Assembly: GCA_028689145.1 (NCBI GenBank)
Contig: JAQTWT010000008.1
Span: 1-64,000 of the forward strand
DNA length: 64,000 nucleotides
From: Gallionella sp.
GTDB lineage: Bacteria; Pseudomonadota; Gammaproteobacteria; Burkholderiales; Gallionellaceae
Direction: 5' to 3'
Below are positions 1 through 64,000 of this stretch, one piece after another (position 1 is the first letter of the stretch; every line of letters begins with the position of its first letter). The notes under the pieces were generated by a model. It saw only the letters and a program-made list of their open reading frames with translations. It did not search any database and was not told the DNA's origin. A program made the translations under genes and the position numbers.

Positions 1-2152
1 TGCACCAGTGAGCGCTACTGCACCAGTGAGCGCTACTGCACCAGTGAGCGCTACTGCACCAGTGAGCGCTACTGCACCAGTGAGCACCACTGCACCAGTG
101 AGCACCACTGCTCCAGTGAGCACCACGGCTCCAGTGAGCACCACCGCTCCGGTCAGCACCACCGCTCCGGTCAGCACTACGGCCCCAGTCAGCACCACTG
201 CCCCAGTCAGCACCACAGCACCAGTCAGCACCACAGCACCAGTGAGCACCACGGCTCCGGTGAGCACCACGGCACCAGTCAGCACGACTGCTCCAGTGAG
301 CACCACAGCACCGGTGAGCACCACTGCTCCGGTCAGCACTACTGCTCCAGTGAGCACGACTGCTCCGGTCAGCACTACTGCTCCAGTGAGCACTACTGCT
401 CCAGTGAGCACCACAGCACCGGTGAGCACCACGGCACCAGTCAGCACGACTGCTCCAGTGAGCACGACTGCTCCGGTGAGCACTACTGCTCCGGTGAGCA
501 CGACTGCTCCAGTGAGCACGACTGCTCCAGTGAGCACGACTGCTCCAGTGAGCACGACTGCTCCGGTGAGCACCACTGCTCCGGTCAGCACTACTGCTCC
601 AGTGAGCACGACTGCTCCGGTCAGCACTACTGCTCCAGTGAGCACTACTGCTCCAGTGAGCACTACTGCTCCAGTGAGCACCACAGCACCGGTGAGCACC
701 ACGGCACCAGTCAGCACGACTGCTCCAGTGAGCACGACTGCTCCGGTGAGCACGACTGCTCCGGTGAGCACCACTGCTCCGGTGAGCACGACTGCTCCGG
801 TGAGCACTACTGCTCCGGTGAGCACGACTGCTCCAGTGAGCACGACTGCTCCGGTGAGCACCACTGCTCCGGTCAGCACTACTGCTCCAGTGAGCACGAC
901 TGCTCCGGTCAGCACTACTGCTCCAGTGAGCACGACTGCTCCAGTGAGCACTACTGCTCCAGTGAGCACCACAGCACCGGTGAGCACCACGGCACCAGTC
1001 AGCACGACTGCTCCAGTGAGCACGACTGCTCCGGTGAGCACGACTGCTCCGGTGAGCACGACTGCTCCAGTGAGCACGACTGCTCCAGTGAGCACGACTG
1101 CTCCAGTGAGCACGACTGCTCCAGTGAGCACGACTGCTCCGGTGAGCACGACTGCTCCGGTGAGCACCACTGCTCCGGTCAGCACGACTGCTCCGGTCAG
1201 CACCACGGCTCCGGTGAGCACTACTGCTCCGGTGAGCACCACGGCTCCGGTGAGCACCACGGCTCCGGTGAGCACTACTGCTCCGGTGAGCACCACGGCT
1301 CCAGTGAGCACCACGGCTCCGGTGAGCACCACGGCTCCGGTCAGCACCACGGCCCCGGTTAGTACGACTGCACCGTCCACGACGACATCTGATGATGATG
1401 ACGATTCGGACAGCGACTCTGATTCTGATTCTGATTCGGATAGCGACTCGGACTCTGATTCGGACAGCGACTCTGATTCGGATAGCGACTCTGACTCGGA
1501 TAGCGACAGTGATTCTGACAGCGACAGCGACTCGGATAGCGACAGTGATTCTGACAGCGACAGTGATTCGGATAGCGACAGTGATTCGGATAGCGACAGT
1601 GATTCGGATAGCGACAGTGATTCGGATAGCGACAGTGATTCGGATAGCGACAGTGACTCGGACAGCGACTCTGATTCGGACAGCGACTCTGACTCGGATA
1701 GCGACAGTGATTCTGACAGCGACTCGGACAGCGACAGCGATTCGGATAGCGACTCTGATTCGGATAGCGGCGTTGATCTCACTGGAACCAGCAGAACTGA
1801 TAATCTGAGCGGTGGCAGTGGTGACGACACGATCCACGGTGGTAATGGCAACGATACGATCGATGGAAATGGTGGCAGTGACCAACTATATGGTGATGGC
1901 GGCGACGATACATTTACTTTCGGTGATATCTCCGGTCATTCGACGGTTGATGGCGGCGGTGGAAGCTGGACCGATACGATTGAAATCGATTTGGGCGGTG
2001 GCGGGTCATCCTCCGGCGGCTGGACGGTCGAGATTGAAGGGGATCATCAAACTGATGGTGACAGTATCGCTGGAGATAATATGTCCGGCACTATCACTAC
2101 CGATGACGGTTCAACAATCGATTTCAGCAATATCGATAGAATCGAGTGGTAA
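1..2152 (+). CDS. Giant repetitive RTX-like surface protein, 5' end outside window
   Basis: The frame is open from the first bases and position 8 is only an in-repeat GTG codon, so the true start lies upstream of the window. The visible part has three zones: 76 hexapeptide units of the type V-S-T-T-A-P (the first four V-S-A-T-A-P), a Ser-Asp tract of 127 residues, and a C-terminal domain of about 130 residues with RTX-like GGxGxDxx nonapeptides ([20 protein letters not shown]) and Gly-rich, acidic sequence. Known of such families: RTX repeats bind calcium after export by type I secretion, and Ser-Asp or Thr-Pro tracts act as stalks of adhesins. Inference: a cell-surface or biofilm adhesin. 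It resembles the complete adhesin at 33942-35561, which has an N-terminal retention module; that end cannot be seen here. No type I secretion genes lie in the window. Confidence 0.85.
8..1375 (+). repeat. 18-bp tandem repeat array, 76 units (hexapeptide VSTTAP)
   Basis: Seventy-six uninterrupted 18-bp units follow each other in frame. Amino acids are almost invariant while third codon positions vary (GTG/GTC, ACC/ACG/ACT, GCT/GCA/GCC, CCG/CCA). A higher-order pattern is present: one distinctive variant string recurs at about 411, 681 and 969, which is 270 and 288 bp apart (15 and 16 units). This suggests segmental duplication by unequal recombination with selection on the peptide. Confidence 0.95.
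1388..1768 (+). repeat. Ser-Asp dipeptide repeat tract (127 residues)
   Basis: In-frame run of TCx/AGC/AGT serine codons alternating with GAT/GAC, starting with a short poly-Asp stretch. It codes for a strongly acidic, probably extended segment between the VSTTAP array and the RTX-like domain. The layout recalls the Sdr/Clf stalk of staphylococcal adhesins by composition only; homology is not implied. Confidence 0.95.
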
Positions 2153-2178
2153 TCCGGTAGGCTTTGTGGCATAACTGA

Positions 2179-2209
2179 ACGGGGTTCCTGCGGAGGAACC
2201 CCGTTTTTT
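2179..2209 (+). terminator. Intrinsic terminator after the repetitive surface protein
   Basis: A perfect 10-bp stem (ACGGGGTTCC with GGAACCCCGT), a 6-base loop and a run of six T lie 27 bp after the stop codon. This is a strong rho-independent terminator and separates the adhesin from the next gene. Confidence 0.9.
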
Positions 2210-2236
2210 ATAGGCTGGCCTATTTAGTTAAACATC

Positions 2237-4075
2237 ATGAATGTCGATAAATCACAATACGGCTATCCCGAGAAACACCTTCCCGAGTTTCTGGCGAGTC
2301 CCGCTGATATTATTTTTCTGCACAAGCTGAATAAAGCGATACATGACATCGCTTGCGATGAAGCCGAAATAGATCGGTGTTTTTCTGAATCTCAATTCCC
2401 GCAACACGTTGAGCGCCTTATTTTGGTGTTATATGCGCCGGGTCATAAGCGCATTCTGGTCAGCCGTGCTGGAATCCGAGAGCAAATTAGGTTCTCGGTG
2501 GTTTTGCGGCGCTTGCTTGACCATCCACGATGCGCGCAATTGGCATCACTGCCTTTCCGGTTACAAATGGATTTCGTGCTGGAGCCATCGTCGCCAATGG
2601 ACTACTACACGGTGGGAAGGGAGCATGCGGGCAATCTCCATTTCGAGATCGGTGTCGACGGTTTGATGTTTCGTGGGATGGATGGCAAACAGCATATTTT
2701 CCCGCCCGGCGATGCTTATGTGCGTTCCGTCATGTCGATAGGTCAATTGCGCGAGTATCTGAACAATGTCCACGGCGAGGATTATTTGCGGCAAGCCGAA
2801 TTCAAGCGCTTCCGTTCAGAAAGCTATATTTCCGGTGAAGAATCCTGGCTACGCCTGTATCGGGGGTATCCGGTTGTGGGTGCCTTGACGAAGCGCAAGA
2901 TCGGGGATGCCATCGAACTGGCTATCGCTCATATCCGGTACACCCAAGAGGAAGATGGTAAATTTCTTTATTACTACGATGCCGCATTGGACTCACGCTG
3001 GGATCATGAACATCCCAAAAGAAACCCCACCAAAAACCCGTATTACAACATCCTGCGGCATTGTGGCGGTGCACTGACCTGTATTTACCATGAAAAATAC
3101 TACCGCGATGGCAAAACGCTGGACAATGTTCGCCGTGCCATCGACTACCTGATCGCCCAAGCCAGAGTGCAGGATTATGGTGGACGGAAAGGTGCCTACA
3201 TCTACAGCGAGAAGAAATCAAAACTGGGCGGGACCGGAATCGCACTTTATTTGCTGGCAGATTATCAGATTGTGACGGGCGATGACCGTTACCGGGAATG
3301 GGCGGATAGGTTCGCTTGGCATCTACTCAACCAGATTACCGACAACGGTGAGTTCATTTACTACAATATCTATCTCGACAAGCCGGTGACCGAGAAGGAA
3401 AATCAAAAGCATTTTTCTTTTTATTACCCGGGCGAGGCGGTTTGCGGGCTGGCGAAATATCTGCATCTGCTCGACACCGAAAACCGCAGAGAGTTTTTTG
3501 AAAAACTCCGCAAAGCGTTGGAGTTTCTGCTGATCGTTCGCCCGGTGACCCGAGCCAGCGAATACAGCGCGGTACCTTCGGACGGCTGGCTGATGATGGG
3601 GATCATGGAGCTGTGGGATTTTGAAGAAATGCGCGATCCGATATATGCGGATTTTGTTTTTTCGGATGCCCGGAAAATGATAGATCACATGTACAAGGTA
3701 ACCGATGCGCCCTACCCCGATTATGCCGGGGCGTTCTACTACAACTACAGCGATTATCCCTACGCGGACGGAGCGCGCTGTGAAGGCTTGCTGGGCGCAT
3801 ACGAGTTGGCCGTCAAGATGGAAGAGCACGAGACGGCTCGCCAGTTATGGCCTGCGTTACGCCTTGCAGCTTGGGCTGTAATGCACTTGGTCAACACCGA
3901 AGATTCAATTTATTTTGCAAAAAATCCTGCTATTGCACTGGGCGGCATCCGCTTCAAATACACGCGACAATGGTTCCGCATCGATACTATCCAGCATGTC
4001 GCCTCTTTTTTTGCCAAGATGCTACCTCACTGGGATGCGGCGGAAAAACTGTCGGAGCAGCGGGCGAGCCAGTGA
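2237..4075 (+). CDS. Alpha/alpha-toroid (glycosidase/epimerase-like) protein of the CapA/Mur cluster
   Basis: 612 residues, no signal peptide or membrane segment, so probably cytoplasmic. Residues 1 to about 200 form a domain I do not recognise. Residues about 215-600 have the periodic helical pattern of six-hairpin/alpha-alpha-toroid enzymes: helices ending in Gly/Tyr-rich turns (LGGTGIALYLLADY, FYYPGEAVCGLAKYL, SDGWLMMGIMELWD, ARCEGLLGAYELAVKM) with many Tyr, Trp and acidic residues that could line a sugar pocket. Such folds occur in glycoside hydrolases, lyases and the C5-epimerase family; the exact reaction cannot be read. It converges with the transglutaminase-like gene with only 23 bp between them, so it belongs physically to the 2237-13227 cluster. 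Translation start ATG at 2237 has only a weak ribosome site. Confidence 0.65.
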   Translation: MNVDKSQYGYPEKHLPEFLASPADIIFLHKLNKAIHDIACDEAEIDRCFSESQFPQHVERLILVLYAPGHKRILVSRAGIREQIRFSVVLRRLLDHPRCAQLASLPFRLQMDFVLEPSSPMDYYTVGREHAGNLHFEIGVDGLMFRGMDGKQHIFPPGDAYVRSVMSIGQLREYLNNVHGEDYLRQAEFKRFRSESYISGEESWLRLYRGYPVVGALTKRKIGDAIELAIAHIRYTQEEDGKFLYYYDAALDSRWDHEHPKRNPTKNPYYNILRHCGGALTCIYHEKYYRDGKTLDNVRRAIDYLIAQARVQDYGGRKGAYIYSEKKSKLGGTGIALYLLADYQIVTGDDRYREWADRFAWHLLNQITDNGEFIYYNIYLDKPVTEKENQKHFSFYYPGEAVCGLAKYLHLLDTENRREFFEKLRKALEFLLIVRPVTRASEYSAVPSDGWLMMGIMELWDFEEMRDPIYADFVFSDARKMIDHMYKVTDAPYPDYAGAFYYNYSDYPYADGARCEGLLGAYELAVKMEEHETARQLWPALRLAAWAVMHLVNTEDSIYFAKNPAIALGGIRFKYTRQWFRIDTIQHVASFFAKMLPHWDAAEKLSEQRASQ

Positions 4076-4098
4076 GCAAGCCGGGATAAGCGTCATTC

Positions 4099-5037
4099 TT
4101 AATTCGGCAAGCCAGTGTTGCTGATGCTCCAGAAGATATCGACAGTAACGTGTTGATCGCGGTAAGCCCTGGACGTACCGGGAATACTGTTTGACCAAGT
4201 CCAGCTATCACCGCGCTTTAGAATGACCTTGGTAGCCGCGCCGTAGCCGAACCCGTAGCCAAGTGAAGGCTGCAAGGCCAAGTTGGGATCGACGGGTATC
4301 CAGGCTCCATCAAGGTAGGCTTCGGCGGCATGATGGTTGGGTAGAGTGAAAGCCCCGGATTCCGCAAAATTGAACTCTGAAGTCATCCTTGCAGGAATCC
4401 CAAGGGCGCGGGACAGCGCAACAAAAATAGCGGCATATTCCGTGCAGTCGCCGGTGCCGCTGTGCAGGGCAAACAGGGCTCCCCTATTTTCCATCTGTTT
4501 GTAGCGAAGACTGTTTTGAGGATACTGAAATGCCGCCAGCAACTGCTGCAGAGGCGTAGTGTGCGCTGCCCTGATCTGTTGGGCGATGGTCTGGATTTCG
4601 GTTGAATCCGACTCAACGTATTCGCTCGGGGCCAGAAAGTTTGAACTGGCTTTGGCGGACCGGGTGATAGGTTTTTGTTTGTGGTCGAACGGGGTCACTC
4701 GCAGATGGAAGTCGATTTTTCTGATCAATTGTGAATGGGGCGGGATGTCCCATTTGAACTGCATGTAGCTGTCCACGCCATTTTTGTGCGGGCGGATGGC
4801 GTAACTGTCCGGGTAAGGGTATGCAATGCGTAACAGCCGTTGTTGTGCATGGTCATCAGCGGGAATCGTCAGGCGTTGGATATATGAATTTAACGGAACA
4901 TCGCCCGTATTTTTCACGTTGAGGGTGGCACTGAGGGTGACAAGCCGGTCTTTGGTGGTATCTGCGGCAGCTTGGAAAGGTGTCGCTAACAGACTGGCGC
5001 AGAACCAGAGCAAGAGGCCCAATGTGCGAAATTTCAT
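4099..5037 (-). CDS. Secreted transglutaminase-like (cysteine protease fold) protein
   Basis: 312 residues with an N-terminal signal peptide (about residues 1-25, cleaved after a FQAAA-type site). A beta-rich N-terminal half is followed by a transglutaminase core: GDCTEYAAIFVALSRALGIP carries the nucleophile at about Cys198, HHAAEAYLDGAWIPVDP carries His236 and the Asp near 250, so the Cys-His-Asp triad is complete. Bacterial members of this superfamily are mostly peptidases or amidases in the periplasm or at the surface. The start codon is 2 bp from the stop of the upstream 1436-residue fusion, so the two are almost certainly co-transcribed. This suggests that it processes the amide-containing product of that fusion (inference). 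It is not obviously LapG. Confidence 0.8.
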   Translation of the reverse strand: MKFRTLGLLLWFCASLLATPFQAAADTTKDRLVTLSATLNVKNTGDVPLNSYIQRLTIPADDHAQQRLLRIAYPYPDSYAIRPHKNGVDSYMQFKWDIPPHSQLIRKIDFHLRVTPFDHKQKPITRSAKASSNFLAPSEYVESDSTEIQTIAQQIRAAHTTPLQQLLAAFQYPQNSLRYKQMENRGALFALHSGTGDCTEYAAIFVALSRALGIPARMTSEFNFAESGAFTLPNHHAAEAYLDGAWIPVDPNLALQPSLGYGFGYGAATKVILKRGDSWTWSNSIPGTSRAYRDQHVTVDIFWSISNTGLPN

Positions 5038-5039
5038 AC

Positions 5040-8000
5040 CTATCTCAGGTCGTGTTGGTTGAGTAGCGTTAGTCCCGATAAAACGCTGGCATCGGTTTGG
5101 ACATTTGGTTTTATGGCGGTGATGGGCTGTATCGTCTGTGGGCGTGCGGGCATCGGGGCGGTTGGGGCAGATTTGACTTCCAATGTGCGCAAATAGTGGC
5201 CGACTTCATCGACTTCACCTTTGACAAACAGCAGGTCACCCGGCTTGATTTCATCAAGCAATGCATTGATGAGTTCTTCTGTTTGATGTGTGCTGGCATC
5301 GCGCCGGTCATAGCTTGGAAAGCGCCGCACTACGGTGGATTTGTTTTTCAACGCTGCATAGGTTGCTTCGGCATACTGACCGACGAAAAAAATGCGGTCG
5401 AAACCTGCCGCGTCAACCCATTCGGCCAGACGGGTATGTTCGGCTGTGGACTCATCACCGAGAAATATCATTTGTCCGATCATCGCCACCTTTCGCCCGA
5501 CGGCAACTGGAGGTAACAGGCGTTGAGCTGTTTTCAAGAAAGACTGGTAGCTCAATACAGAAGCCCGCGAAGCGTTGTCGATTAACCCCACTGTGCCGCC
5601 CTGTATCGCAATTTGTCGGACAACCCCTTGTGACTCGTAGGGGCGGTAGTCGTGAAATGCATCCGCCGCCCGCTTTATATCGGCTTCCAGATGGCTGGCG
5701 GCCAGCAGCACCGATACCGAGGCGAGCGGGGCGTGGTCAAAAATCAGGGGGACACGGTAACTGACCCGGACACCTTGAATCTCTGCGGTGATGTCCCATC
5801 CATTATTCTCGAAGCGGCGATCCAGCAAGCGCCCATCGCAACCGGGAGTTGAACCAAACAATAACAGCGGTACTTTGCGCCGACCGAGAACAGCTTTGCG
5901 CACAGCCTCAAAATTCTTGCTGTCCGCATTCAAAATGCCGAAACCATCCTCGGTAACACCGAGAGCAATGTCGGCTTTGCCTTCGATGACTGCCTGCTGG
6001 CTGCCGTGGTAATTGATGTGCTCGTTGCCCACTTCTGTTATGACGAAGAGGTGCGGTTTGACGAACAGGCTGCGCCGCTTGCAACGGCCTGGATGGGTGC
6101 CTGCCGCCTCGAAGATGGCGATGCGGTCTTTTTTGCGTATCGAGGCAAAGCTGGCATGGATCGAATGATCCAGATTGGAGCTGTTGAGCACCGCGTGGGT
6201 CGAAATCTGCGGTGCCATAACGTGATGGAGCGCGCATTTGAAGCCGGTTTTACCTTCCGTGCCGGTAACGATCACACGTTTGCCGGTATAAAGATGGTCA
6301 CGGACATGGGCACCCAGCGCTTTCAATGCAAGAAGCACATGATCAACCTGCAGTAGCGGCATATCCGTCGGCAAGCCTTCGGCAGAATTTGGCACCACGG
6401 CTGCCACGGCACCCTTCTTAAAAGCTTTGGTTACATTAAGGACGCTGCCGGAGGTGAAGGAATGATCGTTAATATTGGTATTGGTTGAAAAGTACAGGTT
6501 GCCCTGCGTCCCTTCAGCCAAATATGGCCTGTTGAAACTCATGCCTGTTATAAATATATCGGAGGAAACATTCCGCCATTTGCCTTTTGTGACTTGCGCG
6601 ATGGTTTTTATATCGAGCAACAGCGGGTTATCCTGGGTGGCCAGCGCAGCCGGACGAGAATAATATTGCGGCAATGATGCGGTCAATAGTGATGCCCGTT
6701 TCATCCATAGGCGAATCCATTTCACTGCCAGTGTTTCCTTACCAGCCGAGTTGATGGTTTCGAGCCGTTCAGGAAACTGCGCCCAATTCAACGCTCGTTC
6801 CACATGTGCTATCCAGAGGGCGATATGCAATATCGGGATCAGGGTAGGCACGGGCAAATTTGTTGCCGCACTCCAGGGTTGCAGGTAGGCTTTGGCGACC
6901 TCATCACGTTCAGTGAGCCGGGTTTCGTGTTGCAGCCAATACGGGTGATAAACCAAGAGGAGGCTGCAAAATGGAAATGTGAGACTTGCGTCACCCCAAT
7001 CCAGAAAAACCTCGCCGGATTCTCCATGCAGAATGTTGTCATCATGAAGATCACCATGACAAAGAGCGGTTGACCAGGTATGTTTTTGCAGGCTCTGGCA
7101 GCAGTTGTCGAAGAGCGGGATCATTTCCAGTGCTATTTTTTGTTCTTCGCGGCTCAATCCGGTCGGTTGATTCAGTGAAATGGCCTTGTCGTCGTGAAGC
7201 AGTCCGGCAAGTTGCGCGGGCAATGTCGTTATCCGTCGATCGGGCACACTCAAATCAAGCCAGTGCCGTATATGGCGGCAGGACTCGATCTGAATTTCTG
7301 CAAATTTTGAAAGCATCGACTTCCGTTCGATGGAGTCGATCTCTTTTTCGCGATTTTTTCTGATGGGGCGGCCGTAGTCGGGAAGGAGCATCCAAGGCAT
7401 GGCGGCGCATATCGCCAGCGGTTTGGGCATCCTGTCCGGGAACAGATGCGACAGTGACACCAGCAGACGCGGCTCATGAGAGCCAGTCACGTCCCCGGCC
7501 TTGAAATAGACGAGACCTTGTTCTGTCAAAACACTGGCGATGTACCCCCATGGCGTATTGCGGACTACTGTTACCTCGTCTGATTTGAGCGAGAGTCCCC
7601 GTTCCGTCAGCGCGCGAATGATCCAAGGTTTTGCCTGCTCATTCCAAAAGTGTGCGGGTGCATCTTCCCAAGGCTGCTTTGCCCTCGGGTTGTCGTTGTG
7701 GGGCAGTCGTAGCGTCGTGGAGATTCCCGCCACGCCCTTGGGTGCAGTTTTGCTGACAACCACTGCACCGAGCAGGACCATGCCGTCGACAATGCGTTCA
7801 TCGACTGTATCCATTTTTAAAGAAAGCCGTTTTTCTTGGTCAATCAGTTGCCAGTAAAGATTGTAACTGCCTTCGGCAAGCACTTTTCCCGGGCGAACCA
7901 GAACCCGGTCGCAGATGATTTCATTTCGGTTCCAGCGGGCAGGAGGATGAATGCCTTCCGCCACCGGATGTGTGTAGACAAATGCGATCTCCCCCGATGA

Positions 8001-9350
8001 CGACAATCCCGTCAGGCGGGCTTCGACACGGCTGGGCATCGGCGGGGCGGAAGCTCGGAAGTTCACCTCGCAGACAAATCCGCACCCTGGCTGCACGGGA
8101 GATGCAAAACGTGTGCCGAGAATTTCAAGTTCCGGATTGACAGTGACCCGTGTTGCCCATTGCGTGCCGGGGGGGAGTTTGGTGCAAACCAGATTGCTTT
8201 TGAGCTGGCGATACCACGCCGGAAGCTTGGGGCGAGTGGCTTTAGGCGAAACTTTACGAAGGATATCATTCTGTTGTACATGTGAGGTGCGAGGCGTTGG
8301 CGAACATCGCAGGCGCAAACCTTCAGTAGTTTTCTCCAGAGTGGTCGATGGGTTTAGGTCAATACTGAGTCGAACAATCAGTTCACGGATGCGCGAGGCG
8401 TTTTCACCTGTTGCCAGATGAGCTCGCCCTGCCGTGAGGTGGACGGGATGAATGATGAGTTGCCGGACACCTTGTGCATCGATTTCCAATTCAAACAGGG
8501 CGGAGTCCGCCATCCGGTTCTGGGTTACACGATCGAAGATCAGAGTGCCCATGTCGTACACAATCGGCCTGCCATCATGCAGTTCCACTCCTTGCAGGAT
8601 ATGCGCCGAATGGCCGAGCACCGCATCCGCGCCGAGATCAATCAAACCTCGCGCGACTTCCCGAAATTCGGAAGTGGGTGCCTCCTGCCAGTTTGCGCCC
8701 CAGTGTGGGGTGACGATGACGACATCGGCGTGAGCGCGGGCAGCGGAAATCGATTCGGCAACGGTGTTCAGCAGACTCCTGATCGGGGCGTGGAAAATCC
8801 CTGGCGTATTTAGGCCAGCTTGCATGGCAGGAGTTTCCGTTTCAATACCTATGAACGCAATGGTCAGTCCATTGATTTTGGTGTAGCAGGGTAAGGCAGC
8901 TTGCGTAACATTACGCCCGGAGCCGAAATGCAGAAAGCCGCTGGCATCAAGTATTTCGCATTGCTGTAGCAATGCCGCCTTGCCATAGTCCATGGCGTGA
9001 TTGTTGGCGGTGGTGACACACTTGATGTTCGCTGCGCCCAAGACATCGAGCATCTCGGGTAGGGCATGGTAGTAGTATGGTTGCCGCCCACCCTTGTCAA
9101 TGAAATCGCCCAATGTGCTGACGCAGGTTTCCAAGTTAACCAGCGCCAGGTCGGCGGTTTCAAGTAATTGGGCTACACCGGCAAACGGCCAGCCCGAGCC
9201 ATGCAGCGCGGCCCATCCAGGCATTTGACGACCAAGCATGACATCGCCACCGGCAATCAGCCGGACAGTCGTTTTGTTGACAGTCTTGCCGACATCATCC
9301 GCCTCCAGAATCAAAGGTTGTTCTTGAGTGGATAGGGCTTCATTCGTCAT
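5040..9350 (-). CDS. CapA / beta-sandwich / APH-like kinase / MurF-like ligase fusion (1436 aa)
   Basis: Four parts are visible. Residues about 28-330 are a PGA_cap (CapA/PgsA) metallophosphatase-like domain: GGDVMLGR at 34-41, NNHAMDYG near 115, PHWGANW and GHSAHILQG. Residues about 400-535 look like a beta-sandwich (RWNRNEIICDRV followed by an EGSYNLYWQLID strand). Residues about 560-890 are an aminoglycoside-phosphotransferase-like kinase with HGDLHDDN at 765-772 and a VFLDWGD metal site. Residues about 905-1390 are a MurF-like ligase, including the N-terminal UDP-binding-type domain and the P-loop VTGTEGKTGF at 1028-1037. CapA and Mur-type ligase (CapB/PgsB) are the partners of poly-gamma-glutamate synthesis, here fused with a kinase. 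There is no signal peptide or membrane anchor, unlike usual CapA proteins, so the enzyme appears cytoplasmic. Inference: phosphorylation and amide ligation of a cell-envelope precursor. Confidence 0.85.
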   Translation of the reverse strand: MTNEALSTQEQPLILEADDVGKTVNKTTVRLIAGGDVMLGRQMPGWAALHGSGWPFAGVAQLLETADLALVNLETCVSTLGDFIDKGGRQPYYYHALPEMLDVLGAANIKCVTTANNHAMDYGKAALLQQCEILDASGFLHFGSGRNVTQAALPCYTKINGLTIAFIGIETETPAMQAGLNTPGIFHAPIRSLLNTVAESISAARAHADVVIVTPHWGANWQEAPTSEFREVARGLIDLGADAVLGHSAHILQGVELHDGRPIVYDMGTLIFDRVTQNRMADSALFELEIDAQGVRQLIIHPVHLTAGRAHLATGENASRIRELIVRLSIDLNPSTTLEKTTEGLRLRCSPTPRTSHVQQNDILRKVSPKATRPKLPAWYRQLKSNLVCTKLPPGTQWATRVTVNPELEILGTRFASPVQPGCGFVCEVNFRASAPPMPSRVEARLTGLSSSGEIAFVYTHPVAEGIHPPARWNRNEIICDRVLVRPGKVLAEGSYNLYWQLIDQEKRLSLKMDTVDERIVDGMVLLGAVVVSKTAPKGVAGISTTLRLPHNDNPRAKQPWEDAPAHFWNEQAKPWIIRALTERGLSLKSDEVTVVRNTPWGYIASVLTEQGLVYFKAGDVTGSHEPRLLVSLSHLFPDRMPKPLAICAAMPWMLLPDYGRPIRKNREKEIDSIERKSMLSKFAEIQIESCRHIRHWLDLSVPDRRITTLPAQLAGLLHDDKAISLNQPTGLSREEQKIALEMIPLFDNCCQSLQKHTWSTALCHGDLHDDNILHGESGEVFLDWGDASLTFPFCSLLLVYHPYWLQHETRLTERDEVAKAYLQPWSAATNLPVPTLIPILHIALWIAHVERALNWAQFPERLETINSAGKETLAVKWIRLWMKRASLLTASLPQYYSRPAALATQDNPLLLDIKTIAQVTKGKWRNVSSDIFITGMSFNRPYLAEGTQGNLYFSTNTNINDHSFTSGSVLNVTKAFKKGAVAAVVPNSAEGLPTDMPLLQVDHVLLALKALGAHVRDHLYTGKRVIVTGTEGKTGFKCALHHVMAPQISTHAVLNSSNLDHSIHASFASIRKKDRIAIFEAAGTHPGRCKRRSLFVKPHLFVITEVGNEHINYHGSQQAVIEGKADIALGVTEDGFGILNADSKNFEAVRKAVLGRRKVPLLLFGSTPGCDGRLLDRRFENNGWDITAEIQGVRVSYRVPLIFDHAPLASVSVLLAASHLEADIKRAADAFHDYRPYESQGVVRQIAIQGGTVGLIDNASRASVLSYQSFLKTAQRLLPPVAVGRKVAMIGQMIFLGDESTAEHTRLAEWVDAAGFDRIFFVGQYAEATYAALKNKSTVVRRFPSYDRRDASTHQTEELINALLDEIKPGDLLFVKGEVDEVGHYLRTLEVKSAPTAPMPARPQTIQPITAIKPNVQTDASVLSGLTLLNQHDLR

Positions 9351-9611
9351 CAGGAAATTTTATCCAGTGGTTGCTAATAGTGCTGTTGCATACAATTTAT
9401 CAGCATAAGCAAAATCATGGAAGTCTAAAATGCGTGCTCTGCAAAGAGCAAAACCGGATTGCGGCATAATTGATGTAGGCTGCATAATGCGCACGTTGAG
9501 AGATACGGAATTCAGGGGTAGACCAATGCTGATTAGTTACACGCGTTACTTGGGCTAATAGATGAATTTAATGAAAGTCCTGATTGAATCAGGGTAGGAG
9601 AACCAAGTATC
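9351..9611. other. Divergent intergenic region between the two kinase-fusion genes
   Basis: 261 bp between the starts of the CapA/Mur fusion (-) and the nucleotidyltransferase/kinase gene (+). It is AT-richer than its flanks and must hold both promoters. I could not identify a convincing pair of sigma-70 boxes or an operator. Only the ribosome site GGAG at 9597-9600, 11 bases before the ATG at 9612, is clear. Confidence 0.6.
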
Positions 9612-12065
9612 ATGGGAGTCATTAAAAAAATCCTGTACCGCGGCAATTTTCTCGGCAAACAGCGCCATTGCCACTTTTTCCTCGATATGGAGGAAAACAT
9701 CCATATTCATTATCGCGACCTGCGCATCGAGTTGAGCCGGGGCGAATTCGAGGATATCTGCGATGCATTCCGCAAGCAGTCGCAGGAATTGCAAGCCATC
9801 ATCAACGAGAAAAATTATCAGGACGGCACACTGCCCAACGCCAATCAGGATGATGTGCGTATCTGGACCGAGTCTCTGCTCAAGCATGATGTCAAATATC
9901 ATCCGCAGCGTTTTTCGCTGGAGGAGTGCAGCGACGGATTTCATTTCCATTACCGCAATTACAAGCTGCTGTTCGATGAGGCCGAATTCCGGCAAGTTGC
10001 GAAGTTGTTCAAGAATCTCGATGTGGATAGCCCGTGTGCCGCCAGTTACGCCGAGGTGCTCGAACTGCTGGAGGGCAACGATGTTGATTTCGTGCTGGAT
10101 GCGGGCAATGTGCCGGGCAAAGTATTGGCTATCGCCGTTGCCGCTTATCACTTTCCAAAAATCCGGGAAATTTTCAAGCTGATAGGCTTCACGCTGGATG
10201 CGCAGAAATATGAGCATCGCTATCAGGGCCCGATGCTTCTGGTAGTGGCCAAAGTTAACAACCAACTTTCCGCATTCGATTACCGGCGTATCCGGGGCAA
10301 CAAGGAGACGGAAAGGTTGGTCGATTTTCTGTCCCGCAATGCCGCCGCTATCGACCCGGATGCGCTGAATAGAATCAAATGCCAGGTGCTTGATCTGTAT
10401 TTCTCCCTGAGCTCCGGGCAGAAATTGAATGTGGAGATTGATCAGCAATCGTGGCTTTATTCGCCGGCCAACCGGCAAGTCATTTTTCCCTATAGTGTTT
10501 CCGCACAAGGCGGCAAGAGTGAAGCTGCGGCACTCTACAAGACTTGGGGTGACTTTTTGGTAAGTCTAAAACTATGGTTTGTGAAACCCACCAAGCAGAG
10601 TTTTCCGCCCGCCGAGCAAGCGTTATTGAAGCAACAGGTGATCGACACGATCAGAAATGAAGTCGCCGCCTGCGGTGCGGTCGACAGGATTTACTTGATG
10701 GGGTCGGCGTTGCGCGGCGAAATGGGGCGTTACCTTGCGCCATTCGTCAACGGCCCGCAGGTCAAACTGGGATCGGATGTGGATATTTTGGTGGAGATCA
10801 ATCCCGCTCGCGAAGCGGATATTCCCGCGCACTGGACTTTAATCAGGCAGAACGAGCCGTCCAACCGTTGCGCCATCTACCACATCAAGCAAATTCCCAT
10901 GGCGGGCGGGATCGACGAATGGGCGAAACTGTATCCCCATTTACCGCTCATCCAGCATTTGATCGACGCGTATGTATTCTTCCCCTCGCGCGGATACCGG
11001 CAGGAAAAAGATGCTTTCATGGGCAAGTTCGATGCCGAACTGTTTTATGACCGGACTCGCGACGGTGCGGTTAACCGCACCGGGGAAGAACAGCAGATTG
11101 CCCGGCGGATATCCGAGTTGCATGCCTTTCCGCAGGTGACGGTCGAAAAAATGAATGTGGCCGCGATGAATGTGGCTACCGAGAATGCGCTGTACAAGGT
11201 GTTTGCCGGTGAGCACGACTACATACTCAAACTTTTCAAAGTGTCCGGAAACTACAAGCGCGGCCGTATTCCCGAGCACACCGCCTATGAAGAAAAACTG
11301 GTGACACAGCTTAAGCAACGGGGTGTTGTGACCGCAGGAATCATTCCCGCTACGCAAGGCGGGGATGCGACCATCGAAGGTTTTCCGGCTTTGCTGTTCG
11401 AGCGAATTTGCGGCGAGGCGCAGCTGAAGCCGGAGTACCCGCTGGACAAGGTATGTGCCGCGCTGGCACTCATCCACCGGGTGCAAATTGAACGCCCGCT
11501 GGAATTGGCCGGAGATTTCTCGTTCGAGGATATTTGTGACATTTGGCTGCCGATGTTTCGGGTGTATTTGAACGATCACACGCATGGCGCAGAGATCGCC
11601 GCTGCATTGTCCGGAATGGCTCCGTTGTCCGAACGCTGCGGTTCCGCCGAATACCGTAAGGCGTTGTACGCTGCCGGGCCAACCGTTCATAATCACGGCG
11701 ATGTCACCCCGAAGAACGTGATCACCAATCAGCACGGCGAGGCGGTTTTCTTTGATTTCAACAATGCTTATTTCGGCCCGCGCATGGCTGATGTGCTGGA
11801 CGGTGCTTTTGAATTCTCGCTGGCCGAACAATATATCCACCTTGCCGATTTTGTCCGTTTTGACGCGTTCATTTCCCAATATTCCGCCAGCAATCCGCTC
11901 ACGGACGGGGAAACCGGCAAGCTGCTGCAATGGATCGAATTGACCGGTCTGATCAAATTTACCCGGGAAATTCGCGCACTGCTGGAACATCCGGCGGATG
12001 AACTGCGCCGGAAACGTGCTCTGGCGATTGCAGAATTCGTCCTGTCCCGCACGAATACACATTGA
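9612..12065 (+). CDS. Nucleotidyltransferase / APH-like kinase fusion (817 aa)
   Basis: Residues about 20-135 contain two copies of a short module (HIHYRDLRIELSRGEFEDI and FHFHYRNYKLLFDEAEFRQV), each read as beta-beta-helix, which I cannot assign. Residues about 345-470 are a nucleotidyltransferase of the polymerase-beta superfamily: MGSALRGE near 363 and GSDVDILVEI at 387-396 give the GS and DxD catalytic motifs. Residues about 500-817 are an aminoglycoside-phosphotransferase-like kinase: NHGDVTPKNV near 694-703 and VFFDFNNAYFG. It is divergent from the CapA/kinase/Mur fusion, and both large proteins share the kinase module. Inference: the two act on the same small precursor, one activating and one ligating. 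No signal peptide. Function not established. Confidence 0.75.
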   Translation: MGVIKKILYRGNFLGKQRHCHFFLDMEENIHIHYRDLRIELSRGEFEDICDAFRKQSQELQAIINEKNYQDGTLPNANQDDVRIWTESLLKHDVKYHPQRFSLEECSDGFHFHYRNYKLLFDEAEFRQVAKLFKNLDVDSPCAASYAEVLELLEGNDVDFVLDAGNVPGKVLAIAVAAYHFPKIREIFKLIGFTLDAQKYEHRYQGPMLLVVAKVNNQLSAFDYRRIRGNKETERLVDFLSRNAAAIDPDALNRIKCQVLDLYFSLSSGQKLNVEIDQQSWLYSPANRQVIFPYSVSAQGGKSEAAALYKTWGDFLVSLKLWFVKPTKQSFPPAEQALLKQQVIDTIRNEVAACGAVDRIYLMGSALRGEMGRYLAPFVNGPQVKLGSDVDILVEINPAREADIPAHWTLIRQNEPSNRCAIYHIKQIPMAGGIDEWAKLYPHLPLIQHLIDAYVFFPSRGYRQEKDAFMGKFDAELFYDRTRDGAVNRTGEEQQIARRISELHAFPQVTVEKMNVAAMNVATENALYKVFAGEHDYILKLFKVSGNYKRGRIPEHTAYEEKLVTQLKQRGVVTAGIIPATQGGDATIEGFPALLFERICGEAQLKPEYPLDKVCAALALIHRVQIERPLELAGDFSFEDICDIWLPMFRVYLNDHTHGAEIAAALSGMAPLSERCGSAEYRKALYAAGPTVHNHGDVTPKNVITNQHGEAVFFDFNNAYFGPRMADVLDGAFEFSLAEQYIHLADFVRFDAFISQYSASNPLTDGETGKLLQWIELTGLIKFTREIRALLEHPADELRRKRALAIAEFVLSRTNTH

Positions 12066-12078
12066 TTGTCTTTTTGCG

Positions 12079-13227
12079 ATGAGTAGGAAATTCCTTGCGG
12101 TTATGCTGGCATTGGCGCTGTGCTTCCCCGCTGGAGCGTTCGCCGAAACGATAGGCATACGTTTTATCGTCAGCAATGATCTCGGGCGTACTGCGGCACA
12201 GCAGCAACTTACCCGCGCAACACTGGAAAAATATGTGGCCGGGCTAAATGACCGCTACCGGAATAGTCAGGTGGTTCTCCATGCCGAAATCGTGCAGATC
12301 GAATTTGTCCGGATTGAAGCGGTGGACGACATACGGATCATCGACGACATGGCGCACGAGCGCAACGGGTTCGAAGCCATGTTCCGGCGTGCAGATGAAT
12401 TCGGTGCCGATTTTACCGTTGCCATGCCCAGCAAACTGCTGATGCAGGGCAAGCCGGGTTGCGGCCGTGCTGCCGCGGTAAACCAGTCGGTTGCGGCGAT
12501 ATCCACGCCGCGCAAGGCTTTTGCAGTGGTCAATTTTGTGTGCGGTGCACATACTCTGGCGCACGAGTTGGGACATCTGATGGGTTTGAACCACGGCACG
12601 CTGGTCGATGCCTGCAATCCGAAAATGGGACACACCTCGGCCATCGCTCCCTATGCCAACGGTTACGCAGATGGGAACTGCGATAGCAAGCCGCAGCCCG
12701 GGGAGTTCGGCGATATCATGGTGGGCGGTCACATGCGCGAAGTGATCGGCAACGACAAAGGCAATCTGCCCATTTTTTCCAACCCGCGCCTACACGATGA
12801 ACGCTGCGGTAAAAAACAGGCTTGCGGTGATCCGCTCACAGGCGATGCGGCTCGTGCGCTGAATGAAAACGCGCATTATTATGCATCCCACGAAGAGCCG
12901 GATGTGCACACGTTGCATTATGGAAGTGCTGAACTGAGCGATTGCATCAATACAAAATATCGCGGGATGGAGATCGCGGAATTGCAAGAACTGGCCTGTG
13001 CAAATTACAGTATAGGTAACCTTGCGGGCATGGAGAAATTGACCGCATTGCGGCGCATTGACTTGTCGGAAAACCGGCTCGCGGACATCGCATCGCTGGC
13101 GGAATTATTGCCCGCTCGCGTCGAGAAAATAGACCTGATGGGGAACAACCGGATATCGTGCGAATCCCTCGACAGACTAGATAATAAATTTCCCGGTAAG
13201 GTGTTGCGCCCATCTTTGTGCTTGTGA
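12079..13227 (+). CDS. Secreted metzincin zinc protease with C-terminal leucine-rich repeats
   Basis: The ATG at 12079 was chosen because it gives a clean signal peptide (MSRKFLAVMLALALCFPAGA); the open frame continues further upstream inside the preceding gene. The extended zinc motif HELGHLMGLNH lies at residues 162-172 and is followed by a Met-turn (GDIMVGG), the mark of the metzincin clan. Residues about 295-365 carry two to three leucine-rich-repeat-like turns (LTALRRIDLSENRLADIASL, VEKIDLMGNNRIS). Several cysteines suggest disulfides and a periplasmic or extracellular location. It starts 13 bp after the nucleotidyltransferase/kinase gene, on the same strand, so it is likely its operon partner. 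Substrate unknown. Confidence 0.8.
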   Translation: MSRKFLAVMLALALCFPAGAFAETIGIRFIVSNDLGRTAAQQQLTRATLEKYVAGLNDRYRNSQVVLHAEIVQIEFVRIEAVDDIRIIDDMAHERNGFEAMFRRADEFGADFTVAMPSKLLMQGKPGCGRAAAVNQSVAAISTPRKAFAVVNFVCGAHTLAHELGHLMGLNHGTLVDACNPKMGHTSAIAPYANGYADGNCDSKPQPGEFGDIMVGGHMREVIGNDKGNLPIFSNPRLHDERCGKKQACGDPLTGDAARALNENAHYYASHEEPDVHTLHYGSAELSDCINTKYRGMEIAELQELACANYSIGNLAGMEKLTALRRIDLSENRLADIASLAELLPARVEKIDLMGNNRISCESLDRLDNKFPGKVLRPSLCL

Positions 13228-13350
13228 TGATGTGTAGTGTTGGATACGCGAAACGGGAATGTCGCTTGTTGCCTGTCACCCCTGCAATGCCCTCCTGTAG
13301 ATCGCCCTGCATTTACCATCCTGATTCGCTGATTGGGTAGAATGGCGCGT

Positions 13351-14115
13351 ATGCCTACCCTGAAAATCGCCACTTACAATATCCATAAAGGACTTTCTGC
13401 GTTCAATCGCCGTGTGGTATTGCACGAGTTGCGCGAGCGTTTGCACGAGTTGAATGCCGATATCGTGTTTTTGCAGGAAGTGCAGGGCGAGCATACGCGC
13501 CATGCCGAGCGCTATGACAACTATCATGACGGCGCGCAGCACGAGTTCATCGCGGAAGCGGTATGGCCGCATTCGGTGTATGGGAAAAATTCGGTATATG
13601 AAGCCGGGCACCACGGCAACGCGATACTCAGCCGCTTCCCGATTCTTGAATCCTTGAACATGGATATTTCCGCACACCGTTTTGAAAGTCGCGGACTGCT
13701 GCACTGCGAGATTGAGCTGGCCGGAAAGATTCCGGTACATTGTCTGTGCGCGCATTTCGGATTATTCGCCAAAGGCCGCCGCGTGCAGACCAAGTCACTG
13801 ATCGAGTATGTGCACAATGCTATACCGCCCGGTGCGCCGCTGATCGTCGCGGGAGATTTCAATGACTGGGGCAACCGGATGAGCCGTTCCCTTGCCGGTG
13901 AACTGGGTATGCATGACGTGTTCCATCTGCATAACGGCAGTCACGCGCGCAGCTTTCCGGCCAGATTGCCACTGTTGCGACTGGATCGGATTTACGTGCG
14001 CGGTTTCAGCGTGCTGCACTGCGATGTGCATGCCGGTGGCGCGTGGCGGCGGCTGTCCGATCATGCCGCGCTTTCGGCGCAGCTGAAACGGCATGATCCG
14101 GTGAAGATGCCATGA
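13351..14115 (+). CDS. Endonuclease/exonuclease/phosphatase family protein (YbhP-like)
   Basis: About 254 residues of the EEP fold: IATYNIHKG at the N-terminus, the LQEVQ metal-binding Glu, GNAILSRFPI, VAGDFNDW and the C-terminal LSDHAALSA histidine motif. These are the active-site motifs of Mg-dependent phosphodiesterases. It overlaps clsB by four bases, the same pairing as ybhP-clsB in Escherichia coli, which suggests a role linked to phospholipid metabolism (inference). ATG codons at 13342 and 13351 are both possible; the GGGTAG at 13335-13340 is spaced better for 13351. Confidence 0.85.
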   Translation: MPTLKIATYNIHKGLSAFNRRVVLHELRERLHELNADIVFLQEVQGEHTRHAERYDNYHDGAQHEFIAEAVWPHSVYGKNSVYEAGHHGNAILSRFPILESLNMDISAHRFESRGLLHCEIELAGKIPVHCLCAHFGLFAKGRRVQTKSLIEYVHNAIPPGAPLIVAGDFNDWGNRMSRSLAGELGMHDVFHLHNGSHARSFPARLPLLRLDRIYVRGFSVLHCDVHAGGAWRRLSDHAALSAQLKRHDPVKMP

Positions 14116-15293
14116 CTGGCAGCCATACCATTGCCGGGAACCGGCTCACGCTGCTGCAGAACGGCACGGCGTTCTTTCCGCAATTGTGCGCGGATGTTGA
14201 TGCCGCACAGCATTCGATTTATCTGGAAACTTACATTTTTGCCGCGGATCAAACCGGGCGCATGGTTGCCGACGCGTTGCAACGGGCAGCTGCACGCGGG
14301 GTATCGGTACGTCTGCTGTTGGACGGTTTCGGTTCGGCAGAGTTGCCGCAGCAATGGGTGGACGAGCTGCGCGCGGCGGAAGTCGAGGTGCAATGGTACC
14401 GGCGTGAAATTTCGCCCTTTACTTTTCGCCGCAGTCGCAAGCGTCGCCTGCTGAGGCTGCACCGCAAACTGGCAGTAATCGACGGCGAAGTCGCTTTCGT
14501 CGGCGGCATCAATATCATCAACGATATTCCGGAACACAGTGATTTTACTATGCCGCGCCTCGACTATGCCGTGCGGGTGCAGGGTGCCGTGTCCGGTGAG
14601 ATTCACTCGGCCATGCGGCATCTGTGGGGCACGGTGTCTTGGGCTAGTCTGCGCAGGCGCGGCAAGGAAATCGAGCGGTTTATTTTGGAGAGGGCGAAGC
14701 ATGGCGCGGTGCCGGAGATTGCTTTCTTAGTGCGCGATAATTTGCGCCATCGCCGCGATATCGAACGTGCCTATCTGAAAGCACTTGCCGGTGCGCGGCG
14801 CGAAATTATCATCGCCAATGCTTACTTTTTGCCCGGACGCCGTTTTCGCCGCGCCTTGTTTCATGCCGCGCGGCGCGGGGTGCGCGTTGTGCTGTTGCTG
14901 CAGGGAAAAATGGAATACCGCCTGCAGCACTACGCCACGCATGCGCTTTATGACCGGCTGCTTGCGGCCGGTATCGAGATCCACGAATATCAGGCCAGCT
15001 ATCTGCACGCCAAGGTTGCCGTGGTGGACGGGCAATGGGCGACAGTGGGTTCGTCGAATATCGACCCGTTTAGTTTGTTGCTGGCGCGCGAGGCCAATCT
15101 GGTCATTCTGGATAGCGGCTTTGCCGGGGAATTGCGCGCGAATTTGCTTGCCGCGATCAGCGACGGTGCGGTGCATATTGGCGATGAATATGGCAGGACA
15201 CGCAATTTTTTTGGTCGTCTGATCGCACGCCTGAGTTATGGTGCGGTGCGCCTGTTGGTCGGTCTGGCGGGATATCGCAAGGGCGGTTCGTAA
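14112..15293 (+). CDS. clsB: Cardiolipin synthase B, phospholipase D family
   Basis: 393 residues with two HKD motifs: HRKLAVIDGEVAFVGGIN starting at about residue 117 and HAKVAVVDGQWATVGSSN at about 299. Both histidines are needed for the phosphatidyl transfer that makes cardiolipin in this family. The length and absence of N-terminal membrane helices fit ClsB rather than ClsA, and the preceding overlapping EEP gene repeats the ybhP-clsB arrangement. Likely a membrane-associated enzyme of the inner leaflet. Confidence 0.9.
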   Translation: MTGSHTIAGNRLTLLQNGTAFFPQLCADVDAAQHSIYLETYIFAADQTGRMVADALQRAAARGVSVRLLLDGFGSAELPQQWVDELRAAEVEVQWYRREISPFTFRRSRKRRLLRLHRKLAVIDGEVAFVGGINIINDIPEHSDFTMPRLDYAVRVQGAVSGEIHSAMRHLWGTVSWASLRRRGKEIERFILERAKHGAVPEIAFLVRDNLRHRRDIERAYLKALAGARREIIIANAYFLPGRRFRRALFHAARRGVRVVLLLQGKMEYRLQHYATHALYDRLLAAGIEIHEYQASYLHAKVAVVDGQWATVGSSNIDPFSLLLAREANLVILDSGFAGELRANLLAAISDGAVHIGDEYGRTRNFFGRLIARLSYGAVRLLVGLAGYRKGGS

Positions 15294-15369
15294 GTGGTTG
15301 CATCGGATATCAGGCAGTCTTTCGGTTGTTCTATCGCAATAACTATTTAGTCAGCGCGATGTGCGCGGC

Positions 15370-15375
15370 TATAAT
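15370..15375 (+). promoter_or_regulatory. Possible -10 box upstream of the Atm1-type exporter
   Basis: A perfect TATAAT lies 32 bp before the ATG at 15408. The -35 region (TTAGTC around 15347) is poor, so this is a tentative promoter. Confidence 0.35.
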
Positions 15376-15407
15376 TACCGGCTAACATTACCCATCGCTA
15401 CCGAATA

Positions 15408-17303
15408 ATGCGTCCATCACCCGTTCCACCGCCAAATACCGATAACCGCGCCGACTGGCAAACCCTGCATTCCCTGTGGCCGTATCTGTGGGAATTCAAG
15501 GCGCGCGTGATCATCGCGCTGCTCCTGCTGGTATTCGCCAAGCTCGCCAACGTATCCGTCCCGCTGGTGCTCAAGGAGATCATCGACTCGCTGGACAAGT
15601 CCCAAGCAGTGCTGGCGGTGCCGGTATTTCTGGTGATCGGCTACGGCGTGTTGCGTCTATCCAGCACGCTGTTCGGCGAATTGCGCGATGCGGTGTTCGC
15701 CAAGGTCACGCAACGCGCGATCCGGCGCGTGGCACTGAAGGTGTTCGAGCATTTGCACGATCTCAGTTTGCGCTTCCATCTCGACCGGCAGACCGGCGGG
15801 GTATCGCGCGACATCGAACGCGGCACGCGCGGCATCGGTTTTTTGCTGAATTTCATGCTGTTCAATATCCTGCCCACCCTGCTGGAAATAGCCCTGGTAG
15901 CCGCGATCCTGTTTAGCAAATACAACATCTGGTTCGCGGTGATCACATTTGTCACCCTGCTGGTTTATATCGCGTTCACCCTGTTTATTACCGAATGGCG
16001 CATGGTGGTGCGCCGCTCGATGAACGATCTGGATTCCAAAGCGAACAGCCACGCCATCGACAGCCTGCTGAATTATGAAACGGTAAAGTATTTCGGCAAT
16101 GAACAATATGAAGCGCGGCGTTATGACCAGAATATGCAACGCTGGGAAGTGGTGGCGGTGCGCAACACCACCTCGCTGGCGCTTCTGAATGCCGGCCAGA
16201 GCTTCATTATCGCCATCGGCATCACCGCGCTGATGCTGCTGGCCGCAGACGGGGTGGCAAAGGGGACGATGACGCTGGGCGATCTGGTGCTGGTCAACGT
16301 GTTTATGATCCAGCTATATATGCCGCTGCATTTTCTCGGCTTCGTGTACCGCGAAATACGCCATGCATTGGCGGATATGGAAAAAATGTTCGGCCTGTTG
16401 AACGAACACCGCGAGATCGCGGATAAACCCGGCGCGCAGATTTTGCAATTAGGCAAGGAGGAAGTGCGGCCACGACACGGTGCGGCGGAGCCGTCTGGTG
16501 CGGGAGTGACCGCATCGCAACTCCTCCCGCAAACGGCTGGTAACGCTTGTAACGTGGCGGAGGTGCGTTTTGAACAAGTCTGTTTCGGCTATGCGCCGGA
16601 CCGGCAGATTTTATTCGATGTGAGTTTTACCATCCCGGAGGGGCATACCGTGGCGGTGGTGGGGGCGAGTGGTGCGGGTAAGTCCACGCTATCGCGCTTG
16701 CTGTTCCGCTTTTACGATGTGCAACAGGGGAGCATCCTGATCAACGGGCTGGACATTCGCGATGTCACGCAAAACAGCCTGCGCGCGGCAATCGGCATCG
16801 TGCCGCAAGACACCGTGCTGTTCAACGATACGATCTACTACAACATCGCTTACGGGCGGCCCGATGCGACGCGCTCAGAAATTATCGCCGCAGCGCAGGC
16901 CGCGCACATCCATGGCTTTGTCGAATCGCTGCCGCAGGGTTATGACAGCATGGTGGGCGAGCGCGGCTTGAAGTTGTCCGGCGGCGAGAAACAGCGTGTG
17001 GCAATCGCGCGCGCCATTCTGAAAAATCCGGCAATCCTGATCTTCGACGAGGCAACTTCCGCGCTCGATTCAAAATCGGAAAAGGCGATACAGGCCGAGT
17101 TGCAGAGCATCGCGCAAAATCGCACCACGCTGATCATCGCGCATCGCCTGTCCACCGTGGTGGATGCCGACCAGATACTGGTGATGGACAAGGGACGCAT
17201 CGTCGAACGCGGATCGCATCAGGAATTGCTGGCACTGAACAGGCTTTATGCGCAAATGTGGAATCTTCAGAAGCAAGTGGAGATAATTCATCCTGCCTAT
17301 TGA
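15408..17303 (+). CDS. Atm1-type ABC exporter (fused permease and ATPase)
   Basis: 631 residues: a six-helix exporter membrane domain (about residues 30-320) and a nucleotide-binding domain (about 385-620) with Walker A GASGAGKST near 418-426, signature LSGGEKQR, Walker B ILIFDEAT and the HRLSTV switch histidine. The length, N-terminal sequence and lack of a peptidase domain match the Atm1/ABCB7/HMT1 subfamily, which exports glutathione-linked sulfur or metal compounds. A low-similarity insert around residues 345-385 joins the two domains. The stop codon overlaps the FNR-type palindrome that precedes pbpG. Confidence 0.88.
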   Translation: MRPSPVPPPNTDNRADWQTLHSLWPYLWEFKARVIIALLLLVFAKLANVSVPLVLKEIIDSLDKSQAVLAVPVFLVIGYGVLRLSSTLFGELRDAVFAKVTQRAIRRVALKVFEHLHDLSLRFHLDRQTGGVSRDIERGTRGIGFLLNFMLFNILPTLLEIALVAAILFSKYNIWFAVITFVTLLVYIAFTLFITEWRMVVRRSMNDLDSKANSHAIDSLLNYETVKYFGNEQYEARRYDQNMQRWEVVAVRNTTSLALLNAGQSFIIAIGITALMLLAADGVAKGTMTLGDLVLVNVFMIQLYMPLHFLGFVYREIRHALADMEKMFGLLNEHREIADKPGAQILQLGKEEVRPRHGAAEPSGAGVTASQLLPQTAGNACNVAEVRFEQVCFGYAPDRQILFDVSFTIPEGHTVAVVGASGAGKSTLSRLLFRFYDVQQGSILINGLDIRDVTQNSLRAAIGIVPQDTVLFNDTIYYNIAYGRPDATRSEIIAAAQAAHIHGFVESLPQGYDSMVGERGLKLSGGEKQRVAIARAILKNPAILIFDEATSALDSKSEKAIQAELQSIAQNRTTLIIAHRLSTVVDADQILVMDKGRIVERGSHQELLALNRLYAQMWNLQKQVEIIHPAY

Positions 17304-17313
17304 TTTATATCAA
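17300..17313. promoter_or_regulatory. FNR/Anr-type binding site upstream of pbpG
   Basis: TTGATTTATATCAA is a perfect match to the FNR/Anr consensus TTGAT-N4-ATCAA. It overlaps the last codons of the ABC exporter and lies 52-65 bp before the pbpG GTG. A TATACT -10-like box is at 17329-17334. The centre would be near -35 of that promoter, which fits repression better than class II activation. Confidence 0.5.
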
Positions 17314-17364
17314 TATTCATGTATGCTATATACTGAATAAGTAGTTCGATAGGGGAGGTTGTTT

Positions 17365-18261
17365 GTGAAAAAAATACTGCTGATTTGCCTGTTGTCCGGG
17401 CAAATGCTGGTGGCTCATGCGGAAGAAAAGGCCGCACAGCGAACTGCATATAAACCGCATGCCAACGCAATATCACATACCGGTTCCGCACCCAAACTGC
17501 ATTCCTCGATCGCATTAATTTACGACCAGCAGACCCAGCTTCCGCTGTACACCAAAAATTCCAATGCAGTGGCTCCCATAGCCTCCATCACCAAACTAAT
17601 GACGGCGATGGTGGTGCTGGATGCGCAACAGCCGTTGAATGAAAAGATCACGATCAGTGTGGCGGATATTGATACCCTCAAAGGCACCCGTTCGCGTCTG
17701 CGTATCGGCATGACACTGACACGCAGCGAGTTGCTCAGGCTGGCATTGATGGCCTCGGAAAACCGCGCGGCCTCTGCTCTGGCGCGCAATTATCCTGGCG
17801 GATACTCCGCCGCAATCGCGGCGATGAACAGCAAGGCGCGCGATCTCAACATGCCCAACACGCGCTTTCTCGACCCTACCGGATTAAACAGCGACAACAT
17901 TTCGACTGCATATGATCTGGTCAAAATGGTCGCGGCGGCAAGCAACTATCCTTTGATTCACCGATACACTACTTTGGCATCGCATTCAGTGGACAGTCAG
18001 GGCAGGCGCGGGCGTAAGTTGCGTTTCACCAACACCAACCCGCTGGTAAGAAATGCATCATGGGATATCGGCGTAAGCAAGACCGGCTACATCAGCGAAG
18101 CCGGGCGTTGTCTGGTCATGGAGGCGGTAATCAACCAGCGTTCAGTGATTATCGTACTGCTCGATTCATGGGGTAAACGCACCCGTATCGGCGATGCCAA
18201 CCGCATCAAAAAGTGGATGGAAAGCAGCAATATGCGCAACCGCACCACGGCACGCAGCTGA
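17365..18261 (+). CDS. pbpG: D-alanyl-D-alanine endopeptidase (PBP7 type)
   Basis: 298 residues with a signal peptide and the three active-site motifs of serine penicillin-binding proteins: SITK at 74-77, SEN at 131-133 and KTG at 239-241. The small size and absence of the C-terminal amphipathic anchor of PBP5/6 point to the PBP7/8 endopeptidase, which trims peptidoglycan cross-links in the periplasm. The GTG at 17365 is preferred because AGGGGAGG at 17351-17358 is ideally placed; a TTG at 17359 is closer than usual. Confidence 0.88.
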   Translation: MKKILLICLLSGQMLVAHAEEKAAQRTAYKPHANAISHTGSAPKLHSSIALIYDQQTQLPLYTKNSNAVAPIASITKLMTAMVVLDAQQPLNEKITISVADIDTLKGTRSRLRIGMTLTRSELLRLALMASENRAASALARNYPGGYSAAIAAMNSKARDLNMPNTRFLDPTGLNSDNISTAYDLVKMVAAASNYPLIHRYTTLASHSVDSQGRRGRKLRFTNTNPLVRNASWDIGVSKTGYISEAGRCLVMEAVINQRSVIIVLLDSWGKRTRIGDANRIKKWMESSNMRNRTTARS

Positions 18262-18269
18262 TTCTCGAC

Positions 18270-18292
18270 AAGGGATGCGTCGCATCCCTTTT
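18270..18292 (+). terminator. Intrinsic terminator after pbpG
   Basis: An 8-bp stem AAGGGATG/CATCCCTT with a 5-base loop is followed by four T, 9 bp after the pbpG stop. The T tract is short, so strength is moderate. The rest of the gap to 18495 shows nothing else. Confidence 0.7.
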
Positions 18293-18495
18293 AGTTACAC
18301 CACGCCAGTTGGTATCGAATGCAGTAAAGTCCAACGTGGCAAACTCTAAACAATCCTTCCTATCGCCTTCCCGGCAGAAAAGGCTACGCTTCATTTAGCC
18401 AATCTTGCCAAATAATACAGGTACTACGTTGCCTAAAACTTTTGTCCAACGACACACAGCGGGCATTGAACTCAAATGAGATTTCTGTGAATCAT

Positions 18496-19044
18496 TCAAA
18501 ACCAGAATTCAGGGTAACGCCGCGAACTCGGTATGTTATTTACCAGTAATGCGACTGCCAGGAGAATGAGCGGTCCGATAGTGGCGGGTATTAATACGTA
18601 TAAAAATCCCAGTTGGTGAATTTCCGGTGATCCGATAACCGCGATAAGTGCGGTGGCTCCTCCGGGTGGATGAAGCGTGCGAGTTGCGTGCATAACCGCG
18701 ATTGATGTGGCGACAGCCAACGATTCGGCGAGCCACAGATGCTGGCTCAAGAGTTTCCAGCAAAGAACGCCTATCACTGCGGAGAGGATATGACCCCCGA
18801 TCAGGTTGCGGGGTTGTGCCAAAGGGCTGCGTACGGCACCGTACAAGAGAACGGCGGATGCGCCGAAGGAACCGATCATCAGCGACATGTCGAGCCCATC
18901 AAAAAACAGGTGACTTACCCATGCGACAGCCGCGATACCCAGGAATGCGCCTATCCATGACCACAGAATCTCTTCTTTGCTCACTCGCGGTGGGCCGCCA
19001 CGAGTTGAGCTTTTCATTTTGCTGAAATATTCGCGGAATCTCAT
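18496..19044 (-). CDS. HPP family integral membrane protein
   Basis: 182 residues with four to five hydrophobic segments and the family-defining motif LHPPGGATALIAV near residue 125. HPP proteins are inner-membrane proteins, in some bacteria and plastids linked to nitrite transport, but the substrate here is unknown. Its ATG overlaps the stop codon of the upstream CBS gene by four bases, so the two are translationally coupled. In many genomes HPP and CBS domains are fused in one protein; here they are split. Confidence 0.85.
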   Translation of the reverse strand: MRFREYFSKMKSSTRGGPPRVSKEEILWSWIGAFLGIAAVAWVSHLFFDGLDMSLMIGSFGASAVLLYGAVRSPLAQPRNLIGGHILSAVIGVLCWKLLSQHLWLAESLAVATSIAVMHATRTLHPPGGATALIAVIGSPEIHQLGFLYVLIPATIGPLILLAVALLVNNIPSSRRYPEFWF

Positions 19045-19670
19045 GGCAATTCATTCGGTTGGCAGGAAGCAATAAAATCCTTTCTCAGCAGTAAGCCGAG
19101 CAGTTTGCCATCGGCTTCCACCACCGGCATGCTACGACCGGCATGCCGATGAAACGCTGCTAGTATCTCGACGAATCCCGCATCTTGTTCAATTAGCACT
19201 GCCGGTTGGGTCATCGCTTCGTTTACAGTCGTTTCATGGCATCGGTGGGTAAACTCGAAAGAGTCGTCGAGTAATTTCAACAGTAAATCCATAAAGTTCT
19301 TTGCCTTCAGACGCTTCATGAAGTCAGTTTCCGTGAGCATGCCAATCACATATCCACTTTCATCCACAACCGGCAGCCCCTTGTAGCCAGAATCGGCAAT
19401 GGATCTTGCCGCTATGTCGAGTGTCATATTTGGGCGTAGCGGTTCTATTGCGCTCCGCATCAGGCGGCTGGCCGTTATTCCAGCAAACATGCGCTCAAAC
19501 GCACGGCGATAAGCCAAGTGATAAATCGTCCTAAAATCTTCGGTGGTGATATCCAGATAGCCCGGTATGTGCTGCATCGCGCCCAGAATGTCATCGTCGG
19601 TAAGCTCCAATTCATCCGAATTGTTGTCCGTTTTGTATCGAGTATGGTCGTTTGGCAAGGTCTGTTTCAT
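19041..19670 (-). CDS. CBS-domain protein coupled to the HPP membrane protein
   Basis: 209 residues with a helical N-terminal segment of about 75 residues and two CBS domains (about 75-135 and 148-205). Typical strands GLPVVDESGYVIGMLTETDF and SMPVVEADGKLLGLLLRKDF are visible. CBS pairs bind adenosyl ligands and regulate partner proteins. The four-base overlap with the HPP gene implies that this is the cytoplasmic regulatory subunit of that membrane protein (inference). Confidence 0.88.
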   Translation of the reverse strand: MKQTLPNDHTRYKTDNNSDELELTDDDILGAMQHIPGYLDITTEDFRTIYHLAYRRAFERMFAGITASRLMRSAIEPLRPNMTLDIAARSIADSGYKGLPVVDESGYVIGMLTETDFMKRLKAKNFMDLLLKLLDDSFEFTHRCHETTVNEAMTQPAVLIEQDAGFVEILAAFHRHAGRSMPVVEADGKLLGLLLRKDFIASCQPNELP

Positions 19671-19740
19671 TTGACGATCAATTTACCATGTGTTTTTTTG
19701 CGCCGATATGCAGCCTGCACCGCAATTTGGTTCAGTTGTT

Positions 19741-20859
19741 TTACAACAGGACCAGGTTGTCACGGTGGATGATTTCTTCGTCGCCGCCGTAGCCGAGCAG
19801 GGCCTCGATTTCCTGGCTGGCATGGCGCGCGATGCGCCGCGCTTCTTCGGCGTTGTAGTTGGTCAGGCCGCGCGCGATGTCGCTGCCGTCTTCGCCGACG
19901 CAGGCGACGACCGCGCCGCGTTCAAATTCCCCCAATACATCTTTGACACCAATCGGCAGCAGGCTCTTGCCTTCGGCGCGCAATGCGCGGATTGCGCCGC
20001 TATCCAGCACCAGTTTTCCGGCAACCTGCAAATGACCGGCCAGCCACTGTTTGCGGGCGGCCAGAACGAGGGTCGGGGCGATGAGCAGCGTGCCGATAGC
20101 CTCGCCTTGCGTCAGGCGCAACAACACATCGCGCTCATGTCCCGAGGCGATGACGGTATGCGCGCCGCTGCGCGCCGCGCGTTTAGCCGCGAGTATTTTG
20201 GTGATCATGCCGCCGCGTCCGATCTGGCTGCCCGCGCCGCCCGCCATGCTTTCCAATTCGGCGGCACCGGCTTGCGCTTCGCCGACCAGTGTGGCCGTCG
20301 GGTCTTTGCGCGGGTCGGCGCTGTACAGGCCGTTCTGGTCGGTGAGGATGATCAGTGCGTCGGCCTCGATCAGGTTGGTGACCAGCGCGCCCAGCGTGTC
20401 GTTGTCGCCGAATTTTATTTCGTCTGTCACCACCGTGTCGTTCTCGTTGATGATCGGGATGACGCGCAGCGACAGCAGCGTGGTCAGCGTGGTGCGCGCG
20501 TTCAGGTAGCGTTCGCGGTTGGCCAGATCGGCATGGGTGAGCAGCACTTGCGCGGCATGCAAATCGTGTTTGCGGAAGCAGCTTTCATAGGCTTGCACCA
20601 GCCCCATCTGCCCGACGGCGGCGGCGGCCTGCAGATCGTGTACCGAAGTTGGGCGGGTGTTCCAACCCAATCGCTGCATGCCTTCGGCAATCGCGCCGGA
20701 GGAAACCAGCACCACTTCGTGGCCGCTGGCATTCAGCTCGGCGATTTGCCGCGCCCAGTTCCCCAGCGCGTCAAGATCCAGCCCGGCACCCTGGTTGGTC
20801 ACCAGGCTGCTGCCTACCTTGACGACGATGCGTTTGCATTGGGTTAGTACGGTTCTCAT
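19741..20859 (-). CDS. proB: Glutamate 5-kinase
   Basis: 372 residues: an amino-acid-kinase domain ([13 protein letters not shown] at the N-terminus, [18 protein letters not shown], the INENDTVV substrate loop, [11 protein letters not shown]) and a C-terminal PUA domain from about residue 280. It catalyses the first step of proline synthesis. It follows obgE by 8 bp on the same strand, the usual obgE-proB arrangement of proteobacteria. Confidence 0.96.
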
Positions 20860-20867
20860 GTTTTTCG

Positions 20868-21989
<1,122 letters not shown>

Positions 21990-22114
21990 CTAAAAAAAGC
22001 AATTGTCCACGAAAGTCACGAAAAACACGAAAAAACAAAAGGACTCCAAGTGATAAATTGATACCCTACGGATGAATTGCCGTTCTTAGATTCATTGTAG
22101 CTTACGCGGAACGA

Positions 22115-22564
22115 CTAATCAGCAACGATGTGCTGCGGCAGTTGCAATATCGCCGCACGGTTGCTCGATGAAAATACTTTTGTTGCCGCATCTTGCCAGG
22201 GCAGCCACTGGCAATTCAAGTGTTCGTCCGGAGCAAGCCGGACTGCAACGCGGTGCGGCAATTGCAGGCTGAACACATGCTCGGTGTTGCGGGTAATGCC
22301 GGGGGCGTAACGATGCCTCCATTGGGGATATATCTCGTAGACGTTTTGCGACCGCCAGTCGGATAACGCGTATTGATGCGCGTCCAGCCCGGTTTCTTCG
22401 CGCACCTCGCGCATTGCCGTTTCGAGCAGCGATTCTCCCGTTTCGCAGCTGCCGGTGACGGATTGCCAATAACCGGGGTGATCGGCACGTTCCAGCAGCA
22501 ACACCTCCAGATCAGTAGTATGGATTACCACCAGCACCGAGACCGGCTGCTTATAGCCTGTCAT
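22115..22564 (-). CDS. nudB: Dihydroneopterin triphosphate diphosphatase, Nudix family
   Basis: 149 residues with a Nudix box of the form GX5EX7REUXEEXGU (from GSCETGES to REVREETGLDA, about residues 38-60). The N-terminal KQPVSVLVVIHT and the overall length fit NudB, which removes pyrophosphate in folate synthesis. It lies between the dispersed repeat at 22569-22692 and obgE. Confidence 0.85.
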   Translation of the reverse strand: MTGYKQPVSVLVVIHTTDLEVLLLERADHPGYWQSVTGSCETGESLLETAMREVREETGLDAHQYALSDWRSQNVYEIYPQWRHRYAPGITRNTEHVFSLQLPHRVAVRLAPDEHLNCQWLPWQDAATKVFSSSNRAAILQLPQHIVAD

Positions 22565-22568
22565 GTTC

Positions 22569-22692
22569 TAACGGGCATAGTAAAGATGCCGCTTTTGATG
22601 ATGAAGCCTGCCATGCCCGTTTCCCTCTCCCCAACCCTCTCCCGCTTGCGGGCGAGGGGGCAAACGAATCGCTGCGCGGGTTTACGTTAAAC
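22569..22692 (-). repeat. Dispersed repeat, copy 1 (reverse orientation)
   Basis: Reads on the minus strand as GTTTAACGTAAACCCGCGCA, then GCGATTCGTTTG, a C-rich hairpin core, GAAACGGGCATGG and finally ATGCCCGTTA. The same order of blocks occurs at 25388-25517 and 29721-29860. It fills the gap between barstar and nudB. Confidence 0.85.
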
Positions 22693-23169
22693 GAAGAATA
22701 TCCAGAACGCTTTGTTGCGTTGCCGCCAATACACCACCGTGTCGGCCAGAATGTCCTGCGCGATTTCCCTGTCATTGGCGGAAAGGCCGAAGGTGTCGCT
22801 GACATTGCGCAACAGCAGCACATAACCCTTGGCTTCGCCATGCCAGGACAGATCGCACAGCGCATCGGCCAGAGCATCCCAATTTGCGCCGAACTCGGGC
22901 GGGAAATTGGCCGCTTGCGCCAAGGCATTCAGCAGATTCTGCTTGCCTTTAACCCCCTTGAGATCGGTGTCGAACAGCGCAAAACCGGCTTCGCCGACCG
23001 CGCCGCGCAATGTTTCCACGCTGCATTGCAGCGTATAACTGCCCGCGGCCTCCCGATTGCACAGTTGTTGCGCGGGCGCGGCAGCTTCGGTTCTTTCCTC
23101 CTGCGGGGGAAGGAACGATTGACCCCTCTCCTTCTGGGGGAGGGGCAGGTTGGGGGAATCTTTTTGCAT
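22687..23169 (-). CDS. Barstar-family ribonuclease inhibitor
   Basis: 160 residues. The barstar core (about residues 48-160) shows GFALFDTDLKGVKGKQNLLNALAQ and the hallmark FPPEFGANWDALADALCDLSW. Barstar blocks the active site of barnase-type ribonucleases in the cytoplasm. It starts 2 bp after the stop of the barnase gene, with GGGAG just before the ATG. The first 35 or so residues (Pro/Glu/Gln rich) are not barstar; they are coded by two small GC-rich hairpins of dispersed-repeat character. The 3' end reaches into the end of the repeat copy at 22569-22692. Confidence 0.88.
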   Translation of the reverse strand: MQKDSPNLPLPQKERGQSFLPPQEERTEAAAPAQQLCNREAAGSYTLQCSVETLRGAVGEAGFALFDTDLKGVKGKQNLLNALAQAANFPPEFGANWDALADALCDLSWHGEAKGYVLLLRNVSDTFGLSANDREIAQDILADTVVYWRQRNKAFWIFFV

Positions 23170-23171
23170 GG

Positions 23172-23555
23172 CTACTCCCGAATGCGTTTGAAAGTTTGGT
23201 AATGGTTTGTGGTGTAATAATACTCGTTGGCATCGCCCTTGATAATACGGCGTACCCCGCGAGTGCGCGCGCCGGGCGTTGTTACGGTGTATTCGCGATA
23301 GTAGCCGCGCGGATGTTTCGGCAGCGCCCGCTCGAAGTTGCCGAACACCATGCCATCGCGCGGGTAGGCAAACGGCCCGCCCTGCTTGATGACGCGCAAA
23401 GTATCGCGCGCCTCAGGTGGTAACTCGGCAACGCTGATGGTCTCCTGTTCGGCGTGCACGCTCCGCGCCGGATAGTGGGTTTGCGCCTGAGCACCCGCCG
23501 GCAGCCACAGCACCGCCAGCGCAACGATCAGCCAGGCACGCAACAGCCGGGGCAT
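23172..23555 (-). CDS. Secreted barnase-type ribonuclease
   Basis: 127 residues with a signal peptide (about 1-24). The C-terminal half carries the guanyl-preferring RNase pattern YYREYTVTTPGARTRGVRRI and YYTTNHYQTF, including the catalytic Glu, Arg and His expected for barnase. The start ATG at 23555 has AAGGAG inside the aspS stop region, so translation follows aspS. With the inhibitor gene downstream this is a nuclease/antidote pair. Signal peptide plus cytoplasmic inhibitor means export of the nuclease; whether for nutrition or competition is unknown. Confidence 0.88.
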   Translation of the reverse strand: MPRLLRAWLIVALAVLWLPAGAQAQTHYPARSVHAEQETISVAELPPEARDTLRVIKQGGPFAYPRDGMVFGNFERALPKHPRGYYREYTVTTPGARTRGVRRIIKGDANEYYYTTNHYQTFKRIRE

Positions 23556-23558
23556 CAA

Positions 23559-25361
<1,803 letters not shown>

Positions 25362-25387
25362 GGTTCAGCTTCTTATAAAAAAATCGG

Positions 25388-25517
25388 GTTTAACGTGAAA
25401 CTCGCGCAGCGATTCGTTTGCCCTTTCTCCCGCTTGCGGGGGAAAGATAGATAGGGGGAAACGGGCATGGCTAGTTTCATTATCATTATCAGGGATGGCA
25501 ACTTGCCATGCCCGTTA
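25388..25517 (+). repeat. Dispersed repeat, copy 2
   Basis: Begins GTTTAACGTGAAACTCGCGC and ends TTGCCATGCCCGTTA, with the CTCCCGCTTGCGGG hairpin in the middle. It shares long identical stretches with copy 3 at 29721-29860 and, in reverse, with copy 1. It sits exactly in the aspS/DUF502 gap and its last three bases touch the DUF502 stop codon. Confidence 0.9.
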
Positions 25518-26138
25518 GTCTTGACGTAAAAAATGGGCAGATGCATCTGCCGGTTCCGGCGTGGATACCACGCCCATTGACACGATGGTGCGCAACGCCA
25601 TATCCACCGTCATATCCAGTTCAACGGTATCGGATTTGCGCACGAAGAAATAAAAACCGTTCACCGGGCTCGGCGTAGTGGGGATAAACACCGCGACATA
25701 TTCTTCATCGAACCGGACGGTCACCTCGCCCGGCACGCTGGTTTGAAACGCCAGCGACCAAGCTTGCGGATGCGGGTAGCGCACCAGCAACACCTTGCGG
25801 AAAGAATTGCCGTTGCCGGACAACAGCGTGTCGCTGACCTGTTTGACACCCTTGTAGATGCTGCCGACGAACGGCACATGCAGCATCGCTTTTTCGGAAT
25901 ATTCCCACAAGCGCTGGCCAAACACGTTGCGTATCAGCAAACCGGTCGTCAGCACTACCAGAAACGTCAGGATGATGCCCAAGCCGGGAATATGGACGGG
26001 CAGCACGTTGTCCGGACGCCACTGTTCCGGCAATAACAGCAAGGTCTGATCCATCGTACCGATAGTCAGATTCAACACCCAGAAGGTAATGCCGAGCGGA
26101 ACCCAGACCAGCAGGCCGGTGATGAGGTATTTCTTCAT
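25515..26138 (-). CDS. DUF502 family inner-membrane protein
   Basis: 207 residues with two transmembrane helices near the N-terminus (about 5-25 and 55-78) and a soluble C-terminal part. Conserved family blocks are LLPEQWRPDNVLPVHIPGLG, GSIYKGVKQVSDTLL and VFIPTTPSPVNGFYFFV. DUF502 proteins have no established function. The position between fmdB and aspS is conserved in betaproteobacteria. Confidence 0.88.
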   Translation of the reverse strand: MKKYLITGLLVWVPLGITFWVLNLTIGTMDQTLLLLPEQWRPDNVLPVHIPGLGIILTFLVVLTTGLLIRNVFGQRLWEYSEKAMLHVPFVGSIYKGVKQVSDTLLSGNGNSFRKVLLVRYPHPQAWSLAFQTSVPGEVTVRFDEEYVAVFIPTTPSPVNGFYFFVRKSDTVELDMTVDMALRTIVSMGVVSTPEPADASAHFLRQD

Positions 26139-26157
26139 GCGCAGATATTTCTAAACA

Positions 26158-26409
26158 TCAGGCGTTGGCCATCGGGCAGGAACCGGCGCTGGCGCAGGCA
26201 GGCGCGCAAGCGGCTTCAGCCTTGGGCGGATTCTTAAAGTCGGTGGCGTAATAGCCGCTGCCTTTCAGCTGAAAACCTGGTGCGGTCAATTGTTTGGTAA
26301 AAGTTTCCTTGCCGCATTCGGGGCAGGTGGTGAGCGGCGCATCGCTCATTTTCTGCATTACGTCCTTTTTCAGGCCGCAGTCGCTGCACGCATAAGCATA
26401 AATAGGCAT
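26158..26409 (-). CDS. FmdB-type zinc-ribbon protein
   Basis: 83 residues starting MPIYAYACSDCG; the second half of the ribbon is TTCPECGKETF. The C-terminus is alanine and cysteine rich. Members of the FmdB/putative regulatory family are small zinc-binding proteins of uncertain role. The ATG at 26409 is chosen over an upstream one at 26436 because MPIYxYxC is the conserved start. The stop is 19 bp before the DUF502 start. Confidence 0.9.
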   Translation of the reverse strand: MPIYAYACSDCGLKKDVMQKMSDAPLTTCPECGKETFTKQLTAPGFQLKGSGYYATDFKNPPKAEAACAPACASAGSCPMANA

Positions 26410-26495
26410 AACGTCCCCCTGTTGGGTAATTTTCAAAGGCGCGCATTATACATGAGGGCAGGCTGAAACAGGGTGCTCTTCAGCACAACAAATAC

Positions 26496-26547
26496 CTTAG
26501 GAAGCCTGTGAAAGCCCGCTTTTCAACCCAGTGGCAGCCTTCCTAAG
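26496..26547. repeat. Imperfect hairpin between fmdB and mlaF
   Basis: CTTAGGAAGCCTG at 26496-26508 and CAGCCTTCCTAAG at 26535-26547 are complementary apart from two bases. It lies between two divergent transcription units and may be a small palindromic element rather than a terminator, since no T tract follows. Confidence 0.5.
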
Positions 26548-26573
26548 TTGATTGAATTAGTTGGGTAAATAGA

Positions 26574-26603
26574 TTGAGCAATATCGGCCCTGTGGTTTAG
26601 AAT
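26574..26603 (+). promoter_or_regulatory. Sigma-70-like promoter of the mla operon
   Basis: TTGAGC at 26574-26579, an 18-base spacer and TAGAAT at 26598-26603. Transcription would start near 26610, which is downstream of the GTG at 26606 and so supports the TTG at 26633 as the mlaF start. Confidence 0.6.
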
Positions 26604-26632
26604 GCGTGTTCCCGTTTTTTTGGATTTCAATT

Positions 26633-27436
26633 TTGTCCGCGTCAAATTTAGTCGAAATCCGCGACCTTAATTTCACCTACGATAAACGTCCTGTGTTGCA
26701 GGGCATCAATATGAACTTCCCGAAAGGGAAGCTGATTGCCATCATGGGGTTGAGCGGGTGCGGAAAAACCACGCTGCTGCGGCTTATCGGCGGTGCGCTC
26801 ATTCCAACCAAAGGATATGTCAAGGTGGATGGGCAGAACATCCACGAGCTGAATCAGGATGGTTTATATGACATGCGCCGCAAGATGGGCATGCTGTTCC
26901 AGTTCGGTGCACTGTTTACCGATATGTCGGTTTACGACAATGTGGCGTTCCAGATGCGCGAACATACCGATCTGCCCGAGGAACTGATTCACGATCTGGT
27001 GTTGATGAAGCTGCATGCGGTCGGGTTGCGCGGCACGCACAATCTGATGCCTTCCGAGCTGTCCGGCGGGATGGCGCGACGTGTGGCACTGGCGCGTACC
27101 GTGTCACTCGACCCGATGCTGATCATGTACGACGAACCTTTTGCCGGGCTGGACCCGATTTCGTTGACCGTGGTGGGTGATCTGATCCGCCGTTTGAATG
27201 ACGCGCTGGGCGCAACCTCTATCGTGGTCACGCATGATGTGCAGGAGTCGCTGAAGATTGTTGATTATGTCTATTTCATGGCCAACGGCGTGATTGTGGC
27301 GGAGGGCACCCCGGATGAGATCCGTGCCTCCGACAGGGATTTTGTACACCAGTTCGTGCATGGCGAGATGGATGGCCCGGTGCCGTTCCATTATCCCGGC
27401 GGTAATTATCGCCAAGATTTGAACTTGCAAGCCTGA
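26633..27436 (+). CDS. mlaF: Mla phospholipid transporter ATPase
   Basis: 267 residues from a TTG start (protein begins MSASNLVEIRDLNF), chosen from the promoter position; a GTG at 26606 would add nine residues. ABC ATPase motifs are GLSGCGKTT, signature LSGGMARR, Walker B MIMYDEPFAGLDP and the switch histidine in VVTHD. The AR-R signature variant and the mlaE-D-C-B genes behind it identify MlaF, which powers retrograde phospholipid transport to keep the outer membrane asymmetric. Confidence 0.95.
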   Translation: MSASNLVEIRDLNFTYDKRPVLQGINMNFPKGKLIAIMGLSGCGKTTLLRLIGGALIPTKGYVKVDGQNIHELNQDGLYDMRRKMGMLFQFGALFTDMSVYDNVAFQMREHTDLPEELIHDLVLMKLHAVGLRGTHNLMPSELSGGMARRVALARTVSLDPMLIMYDEPFAGLDPISLTVVGDLIRRLNDALGATSIVVTHDVQESLKIVDYVYFMANGVIVAEGTPDEIRASDRDFVHQFVHGEMDGPVPFHYPGGNYRQDLNLQA

Positions 27437-27449
27437 GGAACCTTAGATT

Positions 27450-28238
27450 ATGCCGGCAGCAAAAACCATCAGAGCGATAGGACATCGCACCATCAACGCG
27501 GTGTGGCGCATCGGGATGGCAACGCGTTTCTTTTTTCTGATACTGATGTATTCGGGGAGCAGTTTTCGGCGCTTCCATCTGATTATCAAAGAACTGTTTT
27601 CCACCGGGGTGATGTCGCTCATTATCATCGTGGTGGCCGGGCTGTTCGTCGGCATGGTGCTGGGCTTGCAGGGCTACGAGACGCTCAAGCGCTACGGTTC
27701 GGAATCCGCGCTCGGCGTGATGGTTGCCTTGGGGTTGGTGCGCGAACTGGGGCCGGTGGTTGCAGCACTGTTGTTCGCCAGTCGTGCCGGTTCGGCGATG
27801 ACTGCCGAAATCGGTCTGATGAAAGCGACCGAGCAGATATCGGCGATGGAAATGATGGCGGTGCACCCGATTGCACGCATTGTCGCGCCGCGCTTCTGGG
27901 CCGGGATAATCTCCATGCCGCTGCTGGCGGCGTTGTTCAGCGCGGTCGGGGTGTTCGGCGGCTATTTTGTCGGTGTGGTGCAGATCGGTGTGGACGAAGG
28001 TTCGTTCTGGGCGCAAATGCAGGCGGCAGTGGATTTTGAACATGATATTTTGAACGGCGTGATCAAGAGTTTTGTATTTGGTACGGCGGTGACAGTGATC
28101 GCGCTGTTCGAGGGCTATGACGCACCGCCGACTGCCGAAGGTGTGTCCGGTGCGACCACGCGCACGGTAGTTACCTCGTCACTGGCGATTTTGATGCTGG
28201 ATTTTATTTTGACTGCAATGATGTTTGGAGGAAGTTGA
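27450..28238 (+). CDS. mlaE: Mla phospholipid transporter permease
   Basis: 262 residues with five to six membrane helices and the MlaE signatures GLQGYETLKRYGSE, LGLVRELGPVVAALLFASRA and EQISAMEMM. It forms the inner-membrane channel part with MlaF, MlaD and MlaB. It starts 13 bp after mlaF. Confidence 0.97.
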   Translation: MPAAKTIRAIGHRTINAVWRIGMATRFFFLILMYSGSSFRRFHLIIKELFSTGVMSLIIIVVAGLFVGMVLGLQGYETLKRYGSESALGVMVALGLVRELGPVVAALLFASRAGSAMTAEIGLMKATEQISAMEMMAVHPIARIVAPRFWAGIISMPLLAALFSAVGVFGGYFVGVVQIGVDEGSFWAQMQAAVDFEHDILNGVIKSFVFGTAVTVIALFEGYDAPPTAEGVSGATTRTVVTSSLAILMLDFILTAMMFGGS

Positions 28239-28241
28239 GCT

Positions 28242-28706
28242 ATGGAGCGTACCGGGATAGATCTATGGGTTGGAATGTTCGTGGTGGCGGGGGTTGCCGC
28301 GCTGGTGATGCTGGCGATGAAGGTCGGGAACCTTGGCACTTACAACGTGTCCGATGCCTACAAAGTCCATGCCTACTTTGCCAATGTGGGCGGGCTGAAA
28401 GCCACCGCCTCAATCAAGAGCGCCGGAGTGCTGGTCGGGCGTGTCGAGTCGATTACACTGGACACCGAGCGCTACGAGGCCAAAGTGGTGATGAGCATCG
28501 ACAAGCGTTACCAGTTTTCCAGGGATACCATCGGCAAAATACTGACATCCGGTTTGCTCGGTGAACAGTATATCGGCCTGGATGCGGGCGGAGATACCGA
28601 GATGCTTAAAGACGGCGAACAGTTGAAAATGACGCAGTCCGCGATGGTATTGGAAGATTTGGTCGGCAAATTTTTGTACAGCAAAGCGGAAGAACCTGCC
28701 AAGTAA
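28242..28706 (+). CDS. mlaD: Mla substrate-binding MCE-domain protein
   Basis: 154 residues: one N-terminal membrane helix (about 7-27) and a single MCE domain (about 38-115: YFANVGGLKATASIKSAGVL, LTSGLLGEQYIGLD). It forms the hexameric periplasmic ring on the MlaE permease. Only 3 bp separate it from mlaE. Confidence 0.96.
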   Translation: MERTGIDLWVGMFVVAGVAALVMLAMKVGNLGTYNVSDAYKVHAYFANVGGLKATASIKSAGVLVGRVESITLDTERYEAKVVMSIDKRYQFSRDTIGKILTSGLLGEQYIGLDAGGDTEMLKDGEQLKMTQSAMVLEDLVGKFLYSKAEEPAK

Positions 28707-28737
28707 TTTTGGTTGAATAAATTGGGGAGTTTCAGAG

Positions 28738-29370
28738 ATGAAAGAGCTGTTTAAAGTTGCGGTGGTTTTGTTGTGTGCGGTAAGTTTTGCGCAAGCTGAA
28801 GTGATTGCGCCCGACGCGCTGATCAAGACTACCGCGGATGAGGTGGTTGCCATTGTAAAACAGGACAAGGATATTCAGGCTGGCAACCAGAAAAAGATTT
28901 TGGCGCTGGTGGACGCAAAAGTGCTTCCGCATTTCGATTTTACGCGCATGACCCAATTGTCGGTCGGTAAGTCCTGGCGTAGCGCAACACCCGCACAAAA
29001 GCAGGCGCTGGTGACCGAGTACCGCAATATGCTGGTGCGCACCTATACCAGAGCCTTTATCGTGTATCGTGACCAGAAGATCGAGGTCAAACCGTTCAAA
29101 ATGGCTGCCGATGCCACCGAAGTTACGGTTAAAACCAGTATCATCAAGCCCGGTGCCCAACCGATCCCGGTTAATTATGAAATGGCGAAAACTGCCGATG
29201 GCTGGAAGGTTTTTGATTTGACCATCGAAGGCGTGAGTCTGGTGAGCAGCTATCGCGGTACGTTCAACTCGGAGATCCAGGAAAAGGGTATTGATGGTCT
29301 GATCAAGATTTTGTCCGACAAAAATACCAATTCAGCCGGTGTTCCGCTGCACAAGGCGGATGCAAAGTGA
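28738..29370 (+). CDS. mlaC: Periplasmic phospholipid-binding protein of the Mla system
   Basis: 210 residues with a signal peptide (about 1-20) and the MlaC (Tgt2/Ttg2D) pattern: KILALVDAKVLPHFDFTRMT, YRNMLVRTYTRAFIVY and WKVFDLTIEGVSLVSSYRGTF. It shuttles phospholipids across the periplasm between the outer-membrane MlaA complex, which is not in this window, and MlaD. Its last bases overlap the GTG of mlaB. Confidence 0.95.
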   Translation: MKELFKVAVVLLCAVSFAQAEVIAPDALIKTTADEVVAIVKQDKDIQAGNQKKILALVDAKVLPHFDFTRMTQLSVGKSWRSATPAQKQALVTEYRNMLVRTYTRAFIVYRDQKIEVKPFKMAADATEVTVKTSIIKPGAQPIPVNYEMAKTADGWKVFDLTIEGVSLVSSYRGTFNSEIQEKGIDGLIKILSDKNTNSAGVPLHKADAK

Positions 29371-29651
29371 TTACCCGCGAAGGGGACAGGTTGATGGTGC
29401 AGGGCCGGTTGACCATCGCGACCGTTCCCGCGCTGTTTGAAGCCGGATTGCAGCACTTGAACAGCGACTTGCAGGTGGACTTCTCCAAAGTCGAAGCCGT
29501 TGACTCTGCCGCGGTCAGTTTGTTGCTGGGCTGGGCAAGAGCCGCCAAGCGCAACCAGCATGAATTGCGCGTATCGGGATTGCCTGCCGATTTGCTGAGT
29601 TTGGCACGGTTGTACGGTGTGTCCGATCTGCTGCCGCAACAATCTGCCTGA
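29367..29651 (+). CDS. mlaB: STAS-domain protein of the Mla complex
   Basis: 94 residues from a GTG that overlaps the mlaC stop. The STAS fold is seen in VDFSKVEAVDSAAVSLLLGW, where the Ser of the DSAAV loop corresponds to the conserved phosphorylatable position. In the complex MlaB binds MlaF and stabilises it. Dispersed repeat copy 3 begins 69 bp after its stop. Confidence 0.92.
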   Translation: MITREGDRLMVQGRLTIATVPALFEAGLQHLNSDLQVDFSKVEAVDSAAVSLLLGWARAAKRNQHELRVSGLPADLLSLARLYGVSDLLPQQSA

Positions 29652-29720
29652 TTTTCTCCTGATGTGCGGCAAGTTAATCGCCGCGCGCATCTCCCGCCGG
29701 TTTTTAGTATCATGCGCATG

Positions 29721-29860
29721 GTTAACGTGAAACTCGCGCAGCGATTCGTTTGTCCTTTCTCCCGCGTGCGCAGGGGGAGAGCGTAGCGAGGGGGATTTGG
29801 ATAGGGGGAAACGGGCATGACAGTTTCATTATCAGGGGTGGCAACTTGCCATGCCCGTTA
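29721..29860 (+). repeat. Dispersed repeat, copy 3
   Basis: 140 bp starting GTTAACGTGAAACTCGCGCA and ending TTGCCATGCCCGTTA. Compared with copy 2 it has an enlarged C/G-rich hairpin zone (CTCCCGCGTGCGCAGGGGGAG followed by GCGTAGCGAGGGGG). It lies between mlaB and ibaG, within what would otherwise be one operon. Confidence 0.9.
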
Positions 29861-29911
29861 GGCGCATGGCGCATTTTTTTGATTCATAAATTCTCACTCG
29901 ACGAACAGCAA

Positions 29912-30157
29912 ATGGTTACTCCAGAAAGCATTCACCTCAGTATCGAACAGGGCATGGCGACTGAGCATCTCAGCGTGGACGGCGACGGCCAGCATTTTGA
30001 AGCGGTGGTGGTGAGCGGGGAGTTTGCGGGAAAAAGCCGCGTGCAGCGCCATCAGCTGGTGTACCAGGCATTGGGCGACCGGATGCGCGAGGAGATTCAC
30101 GCGCTGTCGATCAAAACCTATACACCACAGGAATGGGAAAATAGCTGTAAGACGTAA
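29912..30157 (+). CDS. ibaG: BolA/IbaG family protein
   Basis: 81 residues starting MVTPESIHLSIEQ. The BolA fold shows FEAVVVSGEFAGKSRVQRHQ and the VYQALGDRM...IHALSIKTYTPQEW end, with the conserved His of the RHQ motif. IbaG-type proteins pair with monothiol glutaredoxins in Fe-S handling. The position just before murA is conserved in many proteobacteria. The open frame extends upstream into the repeat, but ATG 29912 is the family start. Confidence 0.92.
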   Translation: MVTPESIHLSIEQGMATEHLSVDGDGQHFEAVVVSGEFAGKSRVQRHQLVYQALGDRMREEIHALSIKTYTPQEWENSCKT

Positions 30158-30203
30158 GTTGTGTAGCTTTACCAACTTACGTCTTACCACTTACGTCTAA
30201 TAA

Positions 30204-31463
<1,260 letters not shown>

Positions 31464-31492
31464 CGGAACACCGCATCAGTCAGAGGTTAGAA

Positions 31493-32131
31493 ATGATTAC
31501 CATCGCACTGTCCAAGGGACGCATCTTCGAAGAGACCCTGCCGTTGCTGAACGCGGCGGGCATCACCGCGCTTGAAGACCCGGAGTCTTCGCGCAAACTG
31601 ATCCTGCCGACCAACCGCGCCGATGTGCGCTTGATTATCGTGCGTGCTTCCGACGTGCCCACCTATGTGCAATACGGCGCGGCAGATATCGGCGTGGCGG
31701 GCAAGGATGTGCTCAACGAACACGGCGGCATCGGCCTGTATCAGCCGCTGGATTTGAATATCGCGCGCTGCCGCATGATGGTCGCGGTGCGCGAAGATTT
31801 CGACTACGACTCGGCAGTGCGCCAGGGCGCGCGCCTGCGCGTGGCGACCAAATATGTGCAGACGGCGCGCGATCACTTTGCCGCAAAAGGCGTGCATGTG
31901 GACTTGATCAAACTGTACGGCTCGATGGAGCTGGCACCGCTGGTGGGGCTGTCCGATGCGATCGTCGATCTGGTCAGCAGCGGCAACACACTGAAAGCTA
32001 ATAATCTGAAGGCGGTCGAGCATATCGCCGACATCTCGTCGCGGCTGGTGGTGAACCAGGCCGCGTTGAAATTGAAACACGGCGACATCCAGCCGATGCT
32101 GGACGCGTTTGCCAAAGCGATTGTGAAGTAA
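31493..32131 (+). CDS. hisG: ATP phosphoribosyltransferase, short form
   Basis: 212 residues: [18 protein letters not shown] at the N-terminus, [13 protein letters not shown] and the PRPP-binding [14 protein letters not shown]. It lacks the C-terminal regulatory domain of long HisG, so it should need a HisZ partner, which is not in the window. It starts histidine biosynthesis. Confidence 0.96.
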
Positions 32132-32167
32132 GGGGCGTTGCCAACGCTGTTCACTATAGGAAAATTT

Positions 32168-32237
32168 CCGTTCGCCCTGAGCTTGTCGAAGGGCGCTAGT
32201 TGCGAAGCTGGTGGTTCGACAAGCTCACCACGAACGG
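32168..32237. repeat. Inverted repeat between hisG and hisD
   Basis: Arms of 23 bp (32168-32190 and 32215-32237) share CCGTTCG and TGAGCTTGTCGAA and differ only at a few central bases. The sequence matches the widespread small palindromes built on CTGAGCTTGTCGAA. It interrupts the hisG-hisD unit, with 205 bp between the genes. Confidence 0.85.
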
Positions 32238-32336
32238 TTAAATGAACATGTTTGAAAGGGCTGTTGGGTTACGCGATGAAACTGCTAACCCAACCTACAA
32301 AAACATTCTCTGCCAGGGTTATTGAGAAGTCGCAAA

Positions 32337-33635
32337 ATGAAAATCAGAAAACTATCCTCCCTCACCGCCGATTTTAATTCCGAATTGACTCGACTGCTGG
32401 CATTCGAGGAAACCGCGGACGAAAAACTTGAAGCGACCGTCGCAAGCATTCTTGCCGACGTGCGCAAGCGCGGCGATGCGGCCGTGCTCGAATACACCGC
32501 AAAGTTTGACCGCCTGCCGCTGGCGAATGCCGCCGCGATGGAACTGCCGCAGAGCGAGCTGCGCGCGGCATTCGACGGTCTGCCCGCCGACCAGCGCAAC
32601 GCGCTGGAACAGGCTGCGCAGCGCGTCACCGAATATCACAAGAAGCAAGTGCAGACCTCATGGAGCTACACCGAAACAGACGGCACCTTGCTCGGCCAGC
32701 AGGTCACGCCGCTGGATCGCGTCGGCCTGTATGTGCCGGGCGGCAAAGCCGCTTATCCTTCTTCGGTGCTGATGAACGCGCTGCCCGCCAAGGTCGCGGG
32801 CGTGGCCGAACTGATCATGGTAGTACCGACACCGGACGGCGTGAAGAATCAACTGGTGCTGGCGGCGGCCTACCTGTCCGGCGTGGATCGCGTGTTCACC
32901 ATCGGCGGCGCGCAGGCGGTGGCGGCATTGGCGTACGGCACCGCGACCATTCCGAAAGTGGACAAGATCGTCGGCCCCGGCAACGCTTATGTGGCATCCG
33001 CCAAACGCCGCGTGTTCGGCGCGTGCGGCATCGATATGATCGCCGGGCCGTCGGAAATTCTGGTGATCTGCGACGGCCAGACCAACCCGGACTGGATCGC
33101 GATGGACTTGTTCTCGCAGGCCGAGCACGACGAACTGGCACAGGCCATTTTGCTATCGCCGGATGAAAAATTCATTGAAGCAGTAGCAGCCAGTGCAGAT
33201 AAATTGCTGGAACAGATGCCGCGCCGCGACATCATCAAAACCGCGCTGGAAAATCGCGGCGCATTGATCCATGTCGCCGATCTGAACGAAGCCTGCGTCA
33301 TCAGCAACCGCATCGCCCCCGAGCATCTGGAATTGTCGGTCGAAGACCCGCAAGTACTGTTGCCCAAGCTGAAACACGCCGGTGCAATCTTCATGGGACG
33401 CTATACCTCCGAATCGCTCGGCGACTACTGTGCGGGGCCGAACCATGTGCTGCCGACCTCGGGTACCGCGCGCTTCTCATCACCGCTGGGCGTGTACGAC
33501 TTCCAGAAACGCAGCAGCCTGATCCAGGTTTCCGCGCAGGGCGCGCAGAAGCTCGGCGCAATTGCGTCCACACTGGCCTTCGGCGAAGGCTTGCAGGCGC
33601 ACGCACAGTCGGCATTGTTCAGGAAGAACGGCTGA
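32337..33635 (+). CDS. hisD: Histidinol dehydrogenase
   Basis: 432 residues. Family signatures include [48 protein letters not shown] and [11 protein letters not shown] (zinc ligands), and the C-terminal [18 protein letters not shown]. It oxidises histidinol to histidine. ATG 32337 is preferred to a TTG at 32322 because TGAGAAG precedes it at good spacing. Confidence 0.97.
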
Positions 33636-33941
33636 TTCAGTTTTCTATGCAGTTCGCCCCGTCACGGGCAAGGCATCCTCGAATCAAACTTGTTTTTAGT
33701 TTTGGTACAGCCTCGACCGGAAGAGGATGCCGGTGCGGGACGGTAATGTATTGCCATTCAAGAAAATCTTCCAAATTAGCCGTACAGAAAAGCAATAGGC
33801 CGTTAGTCGTATTGACGCTCCCGGTTAAAGCTATTATCTTGAAACCGTGAATCAGCATCAACGGAGATAAATCCTACCAACCTTTCAGTCGATTATTAAT
33901 CCAATTGCCAAGTCATCAACCAATCCAATCGGGAGGTTATC
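33636..33941. other. Non-coding leader region upstream of the second adhesin
   Basis: 306 bp without a convincing gene. It holds a weak inverted repeat (GGCATCCTC at 33672-33680, GAGGATGCC at 33723-33731) and the ribosome site GGGAGG at 33931-33936. Short open frames of 67-74 codons on both strands show no recognisable protein pattern. Confidence 0.6.
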
Positions 33942-35561
33942 ATGTCTGCAGCATTTGTCACTCATGTACAAGGGAAGGCCACTGCCACCAATGCCAAGTG
34001 TGAAGTTCGGGTTATTAACGAAGGTGACCGGATAGAAGAGGGCGAAGTTGTCAAAACAGGCGAGGACGCTAGTGTCAGCCTGAAACTGATGACGGGTGAG
34101 GTTGTAGTGCTGGCCGGAAATCAAACAGTTACGCTCGATAACGAGTTTCTTTCGGGCGCGGCTCTTGATGCCAAGGATAATGCTTTATCGGTTGGCGGCG
34201 ACGAGTTCGGTAACATTGTCAGCGCAATCAGGGAAGGCAACAGTCTTGATAGTCTGCTGGATGAGACGGCCAGCGGCCTGACCGGTGACGGCACTGTCGG
34301 CTCGGAGGGAGGGACTGGCTTTGTAATTCTGACGAGCGTTGTGGAAGAGATTTCTCCGTCTCCGGCGGTTGCCGATCCCACTCTGAATCGGGGGCCGGTA
34401 ATGGGTAGCGAAATTTTTCCTGCTGCCCAAGCCCTTGCCCATGTTGCTGCTGTTGCCGCTGCTAGAGCTGTCAGCGCACCTGCAACGGCCACTGCTCCGG
34501 TCACGAGCACCGCGCCGGTGACAACCACTGCTCCGGTGACAACCACTGCTCCGGTGACAACCACTGCTCCGGTGACAACCACTGCTCCGGTGACAACCAC
34601 TGCTCCGGTGACAACCACTGCTCCGGTGACGACCACTGCTCCGGTCACGACCACCGCACCGGTCACGACCACCGCACCGGTCACGACCACCGCACCGGTC
34701 ACGACCACTGCACCGGTCACGACCACTGCACCGGTAACGACCACCGCACCGGTGACGACCACCGCACCGGTGACGACCACTGCTCCGGTAACGACCACTG
34801 CACCGGTAACAACCACTGCACCGGTCACGACCACTGCACCGGTCACGACCACTGCACCGGTGACGACCACTGTTCCGGTTACGACCACTGTTCCGGTTAC
34901 GACCACTGTTCCGGTTACGACCACTGCTCCGGTCACGACCACCGCACCGGTAACCACCACCGCACCGGCAATCACCGGTACGCCGGGTGACGATGAGCTT
35001 GAAGGCGGTAAGGGCGATGACACGATATATGGCTTTGCGGGTAACGATGAGCTTGAGGGCAGCAAGGGCGACGACACGCTTTACGGCGGCTCCGGGAATG
35101 ACGAGCTGAAAGGTGACCAAGGCGACGACACGCTTTACGGCGGTTCGGGTGACGACAAAATGACCGGCGGGCAAGGTAGCGACGTATTCGCCTGGACGCT
35201 GGCGGATCGCGGTACGCCCAGTCAAGCCCCGGTTGATACCATCACCAACTTCAATAAACACCAGGACAGCATAGATTTGAAAGATATGCTCGATGGCGGA
35301 GTCGGCAATAAAGACGACATTGGCAATCTGCTCAATTATCTGAATGTCAGCAAAGAGGGAAATGACACTGTTCTCCGCATTAGCTCGCAAGGCAATTTCG
35401 AGAATGGCGAATACCACCCCAGCAAGGAAGACCAGACGATCGTTATCAAGGATGTCGATCTTACGGTTCAGCAAGGTGAGCATGGTGATTTTGATGTCGA
35501 TCAGACCGCGACATTGCTCAGGATGTTGCAGAACGGAAACCTGAATGTGAATAACGATTAA
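33942..35561 (+). CDS. LapA-like RTX adhesin with N-terminal retention module
   Basis: 539 residues, complete. Residues about 1-165 resemble the retention module of LapA-type giant adhesins (FVTHVQGKATATNAKCEVRV, GDRIEEGEVVKTGEDASVSL, VVLAGNQTVTLDNEFL). Residues about 184-345 are 27 hexapeptide units TAPVTT. Residues about 346-410 are RTX nonapeptides (GGKGDDTIYG, GGSGDDKMTGGQGSDVF), followed by a type I secretion target domain ending VQQGEHGDFDVDQTATLLRM. Known of the family: the module holds the protein in the outer-membrane TolC pore until a LapG protease releases it under control of cyclic-di-GMP. It is small for such an adhesin. LapBCE/LapD/LapG genes are not in the window. The sister protein at the window start has the same architecture from the repeat onward. 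Confidence 0.85.
   Translation: MSAAFVTHVQGKATATNAKCEVRVINEGDRIEEGEVVKTGEDASVSLKLMTGEVVVLAGNQTVTLDNEFLSGAALDAKDNALSVGGDEFGNIVSAIREGNSLDSLLDETASGLTGDGTVGSEGGTGFVILTSVVEEISPSPAVADPTLNRGPVMGSEIFPAAQALAHVAAVAAARAVSAPATATAPVTSTAPVTTTAPVTTTAPVTTTAPVTTTAPVTTTAPVTTTAPVTTTAPVTTTAPVTTTAPVTTTAPVTTTAPVTTTAPVTTTAPVTTTAPVTTTAPVTTTAPVTTTAPVTTTAPVTTTAPVTTTVPVTTTVPVTTTVPVTTTAPVTTTAPVTTTAPAITGTPGDDELEGGKGDDTIYGFAGNDELEGSKGDDTLYGGSGNDELKGDQGDDTLYGGSGDDKMTGGQGSDVFAWTLADRGTPSQAPVDTITNFNKHQDSIDLKDMLDGGVGNKDDIGNLLNYLNVSKEGNDTVLRISSQGNFENGEYHPSKEDQTIVIKDVDLTVQQGEHGDFDVDQTATLLRMLQNGNLNVNND
34491..34976 (+). repeat. 18-bp tandem repeat array, 27 units (hexapeptide TAPVTT)
   Basis: Twenty-six units of T-[AV]-P-V-T-[TS] plus one degenerate last unit (TAPAIT). 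Three adjacent units carry Val in place of Ala (TVPVTT), a local duplication. Third positions are less diverse than in the array at 8-1375, and the first units (ACTGCTCCGGTGACAACC) are nearly identical, which suggests recent expansion at the 5' side. Confidence 0.95.
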
Positions 35562-35611
35562 CCGGCTTCGGTGTTACTAAAAAACGCTGCCTTTTCTGAA
35601 GGAGAATGCAA

Positions 35612-36235
35612 ATGACTAACATCAGACATCTGTTTATCGCACCGGAGGCGCAACTCAGGGCAAGCTGGCGGGAAGCGTTTCCGGAGGCAGCGCTATGCGA
35701 CCGGGTTCCGGCAAATCCGGCTACCGACGTTATCTGGGTATTGTTGCCGGAGGAAGGCGATATCGTAAAGCTGCTTAGCGACTGCCGTTTCGCCGCCGGG
35801 AAATTGCCGGTCATCGCTATTTCAGACCTGCCGAGTGACCAACAGGGGCTGATCGCATTGGGTGCGGGCGTGGTGGGATATTGCAACGGACATGCTGCCC
35901 CGGCAGTACTCCGGCAGGTTGCCAATACGGCGCTGGAAGGCGGGCTATGGGTCGGGCGATGGCTGCTGCAACGACTGCTGTCCGGGATAGCGCGTGCCGC
36001 AGCCGTAAAATTTACCCCACCGGCGCTTTCCGAATGGGCATCCAGCCTGACCGCCAGCGAGATTGCCGTCGCACGCATTGCGGCCGGCGGTCTCGGCAAT
36101 AAGGAAATCGCGGATCGGCTCAACATCGCCGAACACATGGTCAAGGCGCAGCTCGAGTCGGTTTTCGGCAAGTTAAAGTTGCGCGATCGCCTGCATCTCA
36201 CGCTACTGGTTAACGGCGTGGTTAAACCCAGATAG
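35612..36235 (+). CDS. LuxR-type regulator with degenerate receiver domain
   Basis: 207 residues. Residues about 1-120 have the alternating fold of a response-regulator receiver, but the usual phospho-acceptor Asp is missing (VIWVLLPEEGDI at that strand). Residues about 140-205 form a LuxR/GerE helix-turn-helix: LTASEIAVARIAAGGLGNKEIADRLNIAEHMVKAQLESVFGKL. Fifty base pairs after the adhesin and with its own AAGGAGA site, it is a likely adhesin-linked regulator that works without phosphorylation (inference). ATG 35612 is preferred over 35606 by spacing. Confidence 0.82.
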   Translation: MTNIRHLFIAPEAQLRASWREAFPEAALCDRVPANPATDVIWVLLPEEGDIVKLLSDCRFAAGKLPVIAISDLPSDQQGLIALGAGVVGYCNGHAAPAVLRQVANTALEGGLWVGRWLLQRLLSGIARAAAVKFTPPALSEWASSLTASEIAVARIAAGGLGNKEIADRLNIAEHMVKAQLESVFGKLKLRDRLHLTLLVNGVVKPR

Positions 36236-36886
36236 TTCATTAGGCCGTCATACCGGCCCTTCGATAAACTCAGGACAGGCTGACCTGCGGTCAGGCCGGT
36301 ATCCAGCAATGAAAAATACGCCGCGAAGCGGACAAAACCAAGCTGTTGTCCCACATCCCGCGACACGTTACTGATGAAACAACTAGCCATTCGACTAGGC
36401 GAGCCTGAAACGCTCGCCTAGTCGCTGGTTATGGCGAAGCCAGCCGATTGCGGGAGCGGGTGTGAGGCGGCCATTCCCGCCCCGGATGCTTCGCAACGCC
36501 GTGTCATGACCGCCACTTACGTGGGGATTTTTAATCATCTGGATTCCGGCCTTCGCCGGAATGACGCAATTTTCTTCTAATGAACTATCTGGGTTAAACG
36601 CTGATGGCTTTTGGCTGCTTCCGGGCGGATCGGCATTCCGCAATGTGCCAACTGCTGCCGGTCGAGGTGTAGAATATCCTGCAAGAAAACGGACGGTGAT
36701 GACAGGTAACAATCCGCAGCCAATGCCGGCCATTCAAGATGCCTTCCTCAAACAGGCGATCAAGAAAAACACATCGTCCAACTGGCTTATTGACGCATCC
36801 ATGCTAGGCAGTTAGTGTGAGAACCGAAGCTGAAGAATGTCTTTGAAAGCAGGTGAAGCCCAAACAGTTAGCAAGGGGGCAATAGC
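36236..36886. other. Intergenic region with palindromic elements
   Basis: 651 bp without a recognised gene. ATACCGGCC at 36250-36258 pairs with GGCCGGTAT at 36294-36302 around a segment with a TTCGATAAACTCAGGACAGGC block. A second short palindrome, TTCCGGCCTTCGCCGGAA, lies near 36544-36561. A 38-codon frame at 36699-36815 begins with an IQDAFLKQAIKKN string that faintly recalls the N-terminus of Hfq but lacks any Sm core; it may be a gene remnant. Confidence 0.5.
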
Positions 36887-38587
36887 ATGACCTCAGATGT
36901 CAGAATTGACGACGATGGCCATATAGAGAAATTATATGGTGATGCGCTATTGCGAGCATCTTTTAATGCCATGTCTGAGGGTATGGCGTTGCATCGGCTT
37001 GTCTATAACGCACTTGGGGAAGTAATTGATTACCTGATTCTTGATGTGAATCCATCTTTTGAAATGCAAACCGGATTAAGCAAGGATGCCGTCATAGGGA
37101 AATTGGCATCTAAAGCCTATGGTGCCAAGAGCGCGCCGTTTCTTGATATCTACTCAAAGGTAGCTCTTACGCAGCAATCTGTAAGGTTTGAGCAGTATTT
37201 TCCCCCGTTGCAGAAACATTTTCTTATCAATGTGTTCTCGCCGGGGAAAGATCAATTCGTGACGATCTTTGAAGATATTACCGAGCACAAGCATTCTGAA
37301 GAGCGCTGGAAATTCGCGCTGGAGGGCGCAGGCGATGGCGTGTGGGATTGGAATATCCAGACCGGCGCGGCCATGTTCTCAAAGCGTTATAAAGAGATGC
37401 TAGGTTTTGAAGAGAATGAAATTAAAAGTGCCGCATCAGAGTGGTCAGATCGCGTTCATCCGGAGGATATGCCTCATGTGATGGAGGTCTTGCAGGAGCA
37501 TATCGATGGCAAGACACCTTCAGCCAGAATTGAATTCCGCATGTTGTGCAAGGATGGCAGCTGGAAATGGATGCTTGGCCGAGGCATGGTCGTTAGCCGC
37601 GATACTGACGGCAAGCCATTGCGCCTTGTCGGCACCAACACGGATATTACTGAGCGCAAGCAAGCGGAAATACAGCTCCATCTCACCCAATTTGCCATGG
37701 AGAATGCTTCGTTTGGAATTTACTGGTTAGATAAGAATGCACACGTTTATTACGTTAACAAAAAGGCATGCCAAACACTGGGCTATACCAAAGAAGAGCT
37801 ACATAATCTTTCTATTCCCGATCTCGACCCCTTATTCCCAATGGAGCATTGGGAATCCAATTGGGAAAACTTAAAAAGGGACAAGTCGCAATTTTTTGAG
37901 TCACAACATAGATGCAAGGATGGCAGAATGATCCCAGTTGAGATTTCTGCAAATTATGTGAAGCTCGGTGAGTTCGAGTACAGCGTGGCATATTCGCGTG
38001 ACATCAGTGATCGCAAGAGAGTCGACGAAGAAATACACCATTTAGCTTTCTACGACGCGCTTACAAATCTGCCTAACCGCCGCCTTCTCAACGACCGCTT
38101 GGCTCAGGCAATGGTCGCCAGTAAACGTAGTGGCTTTTATTGCGCACTGATGTTTCTTGATTTGGATAATTTTAAACCGCTCAATGATACACATGGACAC
38201 GGGGCCGGCGATTTGCTGCTGATTGAGGCGGCTGGTCGGCTGAAAAATTGCATTCGGGAGATGGACACCGTGGCACGCTTCGGCGGTGATGAGTTTGTGG
38301 TGATGCTCAGTGAGTTGGATGTAGATAAAACGGAAGCCATCACACAAACCAACATCGTGGCACAGAAAATCTGTGCCGTCTTGTCAGAGCCCTACCTGCT
38401 ATCTATCAAGCATGAGAGGAAAGCTGATGCCACCGTTGAACATCATTGCACCGTAAGCATCGGGGTAGCTATGTTCATCAATCACGAAGTTAGTCAAGGC
38501 GACATCATGAAGAGGGCTGATGCGACGATGTATCAAGCAAAAATGACTGGGAAAAATCGGATTTTATTTTTTGAAGAACAAGTCTGA
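36887..38587 (+). CDS. Diguanylate cyclase with three PAS domains
   Basis: 566 residues without a signal peptide or membrane helix. Three PAS-like sensor domains (about 23-140, 141-262 and 265-385; the latter two end in TNTDITERK and YSRDISDRK PAC motifs) precede a GGDEF domain (about 395-566). The active-site motif GGDEF is at 466-470 and the inhibitory site REMD lies five residues before RFGG... as in feedback-inhibited cyclases. It should make cyclic-di-GMP in response to a cytoplasmic signal. No EAL domain. It lies 651 bp after the adhesin/LuxR pair, so a link to adhesin control is possible but unproven. Confidence 0.92.
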   Translation: MTSDVRIDDDGHIEKLYGDALLRASFNAMSEGMALHRLVYNALGEVIDYLILDVNPSFEMQTGLSKDAVIGKLASKAYGAKSAPFLDIYSKVALTQQSVRFEQYFPPLQKHFLINVFSPGKDQFVTIFEDITEHKHSEERWKFALEGAGDGVWDWNIQTGAAMFSKRYKEMLGFEENEIKSAASEWSDRVHPEDMPHVMEVLQEHIDGKTPSARIEFRMLCKDGSWKWMLGRGMVVSRDTDGKPLRLVGTNTDITERKQAEIQLHLTQFAMENASFGIYWLDKNAHVYYVNKKACQTLGYTKEELHNLSIPDLDPLFPMEHWESNWENLKRDKSQFFESQHRCKDGRMIPVEISANYVKLGEFEYSVAYSRDISDRKRVDEEIHHLAFYDALTNLPNRRLLNDRLAQAMVASKRSGFYCALMFLDLDNFKPLNDTHGHGAGDLLLIEAAGRLKNCIREMDTVARFGGDEFVVMLSELDVDKTEAITQTNIVAQKICAVLSEPYLLSIKHERKADATVEHHCTVSIGVAMFINHEVSQGDIMKRADATMYQAKMTGKNRILFFEEQV

Positions 38588-38808
38588 GCCTTTGTGAAAT
38601 TCCTATAGCCGCTTTGGTTTGATTGTCGGTAGATCACGAGTGTCCATTATTGGGAAGTGAACTTTGATGATCGTAAGTCTCTTTCGGGTTATTTGGAGAA
38701 ATTAGGCTCGCTAAATTGGTTGCCGGATAGCTGACGTTCGCCAAGGGCAACAGTGTGTCGTTAGCTGCACGCCATGATTGTAAATTGACTGCACGAAAGC
38801 AGACGGTC

Positions 38809-39369
38809 TTAAACCAGTCTCCCGTGGCGTACCCGAAACCCTTTGGTCGCCAGTGCGCCCAAGCCCAACCCGCCGTGCGCGTGGCAAATCGCGCAGGCCA
38901 GTGCATCCGCTGCATCCGGGCTGGGGGTGCCGGATAATTTCAGCAGGCGCTGCACCATCAGTTGCACTTGTTCCTTGTTTGCGTGGCCGTTGCCGACTAC
39001 CGCCTGTTTGACCTGCAATGCGGTGTATTCGGCCACCGGCAGATTCGCCAGCACCGCCGCGCAGATTGCCGCGCCGCGTGCCTGTCCGAGCAGTAGGGTG
39101 GATTGCGGGTTGACGTTGACGAACACTTTTTCCACCGCCGCCTGATCGGGGCGGTGTTGCTTAATCACCTCGGCCAGCGAATCCAGTATCACCTTTAACC
39201 GCTCCGGCAACTCGCCGTCCGGAGTCTTGATGCAGCCGCTGGCGACGTAGCTCAACTGCTGACCTTCTTTGTCGAGCACGCCAAAGCCGGTGATGCGAAG
39301 GCCGGGATCGATACCTAAAATGCGGATCGAGGATCGAGGAGCGAGGATTGAGGATTGTGAGGTAGACAT
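38809..39369 (-). CDS. ruvC: Holliday junction resolvase RuvC
   Basis: 186 residues. [18 protein letters not shown] (first catalytic Asp), [21 protein letters not shown] and [16 protein letters not shown] (C-terminal acidic residues) are the RuvC motifs. The usual protein begins right at RILGIDPG; here about 15 extra residues ([13 protein letters not shown]) are encoded by the GGATCGAGG-type repeat and no closer start codon exists. It is downstream of yebC, a conserved pair; ruvA and ruvB do not follow. Confidence 0.95.
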
Positions 39370-39456
39370 TGAATTCAGGATCGAGGAGCGAGTAAAAAAC
39401 GCTGCTACGTTGTTAGTCTCGATCGCTCACTCAGCGATCCTCAATCCTCGATCACC
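39326..39456. repeat. GAGGATCGAG-type repeat between yebC and ruvC
   Basis: Clustered copies of GAGGATCGAG/GAGCGAG/GAGGATTGAG on one side and their complements (CTCGATCG, GATCCTCAATCCTCGATC) on the other make an inverted structure. It covers the yebC 3' end, the gap and the ruvC 5' end. A related element lies at 50272-50338. Confidence 0.75.
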
Positions 39457-40166
39457 GCAGTGGTATAGACTTCCTGCACGTCATCCAGATCTTCCAGCGC
39501 GTCGAGCAGTTTTTGCATCTTCAGCGCATCGTCGCCGGTGAATTCCACTTCGTTGGCAGGTTTCATGATGACTTCGCCGAACTCCGCTTTGTAGCCCGCC
39601 GCTTCCAGCGCCTGCTTTACATTTACAAAGTCATTGGGAGCGGTGATCACTTCGATACTGCCGTCGTCGTTGGTGGTGATGTCTTCCGCGCCGGCATCCA
39701 GCGCGACTTCCATCAGGCCGTTTTCGTCGGTGCCGGGGGCGAAGATCATTTGCCCGCAATGTTTGAACATGAACGAAACCGAACCGTCGGTGCCGAGGTT
39801 GCCGCCGTTCTTGGTGAAGGCGTGGCGCACATCGGCCACGGTGCGCGTCTTGTTGTCGGTCATGCAATCCACCATCACCGCAGCACCGTTGATGCCGTAA
39901 CCTTCGTAGCGCAGTTCCTGGTATTCCACGCCCTCCAGTTCGCCGCTGCCGCGCTTGATGGCGCGCTCGACATTATCCTTAGGCATGTTGTTGGAATACG
40001 CCTTGTCCATCGCCAGACGCAGGCGCGGGTTGCCGGTCGGGTCGCCGCCGCCCATGCGTGCCGCGACGGTGATCTCCTTGATCAGGCGCGTGAAGATTTT
40101 GCCGCGCTTGGCATCCTGTTTGCCCTTGCGGTGTTGAATATTTGCCCACTTGCTATGCCCGGCCAT
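39441..40166 (-). CDS. yebC: YebC/TACO1 family protein
   Basis: 241 residues starting [25 protein letters not shown], the invariant YebC start. [21 protein letters not shown] and [11 protein letters not shown] near the end are also typical. The family has been described both as transcriptional regulator and as a ribosome-associated factor easing proline-rich stalling. The open frame runs far upstream opposite the HerA-like gene, but ATG 40166 with GGAGG just before it is clearly the start. Confidence 0.96.
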
Positions 40167-40247
40167 GCTTACCTCCGAAAAAATGTTCCGTGATGGTATC
40201 ATTTCCAACTCGTTATCCCAATACCGTACCAGCCAAGCCAGACTGCC

Positions 40248-41789
40248 ATGACCGAACCGCTGCTGATCGCCAAAAACAACGGGCAAGAACTTTATCTGCT
40301 GCCGCACATGGCCAACCGCCACGGCCTGATAACCGGTGCGACCGGTACCGGCAAGACCGTCACGCTGCAAACGCTGGCGGAAGCCTTCAGCCGCATCGGC
40401 GTGCCGGTGTTCCTGTCCGACATCAAGGGCGATCTGTCCGGCATGGGCAAGGCGGGCGGCGGCAATGCCAAGGTCGCCGCGCGTGTGACACAACTCAAAC
40501 TGGAAAACTTTACGCACCGCGCTTATCCGGTGACGTTCTGGGATGTGTTCGGTAAGATGGGCCATCCGCTGCGCGCCACCGTCTCCGATATGGGGCCGCT
40601 GCTGATCGGGCGTATGTTGAACCTGAACGAAGTGCAACAGGGCGTGCTGGCGCTGGTGTTCAAGATCGCCGACGACAACGGCCTGCTGTTGCTCGACCTG
40701 AAAGACCTGCGCGCGATGGTGCAGAGTGTCGGCGAAAACTCCGCCGAGTACACCACCGAATACGGCAACATTTCCACCGCCAGTATCGGCGCGATCCAGC
40801 GCGGCCTGTTGCAGATCGAGACGCAGGGTGGCGACAGCCTGTTCGGCGAACCGATGCTCAATATCGCCGACCTGATGCAGACCGGCGGCGACGGCTGCGG
40901 CATGATCAACATCCTCGCCGCCGACCAGCTGATGAATTCGCCGAAGGTGTATTCCGCCATGCTGCTGTGGCTGCTCGCCGAGCTGTTTGAAAACCTGCCG
41001 GAAGCGGGCGACCTGAGCAAACCCAAACTGGTGTTCTTCTTCGACGAGGCGCATCTGCTGTTCAACGATGCGCCAGCCGCGCTGCTCGACAAGATCGAAC
41101 AGGTGGTGCGCCTGATCCGCTCCAAAGGCGTGGGCGTGTATTTCGTCACGCAGAATCCCGCCGACGTGCCGGACAAGGTGCTGGGGCAGCTCGGTAATCG
41201 CGTGCAGCATGCGCTGCGCGCTTTCAGCACGCGCGACCAGAAAGCCGTGAAGGCCGCTGCCGAAACCATGCGCGACAACCCGGCGCTGGACGAGGCGAGC
41301 GTCATCACCGAACTGGGTGTCGGCGAAGCGCTGGTGTCGTGCCTCGACGAAAACGGCACGCCGGGCATCGTCGAACGCGCTTTCATCGTTCCGCCGCAGG
41401 CGCAGATCGGCCCGGTCAGCGCGGTCGAGCGCAAGGCGGTCATGCGGGATTCGCTGCTTGCCGGACATTATGAAAAAGCCATCGACCGCGAATCGGCCTA
41501 CGAGATTCTCAAGGGGCGCGTCGCGGCACAGCAGACGGAAAGCGCGGCGCAATCCGCGTCGGCACCCGCGGGCAATAGCGGCGGATTGGGCGATATGCTG
41601 GGCGGTATCTTTGGTAATAGCGGCGGGGGCAATGGCGGCACAGGTAATACCGGCAGGGGCAGCCGCACGGCCAACCGGCAAAGTGTCGGCGAGGCTATCG
41701 TTAAAAGCGCCGCACGTTCCATCGGTTCGGCGGTCGGGCGGGAGATCATTCGCGGCGTGCTGGGTTCGCTGCTGGGCGGTCGCAGGTAA
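40248..41789 (+). CDS. HerA-like helicase/ATPase, DUF853 (YjgR-like)
   Basis: 513 residues. Walker A GATGTGKT near 34-41, [12 protein letters not shown] just after, Walker [14 protein letters not shown] around 260-270, sensor motif [15 protein letters not shown] and an arginine-finger-like [14 protein letters not shown]. The C-terminus (about 440-513) is Gly/Asn/Ala-rich. The DUF853 family is related to HerA/FtsK pumps; its role is not settled. It is divergent from yebC with 81 bp between starts. Confidence 0.9.
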
Positions 41790-41813
41790 GTATTCCAATT
41801 GATAGTGAATATT

Positions 41814-41883
41814 GTAGGGGCGAGATTCATCGCGCCCTTCTTCTGGCAAATGAAGGTCAGGGCGCGATAAATCTCGCCCCTAC
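41814..41883. repeat. Inverted repeat of the GTAGGGGCG type, downstream of the HerA-like gene
   Basis: Arms of 24 bp at 41814-41837 and 41860-41883 differ at two positions and each contains GTAGGGGCGAG and CGCGCCC. The same element recurs at 57065-57136 and in shortened form at 47773-47800. Confidence 0.9.
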
Positions 41884-41945
41884 TGGGTTATTTGATTTTT
41901 GAAATAGAATTGAAATTGTGGCTACTTCACAAAGTCGGGGGAAAA

Positions 41946-42560
41946 ATGAAGACAGTTTTGATTGCAAATCCGAAGGGCGGCAGCGGCAAGAGCACGCTGT
42001 CGGTCAATATCGCCGGTTATCTGGCCAATTGCGGCCAGCAGGTGGCGATGCTCGATTTGGACCGGCAGCAATCCTCCGCGTTGTGGCTTGCCACGCGTCC
42101 GGACGATCTGCCGCAGATACGCACGCTCGATTCAAAGCATGACCGCCCGTATGACTGGCTGGTGATCGATTCGCCCGCCGGTCTGCACGGCAAGAATCTC
42201 GATCATGCTATCAAGCTGGCCAATAAAATTATTGTCCCCATTGCTCCCTCCATGTTCGACTTGCATGCCAGCCGCGATTTCCTGCAAGCGCTGGCCGGGG
42301 AGAAGGCGGTGCGCAAAAATAAATGCGAAATCGGCATCGTCGGCATGCGCATGGAGATGCGCACCAAGGCCGCTTGGGCATTGGAACATTTTTTGTCCAC
42401 ACTCGATTTGCCGATATTGGCCTACCTGCGCGAAACGCAGGTGTATGTGAATGCCGCCTTTGAGGGTAAATCGCTATTTGACCTGCCCGCCCATTTGGCC
42501 GCGCGCGACATCGAGCAATGGGCGTTTTTGCAGGACTGGCTGCCCAAGATACGGGATTAG
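41946..42560 (+). CDS. ParA/MinD-like P-loop ATPase (orphan)
   Basis: 204 residues beginning MKTVLIANPKGGSGKST, the deviant Walker A of ParA ATPases. The next motifs are MLDLDRQQSSALWL and WLVIDSPAGLHGKN. No ParB-like gene is adjacent, so it is an orphan of the short ParA group (often called CobQ/CobB/MinD/ParA). Cargo unknown. The frame is open upstream but ATG 41946 fits the family and is preceded by GGGGGAA. Confidence 0.85.
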   Translation: MKTVLIANPKGGSGKSTLSVNIAGYLANCGQQVAMLDLDRQQSSALWLATRPDDLPQIRTLDSKHDRPYDWLVIDSPAGLHGKNLDHAIKLANKIIVPIAPSMFDLHASRDFLQALAGEKAVRKNKCEIGIVGMRMEMRTKAAWALEHFLSTLDLPILAYLRETQVYVNAAFEGKSLFDLPAHLAARDIEQWAFLQDWLPKIRD

Positions 42561-42757
42561 CCGGAACGCTCTGCACTGGCGAACTGTTTTGCGCATACTA
42601 TCTTTGATTCAGGGATTGTTGAGTCGTCCTTAGACAGATTGAAAGATCACTATGCCGTAGGCTGGCGGTGAGGTACGAACCCCAGCATTTTTCGACCTCG
42701 GACATGCCGGGGTTCGCGTTGCTCACCGCCAGCCTGCAAACTAATGGTCGTCGTCCA

Positions 42758-43894
42758 TCAGTTTTGATGCGGGTCGATATTCAGATCGCAGCTGGCCGCG
42801 CGTTGATGCAGTTTTTGCGCATAGGTGTGGCGCGCTTTCAGGCGCGTGTCGCGGAAGATAATCTCCAGCGTTTCGCCGATGACCATGATGATGCCGAGAA
42901 TGGGAATGACCAGCATCAATCCGGCAACCCCGGCAATCGCTTCGCCGATGAATAACATCAGCAGGGTGAGGAGCGGATGGATGCTCATGTTTTTGCCGAT
43001 CACGTAAGGCACAAACACGAAATCGTCCAGTATTCTGAGAGAACCGAATAGTCCGATCGTGGCATAGATGAGCGACATGTCGCCGGGGAAGTCGGTTGCG
43101 GCGACCATCACCGCCAGCAGGCAGCCGATAATCGGCCCGATGTAAGGTATCCAGCCCAGTATGGCGGCGATAAAACCCAGCAGCAGCGGTGACGGCACAC
43201 CGATCAACCAGAGTCCAACGCTCAGGAACACGGCATCAATTGCGGCCAGCTTCAGCATCCCGAGGAAATACATGCGCGCGCTGCGATCCAGCGCATACAT
43301 CAGATACAGCGATTTTTCAAAATAGGCATTGGGCACGGTTTCGCAGATGAAGGTGCGCAATTGCGTGCCGTCCTTGAGCAGGAAGTAGGCGATGATCGGC
43401 GCAAATAATATCGAAGGCAGCCATGCGACAGCGGTAAGAATGGCCTCGCTCAAATGTTTGTCGGAGAAACGCTCGGCAAAGCCCAGCATGTTTTCCCGCA
43501 CCGATACACTGATGTCGCTGTGGCGCAGGAACGAAAAATTCTGTTGTATTTCGTAGACCAGCGTCTCGATTGCGCGCGAGCCTCCTTCAAAATAGCGCAT
43601 CAGGGTGTACTGCCATTCTCCGGCATTGGCGATTACCATCGGGTAAACCAGCAACAACGCGCCGATGACCAGCAGCAGAAACGCCCCGCTCAGCAGCACT
43701 GCCGCGAAGTCGCGCCCCATGCCGGATTTCAGCAGTTTTTTGTTGAACGGCGCGAGCAGGTAATAGAGTAACAGCGCCAGCAGGAAGGGTACGACCAGCC
43801 ATAAAATTTTCTGGAACAGGAAAATCAACAGGCAGGTGCTGCCGATAATTCCGCACCAAGTGACCGGGCCAATGCGTGACGAGCGCTGTTGCAT
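42758..43894 (-). CDS. AI-2E family transporter (PerM/TqsA-like permease)
   Basis: 378 residues with about eight membrane helices. Conserved blocks are PFLLALLLYYLLAPFNKKLL near the start, LPSILFAPIIAYFLLKDG in the middle and IGLFGSLRILDDFVFVPYVI near the end, where the long loop before helix 5 is typical of PF01594. The family includes the autoinducer-2 exporter TqsA and Na/H antiporters, so the substrate is open. It starts 5 bp after the stop of the cyclic-nucleotide-binding gene, so the two form an operon. Confidence 0.87.
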   Translation of the reverse strand: MQQRSSRIGPVTWCGIIGSTCLLIFLFQKILWLVVPFLLALLLYYLLAPFNKKLLKSGMGRDFAAVLLSGAFLLLVIGALLLVYPMVIANAGEWQYTLMRYFEGGSRAIETLVYEIQQNFSFLRHSDISVSVRENMLGFAERFSDKHLSEAILTAVAWLPSILFAPIIAYFLLKDGTQLRTFICETVPNAYFEKSLYLMYALDRSARMYFLGMLKLAAIDAVFLSVGLWLIGVPSPLLLGFIAAILGWIPYIGPIIGCLLAVMVAATDFPGDMSLIYATIGLFGSLRILDDFVFVPYVIGKNMSIHPLLTLLMLFIGEAIAGVAGLMLVIPILGIIMVIGETLEIIFRDTRLKARHTYAQKLHQRAASCDLNIDPHQN

Positions 43895-43899
43895 GGCGG

Positions 43900-44388
43900 T
43901 TACAGCACGTAACTGTTGATGTTTTGGCGCAAACGCTTGCCCATCATGCGGGCAAGTTCGAGAGACAGCTTGGAGGCAATTTGCGAATGGGTCTGGAGCA
44001 GGCCGAGGAAGTCTTCGCGGAACAATACATCCAGTGTGCAATCTTCGGCGGCACGCACTTGCGCCATACGCGGGGAGTTGTCCAGCAGGGCCATTTCGCC
44101 GAAACACTGGCTTGCGCCCAGTTCCGCGATGGCACCGTCCACAGGCCGGCCCTGGCGGCAAATGACTACTTTGCCCGACAGGATGAAATAGATTGCCTGC
44201 GCTTCTTCGCCTTCGTCGAAAATAATCTCGCCTTTAAGGTAAGTGCGGCGGTGCAACAAACCGCGGATGGCACGCAATTCACCGGTGGCAATCTGGCTGA
44301 ATAACGAAACTCCGCGCAGTGTCGCCAGTTGCGGTGTTTCAAACTTGCCGGCGAATGCTTTAAATTTACGGGTAAAGGAAAGTAGCAT
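43900..44388 (-). CDS. Cyclic-nucleotide-binding-domain protein
   Basis: 162 residues with one cNMP-binding domain (about 30-140): RTYLKGEIIFDEGEEAQAIYFILSGKVVI and the phosphate-binding-cassette region FGEMALLDNSPRMAQVRA. No DNA-binding or effector domain follows, and there is no membrane helix. It precedes the AI-2E-type permease gene by 5 bp, so it may gate or regulate that transporter (inference). The ligand cannot be told from sequence. Confidence 0.85.
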   Translation of the reverse strand: MLLSFTRKFKAFAGKFETPQLATLRGVSLFSQIATGELRAIRGLLHRRTYLKGEIIFDEGEEAQAIYFILSGKVVICRQGRPVDGAIAELGASQCFGEMALLDNSPRMAQVRAAEDCTLDVLFREDFLGLLQTHSQIASKLSLELARMMGKRLRQNINSYVL

Positions 44389-44529
44389 CTTGAAGTTTTC
44401 CGGGTTCTCTTAGGTATTTCAATTCATTAGATATTTCAGCGGACGGTTTCCATGCTACCACTTTTTATTCCGCCGGGCGATTTTGGGAACTTTGGATGCT
44501 CGTTTGTACCGAACCCATTTTGCGCGGCA

Positions 44530-44559
44530 AACCGGTAATTTTTACCATGATTACCGGTT
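44530..44559. promoter_or_regulatory. Perfect palindrome in a divergent promoter region
   Basis: AACCGGTAAT (44530-44539) and ATTACCGGTT (44550-44559) are a perfect 10-bp inverted repeat with 10-base centre. GAACCCA and TGGGTTC outside it extend the symmetry. It lies between the divergent CNB-domain gene and the TPR lipoprotein gene and could be an operator or a cruciform element. Confidence 0.45.
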
Positions 44560-44626
44560 GTGGGTTCGGCCAAATATAACCTAATATGTGCGCCTGCATC
44601 GAAACCGCATCGAAAGCTGTCTTGCC

Positions 44627-46339
44627 ATGAAATTAATTAATTGCCTTATTGTCTGCAGTTTGCTGCTTACTGCTTGCGCGCAATCTCCGCAACGCGCCGA
44701 ACCGGTGCAGCCACCCAAACCTCAAGCTGAAGTTACACCGCTGTTGCCCAATGTCGAGTTGAGCGAGGAGCTGGTCTATGAATTTCTGTTGACAGAAATC
44801 GCCAATCAGCGCGGTTATCAGGAATTGGCGGTAGAGAGCAGCGTCGCTATGGCCACAAAGACCCGCGACCCGCGTTTGGCAAGGCGTGCCGCGCAACTGG
44901 CGTTCGAGTTCGGCCAGGCGGATAAGGCTATCGAGGCATTCAGGCAGTGGCAGGATATTGAACCGGCTTCGCCGCTGGCGGGGCGCATGCTGTCTTCGGT
45001 GCTGTTGCGCAACGGCAAGCTGAATGAGGCGCAGCAGGAAATGGCCAAGGTATTGCAGGCGGAACAAGCAAATCCCGGCAATGTGTTCATGCAGCTTTTT
45101 CAAATGATCGTTACCTATCCGGATAAGCCCGCGGCATTGGAGTTGATGCGCAATCTCGCGCAACCCTATCCGAAAGTAGCCGAGGCACATTGGTCGGTCG
45201 CACAGTTGGCGCAACTGGCCGGCAACAGCGAGCTTGCGCTGGCGGAAGTGCGGCTGGCGCGCGATTTGCGGCCCAATTGGGATATGGCAGCATTGCTGGA
45301 ATCGCAGATGTTACTGAAAAGCGCGCCGCAGCAGGGCCTGGAAGTGCTGCGCCGCTATGTGTCGGATTACCCGGATGCGAGCGAGATTCGTTTGCAGTAT
45401 GCACGCGCGCTGCTGGAGCAAAAACAGTACCGGCAGTCGCGCGACGAATTTCAGCGACTGGCGAAAGTCAGTCCGGATAGTCCAGATCTGGCATTTGCGA
45501 TTGCACTGATCTCGTTGCAGCTGAACGACTTGCAAGACGCGGAGGCGCAGCTTCAGCAGGCGCTCAGCAAAGGCAAGAAGGATCAGGATACAGTGCAGTA
45601 TTACCTCGGGCAGTTAAGCGAAGCGAAAGAAAACGAAGAAGATGCGATGCTGCATTACCGGGCGGTAAAGGATGGCGAATACCGGTTTACGGCGCAATTG
45701 CGCGTGGCTTATTTGTTGAGCAAGCGCGGCAAATTGGAAGAGGCGAGGGAGCATTTGCAGCGGATACAGGCCGGCAGCAATCAGCAGCGCGTGCAACTGC
45801 TGTTGATCGAGGCGCAACTATTGCGCGATGCAAAGCGTGCGGAGGATGCGTACCAGGTATTGCAGCAGGGGTTGGTCAAGTTGCCCAATCATCCGGATTT
45901 GCTTTATGAAGCCGCGATGCTGGCGGACAAGATCGGCAAACCGGTCGTGTTCGAGCAACTGATGCGCAAGCTGATTCAGGTTAAGCCGGACCACGCGCAC
46001 GCCTACAACGCGCTGGGTTACAGCTTGCTGGAACGCAACGAGCGCATTCCGGAAGCGGTTGAGCTGGTGGAGAAAGCCTTGCAGCTTGCTCCCGACGATA
46101 TTGCCATCATGGACAGCGTCGGCTGGGGCTATTACCGCAGCGGCAAGCTGGACGAGAGCGTGAAAATATTGCGGCGCGCTTTTGCCGGCAATCCCGACCC
46201 GGAAATCGCCTCGCATCTGGGCGAGGCGTTATGGGTGCGCGGCGACAAGGAGGAGGCCAAAAAGATCTGGCAGGACAGTCTCAAGACTCATCCCGGTAAT
46301 GCGCTGTTGCAGGCAGTCATTAAAAAATTCATTCCCTGA
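44627..46339 (+). CDS. TPR-repeat lipoprotein
   Basis: 570 residues. A lipoprotein signal peptide ends in LLTACAQ (Cys about residue 17). The rest is tandem tetratricopeptide-type helices, e.g. YNALGYSLLERNERIPEAVE and DSVGWGYYRSGKLDESVKIL. Such proteins act as scaffolds in the periplasm or at the outer membrane. It lies directly before lolB, with the stop codon overlapping the lolB start; this pairing is common in betaproteobacteria, where its exact role is not defined. Confidence 0.88.
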   Translation: MKLINCLIVCSLLLTACAQSPQRAEPVQPPKPQAEVTPLLPNVELSEELVYEFLLTEIANQRGYQELAVESSVAMATKTRDPRLARRAAQLAFEFGQADKAIEAFRQWQDIEPASPLAGRMLSSVLLRNGKLNEAQQEMAKVLQAEQANPGNVFMQLFQMIVTYPDKPAALELMRNLAQPYPKVAEAHWSVAQLAQLAGNSELALAEVRLARDLRPNWDMAALLESQMLLKSAPQQGLEVLRRYVSDYPDASEIRLQYARALLEQKQYRQSRDEFQRLAKVSPDSPDLAFAIALISLQLNDLQDAEAQLQQALSKGKKDQDTVQYYLGQLSEAKENEEDAMLHYRAVKDGEYRFTAQLRVAYLLSKRGKLEEAREHLQRIQAGSNQQRVQLLLIEAQLLRDAKRAEDAYQVLQQGLVKLPNHPDLLYEAAMLADKIGKPVVFEQLMRKLIQVKPDHAHAYNALGYSLLERNERIPEAVELVEKALQLAPDDIAIMDSVGWGYYRSGKLDESVKILRRAFAGNPDPEIASHLGEALWVRGDKEEAKKIWQDSLKTHPGNALLQAVIKKFIP

Positions 46340-46914
46340 TGCGCTGGTTGGGTATGTTGCTGGTTGGTATGTTGAGCGGTTGCGCGCTGCTGCCGCCCGC
46401 TCCGGCTCCGGCCGCACGTCCTGCGCAGCCTGAAACCGCTGCGTTTGCGCTGAACGGGCGTATCTCGATCAACCACCGGGGCGAACGCCATTCCGCCGGG
46501 CTGCGCTGGAACCATCAGACGCAATCCGACGAAATGTTGCTGCTCGCGCCGCTCGGGCAAACTGCCGCGCGCATCTATCGCGATGCGCGCCAGACAACGC
46601 TGGACGAGGGCGGCAAGCACTACCAGGCAGACGATGCGGAAACGCTGATGCGGGAGGTGTTGCACTGGTATTTGCCGCTGGGCGGCTTGCATCATTGGGT
46701 GTTGGGTATGGCGGATAGCCGAAGCCCGGCAAAGATCGAACGCTCCGCCGATGGTCGGATTTCCGTGCTGCGGCAGGACGGTTGGGAAGTGCGCTACGTG
46801 CGTTATGCCGATCAATCTTCTGACAGCCTGCCTGCGCGTCTGCAGATGAACAGCGGGGATTTGCAGGTGCAATTGCTTATTGACGAGTGGGAATGGAATC
46901 CTCAAACCAATTAA
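46339..46914 (+). CDS. lolB: Outer-membrane lipoprotein receptor LolB
   Basis: 191 residues with a lipobox (LSGCALL, Cys about 16). FALNGRISINHRGERHSAGLRW, LLLAPLGQTAARI and LPLGGLHHWVLG are LolB strands. LolB accepts lipoproteins from LolA and inserts them in the outer membrane. Its 3' end overlaps ispE by about 22 bp, a conserved arrangement. Confidence 0.94.
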   Translation: MRWLGMLLVGMLSGCALLPPAPAPAARPAQPETAAFALNGRISINHRGERHSAGLRWNHQTQSDEMLLLAPLGQTAARIYRDARQTTLDEGGKHYQADDAETLMREVLHWYLPLGGLHHWVLGMADSRSPAKIERSADGRISVLRQDGWEVRYVRYADQSSDSLPARLQMNSGDLQVQLLIDEWEWNPQTN

Positions 46915-47771
46915 CTTGCCCTGCCCCGGCTAAATTAAACCTGTTCCTGCATGTCGTCGGGCGCAGGTCTGATGGCTATCACTTGCTGCAAACCCTGTTT
47001 CGTTTCATTGATCTGCAGGACACGTTGCATTTCAGCCTGCGCGGGGACGGTGTGGTGCATCGCGGCAATGTTGTAGAAGGCGTGGCCGAAGAGCAGGATT
47101 TGTGCGTGCGTGCCGCGCGTTTGCTGCAAAGCGAGACCGGATGCGGGTTGGGTGTCGATATAATGGTCGAAAAGCGCATTCCGATGGGCGGCGGTTTGGG
47201 CGGTGGCAGTTCGGATGCGGCGACCACGCTGATCGCTTTGAATCGCTTGTGGTCGCTGGGTCTGCCGCGCGAACGCCTGATGCGGCTAGGGCTGCGTCTG
47301 GGGGCCGATGTCCCGGTGTTCGTATTCGGCGAGAGCGCTTTTGCCGAGGGTGTCGGCGAGGAGTTGCAAGCCTGTCCTGTGCCTGAAGCGTGGTATGTGG
47401 TGCTGTTTCCGCCGGTACAGGTACCGACCGTGCAGATTTTTACGCGTCCGGAATTGACACGGAATACGGTTTCCATCACAATGCGCGCCCTCGCAAAAGG
47501 GCAGCTTTTTGGGGAGCAAGTCCGGGAACTGCAACTTCACAACGATTTGCAGCCCGTGGTGTGCGATCTTTATCCGGAAGTGGCGCGTTATCTGGCCTGG
47601 CTGGGTCGTTTTGGCGAGGCGATGATGACCGGATCAGGCGCATGCGTGTTTGCCGGATTTGACAGCCGCAGCCGGGCTGAAGCGGTGTTGCGGCAACTGC
47701 CGCACGAAATGCGCGGGGTAGTCGCGCAAGGTTTAGCAGGGCATCCGTTGCATGATTGGGTGCATGATTGA
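46893..47771 (+). CDS. ispE: 4-diphosphocytidyl-2-C-methyl-D-erythritol kinase
   Basis: 292 residues of the GHMP kinase family: PAPAKLNLFLHVVGRRSDGYHLL at the start, the ATP loop PMGGGLGGGSSDAATTL and the C-terminal MTGSGACVFAGF. It acts in the non-mevalonate isoprenoid pathway. ATG 46893 is preferred; GTG 46887 is in frame. A tRNA-Gln gene and prs follow, the standard ispE-tRNA-prs order. Confidence 0.96.
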   Translation: MESSNQLTCPAPAKLNLFLHVVGRRSDGYHLLQTLFRFIDLQDTLHFSLRGDGVVHRGNVVEGVAEEQDLCVRAARLLQSETGCGLGVDIMVEKRIPMGGGLGGGSSDAATTLIALNRLWSLGLPRERLMRLGLRLGADVPVFVFGESAFAEGVGEELQACPVPEAWYVVLFPPVQVPTVQIFTRPELTRNTVSITMRALAKGQLFGEQVRELQLHNDLQPVVCDLYPEVARYLAWLGRFGEAMMTGSGACVFAGFDSRSRAEAVLRQLPHEMRGVVAQGLAGHPLHDWVHD

Positions 47772-47772
47772 C

Positions 47773-47800
47773 GTAGGGGCGATTCACGAATCGCCCGTAC
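47773..47800. repeat. Short GTAGGGGCG palindrome between ispE and tRNA-Gln
   Basis: GTAGGGGCGATTC and GAATCGCCCGTAC flank a short centre and are complementary except for one base. It is a reduced relative of the elements at 41814-41883 and 57065-57136. Confidence 0.75.
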
Positions 47801-47803
47801 AGA

Positions 47804-47878
47804 TGGGGAGTCGCCAAGTGGTAAGGCACCGGATTTTGATTCCGGCATTCGTAGGTTCGATCCCTACCTCCCCAGCCA
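47804..47878 (+). tRNA. tRNA-Gln (anticodon TTG)
   Basis: 75 bases including an encoded CCA. The acceptor stem TGGGGAG pairs with CTCCCCA, the anticodon stem CCGGA/TCCGG encloses loop TTTTGAT with anticodon TTG (reads CAA/CAG), and the T arm has GTAGGTTCGATCCCTAC. Position between ispE and prs is typical for betaproteobacteria. Confidence 0.97.
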
Positions 47879-47919
47879 GTTTTTTAGGTGTAGTTGATTC
47901 TTTGAGATAAGGGGTTCCC

Positions 47920-48870
47920 GTGTCCTACGACCGCTTGATGGTGTTCACCGGCAATGCAAATCCCAAGCTTGCTGCAGCGGTCGCTCAACGCCTGCATATT
48001 CAGCTTGGCCGCGCCAACGTGGGGCGGTTTTCGGACGGTGAAGTCATGGTGGAGCTGCTGGAGAACGTGCGCGGCAAGGACGTGTTCGTGCTGCAATCCA
48101 CCTGCGCCCCGACCAACGATAACCTGATGGAAGTGATGGTGATGGTGGACGCGCTGAAGCGCGCTTCCGCCGGACGGATTACCGCCGCGATGCCGTATTT
48201 CGGCTACGCGCGCCAGGATCGCCGCCCGCGTTCGGCGCGCGTCGCGATTACCGCCAAAGTGGTGGCCGACATGCTGAGCAGCGCCGGTGTGGATCGTCTG
48301 CTGACCATGGATTTGCACTCCGACCAGATTCAGGGGTTCTTCGATATTCCGGTGGACAACATCTACGCCAGCCCGATTTTGCTGTCCGATGTGTGGAAGA
48401 GCAATTATCCCAATCTGATCGTGGTCTCGCCGGACGTGGGCGGTGTGGTGCGTGCCCGCGCCCTGGCCAAGGAAATGGATGCCGACTTGGCAATTATCGA
48501 CAAGCGCCGTCCAAAACCGAACGTGGCTAAAGTGATGAACATCATCGGCGACGTGGTCGGGCGTACCTGTTTGATCATGGACGATATGGTGGATACCGCC
48601 AACACGCTGTGCGAAGCGGCCAATGCGCTGAAGGAAAAAGGCGCGACGCGCGTGCTGGCCTACTGTACCCATCCGGTGCTGTCCGGCCCGGCGATCGAGC
48701 GCATCGAAAACTCCGCGCTGGATGAACTGGTGGTTACCGATACCATCCCGTTGAGCGAAGCGGCGCGCAACTGCAAACGCATCCGCCAACTGAGTACCGC
48801 GGAATTGCTGGCGGAAACGATACGCCGCATCAACAATGAAGAATCGGTGAGCTCGCTGTTCACCGAATAG
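47920..48870 (+). CDS. prs: Ribose-phosphate pyrophosphokinase
   Basis: 316 residues from a GTG start ([18 protein letters not shown]). [46 protein letters not shown] and the PRPP loop [14 protein letters not shown] are diagnostic. It makes PRPP for nucleotides and histidine/tryptophan. Confidence 0.97.
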
Positions 48871-48904
48871 TTTTAGCGGTAGCCATGTCGGCTATTGCAA
48901 AGTA

Positions 48905-48937
48905 AGAATCGTCTGGTCGCGGACGATTCTGTTTTTT
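48905..48937 (+). terminator. Terminator-like hairpin in the rplY leader
   Basis: AGAATCGTC (48905-48913) and GACGATTCT (48922-48930) form a perfect 9-bp stem with an 8-base loop followed by G and six T. It starts 35 bp after prs and ends 12 bp before the rplY ATG, so it either terminates prs transcripts or acts as an attenuator for rplY. Confidence 0.75.
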
Positions 48938-48948
48938 GGAGAAGTGAA

Positions 48949-49611
48949 ATGACAATCGAAATCGTTGCAACAAATCGTAAGGCGCAAGGTACGGGTGCGA
49001 GCCGCCGTCTGCGTCACGCCGGCCGCGTGCCAGGCGTGGTGTATGGCTCGGGTGAAGTAAATATGATCGAAATGGATCACAACGACCTGTACCACAAACT
49101 GCGTGCCGAAGCGTTCCACGCTTCCGTGCTGACGCTGAACCTGGAGGGCAAGAAGGAGTCCGTGCTGTTGCGCGATTTCGTGATGCACCCGTTTCGCCAG
49201 CAAGTGCAGCACATCGACTTTCAGCGTGTGGATGCCAAGAAGAAAATGCACATCAAGGTGCCGCTGCACTTCCTGAATGAGGAAATTGCACCGGGCGTGA
49301 AGACCGGCGGCGGCAAAATCAGCCACGTGATGACCGAACTGGACATCACTTGCCTGCCTAAAGATCTGCCAGCCTTCATCGAAGTTGATCTTGGCAAGCT
49401 GGAACTGGGTCATTCCATCCACGTTGCCGATCTGAAACTGCCCAAGGGTGTGGAAGCTGCCACGCACGGTACGCATACCGCGGAAGCGGTGGTGGCGACT
49501 GTGCAAGTGCCGCGCGGTGCTGTTGAAGTTGCTGCCGAGGCTCCGGTTACGACCGCTGCCGCGCCAGCTGCAGCCGCCGCCGCTGCACCGGCTGCCAAAA
49601 AAGCCAAGTAG
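48949..49611 (+). CDS. rplY: Ribosomal protein L25 (Ctc form)
   Basis: 220 residues: the L25 5S-rRNA-binding domain (about 1-95; [27 protein letters not shown]), the Ctc-type beta domain (about 100-185), and an alanine/proline-rich tail. The long form is common in bacteria outside the enteric group. ATG 48949 is preceded by TGGAGAAG. Confidence 0.95.
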
Positions 49612-49631
49612 CCGGATAGCTGCATAGCGCT

Positions 49632-49669
49632 AAACCCGCCATTGCTAATAAAGGCATGGCGGGTTTTTT
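49632..49669 (+). terminator. Intrinsic terminator after rplY
   Basis: AAACCCGCCA and TGGCGGGTTT form a 10-bp stem with a 15-base loop, followed by a run of T to 49669. It lies between rplY and pth, so pth has a separate promoter or depends on read-through. Confidence 0.85.
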
Positions 49670-49695
49670 CATGGCACGGCGCGCCATTAAATATT

Positions 49696-50271
49696 ATGAC
49701 TACGATACGTTTGATTGTCGGCCTGGGTAACCCCGGGCGCGAATATGAAGCCACCCGGCACAACGTCGGCTTCCGGTGGGTGGATGAACTCGCGCGCCTG
49801 CAAAACCTGAATTTCAAGAGCGAGGCCAAGTTTCATGGATTGGCCGCGCGCGGTCAGTTGCACGGGCATGAAATATTGCTGTTGAAGCCGCAGACCTTCA
49901 TGAACGTGAGCGGGCGAGCCGTCGGCGCGCTGGCACAGTTTTACAAGATCGTTCCGGCGGAAATTCTGGTGGTGCACGATGAACTTGATCTATCGCCCGG
50001 CGTGGCACGCCTGAAGATGGGCGGCGGACATGGCGGGCACAACGGCTTGAAGGACATCATCGCGCATCTCGGCAGCAAGGATTTCTGGCGGCTGCGCCTC
50101 GGCATCGGCCACCCCGGCGAGCGCGCCGAAGTATCAAATTACGTGTTGAACGACCCGCGCAAAGAAGAGCGCGAGTTGATCGACGCAGCCATGCAGCGCG
50201 CGCTGGATATCGCGCATCTGGCTATCGAAGGAAAAACCGAAGCGGCGATGTTGAAGCTGCATAGTGCCTGA
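49696..50271 (+). CDS. pth: Peptidyl-tRNA hydrolase
   Basis: 191 residues: [22 protein letters not shown] with the catalytic His, [16 protein letters not shown] and [20 protein letters not shown]. It recycles peptidyl-tRNA. ATG 49696 is the family start. Confidence 0.97.
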
Positions 50272-50338
50272 GGATCGAGCAATTAGGATCGAGGATCGAG
50301 TTAGAGGCGGTGTAGAGGGTTTTTCTCGATCCTCAATC
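50272..50338. repeat. GGATCGAG-type repeat between pth and ychF
   Basis: Copies of GGATCGAG on the left and CTCGATCCTCAATCC on the right make a loose inverted repeat. The same motif family fills the yebC/ruvC junction at 39326-39456. Confidence 0.7.
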
Positions 50339-50382
50339 CTTATGTGTTGCAGCGTAAATTACTATTTGAAAAGAGCACAATC

Positions 50383-51474
50383 ATGAGTTTGAAATGCGGA
50401 ATTGTCGGTTTGCCTAATGTGGGTAAATCCACCCTGTTTAATGCACTGACCAAGGCGGGCATTGCTGCGGAAAACTATCCGTTCTGCACCATCGAGCCGA
50501 ACGTCGGCATCGTCGAAGTGCCCGATCCGCGCATGAGCGAGCTGGCGAAGATCGTCAAGCCTCAACGTATGCAGCCGGCCATCGTCGAGTTTGTCGATAT
50601 TGCCGGGTTGGTGGCGGGTGCCTCCAAAGGGGAAGGTCTGGGCAACCAGTTCCTCGCCAACATCCGCGAGACCGACGCCATTGTCAACGTGGTGCGCTGC
50701 TTTGATGACGAGAACGTGGTGCATGTGGCGGGCAAGGTCGATCCGCTGTCCGACATTGAAGTCATTCTCACCGAACTGGCGCTGGCCGATATGGCTGTTG
50801 TGGAGCGCACCATCCAGCGCGACGGCAAGAAAGCCAAGTCCGGCGATAAAGACGCGCAGAAGCTGGTCGCGATTCTGGAAAAACTATTGCCGCATCTGAA
50901 CGAAGGCAAGCCGGCACGCACCTTCAACTTGAGTGACGACGACAAGCAAATCATCAAGCCGCTGTGCCTGCTCACCATCAAACCGGCGATGTACGTCGGC
51001 AACGTGCTTGAAGACGGTTTCGAGAATAATCCGCATCTGGATCGCCTGCGCGAACACGCGGCGAAGGAGGGGGCACCCGTGGTCGCGCTGTGTGCCAAGA
51101 TCGAAGCCGAACTGGCCGACTTGGACGAGGCCGACAAGCTCGAATTTCTCGCCGACCTCGGTCTCGACGAACCGGGTCTGAATAAGCTCATCCGCACCGG
51201 CTACGATCTGCTCGGTCTGCAAACCTACTTTACCGCAGGCGTAAAAGAAGTGCGCGCCTGGACCATTCACAAGGGCGACACCGCGCCGCAGGCGGCGGGC
51301 GTGATCCACACCGATTTCGAGAAAGGCTTTATCCGCGCGCAGACCATTTCTTATGCCGATTTCATTGCCTGCGGCGGCGAGGCGGGTGCCAAGGAAAAGG
51401 GTAAAATGCGCGTGGAAGGCAAGGAATACATCGTGCAGGATGGCGATGTGATGAATTTTCTGTTCAACGTCTAA
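50383..51474 (+). CDS. ychF: YchF/OLA1-type translation-associated GTPase
   Basis: 363 residues: [26 protein letters not shown], switch region [25 protein letters not shown], coiled-coil insert and C-terminal TGS domain (about 278-361, ending [20 protein letters not shown]). The non-canonical specificity motif fits the ATP-preferring YchF subfamily. The pth-ychF order is widely conserved. Confidence 0.97.
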
Positions 51475-51503
51475 TTTATTTTGACTAACGTCTAACACGC
51501 CCA

Positions 51504-52577
51504 ATGCCACATTCCCGACAACCAGTCTTGCCGCACAATACTCCTGCCAGTATATTGCAATCGGTTGCGGTTCTTACTGCGCAGCGGGATCGCGAACTGC
51601 TGGCACGAACTTTGGTAAGCACGTTGTCCGGGCTGATTCATAGTCACCGCATCACGATGTATCGTGTCTTGCCGACCGATCAGGGCGAAGAAGCGATTTT
51701 GGTGGCGGAAGCTTGCAGCCGGACGGATGATGCATCAGTTCATCCCGAGGTTCATATTGCAATTCGGGATCGGGCAGATTTTAATTCTGTTTTTCATTCT
51801 GGGAAAGATTCCGGGCAGCAGCTAAACAATAAAAATTGGCTGTCGGTTTATCCCATTGTTGGCGAACACGGCGTGGTCGGTTTGGTTGAGCTAATCTCGG
51901 AAGAGAATAGTAATACGGACAGGCAACTCGTTCTGGCGCTATTGAAAGTCTATAGCAACTACCAGCTTATCCTCGATGAGAGCGAAACCGACACACTCAC
52001 CGGTCTGCTCAATCGCCGTACTTTCGATAACAAGATAGAAGAAATTATTGCGGAACACTCCGCACCGGATGAAGCGCAAATTGGTGCGGGTACGCAGCAT
52101 CCGGCACGGCGTAAAGATGTGCCGGAATTGCCGCACTGGCTGGCTATTATTGATATTGATTTCTTCAAGCGTATCAACGACAAATTCGGGCATTTGTATG
52201 GCGATGAGGTGTTGCTATTGCTGTCGCGCAGTATGCAGCGCATCTTCCGGCAACGCGACAAATTGTTCCGTTTTGGCGGCGAGGAATTTATTGTTGTTCT
52301 GGATAGAACCGGCGAGGAAAACGCGAAGGGGGTGCTGGATCGTTTTCGTGTGGCAATCGAGCAATATGATTTTCCGCAGGTCGGCCAGGTAACGATCAGT
52401 ATCGGCTTCGTTCGACTGGATAAGGTTGACGTTTCTTCGGTCATTATCGGCCGTGCGGATCAGGCGCTGTATTACGCGAAACACCACGGCAGAAATCAGG
52501 TTTGTTGTTACGAGGATCTGGTTGCCGAAGGCAAGCTGGAGAGTGAACACTATTCGGGTGATGTGCAGCTGTTTTAA
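51504..52577 (+). CDS. Diguanylate cyclase with GAF-like sensor domain
   Basis: 357 residues, soluble. Residues about 15-155 look like a GAF-type sensor (VAVLTAQRDRELLARTLVST, WLSVYPIVGEHGVVGLVELI). The GGDEF domain (about 162-335) contains GGEEF at 258-262, with an RQRD inhibitory site five residues before the RFGG segment. An insertion of about 20 residues (near 193-212, PDEAQIGAGTQHPARRKDVP) follows LLNRRTF, longer than usual. Expected to make cyclic-di-GMP. Confidence 0.9.
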   Translation: MPHSRQPVLPHNTPASILQSVAVLTAQRDRELLARTLVSTLSGLIHSHRITMYRVLPTDQGEEAILVAEACSRTDDASVHPEVHIAIRDRADFNSVFHSGKDSGQQLNNKNWLSVYPIVGEHGVVGLVELISEENSNTDRQLVLALLKVYSNYQLILDESETDTLTGLLNRRTFDNKIEEIIAEHSAPDEAQIGAGTQHPARRKDVPELPHWLAIIDIDFFKRINDKFGHLYGDEVLLLLSRSMQRIFRQRDKLFRFGGEEFIVVLDRTGEENAKGVLDRFRVAIEQYDFPQVGQVTISIGFVRLDKVDVSSVIIGRADQALYYAKHHGRNQVCCYEDLVAEGKLESEHYSGDVQLF

Positions 52578-52658
52578 CCGCACAGCATCCTTCCGTGTCG
52601 GCCATAGATTACGTACTTTTGCCAGTCATGTTTTGGCGGTCCGAAGCCCCAAGCAAAA

Positions 52659-53360
52659 CTATTGGAAGAGCCCCTTGATTGCGCTGCCAACCTTGCCGGT
52701 AACCGATGTCAGACTGTCGAAACTGAAACCCGCGGTGAGCTTTTTCTTGAGCGCGCTGGTAATAACCTGACCCAATTCGCCCGGCGTGACACCGCCTTTT
52801 GCTTTGCCAATGTCTTTGAGCGCGATATCCGGTAAAGGAATGACAACGGTCTTGCCGGCAAGGATCGGTGCGCTGGCTTGGGCTTTCGCATCGAGGACGA
52901 GGAATTGCCCGACGATCAGTTTTTTCCCGCCGGTATTTTTCTCCTCCGGCTTTGCCGGGCCGAGATAAGCGGCGATGTTCTTCTGGATGGCATCGAAGTT
53001 GGTCAGCGTGTCACCCTTTTCATAGATTATATCGGGAGCGGCAATCTCAATTTTGCGTATCAAGACGGCATCATTGGTCAGCGTGCTCATATCCACCGCC
53101 ACATCGATTCTGGCGACTTTGAGAGCGTGCGATGTCTTGAATCCGGCCGGATTGCCGATTTCCATATTGCTGATAATGCACTGGCCATCGGTCGTGCGTA
53201 TTTCCACTTTGCCGACCTTGACGCTGGCTCCGGTCATGGCGCTGCCATAGTGTTCTATGCCGTCTTTGACCAAACCGTCCAGCGAGCCGCGTACAAAGAA
53301 CATTACGCCGGTGAGCAACAATGCGGCGACAGCAACAGCGATCAGGAGTTTTTTAATCAC
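52659..53360 (-). CDS. AsmA-like membrane-anchored periplasmic protein
   Basis: 233 residues: one N-terminal membrane helix (about 4-24), then a beta-rich periplasmic domain with VKVGKVEIRTTDGQCIISNM and LTNDAVLIRKIEIAAPDIIYE, the pattern seen at the start of AsmA/DUF748-type proteins. It is much shorter than full AsmA. The family bridges or modulates envelope lipid transport; no specific function can be assigned here. Confidence 0.7.
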   Translation of the reverse strand: MIKKLLIAVAVAALLLTGVMFFVRGSLDGLVKDGIEHYGSAMTGASVKVGKVEIRTTDGQCIISNMEIGNPAGFKTSHALKVARIDVAVDMSTLTNDAVLIRKIEIAAPDIIYEKGDTLTNFDAIQKNIAAYLGPAKPEEKNTGGKKLIVGQFLVLDAKAQASAPILAGKTVVIPLPDIALKDIGKAKGGVTPGELGQVITSALKKKLTAGFSFDSLTSVTGKVGSAIKGLFQ

Positions 53361-53410
53361 GGCAGTTTCCTTTGATGATTTGCGCCGCTGAATTATATCC
53401 GGCGCGGGAT

Positions 53411-54127
53411 TTATCCGCCCAGATAGGCGCGCTGTACGGCATCGCTGCCAAGCAGTTCGTCCGATGCGCCGGACAGGGTGATGGTGCCGCTTTCCATTAC
53501 GTAACCGCGGTTGGCGGCTTGCAGGGCAAGCCTCGCATTCTGTTCGACCAGAAGAATACTCATCCCCAGCGCCGCGATGTCGCGGATGGTCTCGAAAATT
53601 TTCTGTACCATCAGCGGAGCCAGACCCATGCTGGGTTCGTCCAGCATCAGCAGGCGCGGACGGCTCATCAGCGCGCGCGCCATCGCGACCATCTGCTGTT
53701 CGCCGCCGGATAGCGTTCCGGCAAGCTGATTGCGGCGTTCGGCAAGGCGCGGGAATAAGGCGTACATGCGTTCCAGATCGGTGGCAATTTCATGTTGGTC
53801 GTTGCGGCTGTATGCGCCCATCAACAGGTTATCGGCGATGGTGAGACGCGCGAATATGCCTCGCCCTTCAGGAACCAGCGCTATGCCCAGCGTTACGCGC
53901 CGGTGGGCGGCAATATCGTTCAGGCTGTTGCCGTCGTAATGGATCTGCCCGCCAGCGGGATGGAGCAGGCCGGCCAGCGTTTTCAGCGTGGTGGTTTTGC
54001 CCGCGCCGTTGCTGCCGATCAGCGCGACCAGCTCGCCGGGGGCAATATGCAGGTCGATGCCTTTTACCGCATGGATACCGCCGTAGGCGACTTGCAGATC
54101 GCGTATTTCGAGCAGTCGGTCACTCAT
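53411..54127 (-). CDS. livF: Branched-chain amino acid ABC transporter ATPase LivF
   Basis: 238 residues: Walker A GSNGAGKTT, signature LSGGEQQM, Walker B LLMLDEPSMGLAP (the SMGLAP form is typical of LivF). Its start overlaps the livG stop by 8 bp. It drives import with LivG, LivH and LivM. Confidence 0.94.
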   Translation of the reverse strand: MSDRLLEIRDLQVAYGGIHAVKGIDLHIAPGELVALIGSNGAGKTTTLKTLAGLLHPAGGQIHYDGNSLNDIAAHRRVTLGIALVPEGRGIFARLTIADNLLMGAYSRNDQHEIATDLERMYALFPRLAERRNQLAGTLSGGEQQMVAMARALMSRPRLLMLDEPSMGLAPLMVQKIFETIRDIAALGMSILLVEQNARLALQAANRGYVMESGTITLSGASDELLGSDAVQRAYLGG

Positions 54128-54896
54128 TTCCGCCTCCCAGATAAGCAGCGATCACGGCGGCATCTTTGCGCACTTGTTCCGGTACACCTTCGGCGATTTT
54201 TTTGCCGTAATCAAGCACTGCAATGCGGTCGCACAGCCCCATGATGAGTTTGACATCGTGTTCGATTAGCAGCACGGTGATGCCGCCGGTGCGGATGGTT
54301 TGCAGCAGTGATTTAAGGCTTTCGGTTTCGGTGGCATTCATGCCTGCGGCAGGTTCGTCGAGCGCCAGCAGCAACGGTTCGGTCGCCAAAGCACGCGCGA
54401 TTTCGAGGCGGCGCTGCTCGCCGTAGGACAGATGTTTTGCCAGCGTCTGGCCGGGTTTGTCGATGCCAACATAGTGCAGCAATTCGGTGGCACGTCGGGT
54501 GATGGCACGCTCTTCGTTGCGTGTGGCGCGGTTGCGCAGCAGCGCACCGAACACTCCGGCACGGGTGCGCAGGTGGCGGCCGATCATCACGTTCTCCAGC
54601 GCGGTGAGGTTGGCGAACAGGCGGATGTTCTGGAAGGTGCGCGCGATACCGGCCTGCGCCAGCACATGCGGTTTACCGGCCTGATAGCTGTTGCCATTAA
54701 ACTGAAATTCGCCCGAACTCGCCTGATATAGTCCGGTAATCACGTTGAACAGTGTGGTTTTGCCCGCGCCGTTCGGGCCGATCAAGCCGTAGATTTCCCC
54801 GCGCCGGATGTGCAGCGACACTCCGGACAATGCGCTCAATCCGCCGAACTGTTTGCCGATGGAGGAGAGCTGCAGCAAAGGGGTTGTTGCTGTCAT
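54120..54896 (-). CDS. livG: Branched-chain amino acid ABC transporter ATPase LivG
   Basis: 258 residues: Walker A GPNGAGKTT, signature LSYGEQRRLEIARAL, Walker B LLALDEPAAGMN (the PAAGMN form is the LivG mark) and IEHDVKLIMGLCDRI. ATG 54896 is used; the longer frame upstream runs into the inverted repeat at 54920-54999. Confidence 0.95.
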   Translation of the reverse strand: MTATTPLLQLSSIGKQFGGLSALSGVSLHIRRGEIYGLIGPNGAGKTTLFNVITGLYQASSGEFQFNGNSYQAGKPHVLAQAGIARTFQNIRLFANLTALENVMIGRHLRTRAGVFGALLRNRATRNEERAITRRATELLHYVGIDKPGQTLAKHLSYGEQRRLEIARALATEPLLLALDEPAAGMNATETESLKSLLQTIRTGGITVLLIEHDVKLIMGLCDRIAVLDYGKKIAEGVPEQVRKDAAVIAAYLGGGNE

Positions 54897-54919
54897 ACCA
54901 TCCCCGTTTCGTCGGATAG

Positions 54920-54999
54920 GTAGGATGGGTGGAGCGCAGCGCAACCCATCATTCCACGGTAATAAATTGATGGGTTACGCTGCGCTCCACCCATCCTAC
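54920..54999. repeat. Inverted repeat inside the liv operon (GTAGGATGGGT type)
   Basis: Arms of 31 bp (54920-54950 and 54969-54999), GTAGGATGGGTGGAGCGCAG and its complement, differ at one or two positions. This is a widespread bacterial palindrome family. It sits in the 112 bp between livM and livG, which otherwise overlap closely with neighbours. Confidence 0.92.
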
Positions 55000-55008
55000 A
55001 AAATTGCG

Positions 55009-56136
55009 TCATACCACCCCCGCCTCGTCGCTATCCAGCTCGCGGCGGCGCACGCGCGACGGCCACAGTCCGGCCGGACGATACAGCATCATCACGATCA
55101 GTGCGCCGCCGAACAGCAGCATGCGCAAACTTTCCGGATCGACCAGCGTCTTGCCGAACAGCGCCTGTTGCAGCGGCACCACGCTGTGGCGCAAGATTTC
55201 CGGCAAAATGGCGAGCAGCACGCCGCCGAGTATCACCCCGGCGATGTTGCCCATGCCGCCCAGCACTACCATGCACAACACCATGATCGATTCCATCAGG
55301 CTGAAGCTTTCCGGGCTGACGAAGCCCTGAAATCCGGCGAACAATGTGCCGGATATGCCGCCGAACATTGCGCCCATTGCAAACGCCAGCAGCTTGAGGT
55401 TGCGCGTGTTGATACCCATTGCCGAGGCTGCGATTTCATCTTCGCGGATCGCCATCCACGCGCGTCCGATGCGCGATTTTTCCAGACGCTGCGAAATGAC
55501 GATCACCAGTGCGGTGAAGGCCAGGAACAGATAAAAATACAGATGTACCGAGGGCAGCGCGATGCCGAAGATTCCCTGCGTGGCGTTCAGCGAGATATCG
55601 CCCATGCGGATCGGGTCGATGCGGCTGATGCCCTGCGGGCCGTTGGTCAGGTTGAACGGCGCGTTCAGGTTGTTCAGGAAGATGCGGATAATTTCGCCGA
55701 AACCGAGCGTGACAATGGCCAGATAATCGCCGCGCAGCCGCAGTGTTGGCGCGCCGAGCAATACGCCGAAACCGCCCGCAACCAAGGCTGCCAGCGGCAG
55801 CACGATCCAGAACGACAAATGGATGCCGTCCGGGAATAACATCGGAAAGGCAATGGCCAGATGCGGCGAGCCGGTCAGCGCGTAACAATACGCACCGACC
55901 GCGAAGAAGGCGATATAGCCCAGATCGAGCAGACCCGCATAGCCGACCACGATGTTCAGGCCGAGCGCCAGCATGATGTAGAGCATCGCGAAATCCGCGA
56001 TGCGCACCCAGCCACGCCCGAGCAGCGCGTCGGTGATGAACGGCAATAGCAGCAATGCGCCCAACAGCAGCCAAAACATCACTTGCCGTTGGTGTTTGCC
56101 GCCGTGCGTCAGGAATTGTCTAAGCGCGTTCGGCAA
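55009..56136 (-). CDS. livM: Branched-chain amino acid ABC transporter permease LivM
   Basis: 375 residues with eight to nine membrane helices; NIVVGYAGLLDLGYIAFFAVGAY and GRAWMAIREDEIAASAMGIN are the conserved LivM blocks. Its start overlaps the end of livH by 17 bp. Confidence 0.95.
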   Translation of the reverse strand: MPNALRQFLTHGGKHQRQVMFWLLLGALLLLPFITDALLGRGWVRIADFAMLYIMLALGLNIVVGYAGLLDLGYIAFFAVGAYCYALTGSPHLAIAFPMLFPDGIHLSFWIVLPLAALVAGGFGVLLGAPTLRLRGDYLAIVTLGFGEIIRIFLNNLNAPFNLTNGPQGISRIDPIRMGDISLNATQGIFGIALPSVHLYFYLFLAFTALVIVISQRLEKSRIGRAWMAIREDEIAASAMGINTRNLKLLAFAMGAMFGGISGTLFAGFQGFVSPESFSLMESIMVLCMVVLGGMGNIAGVILGGVLLAILPEILRHSVVPLQQALFGKTLVDPESLRMLLFGGALIVMMLYRPAGLWPSRVRRRELDSDEAGVV

Positions 56137-57043
56137 TACGCTCTCCCAATAACCCGGACGGCCTGAACACCAGCACGGCGATCAGCACGAAGAAGGCAAA
56201 CACGTCCTGATAGTTGCTGCCGAGGAATCCGCCGGTCATATCGCCGATATAGCCGGCACCCAGACTCTCGATCAGACCGAGCAGCAGCCCGCCCAGCATC
56301 GCACCGCGCAGGTTGCCGATGCCGCCCAGCACCGCGGCGGTAAAGGCTTTCAGCCCGAGCAAAAAGCCCATGTAGTAATGGGCCAGACCGTAGTTGGCGC
56401 TGACCATCAACCCCGCCACGGCGGCCAGCGCCGAGCCGAGCATGAAGGTCACGGAGATCACGCGGTTAATGTCCACCCCCATCAGTTGCGCGGCATGCTG
56501 ATTCTCCGCTACGGCGCGCATCGCCCGCCCCAGCCGGGTACGGTGCACCACCACCATCAAGCTCGCCATGATCGCCAAAGCCATGACGAAGATGATGATC
56601 TGGATATCGTTGATGATCGCGCCGCCGATCAGGTGCGATTGATTGTCGATCAATTGCGGGAATGCGTGGTATTGGCGTCCCCAGATCATCATGGCGAGAT
56701 TCTGCAACACGATGGATACGCCGATTGCAGTAATTAGCGGTGCCAGGCGCGGCGCATGGCGCAACGGGCGGTAGGCGACACGCTCGATGCTGTAGCCCAA
56801 TGCCATACAGCCCAGTATCGCCAATATCAGGCTGAGCGGCAAAGCCAGCAATGGCGGCACGCCCCAGCCCAGCATTGCGGTCAGCGCGGAAAGCGCCAGC
56901 ATCGCGCCGACCATCACCACTTCGCCGTGCGCGAAGTTGATCAGGCCGAGAATGCCGTACACCATGGTGTAGCCGAGCGCGACCAGCGCGTAAACGCTGC
57001 CTTGCACAAGTCCGTTGATTATTTGTTGAAGAAATATCTCCAT
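56120..57043 (-). CDS. livH: Branched-chain amino acid ABC transporter permease LivH
   Basis: 307 residues, about eight membrane helices. QIINGLVQGSVYALVALGYTM, GLINFAHGEVVMVGAM and GRAMRAVAENQHAAQLMGVD are LivH signatures. It pairs with LivM in the membrane channel. Confidence 0.95.
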   Translation of the reverse strand: MEIFLQQIINGLVQGSVYALVALGYTMVYGILGLINFAHGEVVMVGAMLALSALTAMLGWGVPPLLALPLSLILAILGCMALGYSIERVAYRPLRHAPRLAPLITAIGVSIVLQNLAMMIWGRQYHAFPQLIDNQSHLIGGAIINDIQIIIFVMALAIMASLMVVVHRTRLGRAMRAVAENQHAAQLMGVDINRVISVTFMLGSALAAVAGLMVSANYGLAHYYMGFLLGLKAFTAAVLGGIGNLRGAMLGGLLLGLIESLGAGYIGDMTGGFLGSNYQDVFAFFVLIAVLVFRPSGLLGERIAERA

Positions 57044-57064
57044 AAAAAATGCAATTTAGACCCT

Positions 57065-57136
57065 GTAGGGGCGCGATTCATCGCGCCCAAATATATTCAT
57101 GCATCAAAAGAAGGGCGCGATGAATCGCGCCCCTAC
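57065..57136. repeat. Inverted repeat between livH and livK (GTAGGGGCG type)
   Basis: Perfect 24-bp arms, GTAGGGGCGCGATTCATCGC... at 57065-57088 and the complement at 57113-57136. Same family as the element at 41814-41883. Confidence 0.92.
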
Positions 57137-57192
57137 GATTTTTAACTATGGATTGAAAAATTAAATAACACGTTTTCTCATCACGATCCGTA

Positions 57193-58377
57193 TCAATGTG
57201 CCGCCGGAGCAATTGCGCCGAGTGTTTCCAGCGCTTGCCACTTGCCTTGCTGTACTTGATACAGGGTAATGGCACCGCCCTTTAAATCGCCTTTTCCATC
57301 AAACTGAATGTTTGCCGTGACCCCGTCGTGTGAAACATTGGCAAGTGCGGGCAGATATTTTGCGGGTTCGACCGAATCGGCTTTTTGCATTGCGGCGATC
57401 ATCACGTTCACCGCATCGTAACAATAAGGTGCATACAACTGGATCGGCTGGTACTTGGCGACGAAGCGCGTTTCAAATTCTTTCCCGCCCGGCATTTTGG
57501 CCAGCGGCACACCCGGCAGCGAGGCATAAGCGCCTTCTGCGGCATCACCCGCCAATTTGATAAATGCCGGTGTATAACCGCCGTCACCCATCATGAATTT
57601 CAGCTTCAGCGCGAGGGCTTTGATCTGTTTTGCCATTGGCCCCGCCTGCGGATCCATGCCGCCATAGAACAGCAGATCCGGCTGTTTGCCCTTTACGGCG
57701 GTCAGTACTGCGGTAAAGTCCACAGCCTTGTCGTTGGTATATTCGCGCGCCACGATTTGCGCGCCGTTCGCCTGTGCCGCCTTGATAAATTCGTCCGCCA
57801 GCCCCTGTCCGTAGGCAGTGCGGTCATCGATTACCGCGATTTTTTTCGCGCCGAGATTTTTCGCTGCATATTCGCCCAGTACACGGCCTTGCTGCGCATC
57901 GTTTGCCATTACGCGGAACGCCGTCTTGAAACCTTGTGCGGTGTAATTAACCGCGGTGGCGGAAGGGGATATCTGCACGATACCGTTGTCGCTGTAGATT
58001 TTCGATGCGGGGATGGTGGTGCCGGAGTTGAGATGGCCGATGATGGCGCTGACCTTGTTGTCCACCAGTTTCTGCGCAACGATGGTGGCGGTCTTCGGGT
58101 CGGCTTGATCGTCTTCGCTGATCAGTTCAAAATGCACCTTGCGCCCGCCGATCACTAGACCCTTGGCATTGGCCTCGTCTATCGCCATGCGCGTGCCGCT
58201 TTCGTTGTCTTTGCCGATATGCGCCTGATTGCCGGTCAGCGGCGCGGCGGCCCCGATCTTTACCACCAGATCGCCGCTGGCTGCGGCCTGATCTGAAGCG
58301 GATTTGCCGCATGCGGACAGTATCAATATTGAAACGGCAACGAACAGCAGACGGGTGAGTACAGAATGAAATGGCAT
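57193..58377 (-). CDS. livK: Branched-chain amino acid-binding protein, lipoprotein form
   Basis: 394 residues. The signal peptide ends in LILSACGKS, a lipobox, so the binding protein is lipid-anchored rather than free. VKIGAAAPLTGNQAHIGKDNESG and SAIIGHLNSGTTIPASKIY are typical of the periplasmic-binding type I fold. First gene of the livKHMGF series. Confidence 0.93.
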   Translation of the reverse strand: MPFHSVLTRLLFVAVSILILSACGKSASDQAAASGDLVVKIGAAAPLTGNQAHIGKDNESGTRMAIDEANAKGLVIGGRKVHFELISEDDQADPKTATIVAQKLVDNKVSAIIGHLNSGTTIPASKIYSDNGIVQISPSATAVNYTAQGFKTAFRVMANDAQQGRVLGEYAAKNLGAKKIAVIDDRTAYGQGLADEFIKAAQANGAQIVAREYTNDKAVDFTAVLTAVKGKQPDLLFYGGMDPQAGPMAKQIKALALKLKFMMGDGGYTPAFIKLAGDAAEGAYASLPGVPLAKMPGGKEFETRFVAKYQPIQLYAPYCYDAVNVMIAAMQKADSVEPAKYLPALANVSHDGVTANIQFDGKGDLKGGAITLYQVQQGKWQALETLGAIAPAAH

Positions 58378-58460
58378 GGTTGATTTCCTGAAAAATGCTT
58401 AGTGGCTTTCTTGCGGATTATGCGGAGCAGGGAGGCTGCCTGTCAATTCAATGCACAACA

Positions 58461-58487
58461 AAAAAGCCGGCTTGCGCCGGCTTTTTT
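58461..58487 (-). terminator. Intrinsic terminator after the cytochrome c gene
   Basis: AAAAAGCCGG and CCGGCTTTTT flank a 6-base centre, 34 bp downstream (minus strand) of the cytochrome stop codon. The A/T ends make it usable in both directions. Confidence 0.85.
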
Positions 58488-58520
58488 GAGAATTGCTGTT
58501 GATTCCTAATCAGGACAGGC

Positions 58521-58841
58521 TTACTTTGCCAGACCCAGAATAAAGTCAACAACTTCTTTTCTATCAGCATCGCTCATTTTTGGACTAGCAGGCATAGGCA
58601 TCGCACCCCATACGCCGCTACCGCCCTTGGCGATCTTTTGATCCAGATGAGCAGCCGCTTTGGCATCGCCCTTGTATTTTTTGGAAACTTCCGCCCAAGC
58701 TGGGCCGACCACCTTCTTGTCGATTGCATGACAAGCGGTGCAGTTGTTCTTCTTGGCGACTGCCGGCATGTCTGTCGCCAGTGCGCTGCCTGCAATCATC
58801 AAACCTGCTGCTGCAATCATGCTTACAATTATTGATTTCAT
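58521..58841 (-). CDS. Class I cytochrome c (c551/c5-like), short
   Basis: 106 residues: signal peptide (about 1-22), heme site CTACH near residues 33-37, and WGAMPMPASPKMSDAD with the methionine axial ligand. A small periplasmic electron carrier. It shares long runs of identity with the cytochrome domain of the neighbour at 58991-59575 (AxDKKVxGPAW, KIAKGGxGVWG), so the pair arose by duplication. ATG 58841 is chosen for the signal peptide. Confidence 0.93.
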   Translation of the reverse strand: MKSIIVSMIAAAGLMIAGSALATDMPAVAKKNNCTACHAIDKKVVGPAWAEVSKKYKGDAKAAAHLDQKIAKGGSGVWGAMPMPASPKMSDADRKEVVDFILGLAK

Positions 58842-58990
58842 GTGTTTTCTCTCCCGTTTTATGATGAAAAACTTAAACAATGTGAAGGTCTTGCCCTCGC
58901 CGATGATTCTAAATCAACCCCGTCCTATTTGCCAACCAACTTTTTGGACGGTAAGGCAATAACGCAATACCGTGGTATTGCGTTGACAGC

Positions 58991-59575
58991 TTATTTTATA
59001 GACAGCACGAATCTGGACAAGGTCTTGCGGTCTGCCTCGCTGATTTGCGGGAACGGTGTCATGGGTATGACACCCCACACACCGCCGCCGCCTTTGGCGA
59101 TCTTGTTCGCCAGTTTGGCTTCGGCACCCGTATCACCCCGATATTTGGCTGCCACCTCCTTCCATGCCGGGCCGATCACCTTTTTATCAATGGCGTGACA
59201 GGTAAAGCAATTGTTCTTTTTTGCTAATTGCATTGCGGCTGCCTGGGACAACGCCGCATCAGCTTTGGCTTCCGGTTTGGCCGCTATCGCCGCAGCAGGT
59301 GCTGCGACTGCGGCCGCGACCGCTGGTTTGATGTTCTCAGCCGGTTTTCGATTTTGTGTCGCTGTTTGGGTAGTTGTAGTCTGACCAGCATGTTTTTTGA
59401 GGTGACAAGGTTTACCATTCTTAGTTACGCAATCCTTCTGGTGTTTTACGGTCTTCGGTTTGGCTGCTGGCGCGGCTTTTTTCGCACTGGGCGCAACGAC
59501 CGGTTCGGCAGCGATCGCTTGCGCGGCATACAACGCCGCCAGTAGTGACAATGCCACCAGATTGCTGGTTTTCAT
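58991..59575 (-). CDS. Class I cytochrome c with long Ala/Pro/Lys linker
   Basis: 194 residues. Signal peptide (about 1-22), a low-complexity linker of about 95 residues rich in Ala, Pro and Lys, and a cytochrome c domain with heme site CFTCH and WGVIPMTPFPQIS. The linker contains CVTKNGKPCH, two cysteines and a histidine but not a CxxCH heme site. The linker may tether the heme domain to the envelope (inference). AAGGAG sits 8 bases before ATG 59575. Confidence 0.92.
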   Translation of the reverse strand: MKTSNLVALSLLAALYAAQAIAAEPVVAPSAKKAAPAAKPKTVKHQKDCVTKNGKPCHLKKHAGQTTTTQTATQNRKPAENIKPAVAAAVAAPAAAIAAKPEAKADAALSQAAAMQLAKKNNCFTCHAIDKKVIGPAWKEVAAKYRGDTGAEAKLANKIAKGGGGVWGVIPMTPFPQISEADRKTLSRFVLSIK

Positions 59576-59613
59576 GATCAATCTCCTTAATATAGGGTTA
59601 AAAAACGAAAGTG

Positions 59614-60525
59614 CTACACCGATTCGGTGCGATATTCGACGATAAGGGTATGACTGGTTCCCGCCGCGACTCTGACGGTGTTATCGAATGCATTGGCCGA
59701 TTCCACGCACACCATTTCGCGCCAGCCGTCGGGCTGCCCCAGATCGCCCATCTTGTCGGCTTTTGCCGTCCACGGTGTCCACACCACGGTGGACAGGCTG
59801 CCGGATTTTGCGATGCGGATGCGCCGTTTCAGTTGGTCGTCTTCGATCACGCATTCCGCGGCGGTGTTGATGTACACGCGGTCGGTCTCGCTTGAAAAGT
59901 TGATGGCACCTTGTTGTTTTTTTAGCTCGGAACCGCCAACTTTGTCCCAGTACTCGCAATCCTGCAAACCGCTGACCCGTGCTGCACCGATGTCGCCGAT
60001 GCGGAAATAAGTATGCAGGGCTTCGCCGATCACAAAGTCGGATGATCCGGTGTTTTCGGTGATCAGCTCCATGCGCAATGTTTCGCCGATGCTTACGATT
60101 AATTCCAACGTGCAGGGATGCGGCCACTGTGCACGGGTCTTTTCGTTTGCCAGCAGGCGCAGCGTCAGGCGCGTTTCGCCATCCGGCTCGCTGCCGGACT
60201 CGATCACCTGCCAGGGCGTAGTGCGGGCGTAGCCGTGTGCGGGAAAACCGGGTTCGGTAGCATGCGCACCGAACCACGGCCAGCATACCGGCACGCCGCC
60301 GCGTATCGACTTGCCCACCGCCAGTTTTGCATCGCGCGACAGCCATATTGCCGGCGTGGCTTGACTCTTCGGCTGCCAGCTCATCAGGTGCGCGCCCTGC
60401 AGGCACAGCGACGCGGTCGCCTGTGTATTGTTGATCTCCGCGACGATCAGTCCGCTGGTGTCCTCGCGGAAACCCAGTTGCCCGGTGATGCCGAATTGCG
60501 TGTTCAGTTGCTGCGCTGTACTCAT
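59614..60525 (-). CDS. D-hexose-6-phosphate mutarotase (YeaD-like)
   Basis: 303 residues of the aldose-1-epimerase fold. GGVPVCWPWFGAHATEPGFPAHGYAR is the YeaD family signature with the active-site His, and the second His and Glu fall in EALHTYFRIGD and MVCVESANAFD. It interconverts anomers of hexose 6-phosphates in the cytoplasm. It lies 18 bp after ilvD. Confidence 0.9.
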   Translation of the reverse strand: MSTAQQLNTQFGITGQLGFREDTSGLIVAEINNTQATASLCLQGAHLMSWQPKSQATPAIWLSRDAKLAVGKSIRGGVPVCWPWFGAHATEPGFPAHGYARTTPWQVIESGSEPDGETRLTLRLLANEKTRAQWPHPCTLELIVSIGETLRMELITENTGSSDFVIGEALHTYFRIGDIGAARVSGLQDCEYWDKVGGSELKKQQGAINFSSETDRVYINTAAECVIEDDQLKRRIRIAKSGSLSTVVWTPWTAKADKMGDLGQPDGWREMVCVESANAFDNTVRVAAGTSHTLIVEYRTESV

Positions 60526-60543
60526 GATTTGTGTGCTTTCTAT

Positions 60544-62397
60544 TCAGTGCGGTTCAATTTGGGTTACATCGCGCACCGCGCCCTTGTCTGCCGATGTCAC
60601 CATTGCGGCATAGGCCAGCAACGCTGCCGATACTTTGCGTTGGCGCTGCGTGACCGGTTTCCATGCCTGCTTGCCTTTGGCTTGCATGGTTGCGCGGCGT
60701 TGCGCCAATTCCGCATCGGAAATCGCCAGATTGATGCTGCGATTCGGAATGTCGATCTCGATACGGTCGCCTTCCTGAACCAGACCGATCGCGCCGCCGC
60801 TGGCGGCTTCAGGAGAAACGTGGCCGATGCTCAAGCCGGAAGTGCCGCCGGAGAAGCGCCCGTCGGTGAGCAGCGCGCATGCTTTACCCAATCCCTTGGA
60901 TTTTAGATAGCTGGTGGGGTACAGCATCTCCTGCATGCCCGGCCCGCCCTTCGGCCCTTCGTAGCGGATCACCACCACGTCGCCCGCGACGATCTGGTCG
61001 GCGAGGATTCCGGCTACCGCCGCATCTTGGCTTTCGAACACGCGCGCGCGTCCGGTGAATTTCAGGATGCTGTCGTCCACTCCCGCTGTTTTGACGATGC
61101 AGCCGTCCAGCGCAATGTTGCCGTGCAGCACCGCCAGCCCGCCGTCCTGCGAATAGGCATGCGCCTTGTCGCGGATACAACCGTTGCCGCGATCCGCATC
61201 CAGATCTGGATAAAGCATGGATTGCGAGAAAGCGATGGTGGTGACGATGCCACCGGGCGCGGCACGGAAGAATTTTTTTACTTCCTCGTCAGTGCTCAGC
61301 GCGATATCCCATTGCTTGAGACCGTCGCGCAGGGTCTTGCTGTGTACCGAGCCGACTTCGCCGTGCAACAACCCGGCACGATCCAGTTCGCCGAGGATCG
61401 CGGGTATGCCGCCGGCGCGATGCACATCTTCCATGTGATATTCGGATGACGGTGCGACCTTGCACAGGGTCGGCACATGGCGCGACAGCCGATCCATGTC
61501 CTTCATGGTGAAATTCACTTCCGCCTCGCGCGCGATGGCGAGCAGATGTAGCACGGTATTGGTCGATCCGCCCATCGCGATGTCCAGCGTCATGGCATTT
61601 TCGAAGGCATCGAAGCCGGCGATGCTGCGCGGCAGTACCGAAGCGTCGTCCTGCTCGTAATAGCGCTTGCACAACTCGACGATCAGTCTGGCCGCGCGCA
61701 GGAACAATTGCTTGCGTTCGGCATGTGTCGCCACCAGCGAACCGTTGCCGGGCAAAGACAAGCCGAGCGCCTCGGTCAGGCAATTCATCGAGTTGGCGGT
61801 GAACATGCCGGAACAGGAGCCGCAGGTCGGGCAGGCAGAGCGCTCGATAGCTTCCACTTCCTCGTCGCTGCAATGGCTGTCGGCGGCGGCAACCATCGCA
61901 TCCACCAGATCCAGCCCCTTGGTCTTGCCCTGCCAGTTCACTTTGCCCGCTTCCATCGGCCCACCGGAGACGAACACCACCGGGATATTCAGCCGCATCG
62001 CCGCCATCAGCATGCCGGGCGTGATTTTGTCGCAGTTGGAAATGCATACCAGCGCGTCGGCGCAATGCGCGTTGACCATATATTCCACCGAATCGGCAAT
62101 CAGGTCGCGCGAGGGCAGCGAATACAGCATCCCGTCGTGGCCCATCGCGATACCGTCGTCAATCGCGATGGTGTTGAACTCCTTGGCGATACCGCCCGCC
62201 TTTTCGATTTCTCTGGCTACCAGTTGCCCCATGTCCTTCAGGTGGACGTGGCCCGGCACGAACTGGGTGAATGAATTGGCGATGGCGATGATCGGTTTGC
62301 CGAAGTCGCCGTCGGTCATGCCGGTGGCGCGCCACAGGGAGCGTGCGCCGGCCATGTTGCGGCCGTGGGTGGAAGTGCGGGAACGGTATGCGGGCAT
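60544..62397 (-). CDS. ilvD: Dihydroxy-acid dehydratase
   Basis: 617 residues. Iron-sulfur ligands occur in [13 protein letters not shown] and [33 protein letters not shown] and [20 protein letters not shown] are further hallmarks. It makes the 2-keto acids for valine and isoleucine synthesis. Long form as in E. coli IlvD. Confidence 0.97.
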
Positions 62398-62583
62398 AAT
62401 GTCTCTCTTTGAAAATTAAACTTTGGGAAAACGTTTCAGTCCGCAGATTGCACAGATTAACGCAGATTAAAAACACCTGCCGGAAATGTGTGTAGCTGCC
62501 GTGCAAGCACAAAAATTTCAGTGTGTTTGATCAATAATTTGTTTAATCTGCGGACGATTGCAGTTTTCGGAATAAAGCACACG

Positions 62584-62589
62584 TATAAT
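62584..62589 (+). promoter_or_regulatory. Possible -10 box of lgt
   Basis: A perfect TATAAT lies 28 bp before the lgt ATG. The best -35 candidate (TTGCAG at 62558-62563) is 20 bases away, longer than usual, so the call is tentative. Confidence 0.35.
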
Positions 62590-62617
62590 CGAAGCTGCAA
62601 TTTTACCCGATTCATAC

Positions 62618-63472
62618 ATGATCGTTCACCCACAATTCAACCCCGTTGCCGTGCAACTTGGCCCGCTTGCCATCCACTGGTATGGTCTGATGTATCTGGC
62701 CGGTTTCATGACTTTCCTGTGGTTGGGGCGCAAGCGCATCGCCGTACTTAACCACCCGCAGATCAATGTAAAACTGCTCGATGACTTGCTGTTTTATGGC
62801 GTGTTGGGCGTAATTCTGGGCGGGCGGTTGGGCTATGTATTGTTTTACAAAGCCTCGTATTACTTCGCTCACCCGCTGGAGATACTGGCGGTGTGGCAGG
62901 GCGGCATGTCGTTTCACGGCGGCTTTCTCGGCGTGTTGGTGGCGATGGCGTGGCTCGCGCGCAAACAGCATTTGCGCTGGTTGCAAGTGACCGATTTCAT
63001 TGCCCCGCTGGTGCCGCCCGGTCTGGCATTCGGGCGGCTCGGTAACTTCATCAACGGCGAATTGTGGGGTAGGCCGACCGACGTGCCGTGGGCGATGATT
63101 TTCCCCGGGGTGGATAATCTGCCGCGCCATCCGTCGCAGCTGTACGAATTCGCGCTGGAAGGCGTGTTGTTGTTCGTCTTGCTCTGGCTGTATGCGCGCA
63201 AGCCGCGCCCGGTCGGCGCAGTATCCGGGATGTTCCTGATTGGCTATGGCAGCTTCCGGTTTATCGCGGAGTTTAGCCGTGAACCGGACGATTTTCTCGG
63301 TTTGCTGTCATTCGGCATGAGCATGGGGCAATGGCTGAGCCTGCCGATGGTGGTCGCCGGTGTGCTGATGATGCGTTACAGCACCCTTCAACCCCGCCTC
63401 AATCCTCCCACATCAGCGGGGAGAGCGAAGCGAGGGGGGCGGAGCCAGTCAAACGAGAAAGGCAATTCTTAA
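62618..63472 (+). CDS. lgt: Prolipoprotein diacylglyceryl transferase
   Basis: 284 residues with seven membrane helices. [33 protein letters not shown] and [18 protein letters not shown] carry the conserved His, Arg and Asn of Lgt. It adds the diacylglyceryl group to lipoproteins such as LolB, LivK and the TPR lipoprotein in this window. The last 25 codons overlap a CGGGGAGAGCGAAGCGAGGG segment like the dispersed-repeat core, giving a Ser/Arg/Lys-rich tail. Confidence 0.96.
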
Positions 63473-63544
63473 TCCTTGCGCAGCTTGACACCCTCACGCC
63501 TCTGGCACACCATTCCTACCGTCAATTTTTACTGAAACTCTACA

Positions 63545-64000
63545 TTGGACGAAATCTCTTTAGGCTGGCTGTTCGGTATCTTGCTGCTGTTATTGGTTTG
63601 CAGCGCGTTCTTTTCCGGCTCGGAAACCAGCATGATGGCGATCAACCGCTATCGTCTGAACAATCTGGTGCGCAAGGGCAACCGCAGCGCAAAACTGGTC
63701 AACAAGCTGTTGTCCCGGGTGGACAAGCTGCTCGGATCGATCTTATTTGGCAACACTCTGGTCAATGTTGCCGCCGCCGCGCTGGCCAACATCATCATCC
63801 TGCGCCTGTTCGGGCAGAACGACTGGGCGATCCTGCTGGGCACGCTGGCGCTCACCTTCGTGATCCTGGTGTTCAGCGAGATTCTGCCGAAGATATTGGC
63901 CGCCAGCCACTCGGAGCGCATCGCCCTGCCCGCGAGCTATGTGCTCGCGCCGCTGATCACCCTGTTCCATCCTGTGGTCTCGGTGGCGACATCCTCGGTG
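63545..64000 (+). CDS. CorC/HlyC-family membrane protein (DUF21), 3' end outside window
   Basis: Open from a TTG at 63545 to the window edge. An in-frame stop at 63533 excludes a longer start in this frame. The product begins LDEISLGWLFGILLLLLVCS followed by AFFSGSETSMMAINRYRLNN, GNTLVNVAAAALANIIILRL and FSEILPKILAA, the hallmark of the CNNM/DUF21 membrane domain. CBS and CorC domains would follow beyond the window. The family contains Mg/Co transport and resistance proteins. Confidence 0.88.
   Translation, partial: MDEISLGWLFGILLLLLVCSAFFSGSETSMMAINRYRLNNLVRKGNRSAKLVNKLLSRVDKLLGSILFGNTLVNVAAAALANIIILRLFGQNDWAILLGTLALTFVILVFSEILPKILAASHSERIALPASYVLAPLITLFHPVVSVATSSV

What the first reader, a model, noticed from the sequence alone, without database searches (positions are those of the whole stretch)
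2237..13227. Candidate undescribed envelope-polymer system built on kinase, Mur-ligase and nucleotidyltransferase fusions
Five genes without housekeeping roles form one block: an alpha/alpha-toroid protein, a secreted transglutaminase-like protein, a CapA/beta-sandwich/APH-kinase/MurF fusion, a nucleotidyltransferase/APH-kinase fusion and a secreted metzincin with LRRs. The parts suggest a pathway: phosphorylate a small precursor (kinase), activate it with a nucleotide (NTase), add an amino acid or peptide (Mur ligase), and trim or cross-link outside (transglutaminase-like, metzincin). The individual families are known; the combination is, to my knowledge, not a described pathway. It is unlike poly-gamma-glutamate clusters because PgsC/CapC is absent and CapA has no membrane anchor.
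Basis: partly seen in the sequence, partly recalled or inferred. Interest (0 to 1): 0.85.

Follow-up and report, generated by a model that had tools for sequence, protein, structure and literature searches.

The report
Enzymes likely decorating aspartate-repeat adhesins
Next to a giant secreted protein with a long Asp-Ser repeat, this bacterium carries enzymes whose relatives recur beside Asp-X repeats of unrelated surface proteins in many bacteria, including staphylococci, and that probably attach chemical groups to the repeat before export.

Summary
The five genes are real, but the block reads better as the modification kit of a giant repeat protein whose 3' end (window 2-2152) lies just upstream than as an envelope-polymer pathway. 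That protein has RTX-like repeats and a (DS)n tract of 126 residues (1391-1768). The toroid (2237-4075) is the key: it belongs with the GtfC family, which in Staphylococcus acts with a glycosyltransferase on the Ser-Asp tract of Pls (PMC5230774). In 399 genomes of the order, the six best tract genomes are exactly the six toroid genomes; a 369-genome class sample agrees for its best three; a 160-genome phylum sample is clearly weaker. X can be Ser, Ala, Thr or Asp, so Asp is the constant residue. Most toroid loci also carry ATP-dependent carboxylate-amine ligases (Mur-type or ATP-grasp), some fused to the toroid; the window's CapA/APH/MurF fusion is one. I infer amide bonds on Asp side chains; the chemistry is unproven. 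NTase-APH plus metzincin is a separate, more widespread partner set of the same exported-protein family (39 loci). My paper searches showed nothing linking Mur ligases to such repeats.

The parts
2..2152 (+). 3' part of a giant repeat protein, (TTAPVS)n then (DS)n then RTX-like repeats, ending ...IDRIEW; 5' part lies beyond the contig start
   Evidence: relatives in L039 and L075 follow T1SS ABC and HlyD genes; the G016 relative has HemolysinCabind. The window starts at base 1 of contig C15.
1391..1768 (+). Asp-Ser dipeptide tract, 126 residues (65 D, 61 S): the putative substrate
2237..4075 (+). Toroid: (alpha/alpha)6 protein of the GtfC family
4099..5037 (-). Secreted transglutaminase-like protein (C-H-D motif positions, N-terminal signal-like segment)
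5040..9350 (-). CapA (31-273) / unassigned region / APH kinase (751-826) / MurF-like ligase (973-1380) fusion
9612..12065 (+). N-terminal domain / Pol-beta-type NTase / APH kinase fusion, partner of the exported repeat-protein family
12079..13227 (+). Secreted metzincin (HELGHLMGLNH) with C-terminal LRRs

Best explanation
The block is a post-translational modification module for a giant exported repeat protein. The giant protein (2-2152 is its 3' part) is made in the cytosol. The toroid recognises its Asp-X dipeptide tract, and the Mur-type ligase of the fusion, helped by the CapA domain and the kinase, uses ATP to join an amine (an amino acid or an amino sugar) to the Asp side-chain carboxylates. 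[quoted passage not shown] NTase-APH is a second cytosolic modifier of the same exported-protein family, independent of the tract. Shown: genes, motifs, neighbourhood association, gene fusions, and a published staphylococcal precedent for the toroid family. Inferred: direct action on the tract, amide chemistry, order of steps, cellular location, and the exporter (its genes are not on this contig).
For: Toroid-tract association, found from the toroid side and from the tract side. Order sample: toroid in 6 of 399 genomes; a search with the window's tract hits 43 of 399, and its six best genomes (4.5e-21 to 1.2e-12) are those six, each listed under a different family (chance of that coincidence 1.9e-13, genomes treated as independent); the seventh (3.6e-12) is an Ala-Glu tract. 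Class sample: of 369, the three best tract genomes are G000, G839 and G724, the three best toroid genomes. Plasmids: 13 loci fetched of 54 records, strict tract in 11 of 13, as a rule in the gene or operon next to the toroid, including staphylococcal Pls/SdrD-like proteins. NTase-APH loci: tract in 4 of 5 loci with toroid/ligase (window included) and 0 of 35 without (p 5.5e-5). The tracts lie in unrelated host proteins (IDKIEW/RTX family, BapA-like, DUF4214, Pls/SdrD-like), so they are what is shared. Fusions: toroid+CapA+Mur in one protein (L086, L088), toroid+Mur (L089, L090, L132, L139, L140, L181), toroid+ATP-grasp (L142). Amide ligases in 14 of 21 tract loci, a GT4 in 2 of 21, never both. 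Literature: GtfC, with GtfD, is involved in glycosylation of the Pls SD repeats although CAZy did not predict it to be a glycosyltransferase (PMC5230774, passages). Natural comparison: the Gallionella MAG STA_52 (G016, L039), listed as same genus, has the same repeat protein without a strict Asp-X tract and a 280-bp gap to NTase-APH, where the window has the DS tract and 7,459 bp holding the three genes.
Against: No biochemistry. G610 has a toroid (1.1e-67) but no tract. L044, with the full gene set, shows no strict tract (contig cut). G431 has two toroid loci without a nearby tract, its tract lies in a 398-aa frame in a stretch with a longer ORF on the other strand, and its score (1.2e-12) is barely better than the first non-toroid genome (3.6e-12). 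G352, without toroid hit, has a 61-residue DS/DA/NA run in a 215-aa frame of unclear coding status. Seven of 21 tract loci have no amide ligase nearby (two of these have a GT4); L138's Mur-type protein matches only half of the middle domain. In two pure (DS)n loci (L087, L145) a GT4 stands where the ligase would be, so the toroid is not tied to amide chemistry. In strain COL, GtfD alone gave weak Pls glycosylation, so GtfC is not strictly needed there. Neither toroids nor Mur proteins are consistently basic. The window toroid is only 23-24% identical to staphylococcal members.
Confidence: 0.58

Rival explanations
1. The toroid/CapA/Mur set builds a separate amino-acid polymer (cyanophycin- or poly-gamma-glutamate-like) in the cytosol that is attached to, or exported with, the adhesin.
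For: Proteins at L053 and L069 match cyanophycin synthetase models (602, 354 and 339 bits, all below the 877-bit cut-off); CapA belongs to the poly-gamma-glutamate toolkit.
Against: No CapC or other polymer exporter among the seven proteins scanned; tracts are ribosomal and accompany the toroid even where no ligase is nearby (L133, L145, L149).
Confidence: 0.14
2. The module only O-glycosylates Ser/Thr of the tract, as GtfC/GtfD and SdgA/SdgB do; the toroid is a sugar-acting enzyme and the Mur ligase makes or trims a sugar precursor.
For: GtfC/GtfD precedent; SdgA/SdgB (PMC3794999 abstract); GT4 beside L087 and L145; the toroid fold is that of sugar epimerases and GH76.
Against: Tracts with 98-99% Ala at X and a poly-Asp tract leave almost no Ser/Thr to modify (L090, L139, L140, L142, L143; L053); no GT4 in any of the 16 tract loci that are not pure Ser, nor in window 1-20000.
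Confidence: 0.15
3. One reading: a kinase/nucleotidyltransferase/Mur-ligase pathway makes a new envelope polymer unrelated to the repeat protein.
For: Domain set in one block; all parts together in L044.
Against: The parts separate in other genomes; the constant neighbour is an exported repeat protein; no dedicated polymer exporter seen among the genes scanned.
Confidence: 0.07
4. Neighbourhood only: adhesin islands collect unrelated genes, and tract and toroid hitchhike together.
For: Plasmid and island settings in staphylococci; the phylum sample is weaker.
Against: Six different families in the order sample, two bacterial phyla, unrelated host proteins, and toroid-ligase fusions.
Confidence: 0.06

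Closest known systems
Pls-GtfC-GtfD of staphylococcal SCCmec (PMC5230774, passages read)
   Same: Asp-X repeat surface protein with the 538-aa GtfC encoded immediately downstream; the S. haemolyticus plasmid toroid (L138) is 538 aa, the next gene after pls, carries the annotation name the paper gives for GtfC's relatives, and is 69.1% identical to the S. epidermidis toroid of L145, the figure the paper gives for GtfC and an S. epidermidis relative. GtfC itself was not fetched or aligned.
   Different: Window: RTX/T1SS-type protein, no GT4 in the first 20 kb, and a CapA/APH/Mur fusion. The paper treats GtfC as a putative glycosyltransferase; the fold indicated here is an (alpha/alpha)6 toroid.
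SdgA/SdgB glycosylation of Sdr/Clf proteins (PMC3794999, abstract)
   Same: Dedicated modification of Ser-Asp tracts of adhesins
   Different: Known chemistry is GlcNAc on the repeats by glycosyltransferases; no toroid or Mur ligase is named in the abstract.
BapA of Paracoccus denitrificans (PMC5588039, passages)
   Different: No modifying enzyme is mentioned in the passages seen; its genome could not be searched here for a toroid.
Cyanophycin synthetase CphA
   Same: Mur-type and ATP-grasp amide ligation on poly-Asp (recalled chemistry); CphA-like proteins occur at L053 and L069
   Different: Cyanophycin is made without a ribosome (recalled); here the Asp chain is encoded in a protein, and the window proteins have no ATP-grasp match.
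CapBCA/PgsBCA poly-gamma-glutamate synthesis
   Same: CapA-family domain and a Mur-superfamily ligase
   Different: Ligase is MurF-like, CapC not seen, fusion order and neighbours differ.
MslH, lasso-peptide C-terminal Trp epimerase
   Same: CapA-family enzyme named for action on a peptide (NCBIfam); the best CapA match among solved structures is 8gqb (that this is MslH is recalled), and 14 of the 18 repeat proteins printed end in Trp
   Different: 88 bits against a 700-bit cut-off, so no claim of the same reaction.

Membership tests
Pls-GtfC/GtfD-type Asp-X tract modification | Surface or exported protein with an Asp-X dipeptide tract encoded next to the enzyme | tested here: met
   (DS)n at 1391-1768, toroid starts 84 bp after the repeat gene ends
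Pls-GtfC/GtfD-type Asp-X tract modification | GtfC-family toroid | tested here: met
   Window and L138 toroids align over 442 columns (24%, 1.7e-10); L087-type members bridge them (37.6% to L138, 25.7% over 175 residues to the window)
Pls-GtfC/GtfD-type Asp-X tract modification | Partner GT4 glycosyltransferase (GtfD) | tested here: not met
   No GT4 profile hit in window 1-20000; the rest of the genome was not searched
Pls-GtfC/GtfD-type Asp-X tract modification | Tract is shown to be modified | not testable with these tools
   Needs mass spectrometry
Poly-gamma-glutamate synthesis (CapBCA) | CapC/PgsC membrane protein | tested here: not met
   Seven proteins of 2237-15293 scanned, none matches; rest of genome not searched
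Poly-gamma-glutamate synthesis (CapBCA) | CapB/PgsB-type ligase | tested here: not met
   NCBIfam ligase matches are MurF, MurE, MurC, MurD and pMurE models, all below their cut-offs; no PgsB model listed
Cyanophycin synthetase | ATP-grasp plus Mur ligase in one polypeptide | tested here: not met
   No ATP-grasp in the window proteins scanned; present in the relative at L053
Housekeeping MurF | NCBIfam murF cut-off | tested here: not met
   152 bits against 288.6; another MurF-type gene exists at G000:C7
LapA-type adhesin system | T1SS (ABC, HlyD) in the same locus | tested here: inconclusive
   Contig begins inside the repeat gene; present upstream in relatives L039 and L075
LapA-type adhesin system | LapD and LapG | tested here: inconclusive
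   Not among the genes seen at this locus; present beside a second (DS)n protein of the same genome (G000:C23), at L053 and, by clustering, at L069

The most novel reading that the evidence does not exclude
A family of ribosomally encoded, cyanophycin-like materials: genes encode poly-(Asp-X) chains inside exported adhesins, and a GtfC-family toroid with Mur-type or ATP-grasp amide ligases decorates the Asp side chains in the cytosol before export, in Gram-negative and Gram-positive bacteria. Mur ligases would then have proteins as substrates.
Probability: 0.34. Interest if true: 0.92.

Novelty: new variant of a known kind. Interest (0 to 1): 0.75.

Why it matters
Long Asp-Ser and Asp-Ala tracts of bacterial adhesins are known, but outside staphylococci I found no modifying enzyme for them in the papers searched. 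If the association is functional, it supplies the enzymes, gives the puzzling protein GtfC a fold and a wider family, and points to peptidoglycan-type or cyanophycin-type ligases working on proteins. It makes a direct test possible: weigh the tract with and without the genes. Adhesins of iron-oxidising, plant- and soil-associated and staphylococcal bacteria would share one modification logic, and amide-decorated polyaspartate could be produced genetically with a chosen length.

Tried and rejected
Considered and dropped: (1) toroid/TGase/CapA fusion as a chance insertion in an NTase-APH locus, my reading, overturned by L044. (2) C-terminal Trp epimerisation by the CapA domain: 14 of 18 repeat proteins printed end in Trp, but CapA similarity to MslH is only family-wide and the tract proteins of L053, L069, L087 and L090 do not end in Trp. 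(3) Tract binding by positive charge: toroids range from -10.9 to +12.9 net charge. (4) Mobile cassette with terminal repeats: only short imperfect repeats inside the stretch, GC 49-56% across 2001-14000. (5) GT4 restricted to pure-Ser tracts: 2 of 5 against 0 of 16, not significant alone (p about 0.05; one search used 15 instead of 16).

Led nowhere: the search for related loci with the fusion (none of 11 stretches); plasmids with NTase-APH (no match); the window toroid itself finds only six Agrobacterium plasmid records weakly; paper searches (no paper; 17 of 17 and 15 of 249 listed; no title links Mur ligase to such repeats). Structure-library rows cover only residues 215-606 of the toroid and 487-817 of NTase-APH; absence of other families there means nothing. 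Rows left out of counts: L084 (same genome as L069); G015, G016, G089, G078 and G008 stretches (L030-L034), which are L037, L039, L075, L041 and L054 again; three partial toroids (4e-27 to 4e-22) were set apart as distant; no tract lies in their stretches, and two of them (G561, G684) have only weak tract hits elsewhere (8e-4, 1.5e-4). Tract hits: loci were returned for 30 matches only, so the weaker genomes were not inspected.
Full report
OBSERVATION. The five ORFs are present as described, with domain matches as listed under the observation check. They form three units rather than one operon: toroid (+); fusion followed by transglutaminase (-); NTase-APH followed by metzincin (+). GC is even and only short imperfect repeats were found. 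The window begins at base 1 of contig C15 of a 2.74 Mb, 23-contig genome.

TOROID AND AMIDE LIGASES. The full CapA/APH/Mur fusion occurs in 0 of 150 relatives. Among the 42 stretches, toroid and amide-ligase clusters occur in the same six: window, L042, L044, L053, L069, and L036, which has no NTase-APH. L044 carries repeat protein, toroid (69%), a 1378-aa CapA-Mur fusion (48% over all), NTase-APH and metzincin; its fusion lacks an APH match. In G431 toroid, CapA and Mur ligase are one protein of about 1,605 residues (twice); L089, L090, L132, L139, L140 and L181 have toroid-Mur fusions; L142 has a toroid fused to ATP-grasp domains. Such fusions are good evidence that toroid and ligase act together.

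THE ASP-X TRACT. The strict rule was at least 12 consecutive units of D plus one of S, A, D, G, T, N or E. Among 40 NTase-APH loci (window included) a tract occurs in 4 of 5 toroid/ligase loci and 0 of 35 others (p 5.5e-5; or 4 of 5 against 0 of 10 if only loci with a visible repeat protein are counted, p 0.004). A wider test: toroid profile in the order sample, 6 of 399 genomes. The window tract as query hits 43 of 399 genomes, and the six best (4.5e-21 to 1.2e-12) are those same six. The margin is thin at the end: the sixth (G431, a 398-aa frame) is followed by an Ala-Glu tract (3.6e-12) and by G352 (1.4e-11), which has a 61-residue DS/DA/NA run in a 215-aa frame and no toroid hit. Class sample: 7 of 369 toroid genomes at 1e-20; tract hits in 48 of 369; the three best tract genomes (G000, G839, G724; then a drop to 2.4e-9) are the three best toroid genomes. 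G610 (toroid 1.1e-67) has no tract. Phylum sample: 10 of 160 with a toroid, 8 of them new. In the stretches fetched only G932 meets the strict rule. G871 has three toroids, a CapA-Mur fusion and a poly-Asp protein ending IDRIEW. G868 has a tract on another contig; G905 and G947 have none in the whole genome; G925, G962 and G977 were not searched whole. This sample is clearly weaker, and the association is strong but not absolute.

ACROSS PHYLA. The L087 toroid finds 54 plasmid records. I fetched 13 loci, about one per species or lineage. The strict tract is in 11 of 13: Pls- or SdrD-like proteins in four staphylococci (L138, L145, L146, L149), adhesin-like proteins in two enterococci (L147, L150), and BapA-like or other T1SS-linked proteins in Agrobacterium (two), Rhizobium, Nitratireductor and Sulfitobacter. 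L141 has none. The Acinetobacter locus has only a 15-residue tract in the upstream T1SS-type protein. The host proteins are unrelated; tract and toroid are what they share. X is Ser, Ala, Thr, Asp or mixtures, so Asp is the constant residue.

CHEMISTRY. Of 28 toroid loci scanned with profiles, 21 have a tract. Among these, Mur-type, cyanophycin-synthetase-like or ATP-grasp ligases are present in 14 and a GT4 in 2, never both; 5 have neither. All the ligase types join a carboxylate to an amine with ATP (established enzymology of these families). Tracts with 98-99% Ala at X offer essentially only Asp side chains. The simplest common reaction is amide formation on Asp; the amine is unknown. The poly-Asp plus CphA-like case (L053) resembles cyanophycin made on a ribosomal chain.

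PRECEDENT. In PMC5230774 (passages) GtfC, 538 aa, immediately downstream of pls, was not predicted to be a glycosyltransferase by CAZy, yet with GtfD is involved in glycosylating the Pls SD repeats, with more biofilm; in strain COL GtfD alone gave a weakly glycosylated Pls. By length, place, annotation and the 69% figure the S. haemolyticus toroid of L138 is its counterpart; GtfC itself was not aligned. PMC7029136 (passages) reports gtfA and gtfB beside sesJ. PMC5588039 (passages) reports P. denitrificans BapA with 891 Asp-Ala repeats and a T1SS. PMC3794999: abstract and outline only. Searches found no paper; the listings of 59, 62, 93, 111, 112 and 114 (62 and 93 capped) showed none that links Mur or ATP-grasp ligases to such tracts. 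The library holds only open-licence PMC papers.

VERDICT. A real, recurring module, best read as the ligase-bearing, Gram-negative variant of the staphylococcal Asp-X tract modification system, acting on a giant exported protein. Tract modification about 0.58; amide-decorated ribosomal polyaspartate about 0.34.

Noticed in passing
G000:C23:2-889 (L121): A second (DS)n-bearing protein of the same genome, at a contig start, next to LapD-, LapG- and TolC-like genes; the module may serve both proteins.
   Followed up: partly
L124 1701-10025 and 33-1610 (G390): A 2774-aa IDKIQW-ending repeat protein with T1SS and no toroid or strict Asp-X tract has a GlcNAc-transferase/methyltransferase gene beside it: a different modifier in the same position.
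   Followed up: partly
L187 (G871) 324-18372: Three tandem toroids, a CapA-Mur fusion, a gene that looks kinase-like by its N-terminal sequence, and a poly-Asp repeat protein ending IDRIEW.
   Followed up: partly
L138 11558-13288: The Mur-type gene on this S. haemolyticus plasmid matches only the second half of the Mur middle domain, while the S. simulans one (L146) is complete.
   Followed up: no
L036 7047-9660: Beside the Fic-Mur protein and toroid: hexapeptide-repeat protein, MobA-like NTP transferase and class-V aminotransferase, perhaps a phosphonate or amino-sugar supply.
   Followed up: no
L044 2626-3423 and L148 13153-13890: Related small proteins (34%), the second with a weak M10/M12-type metalloprotease match; L036, L042 and L069 and L132 share another family (L132 with a weak peptidase M1 match). 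Modules seem to bring their own secreted proteases.
   Followed up: partly
window 9612-9750 (residues 23-46 of NTase-APH): The stretch FLDMEENIHIHYRDLRIELS...EF is nearly invariant over 38 sequences and looks repeated at about residues 101-126; AF2 gives it low confidence. Unknown domain.
   Followed up: no
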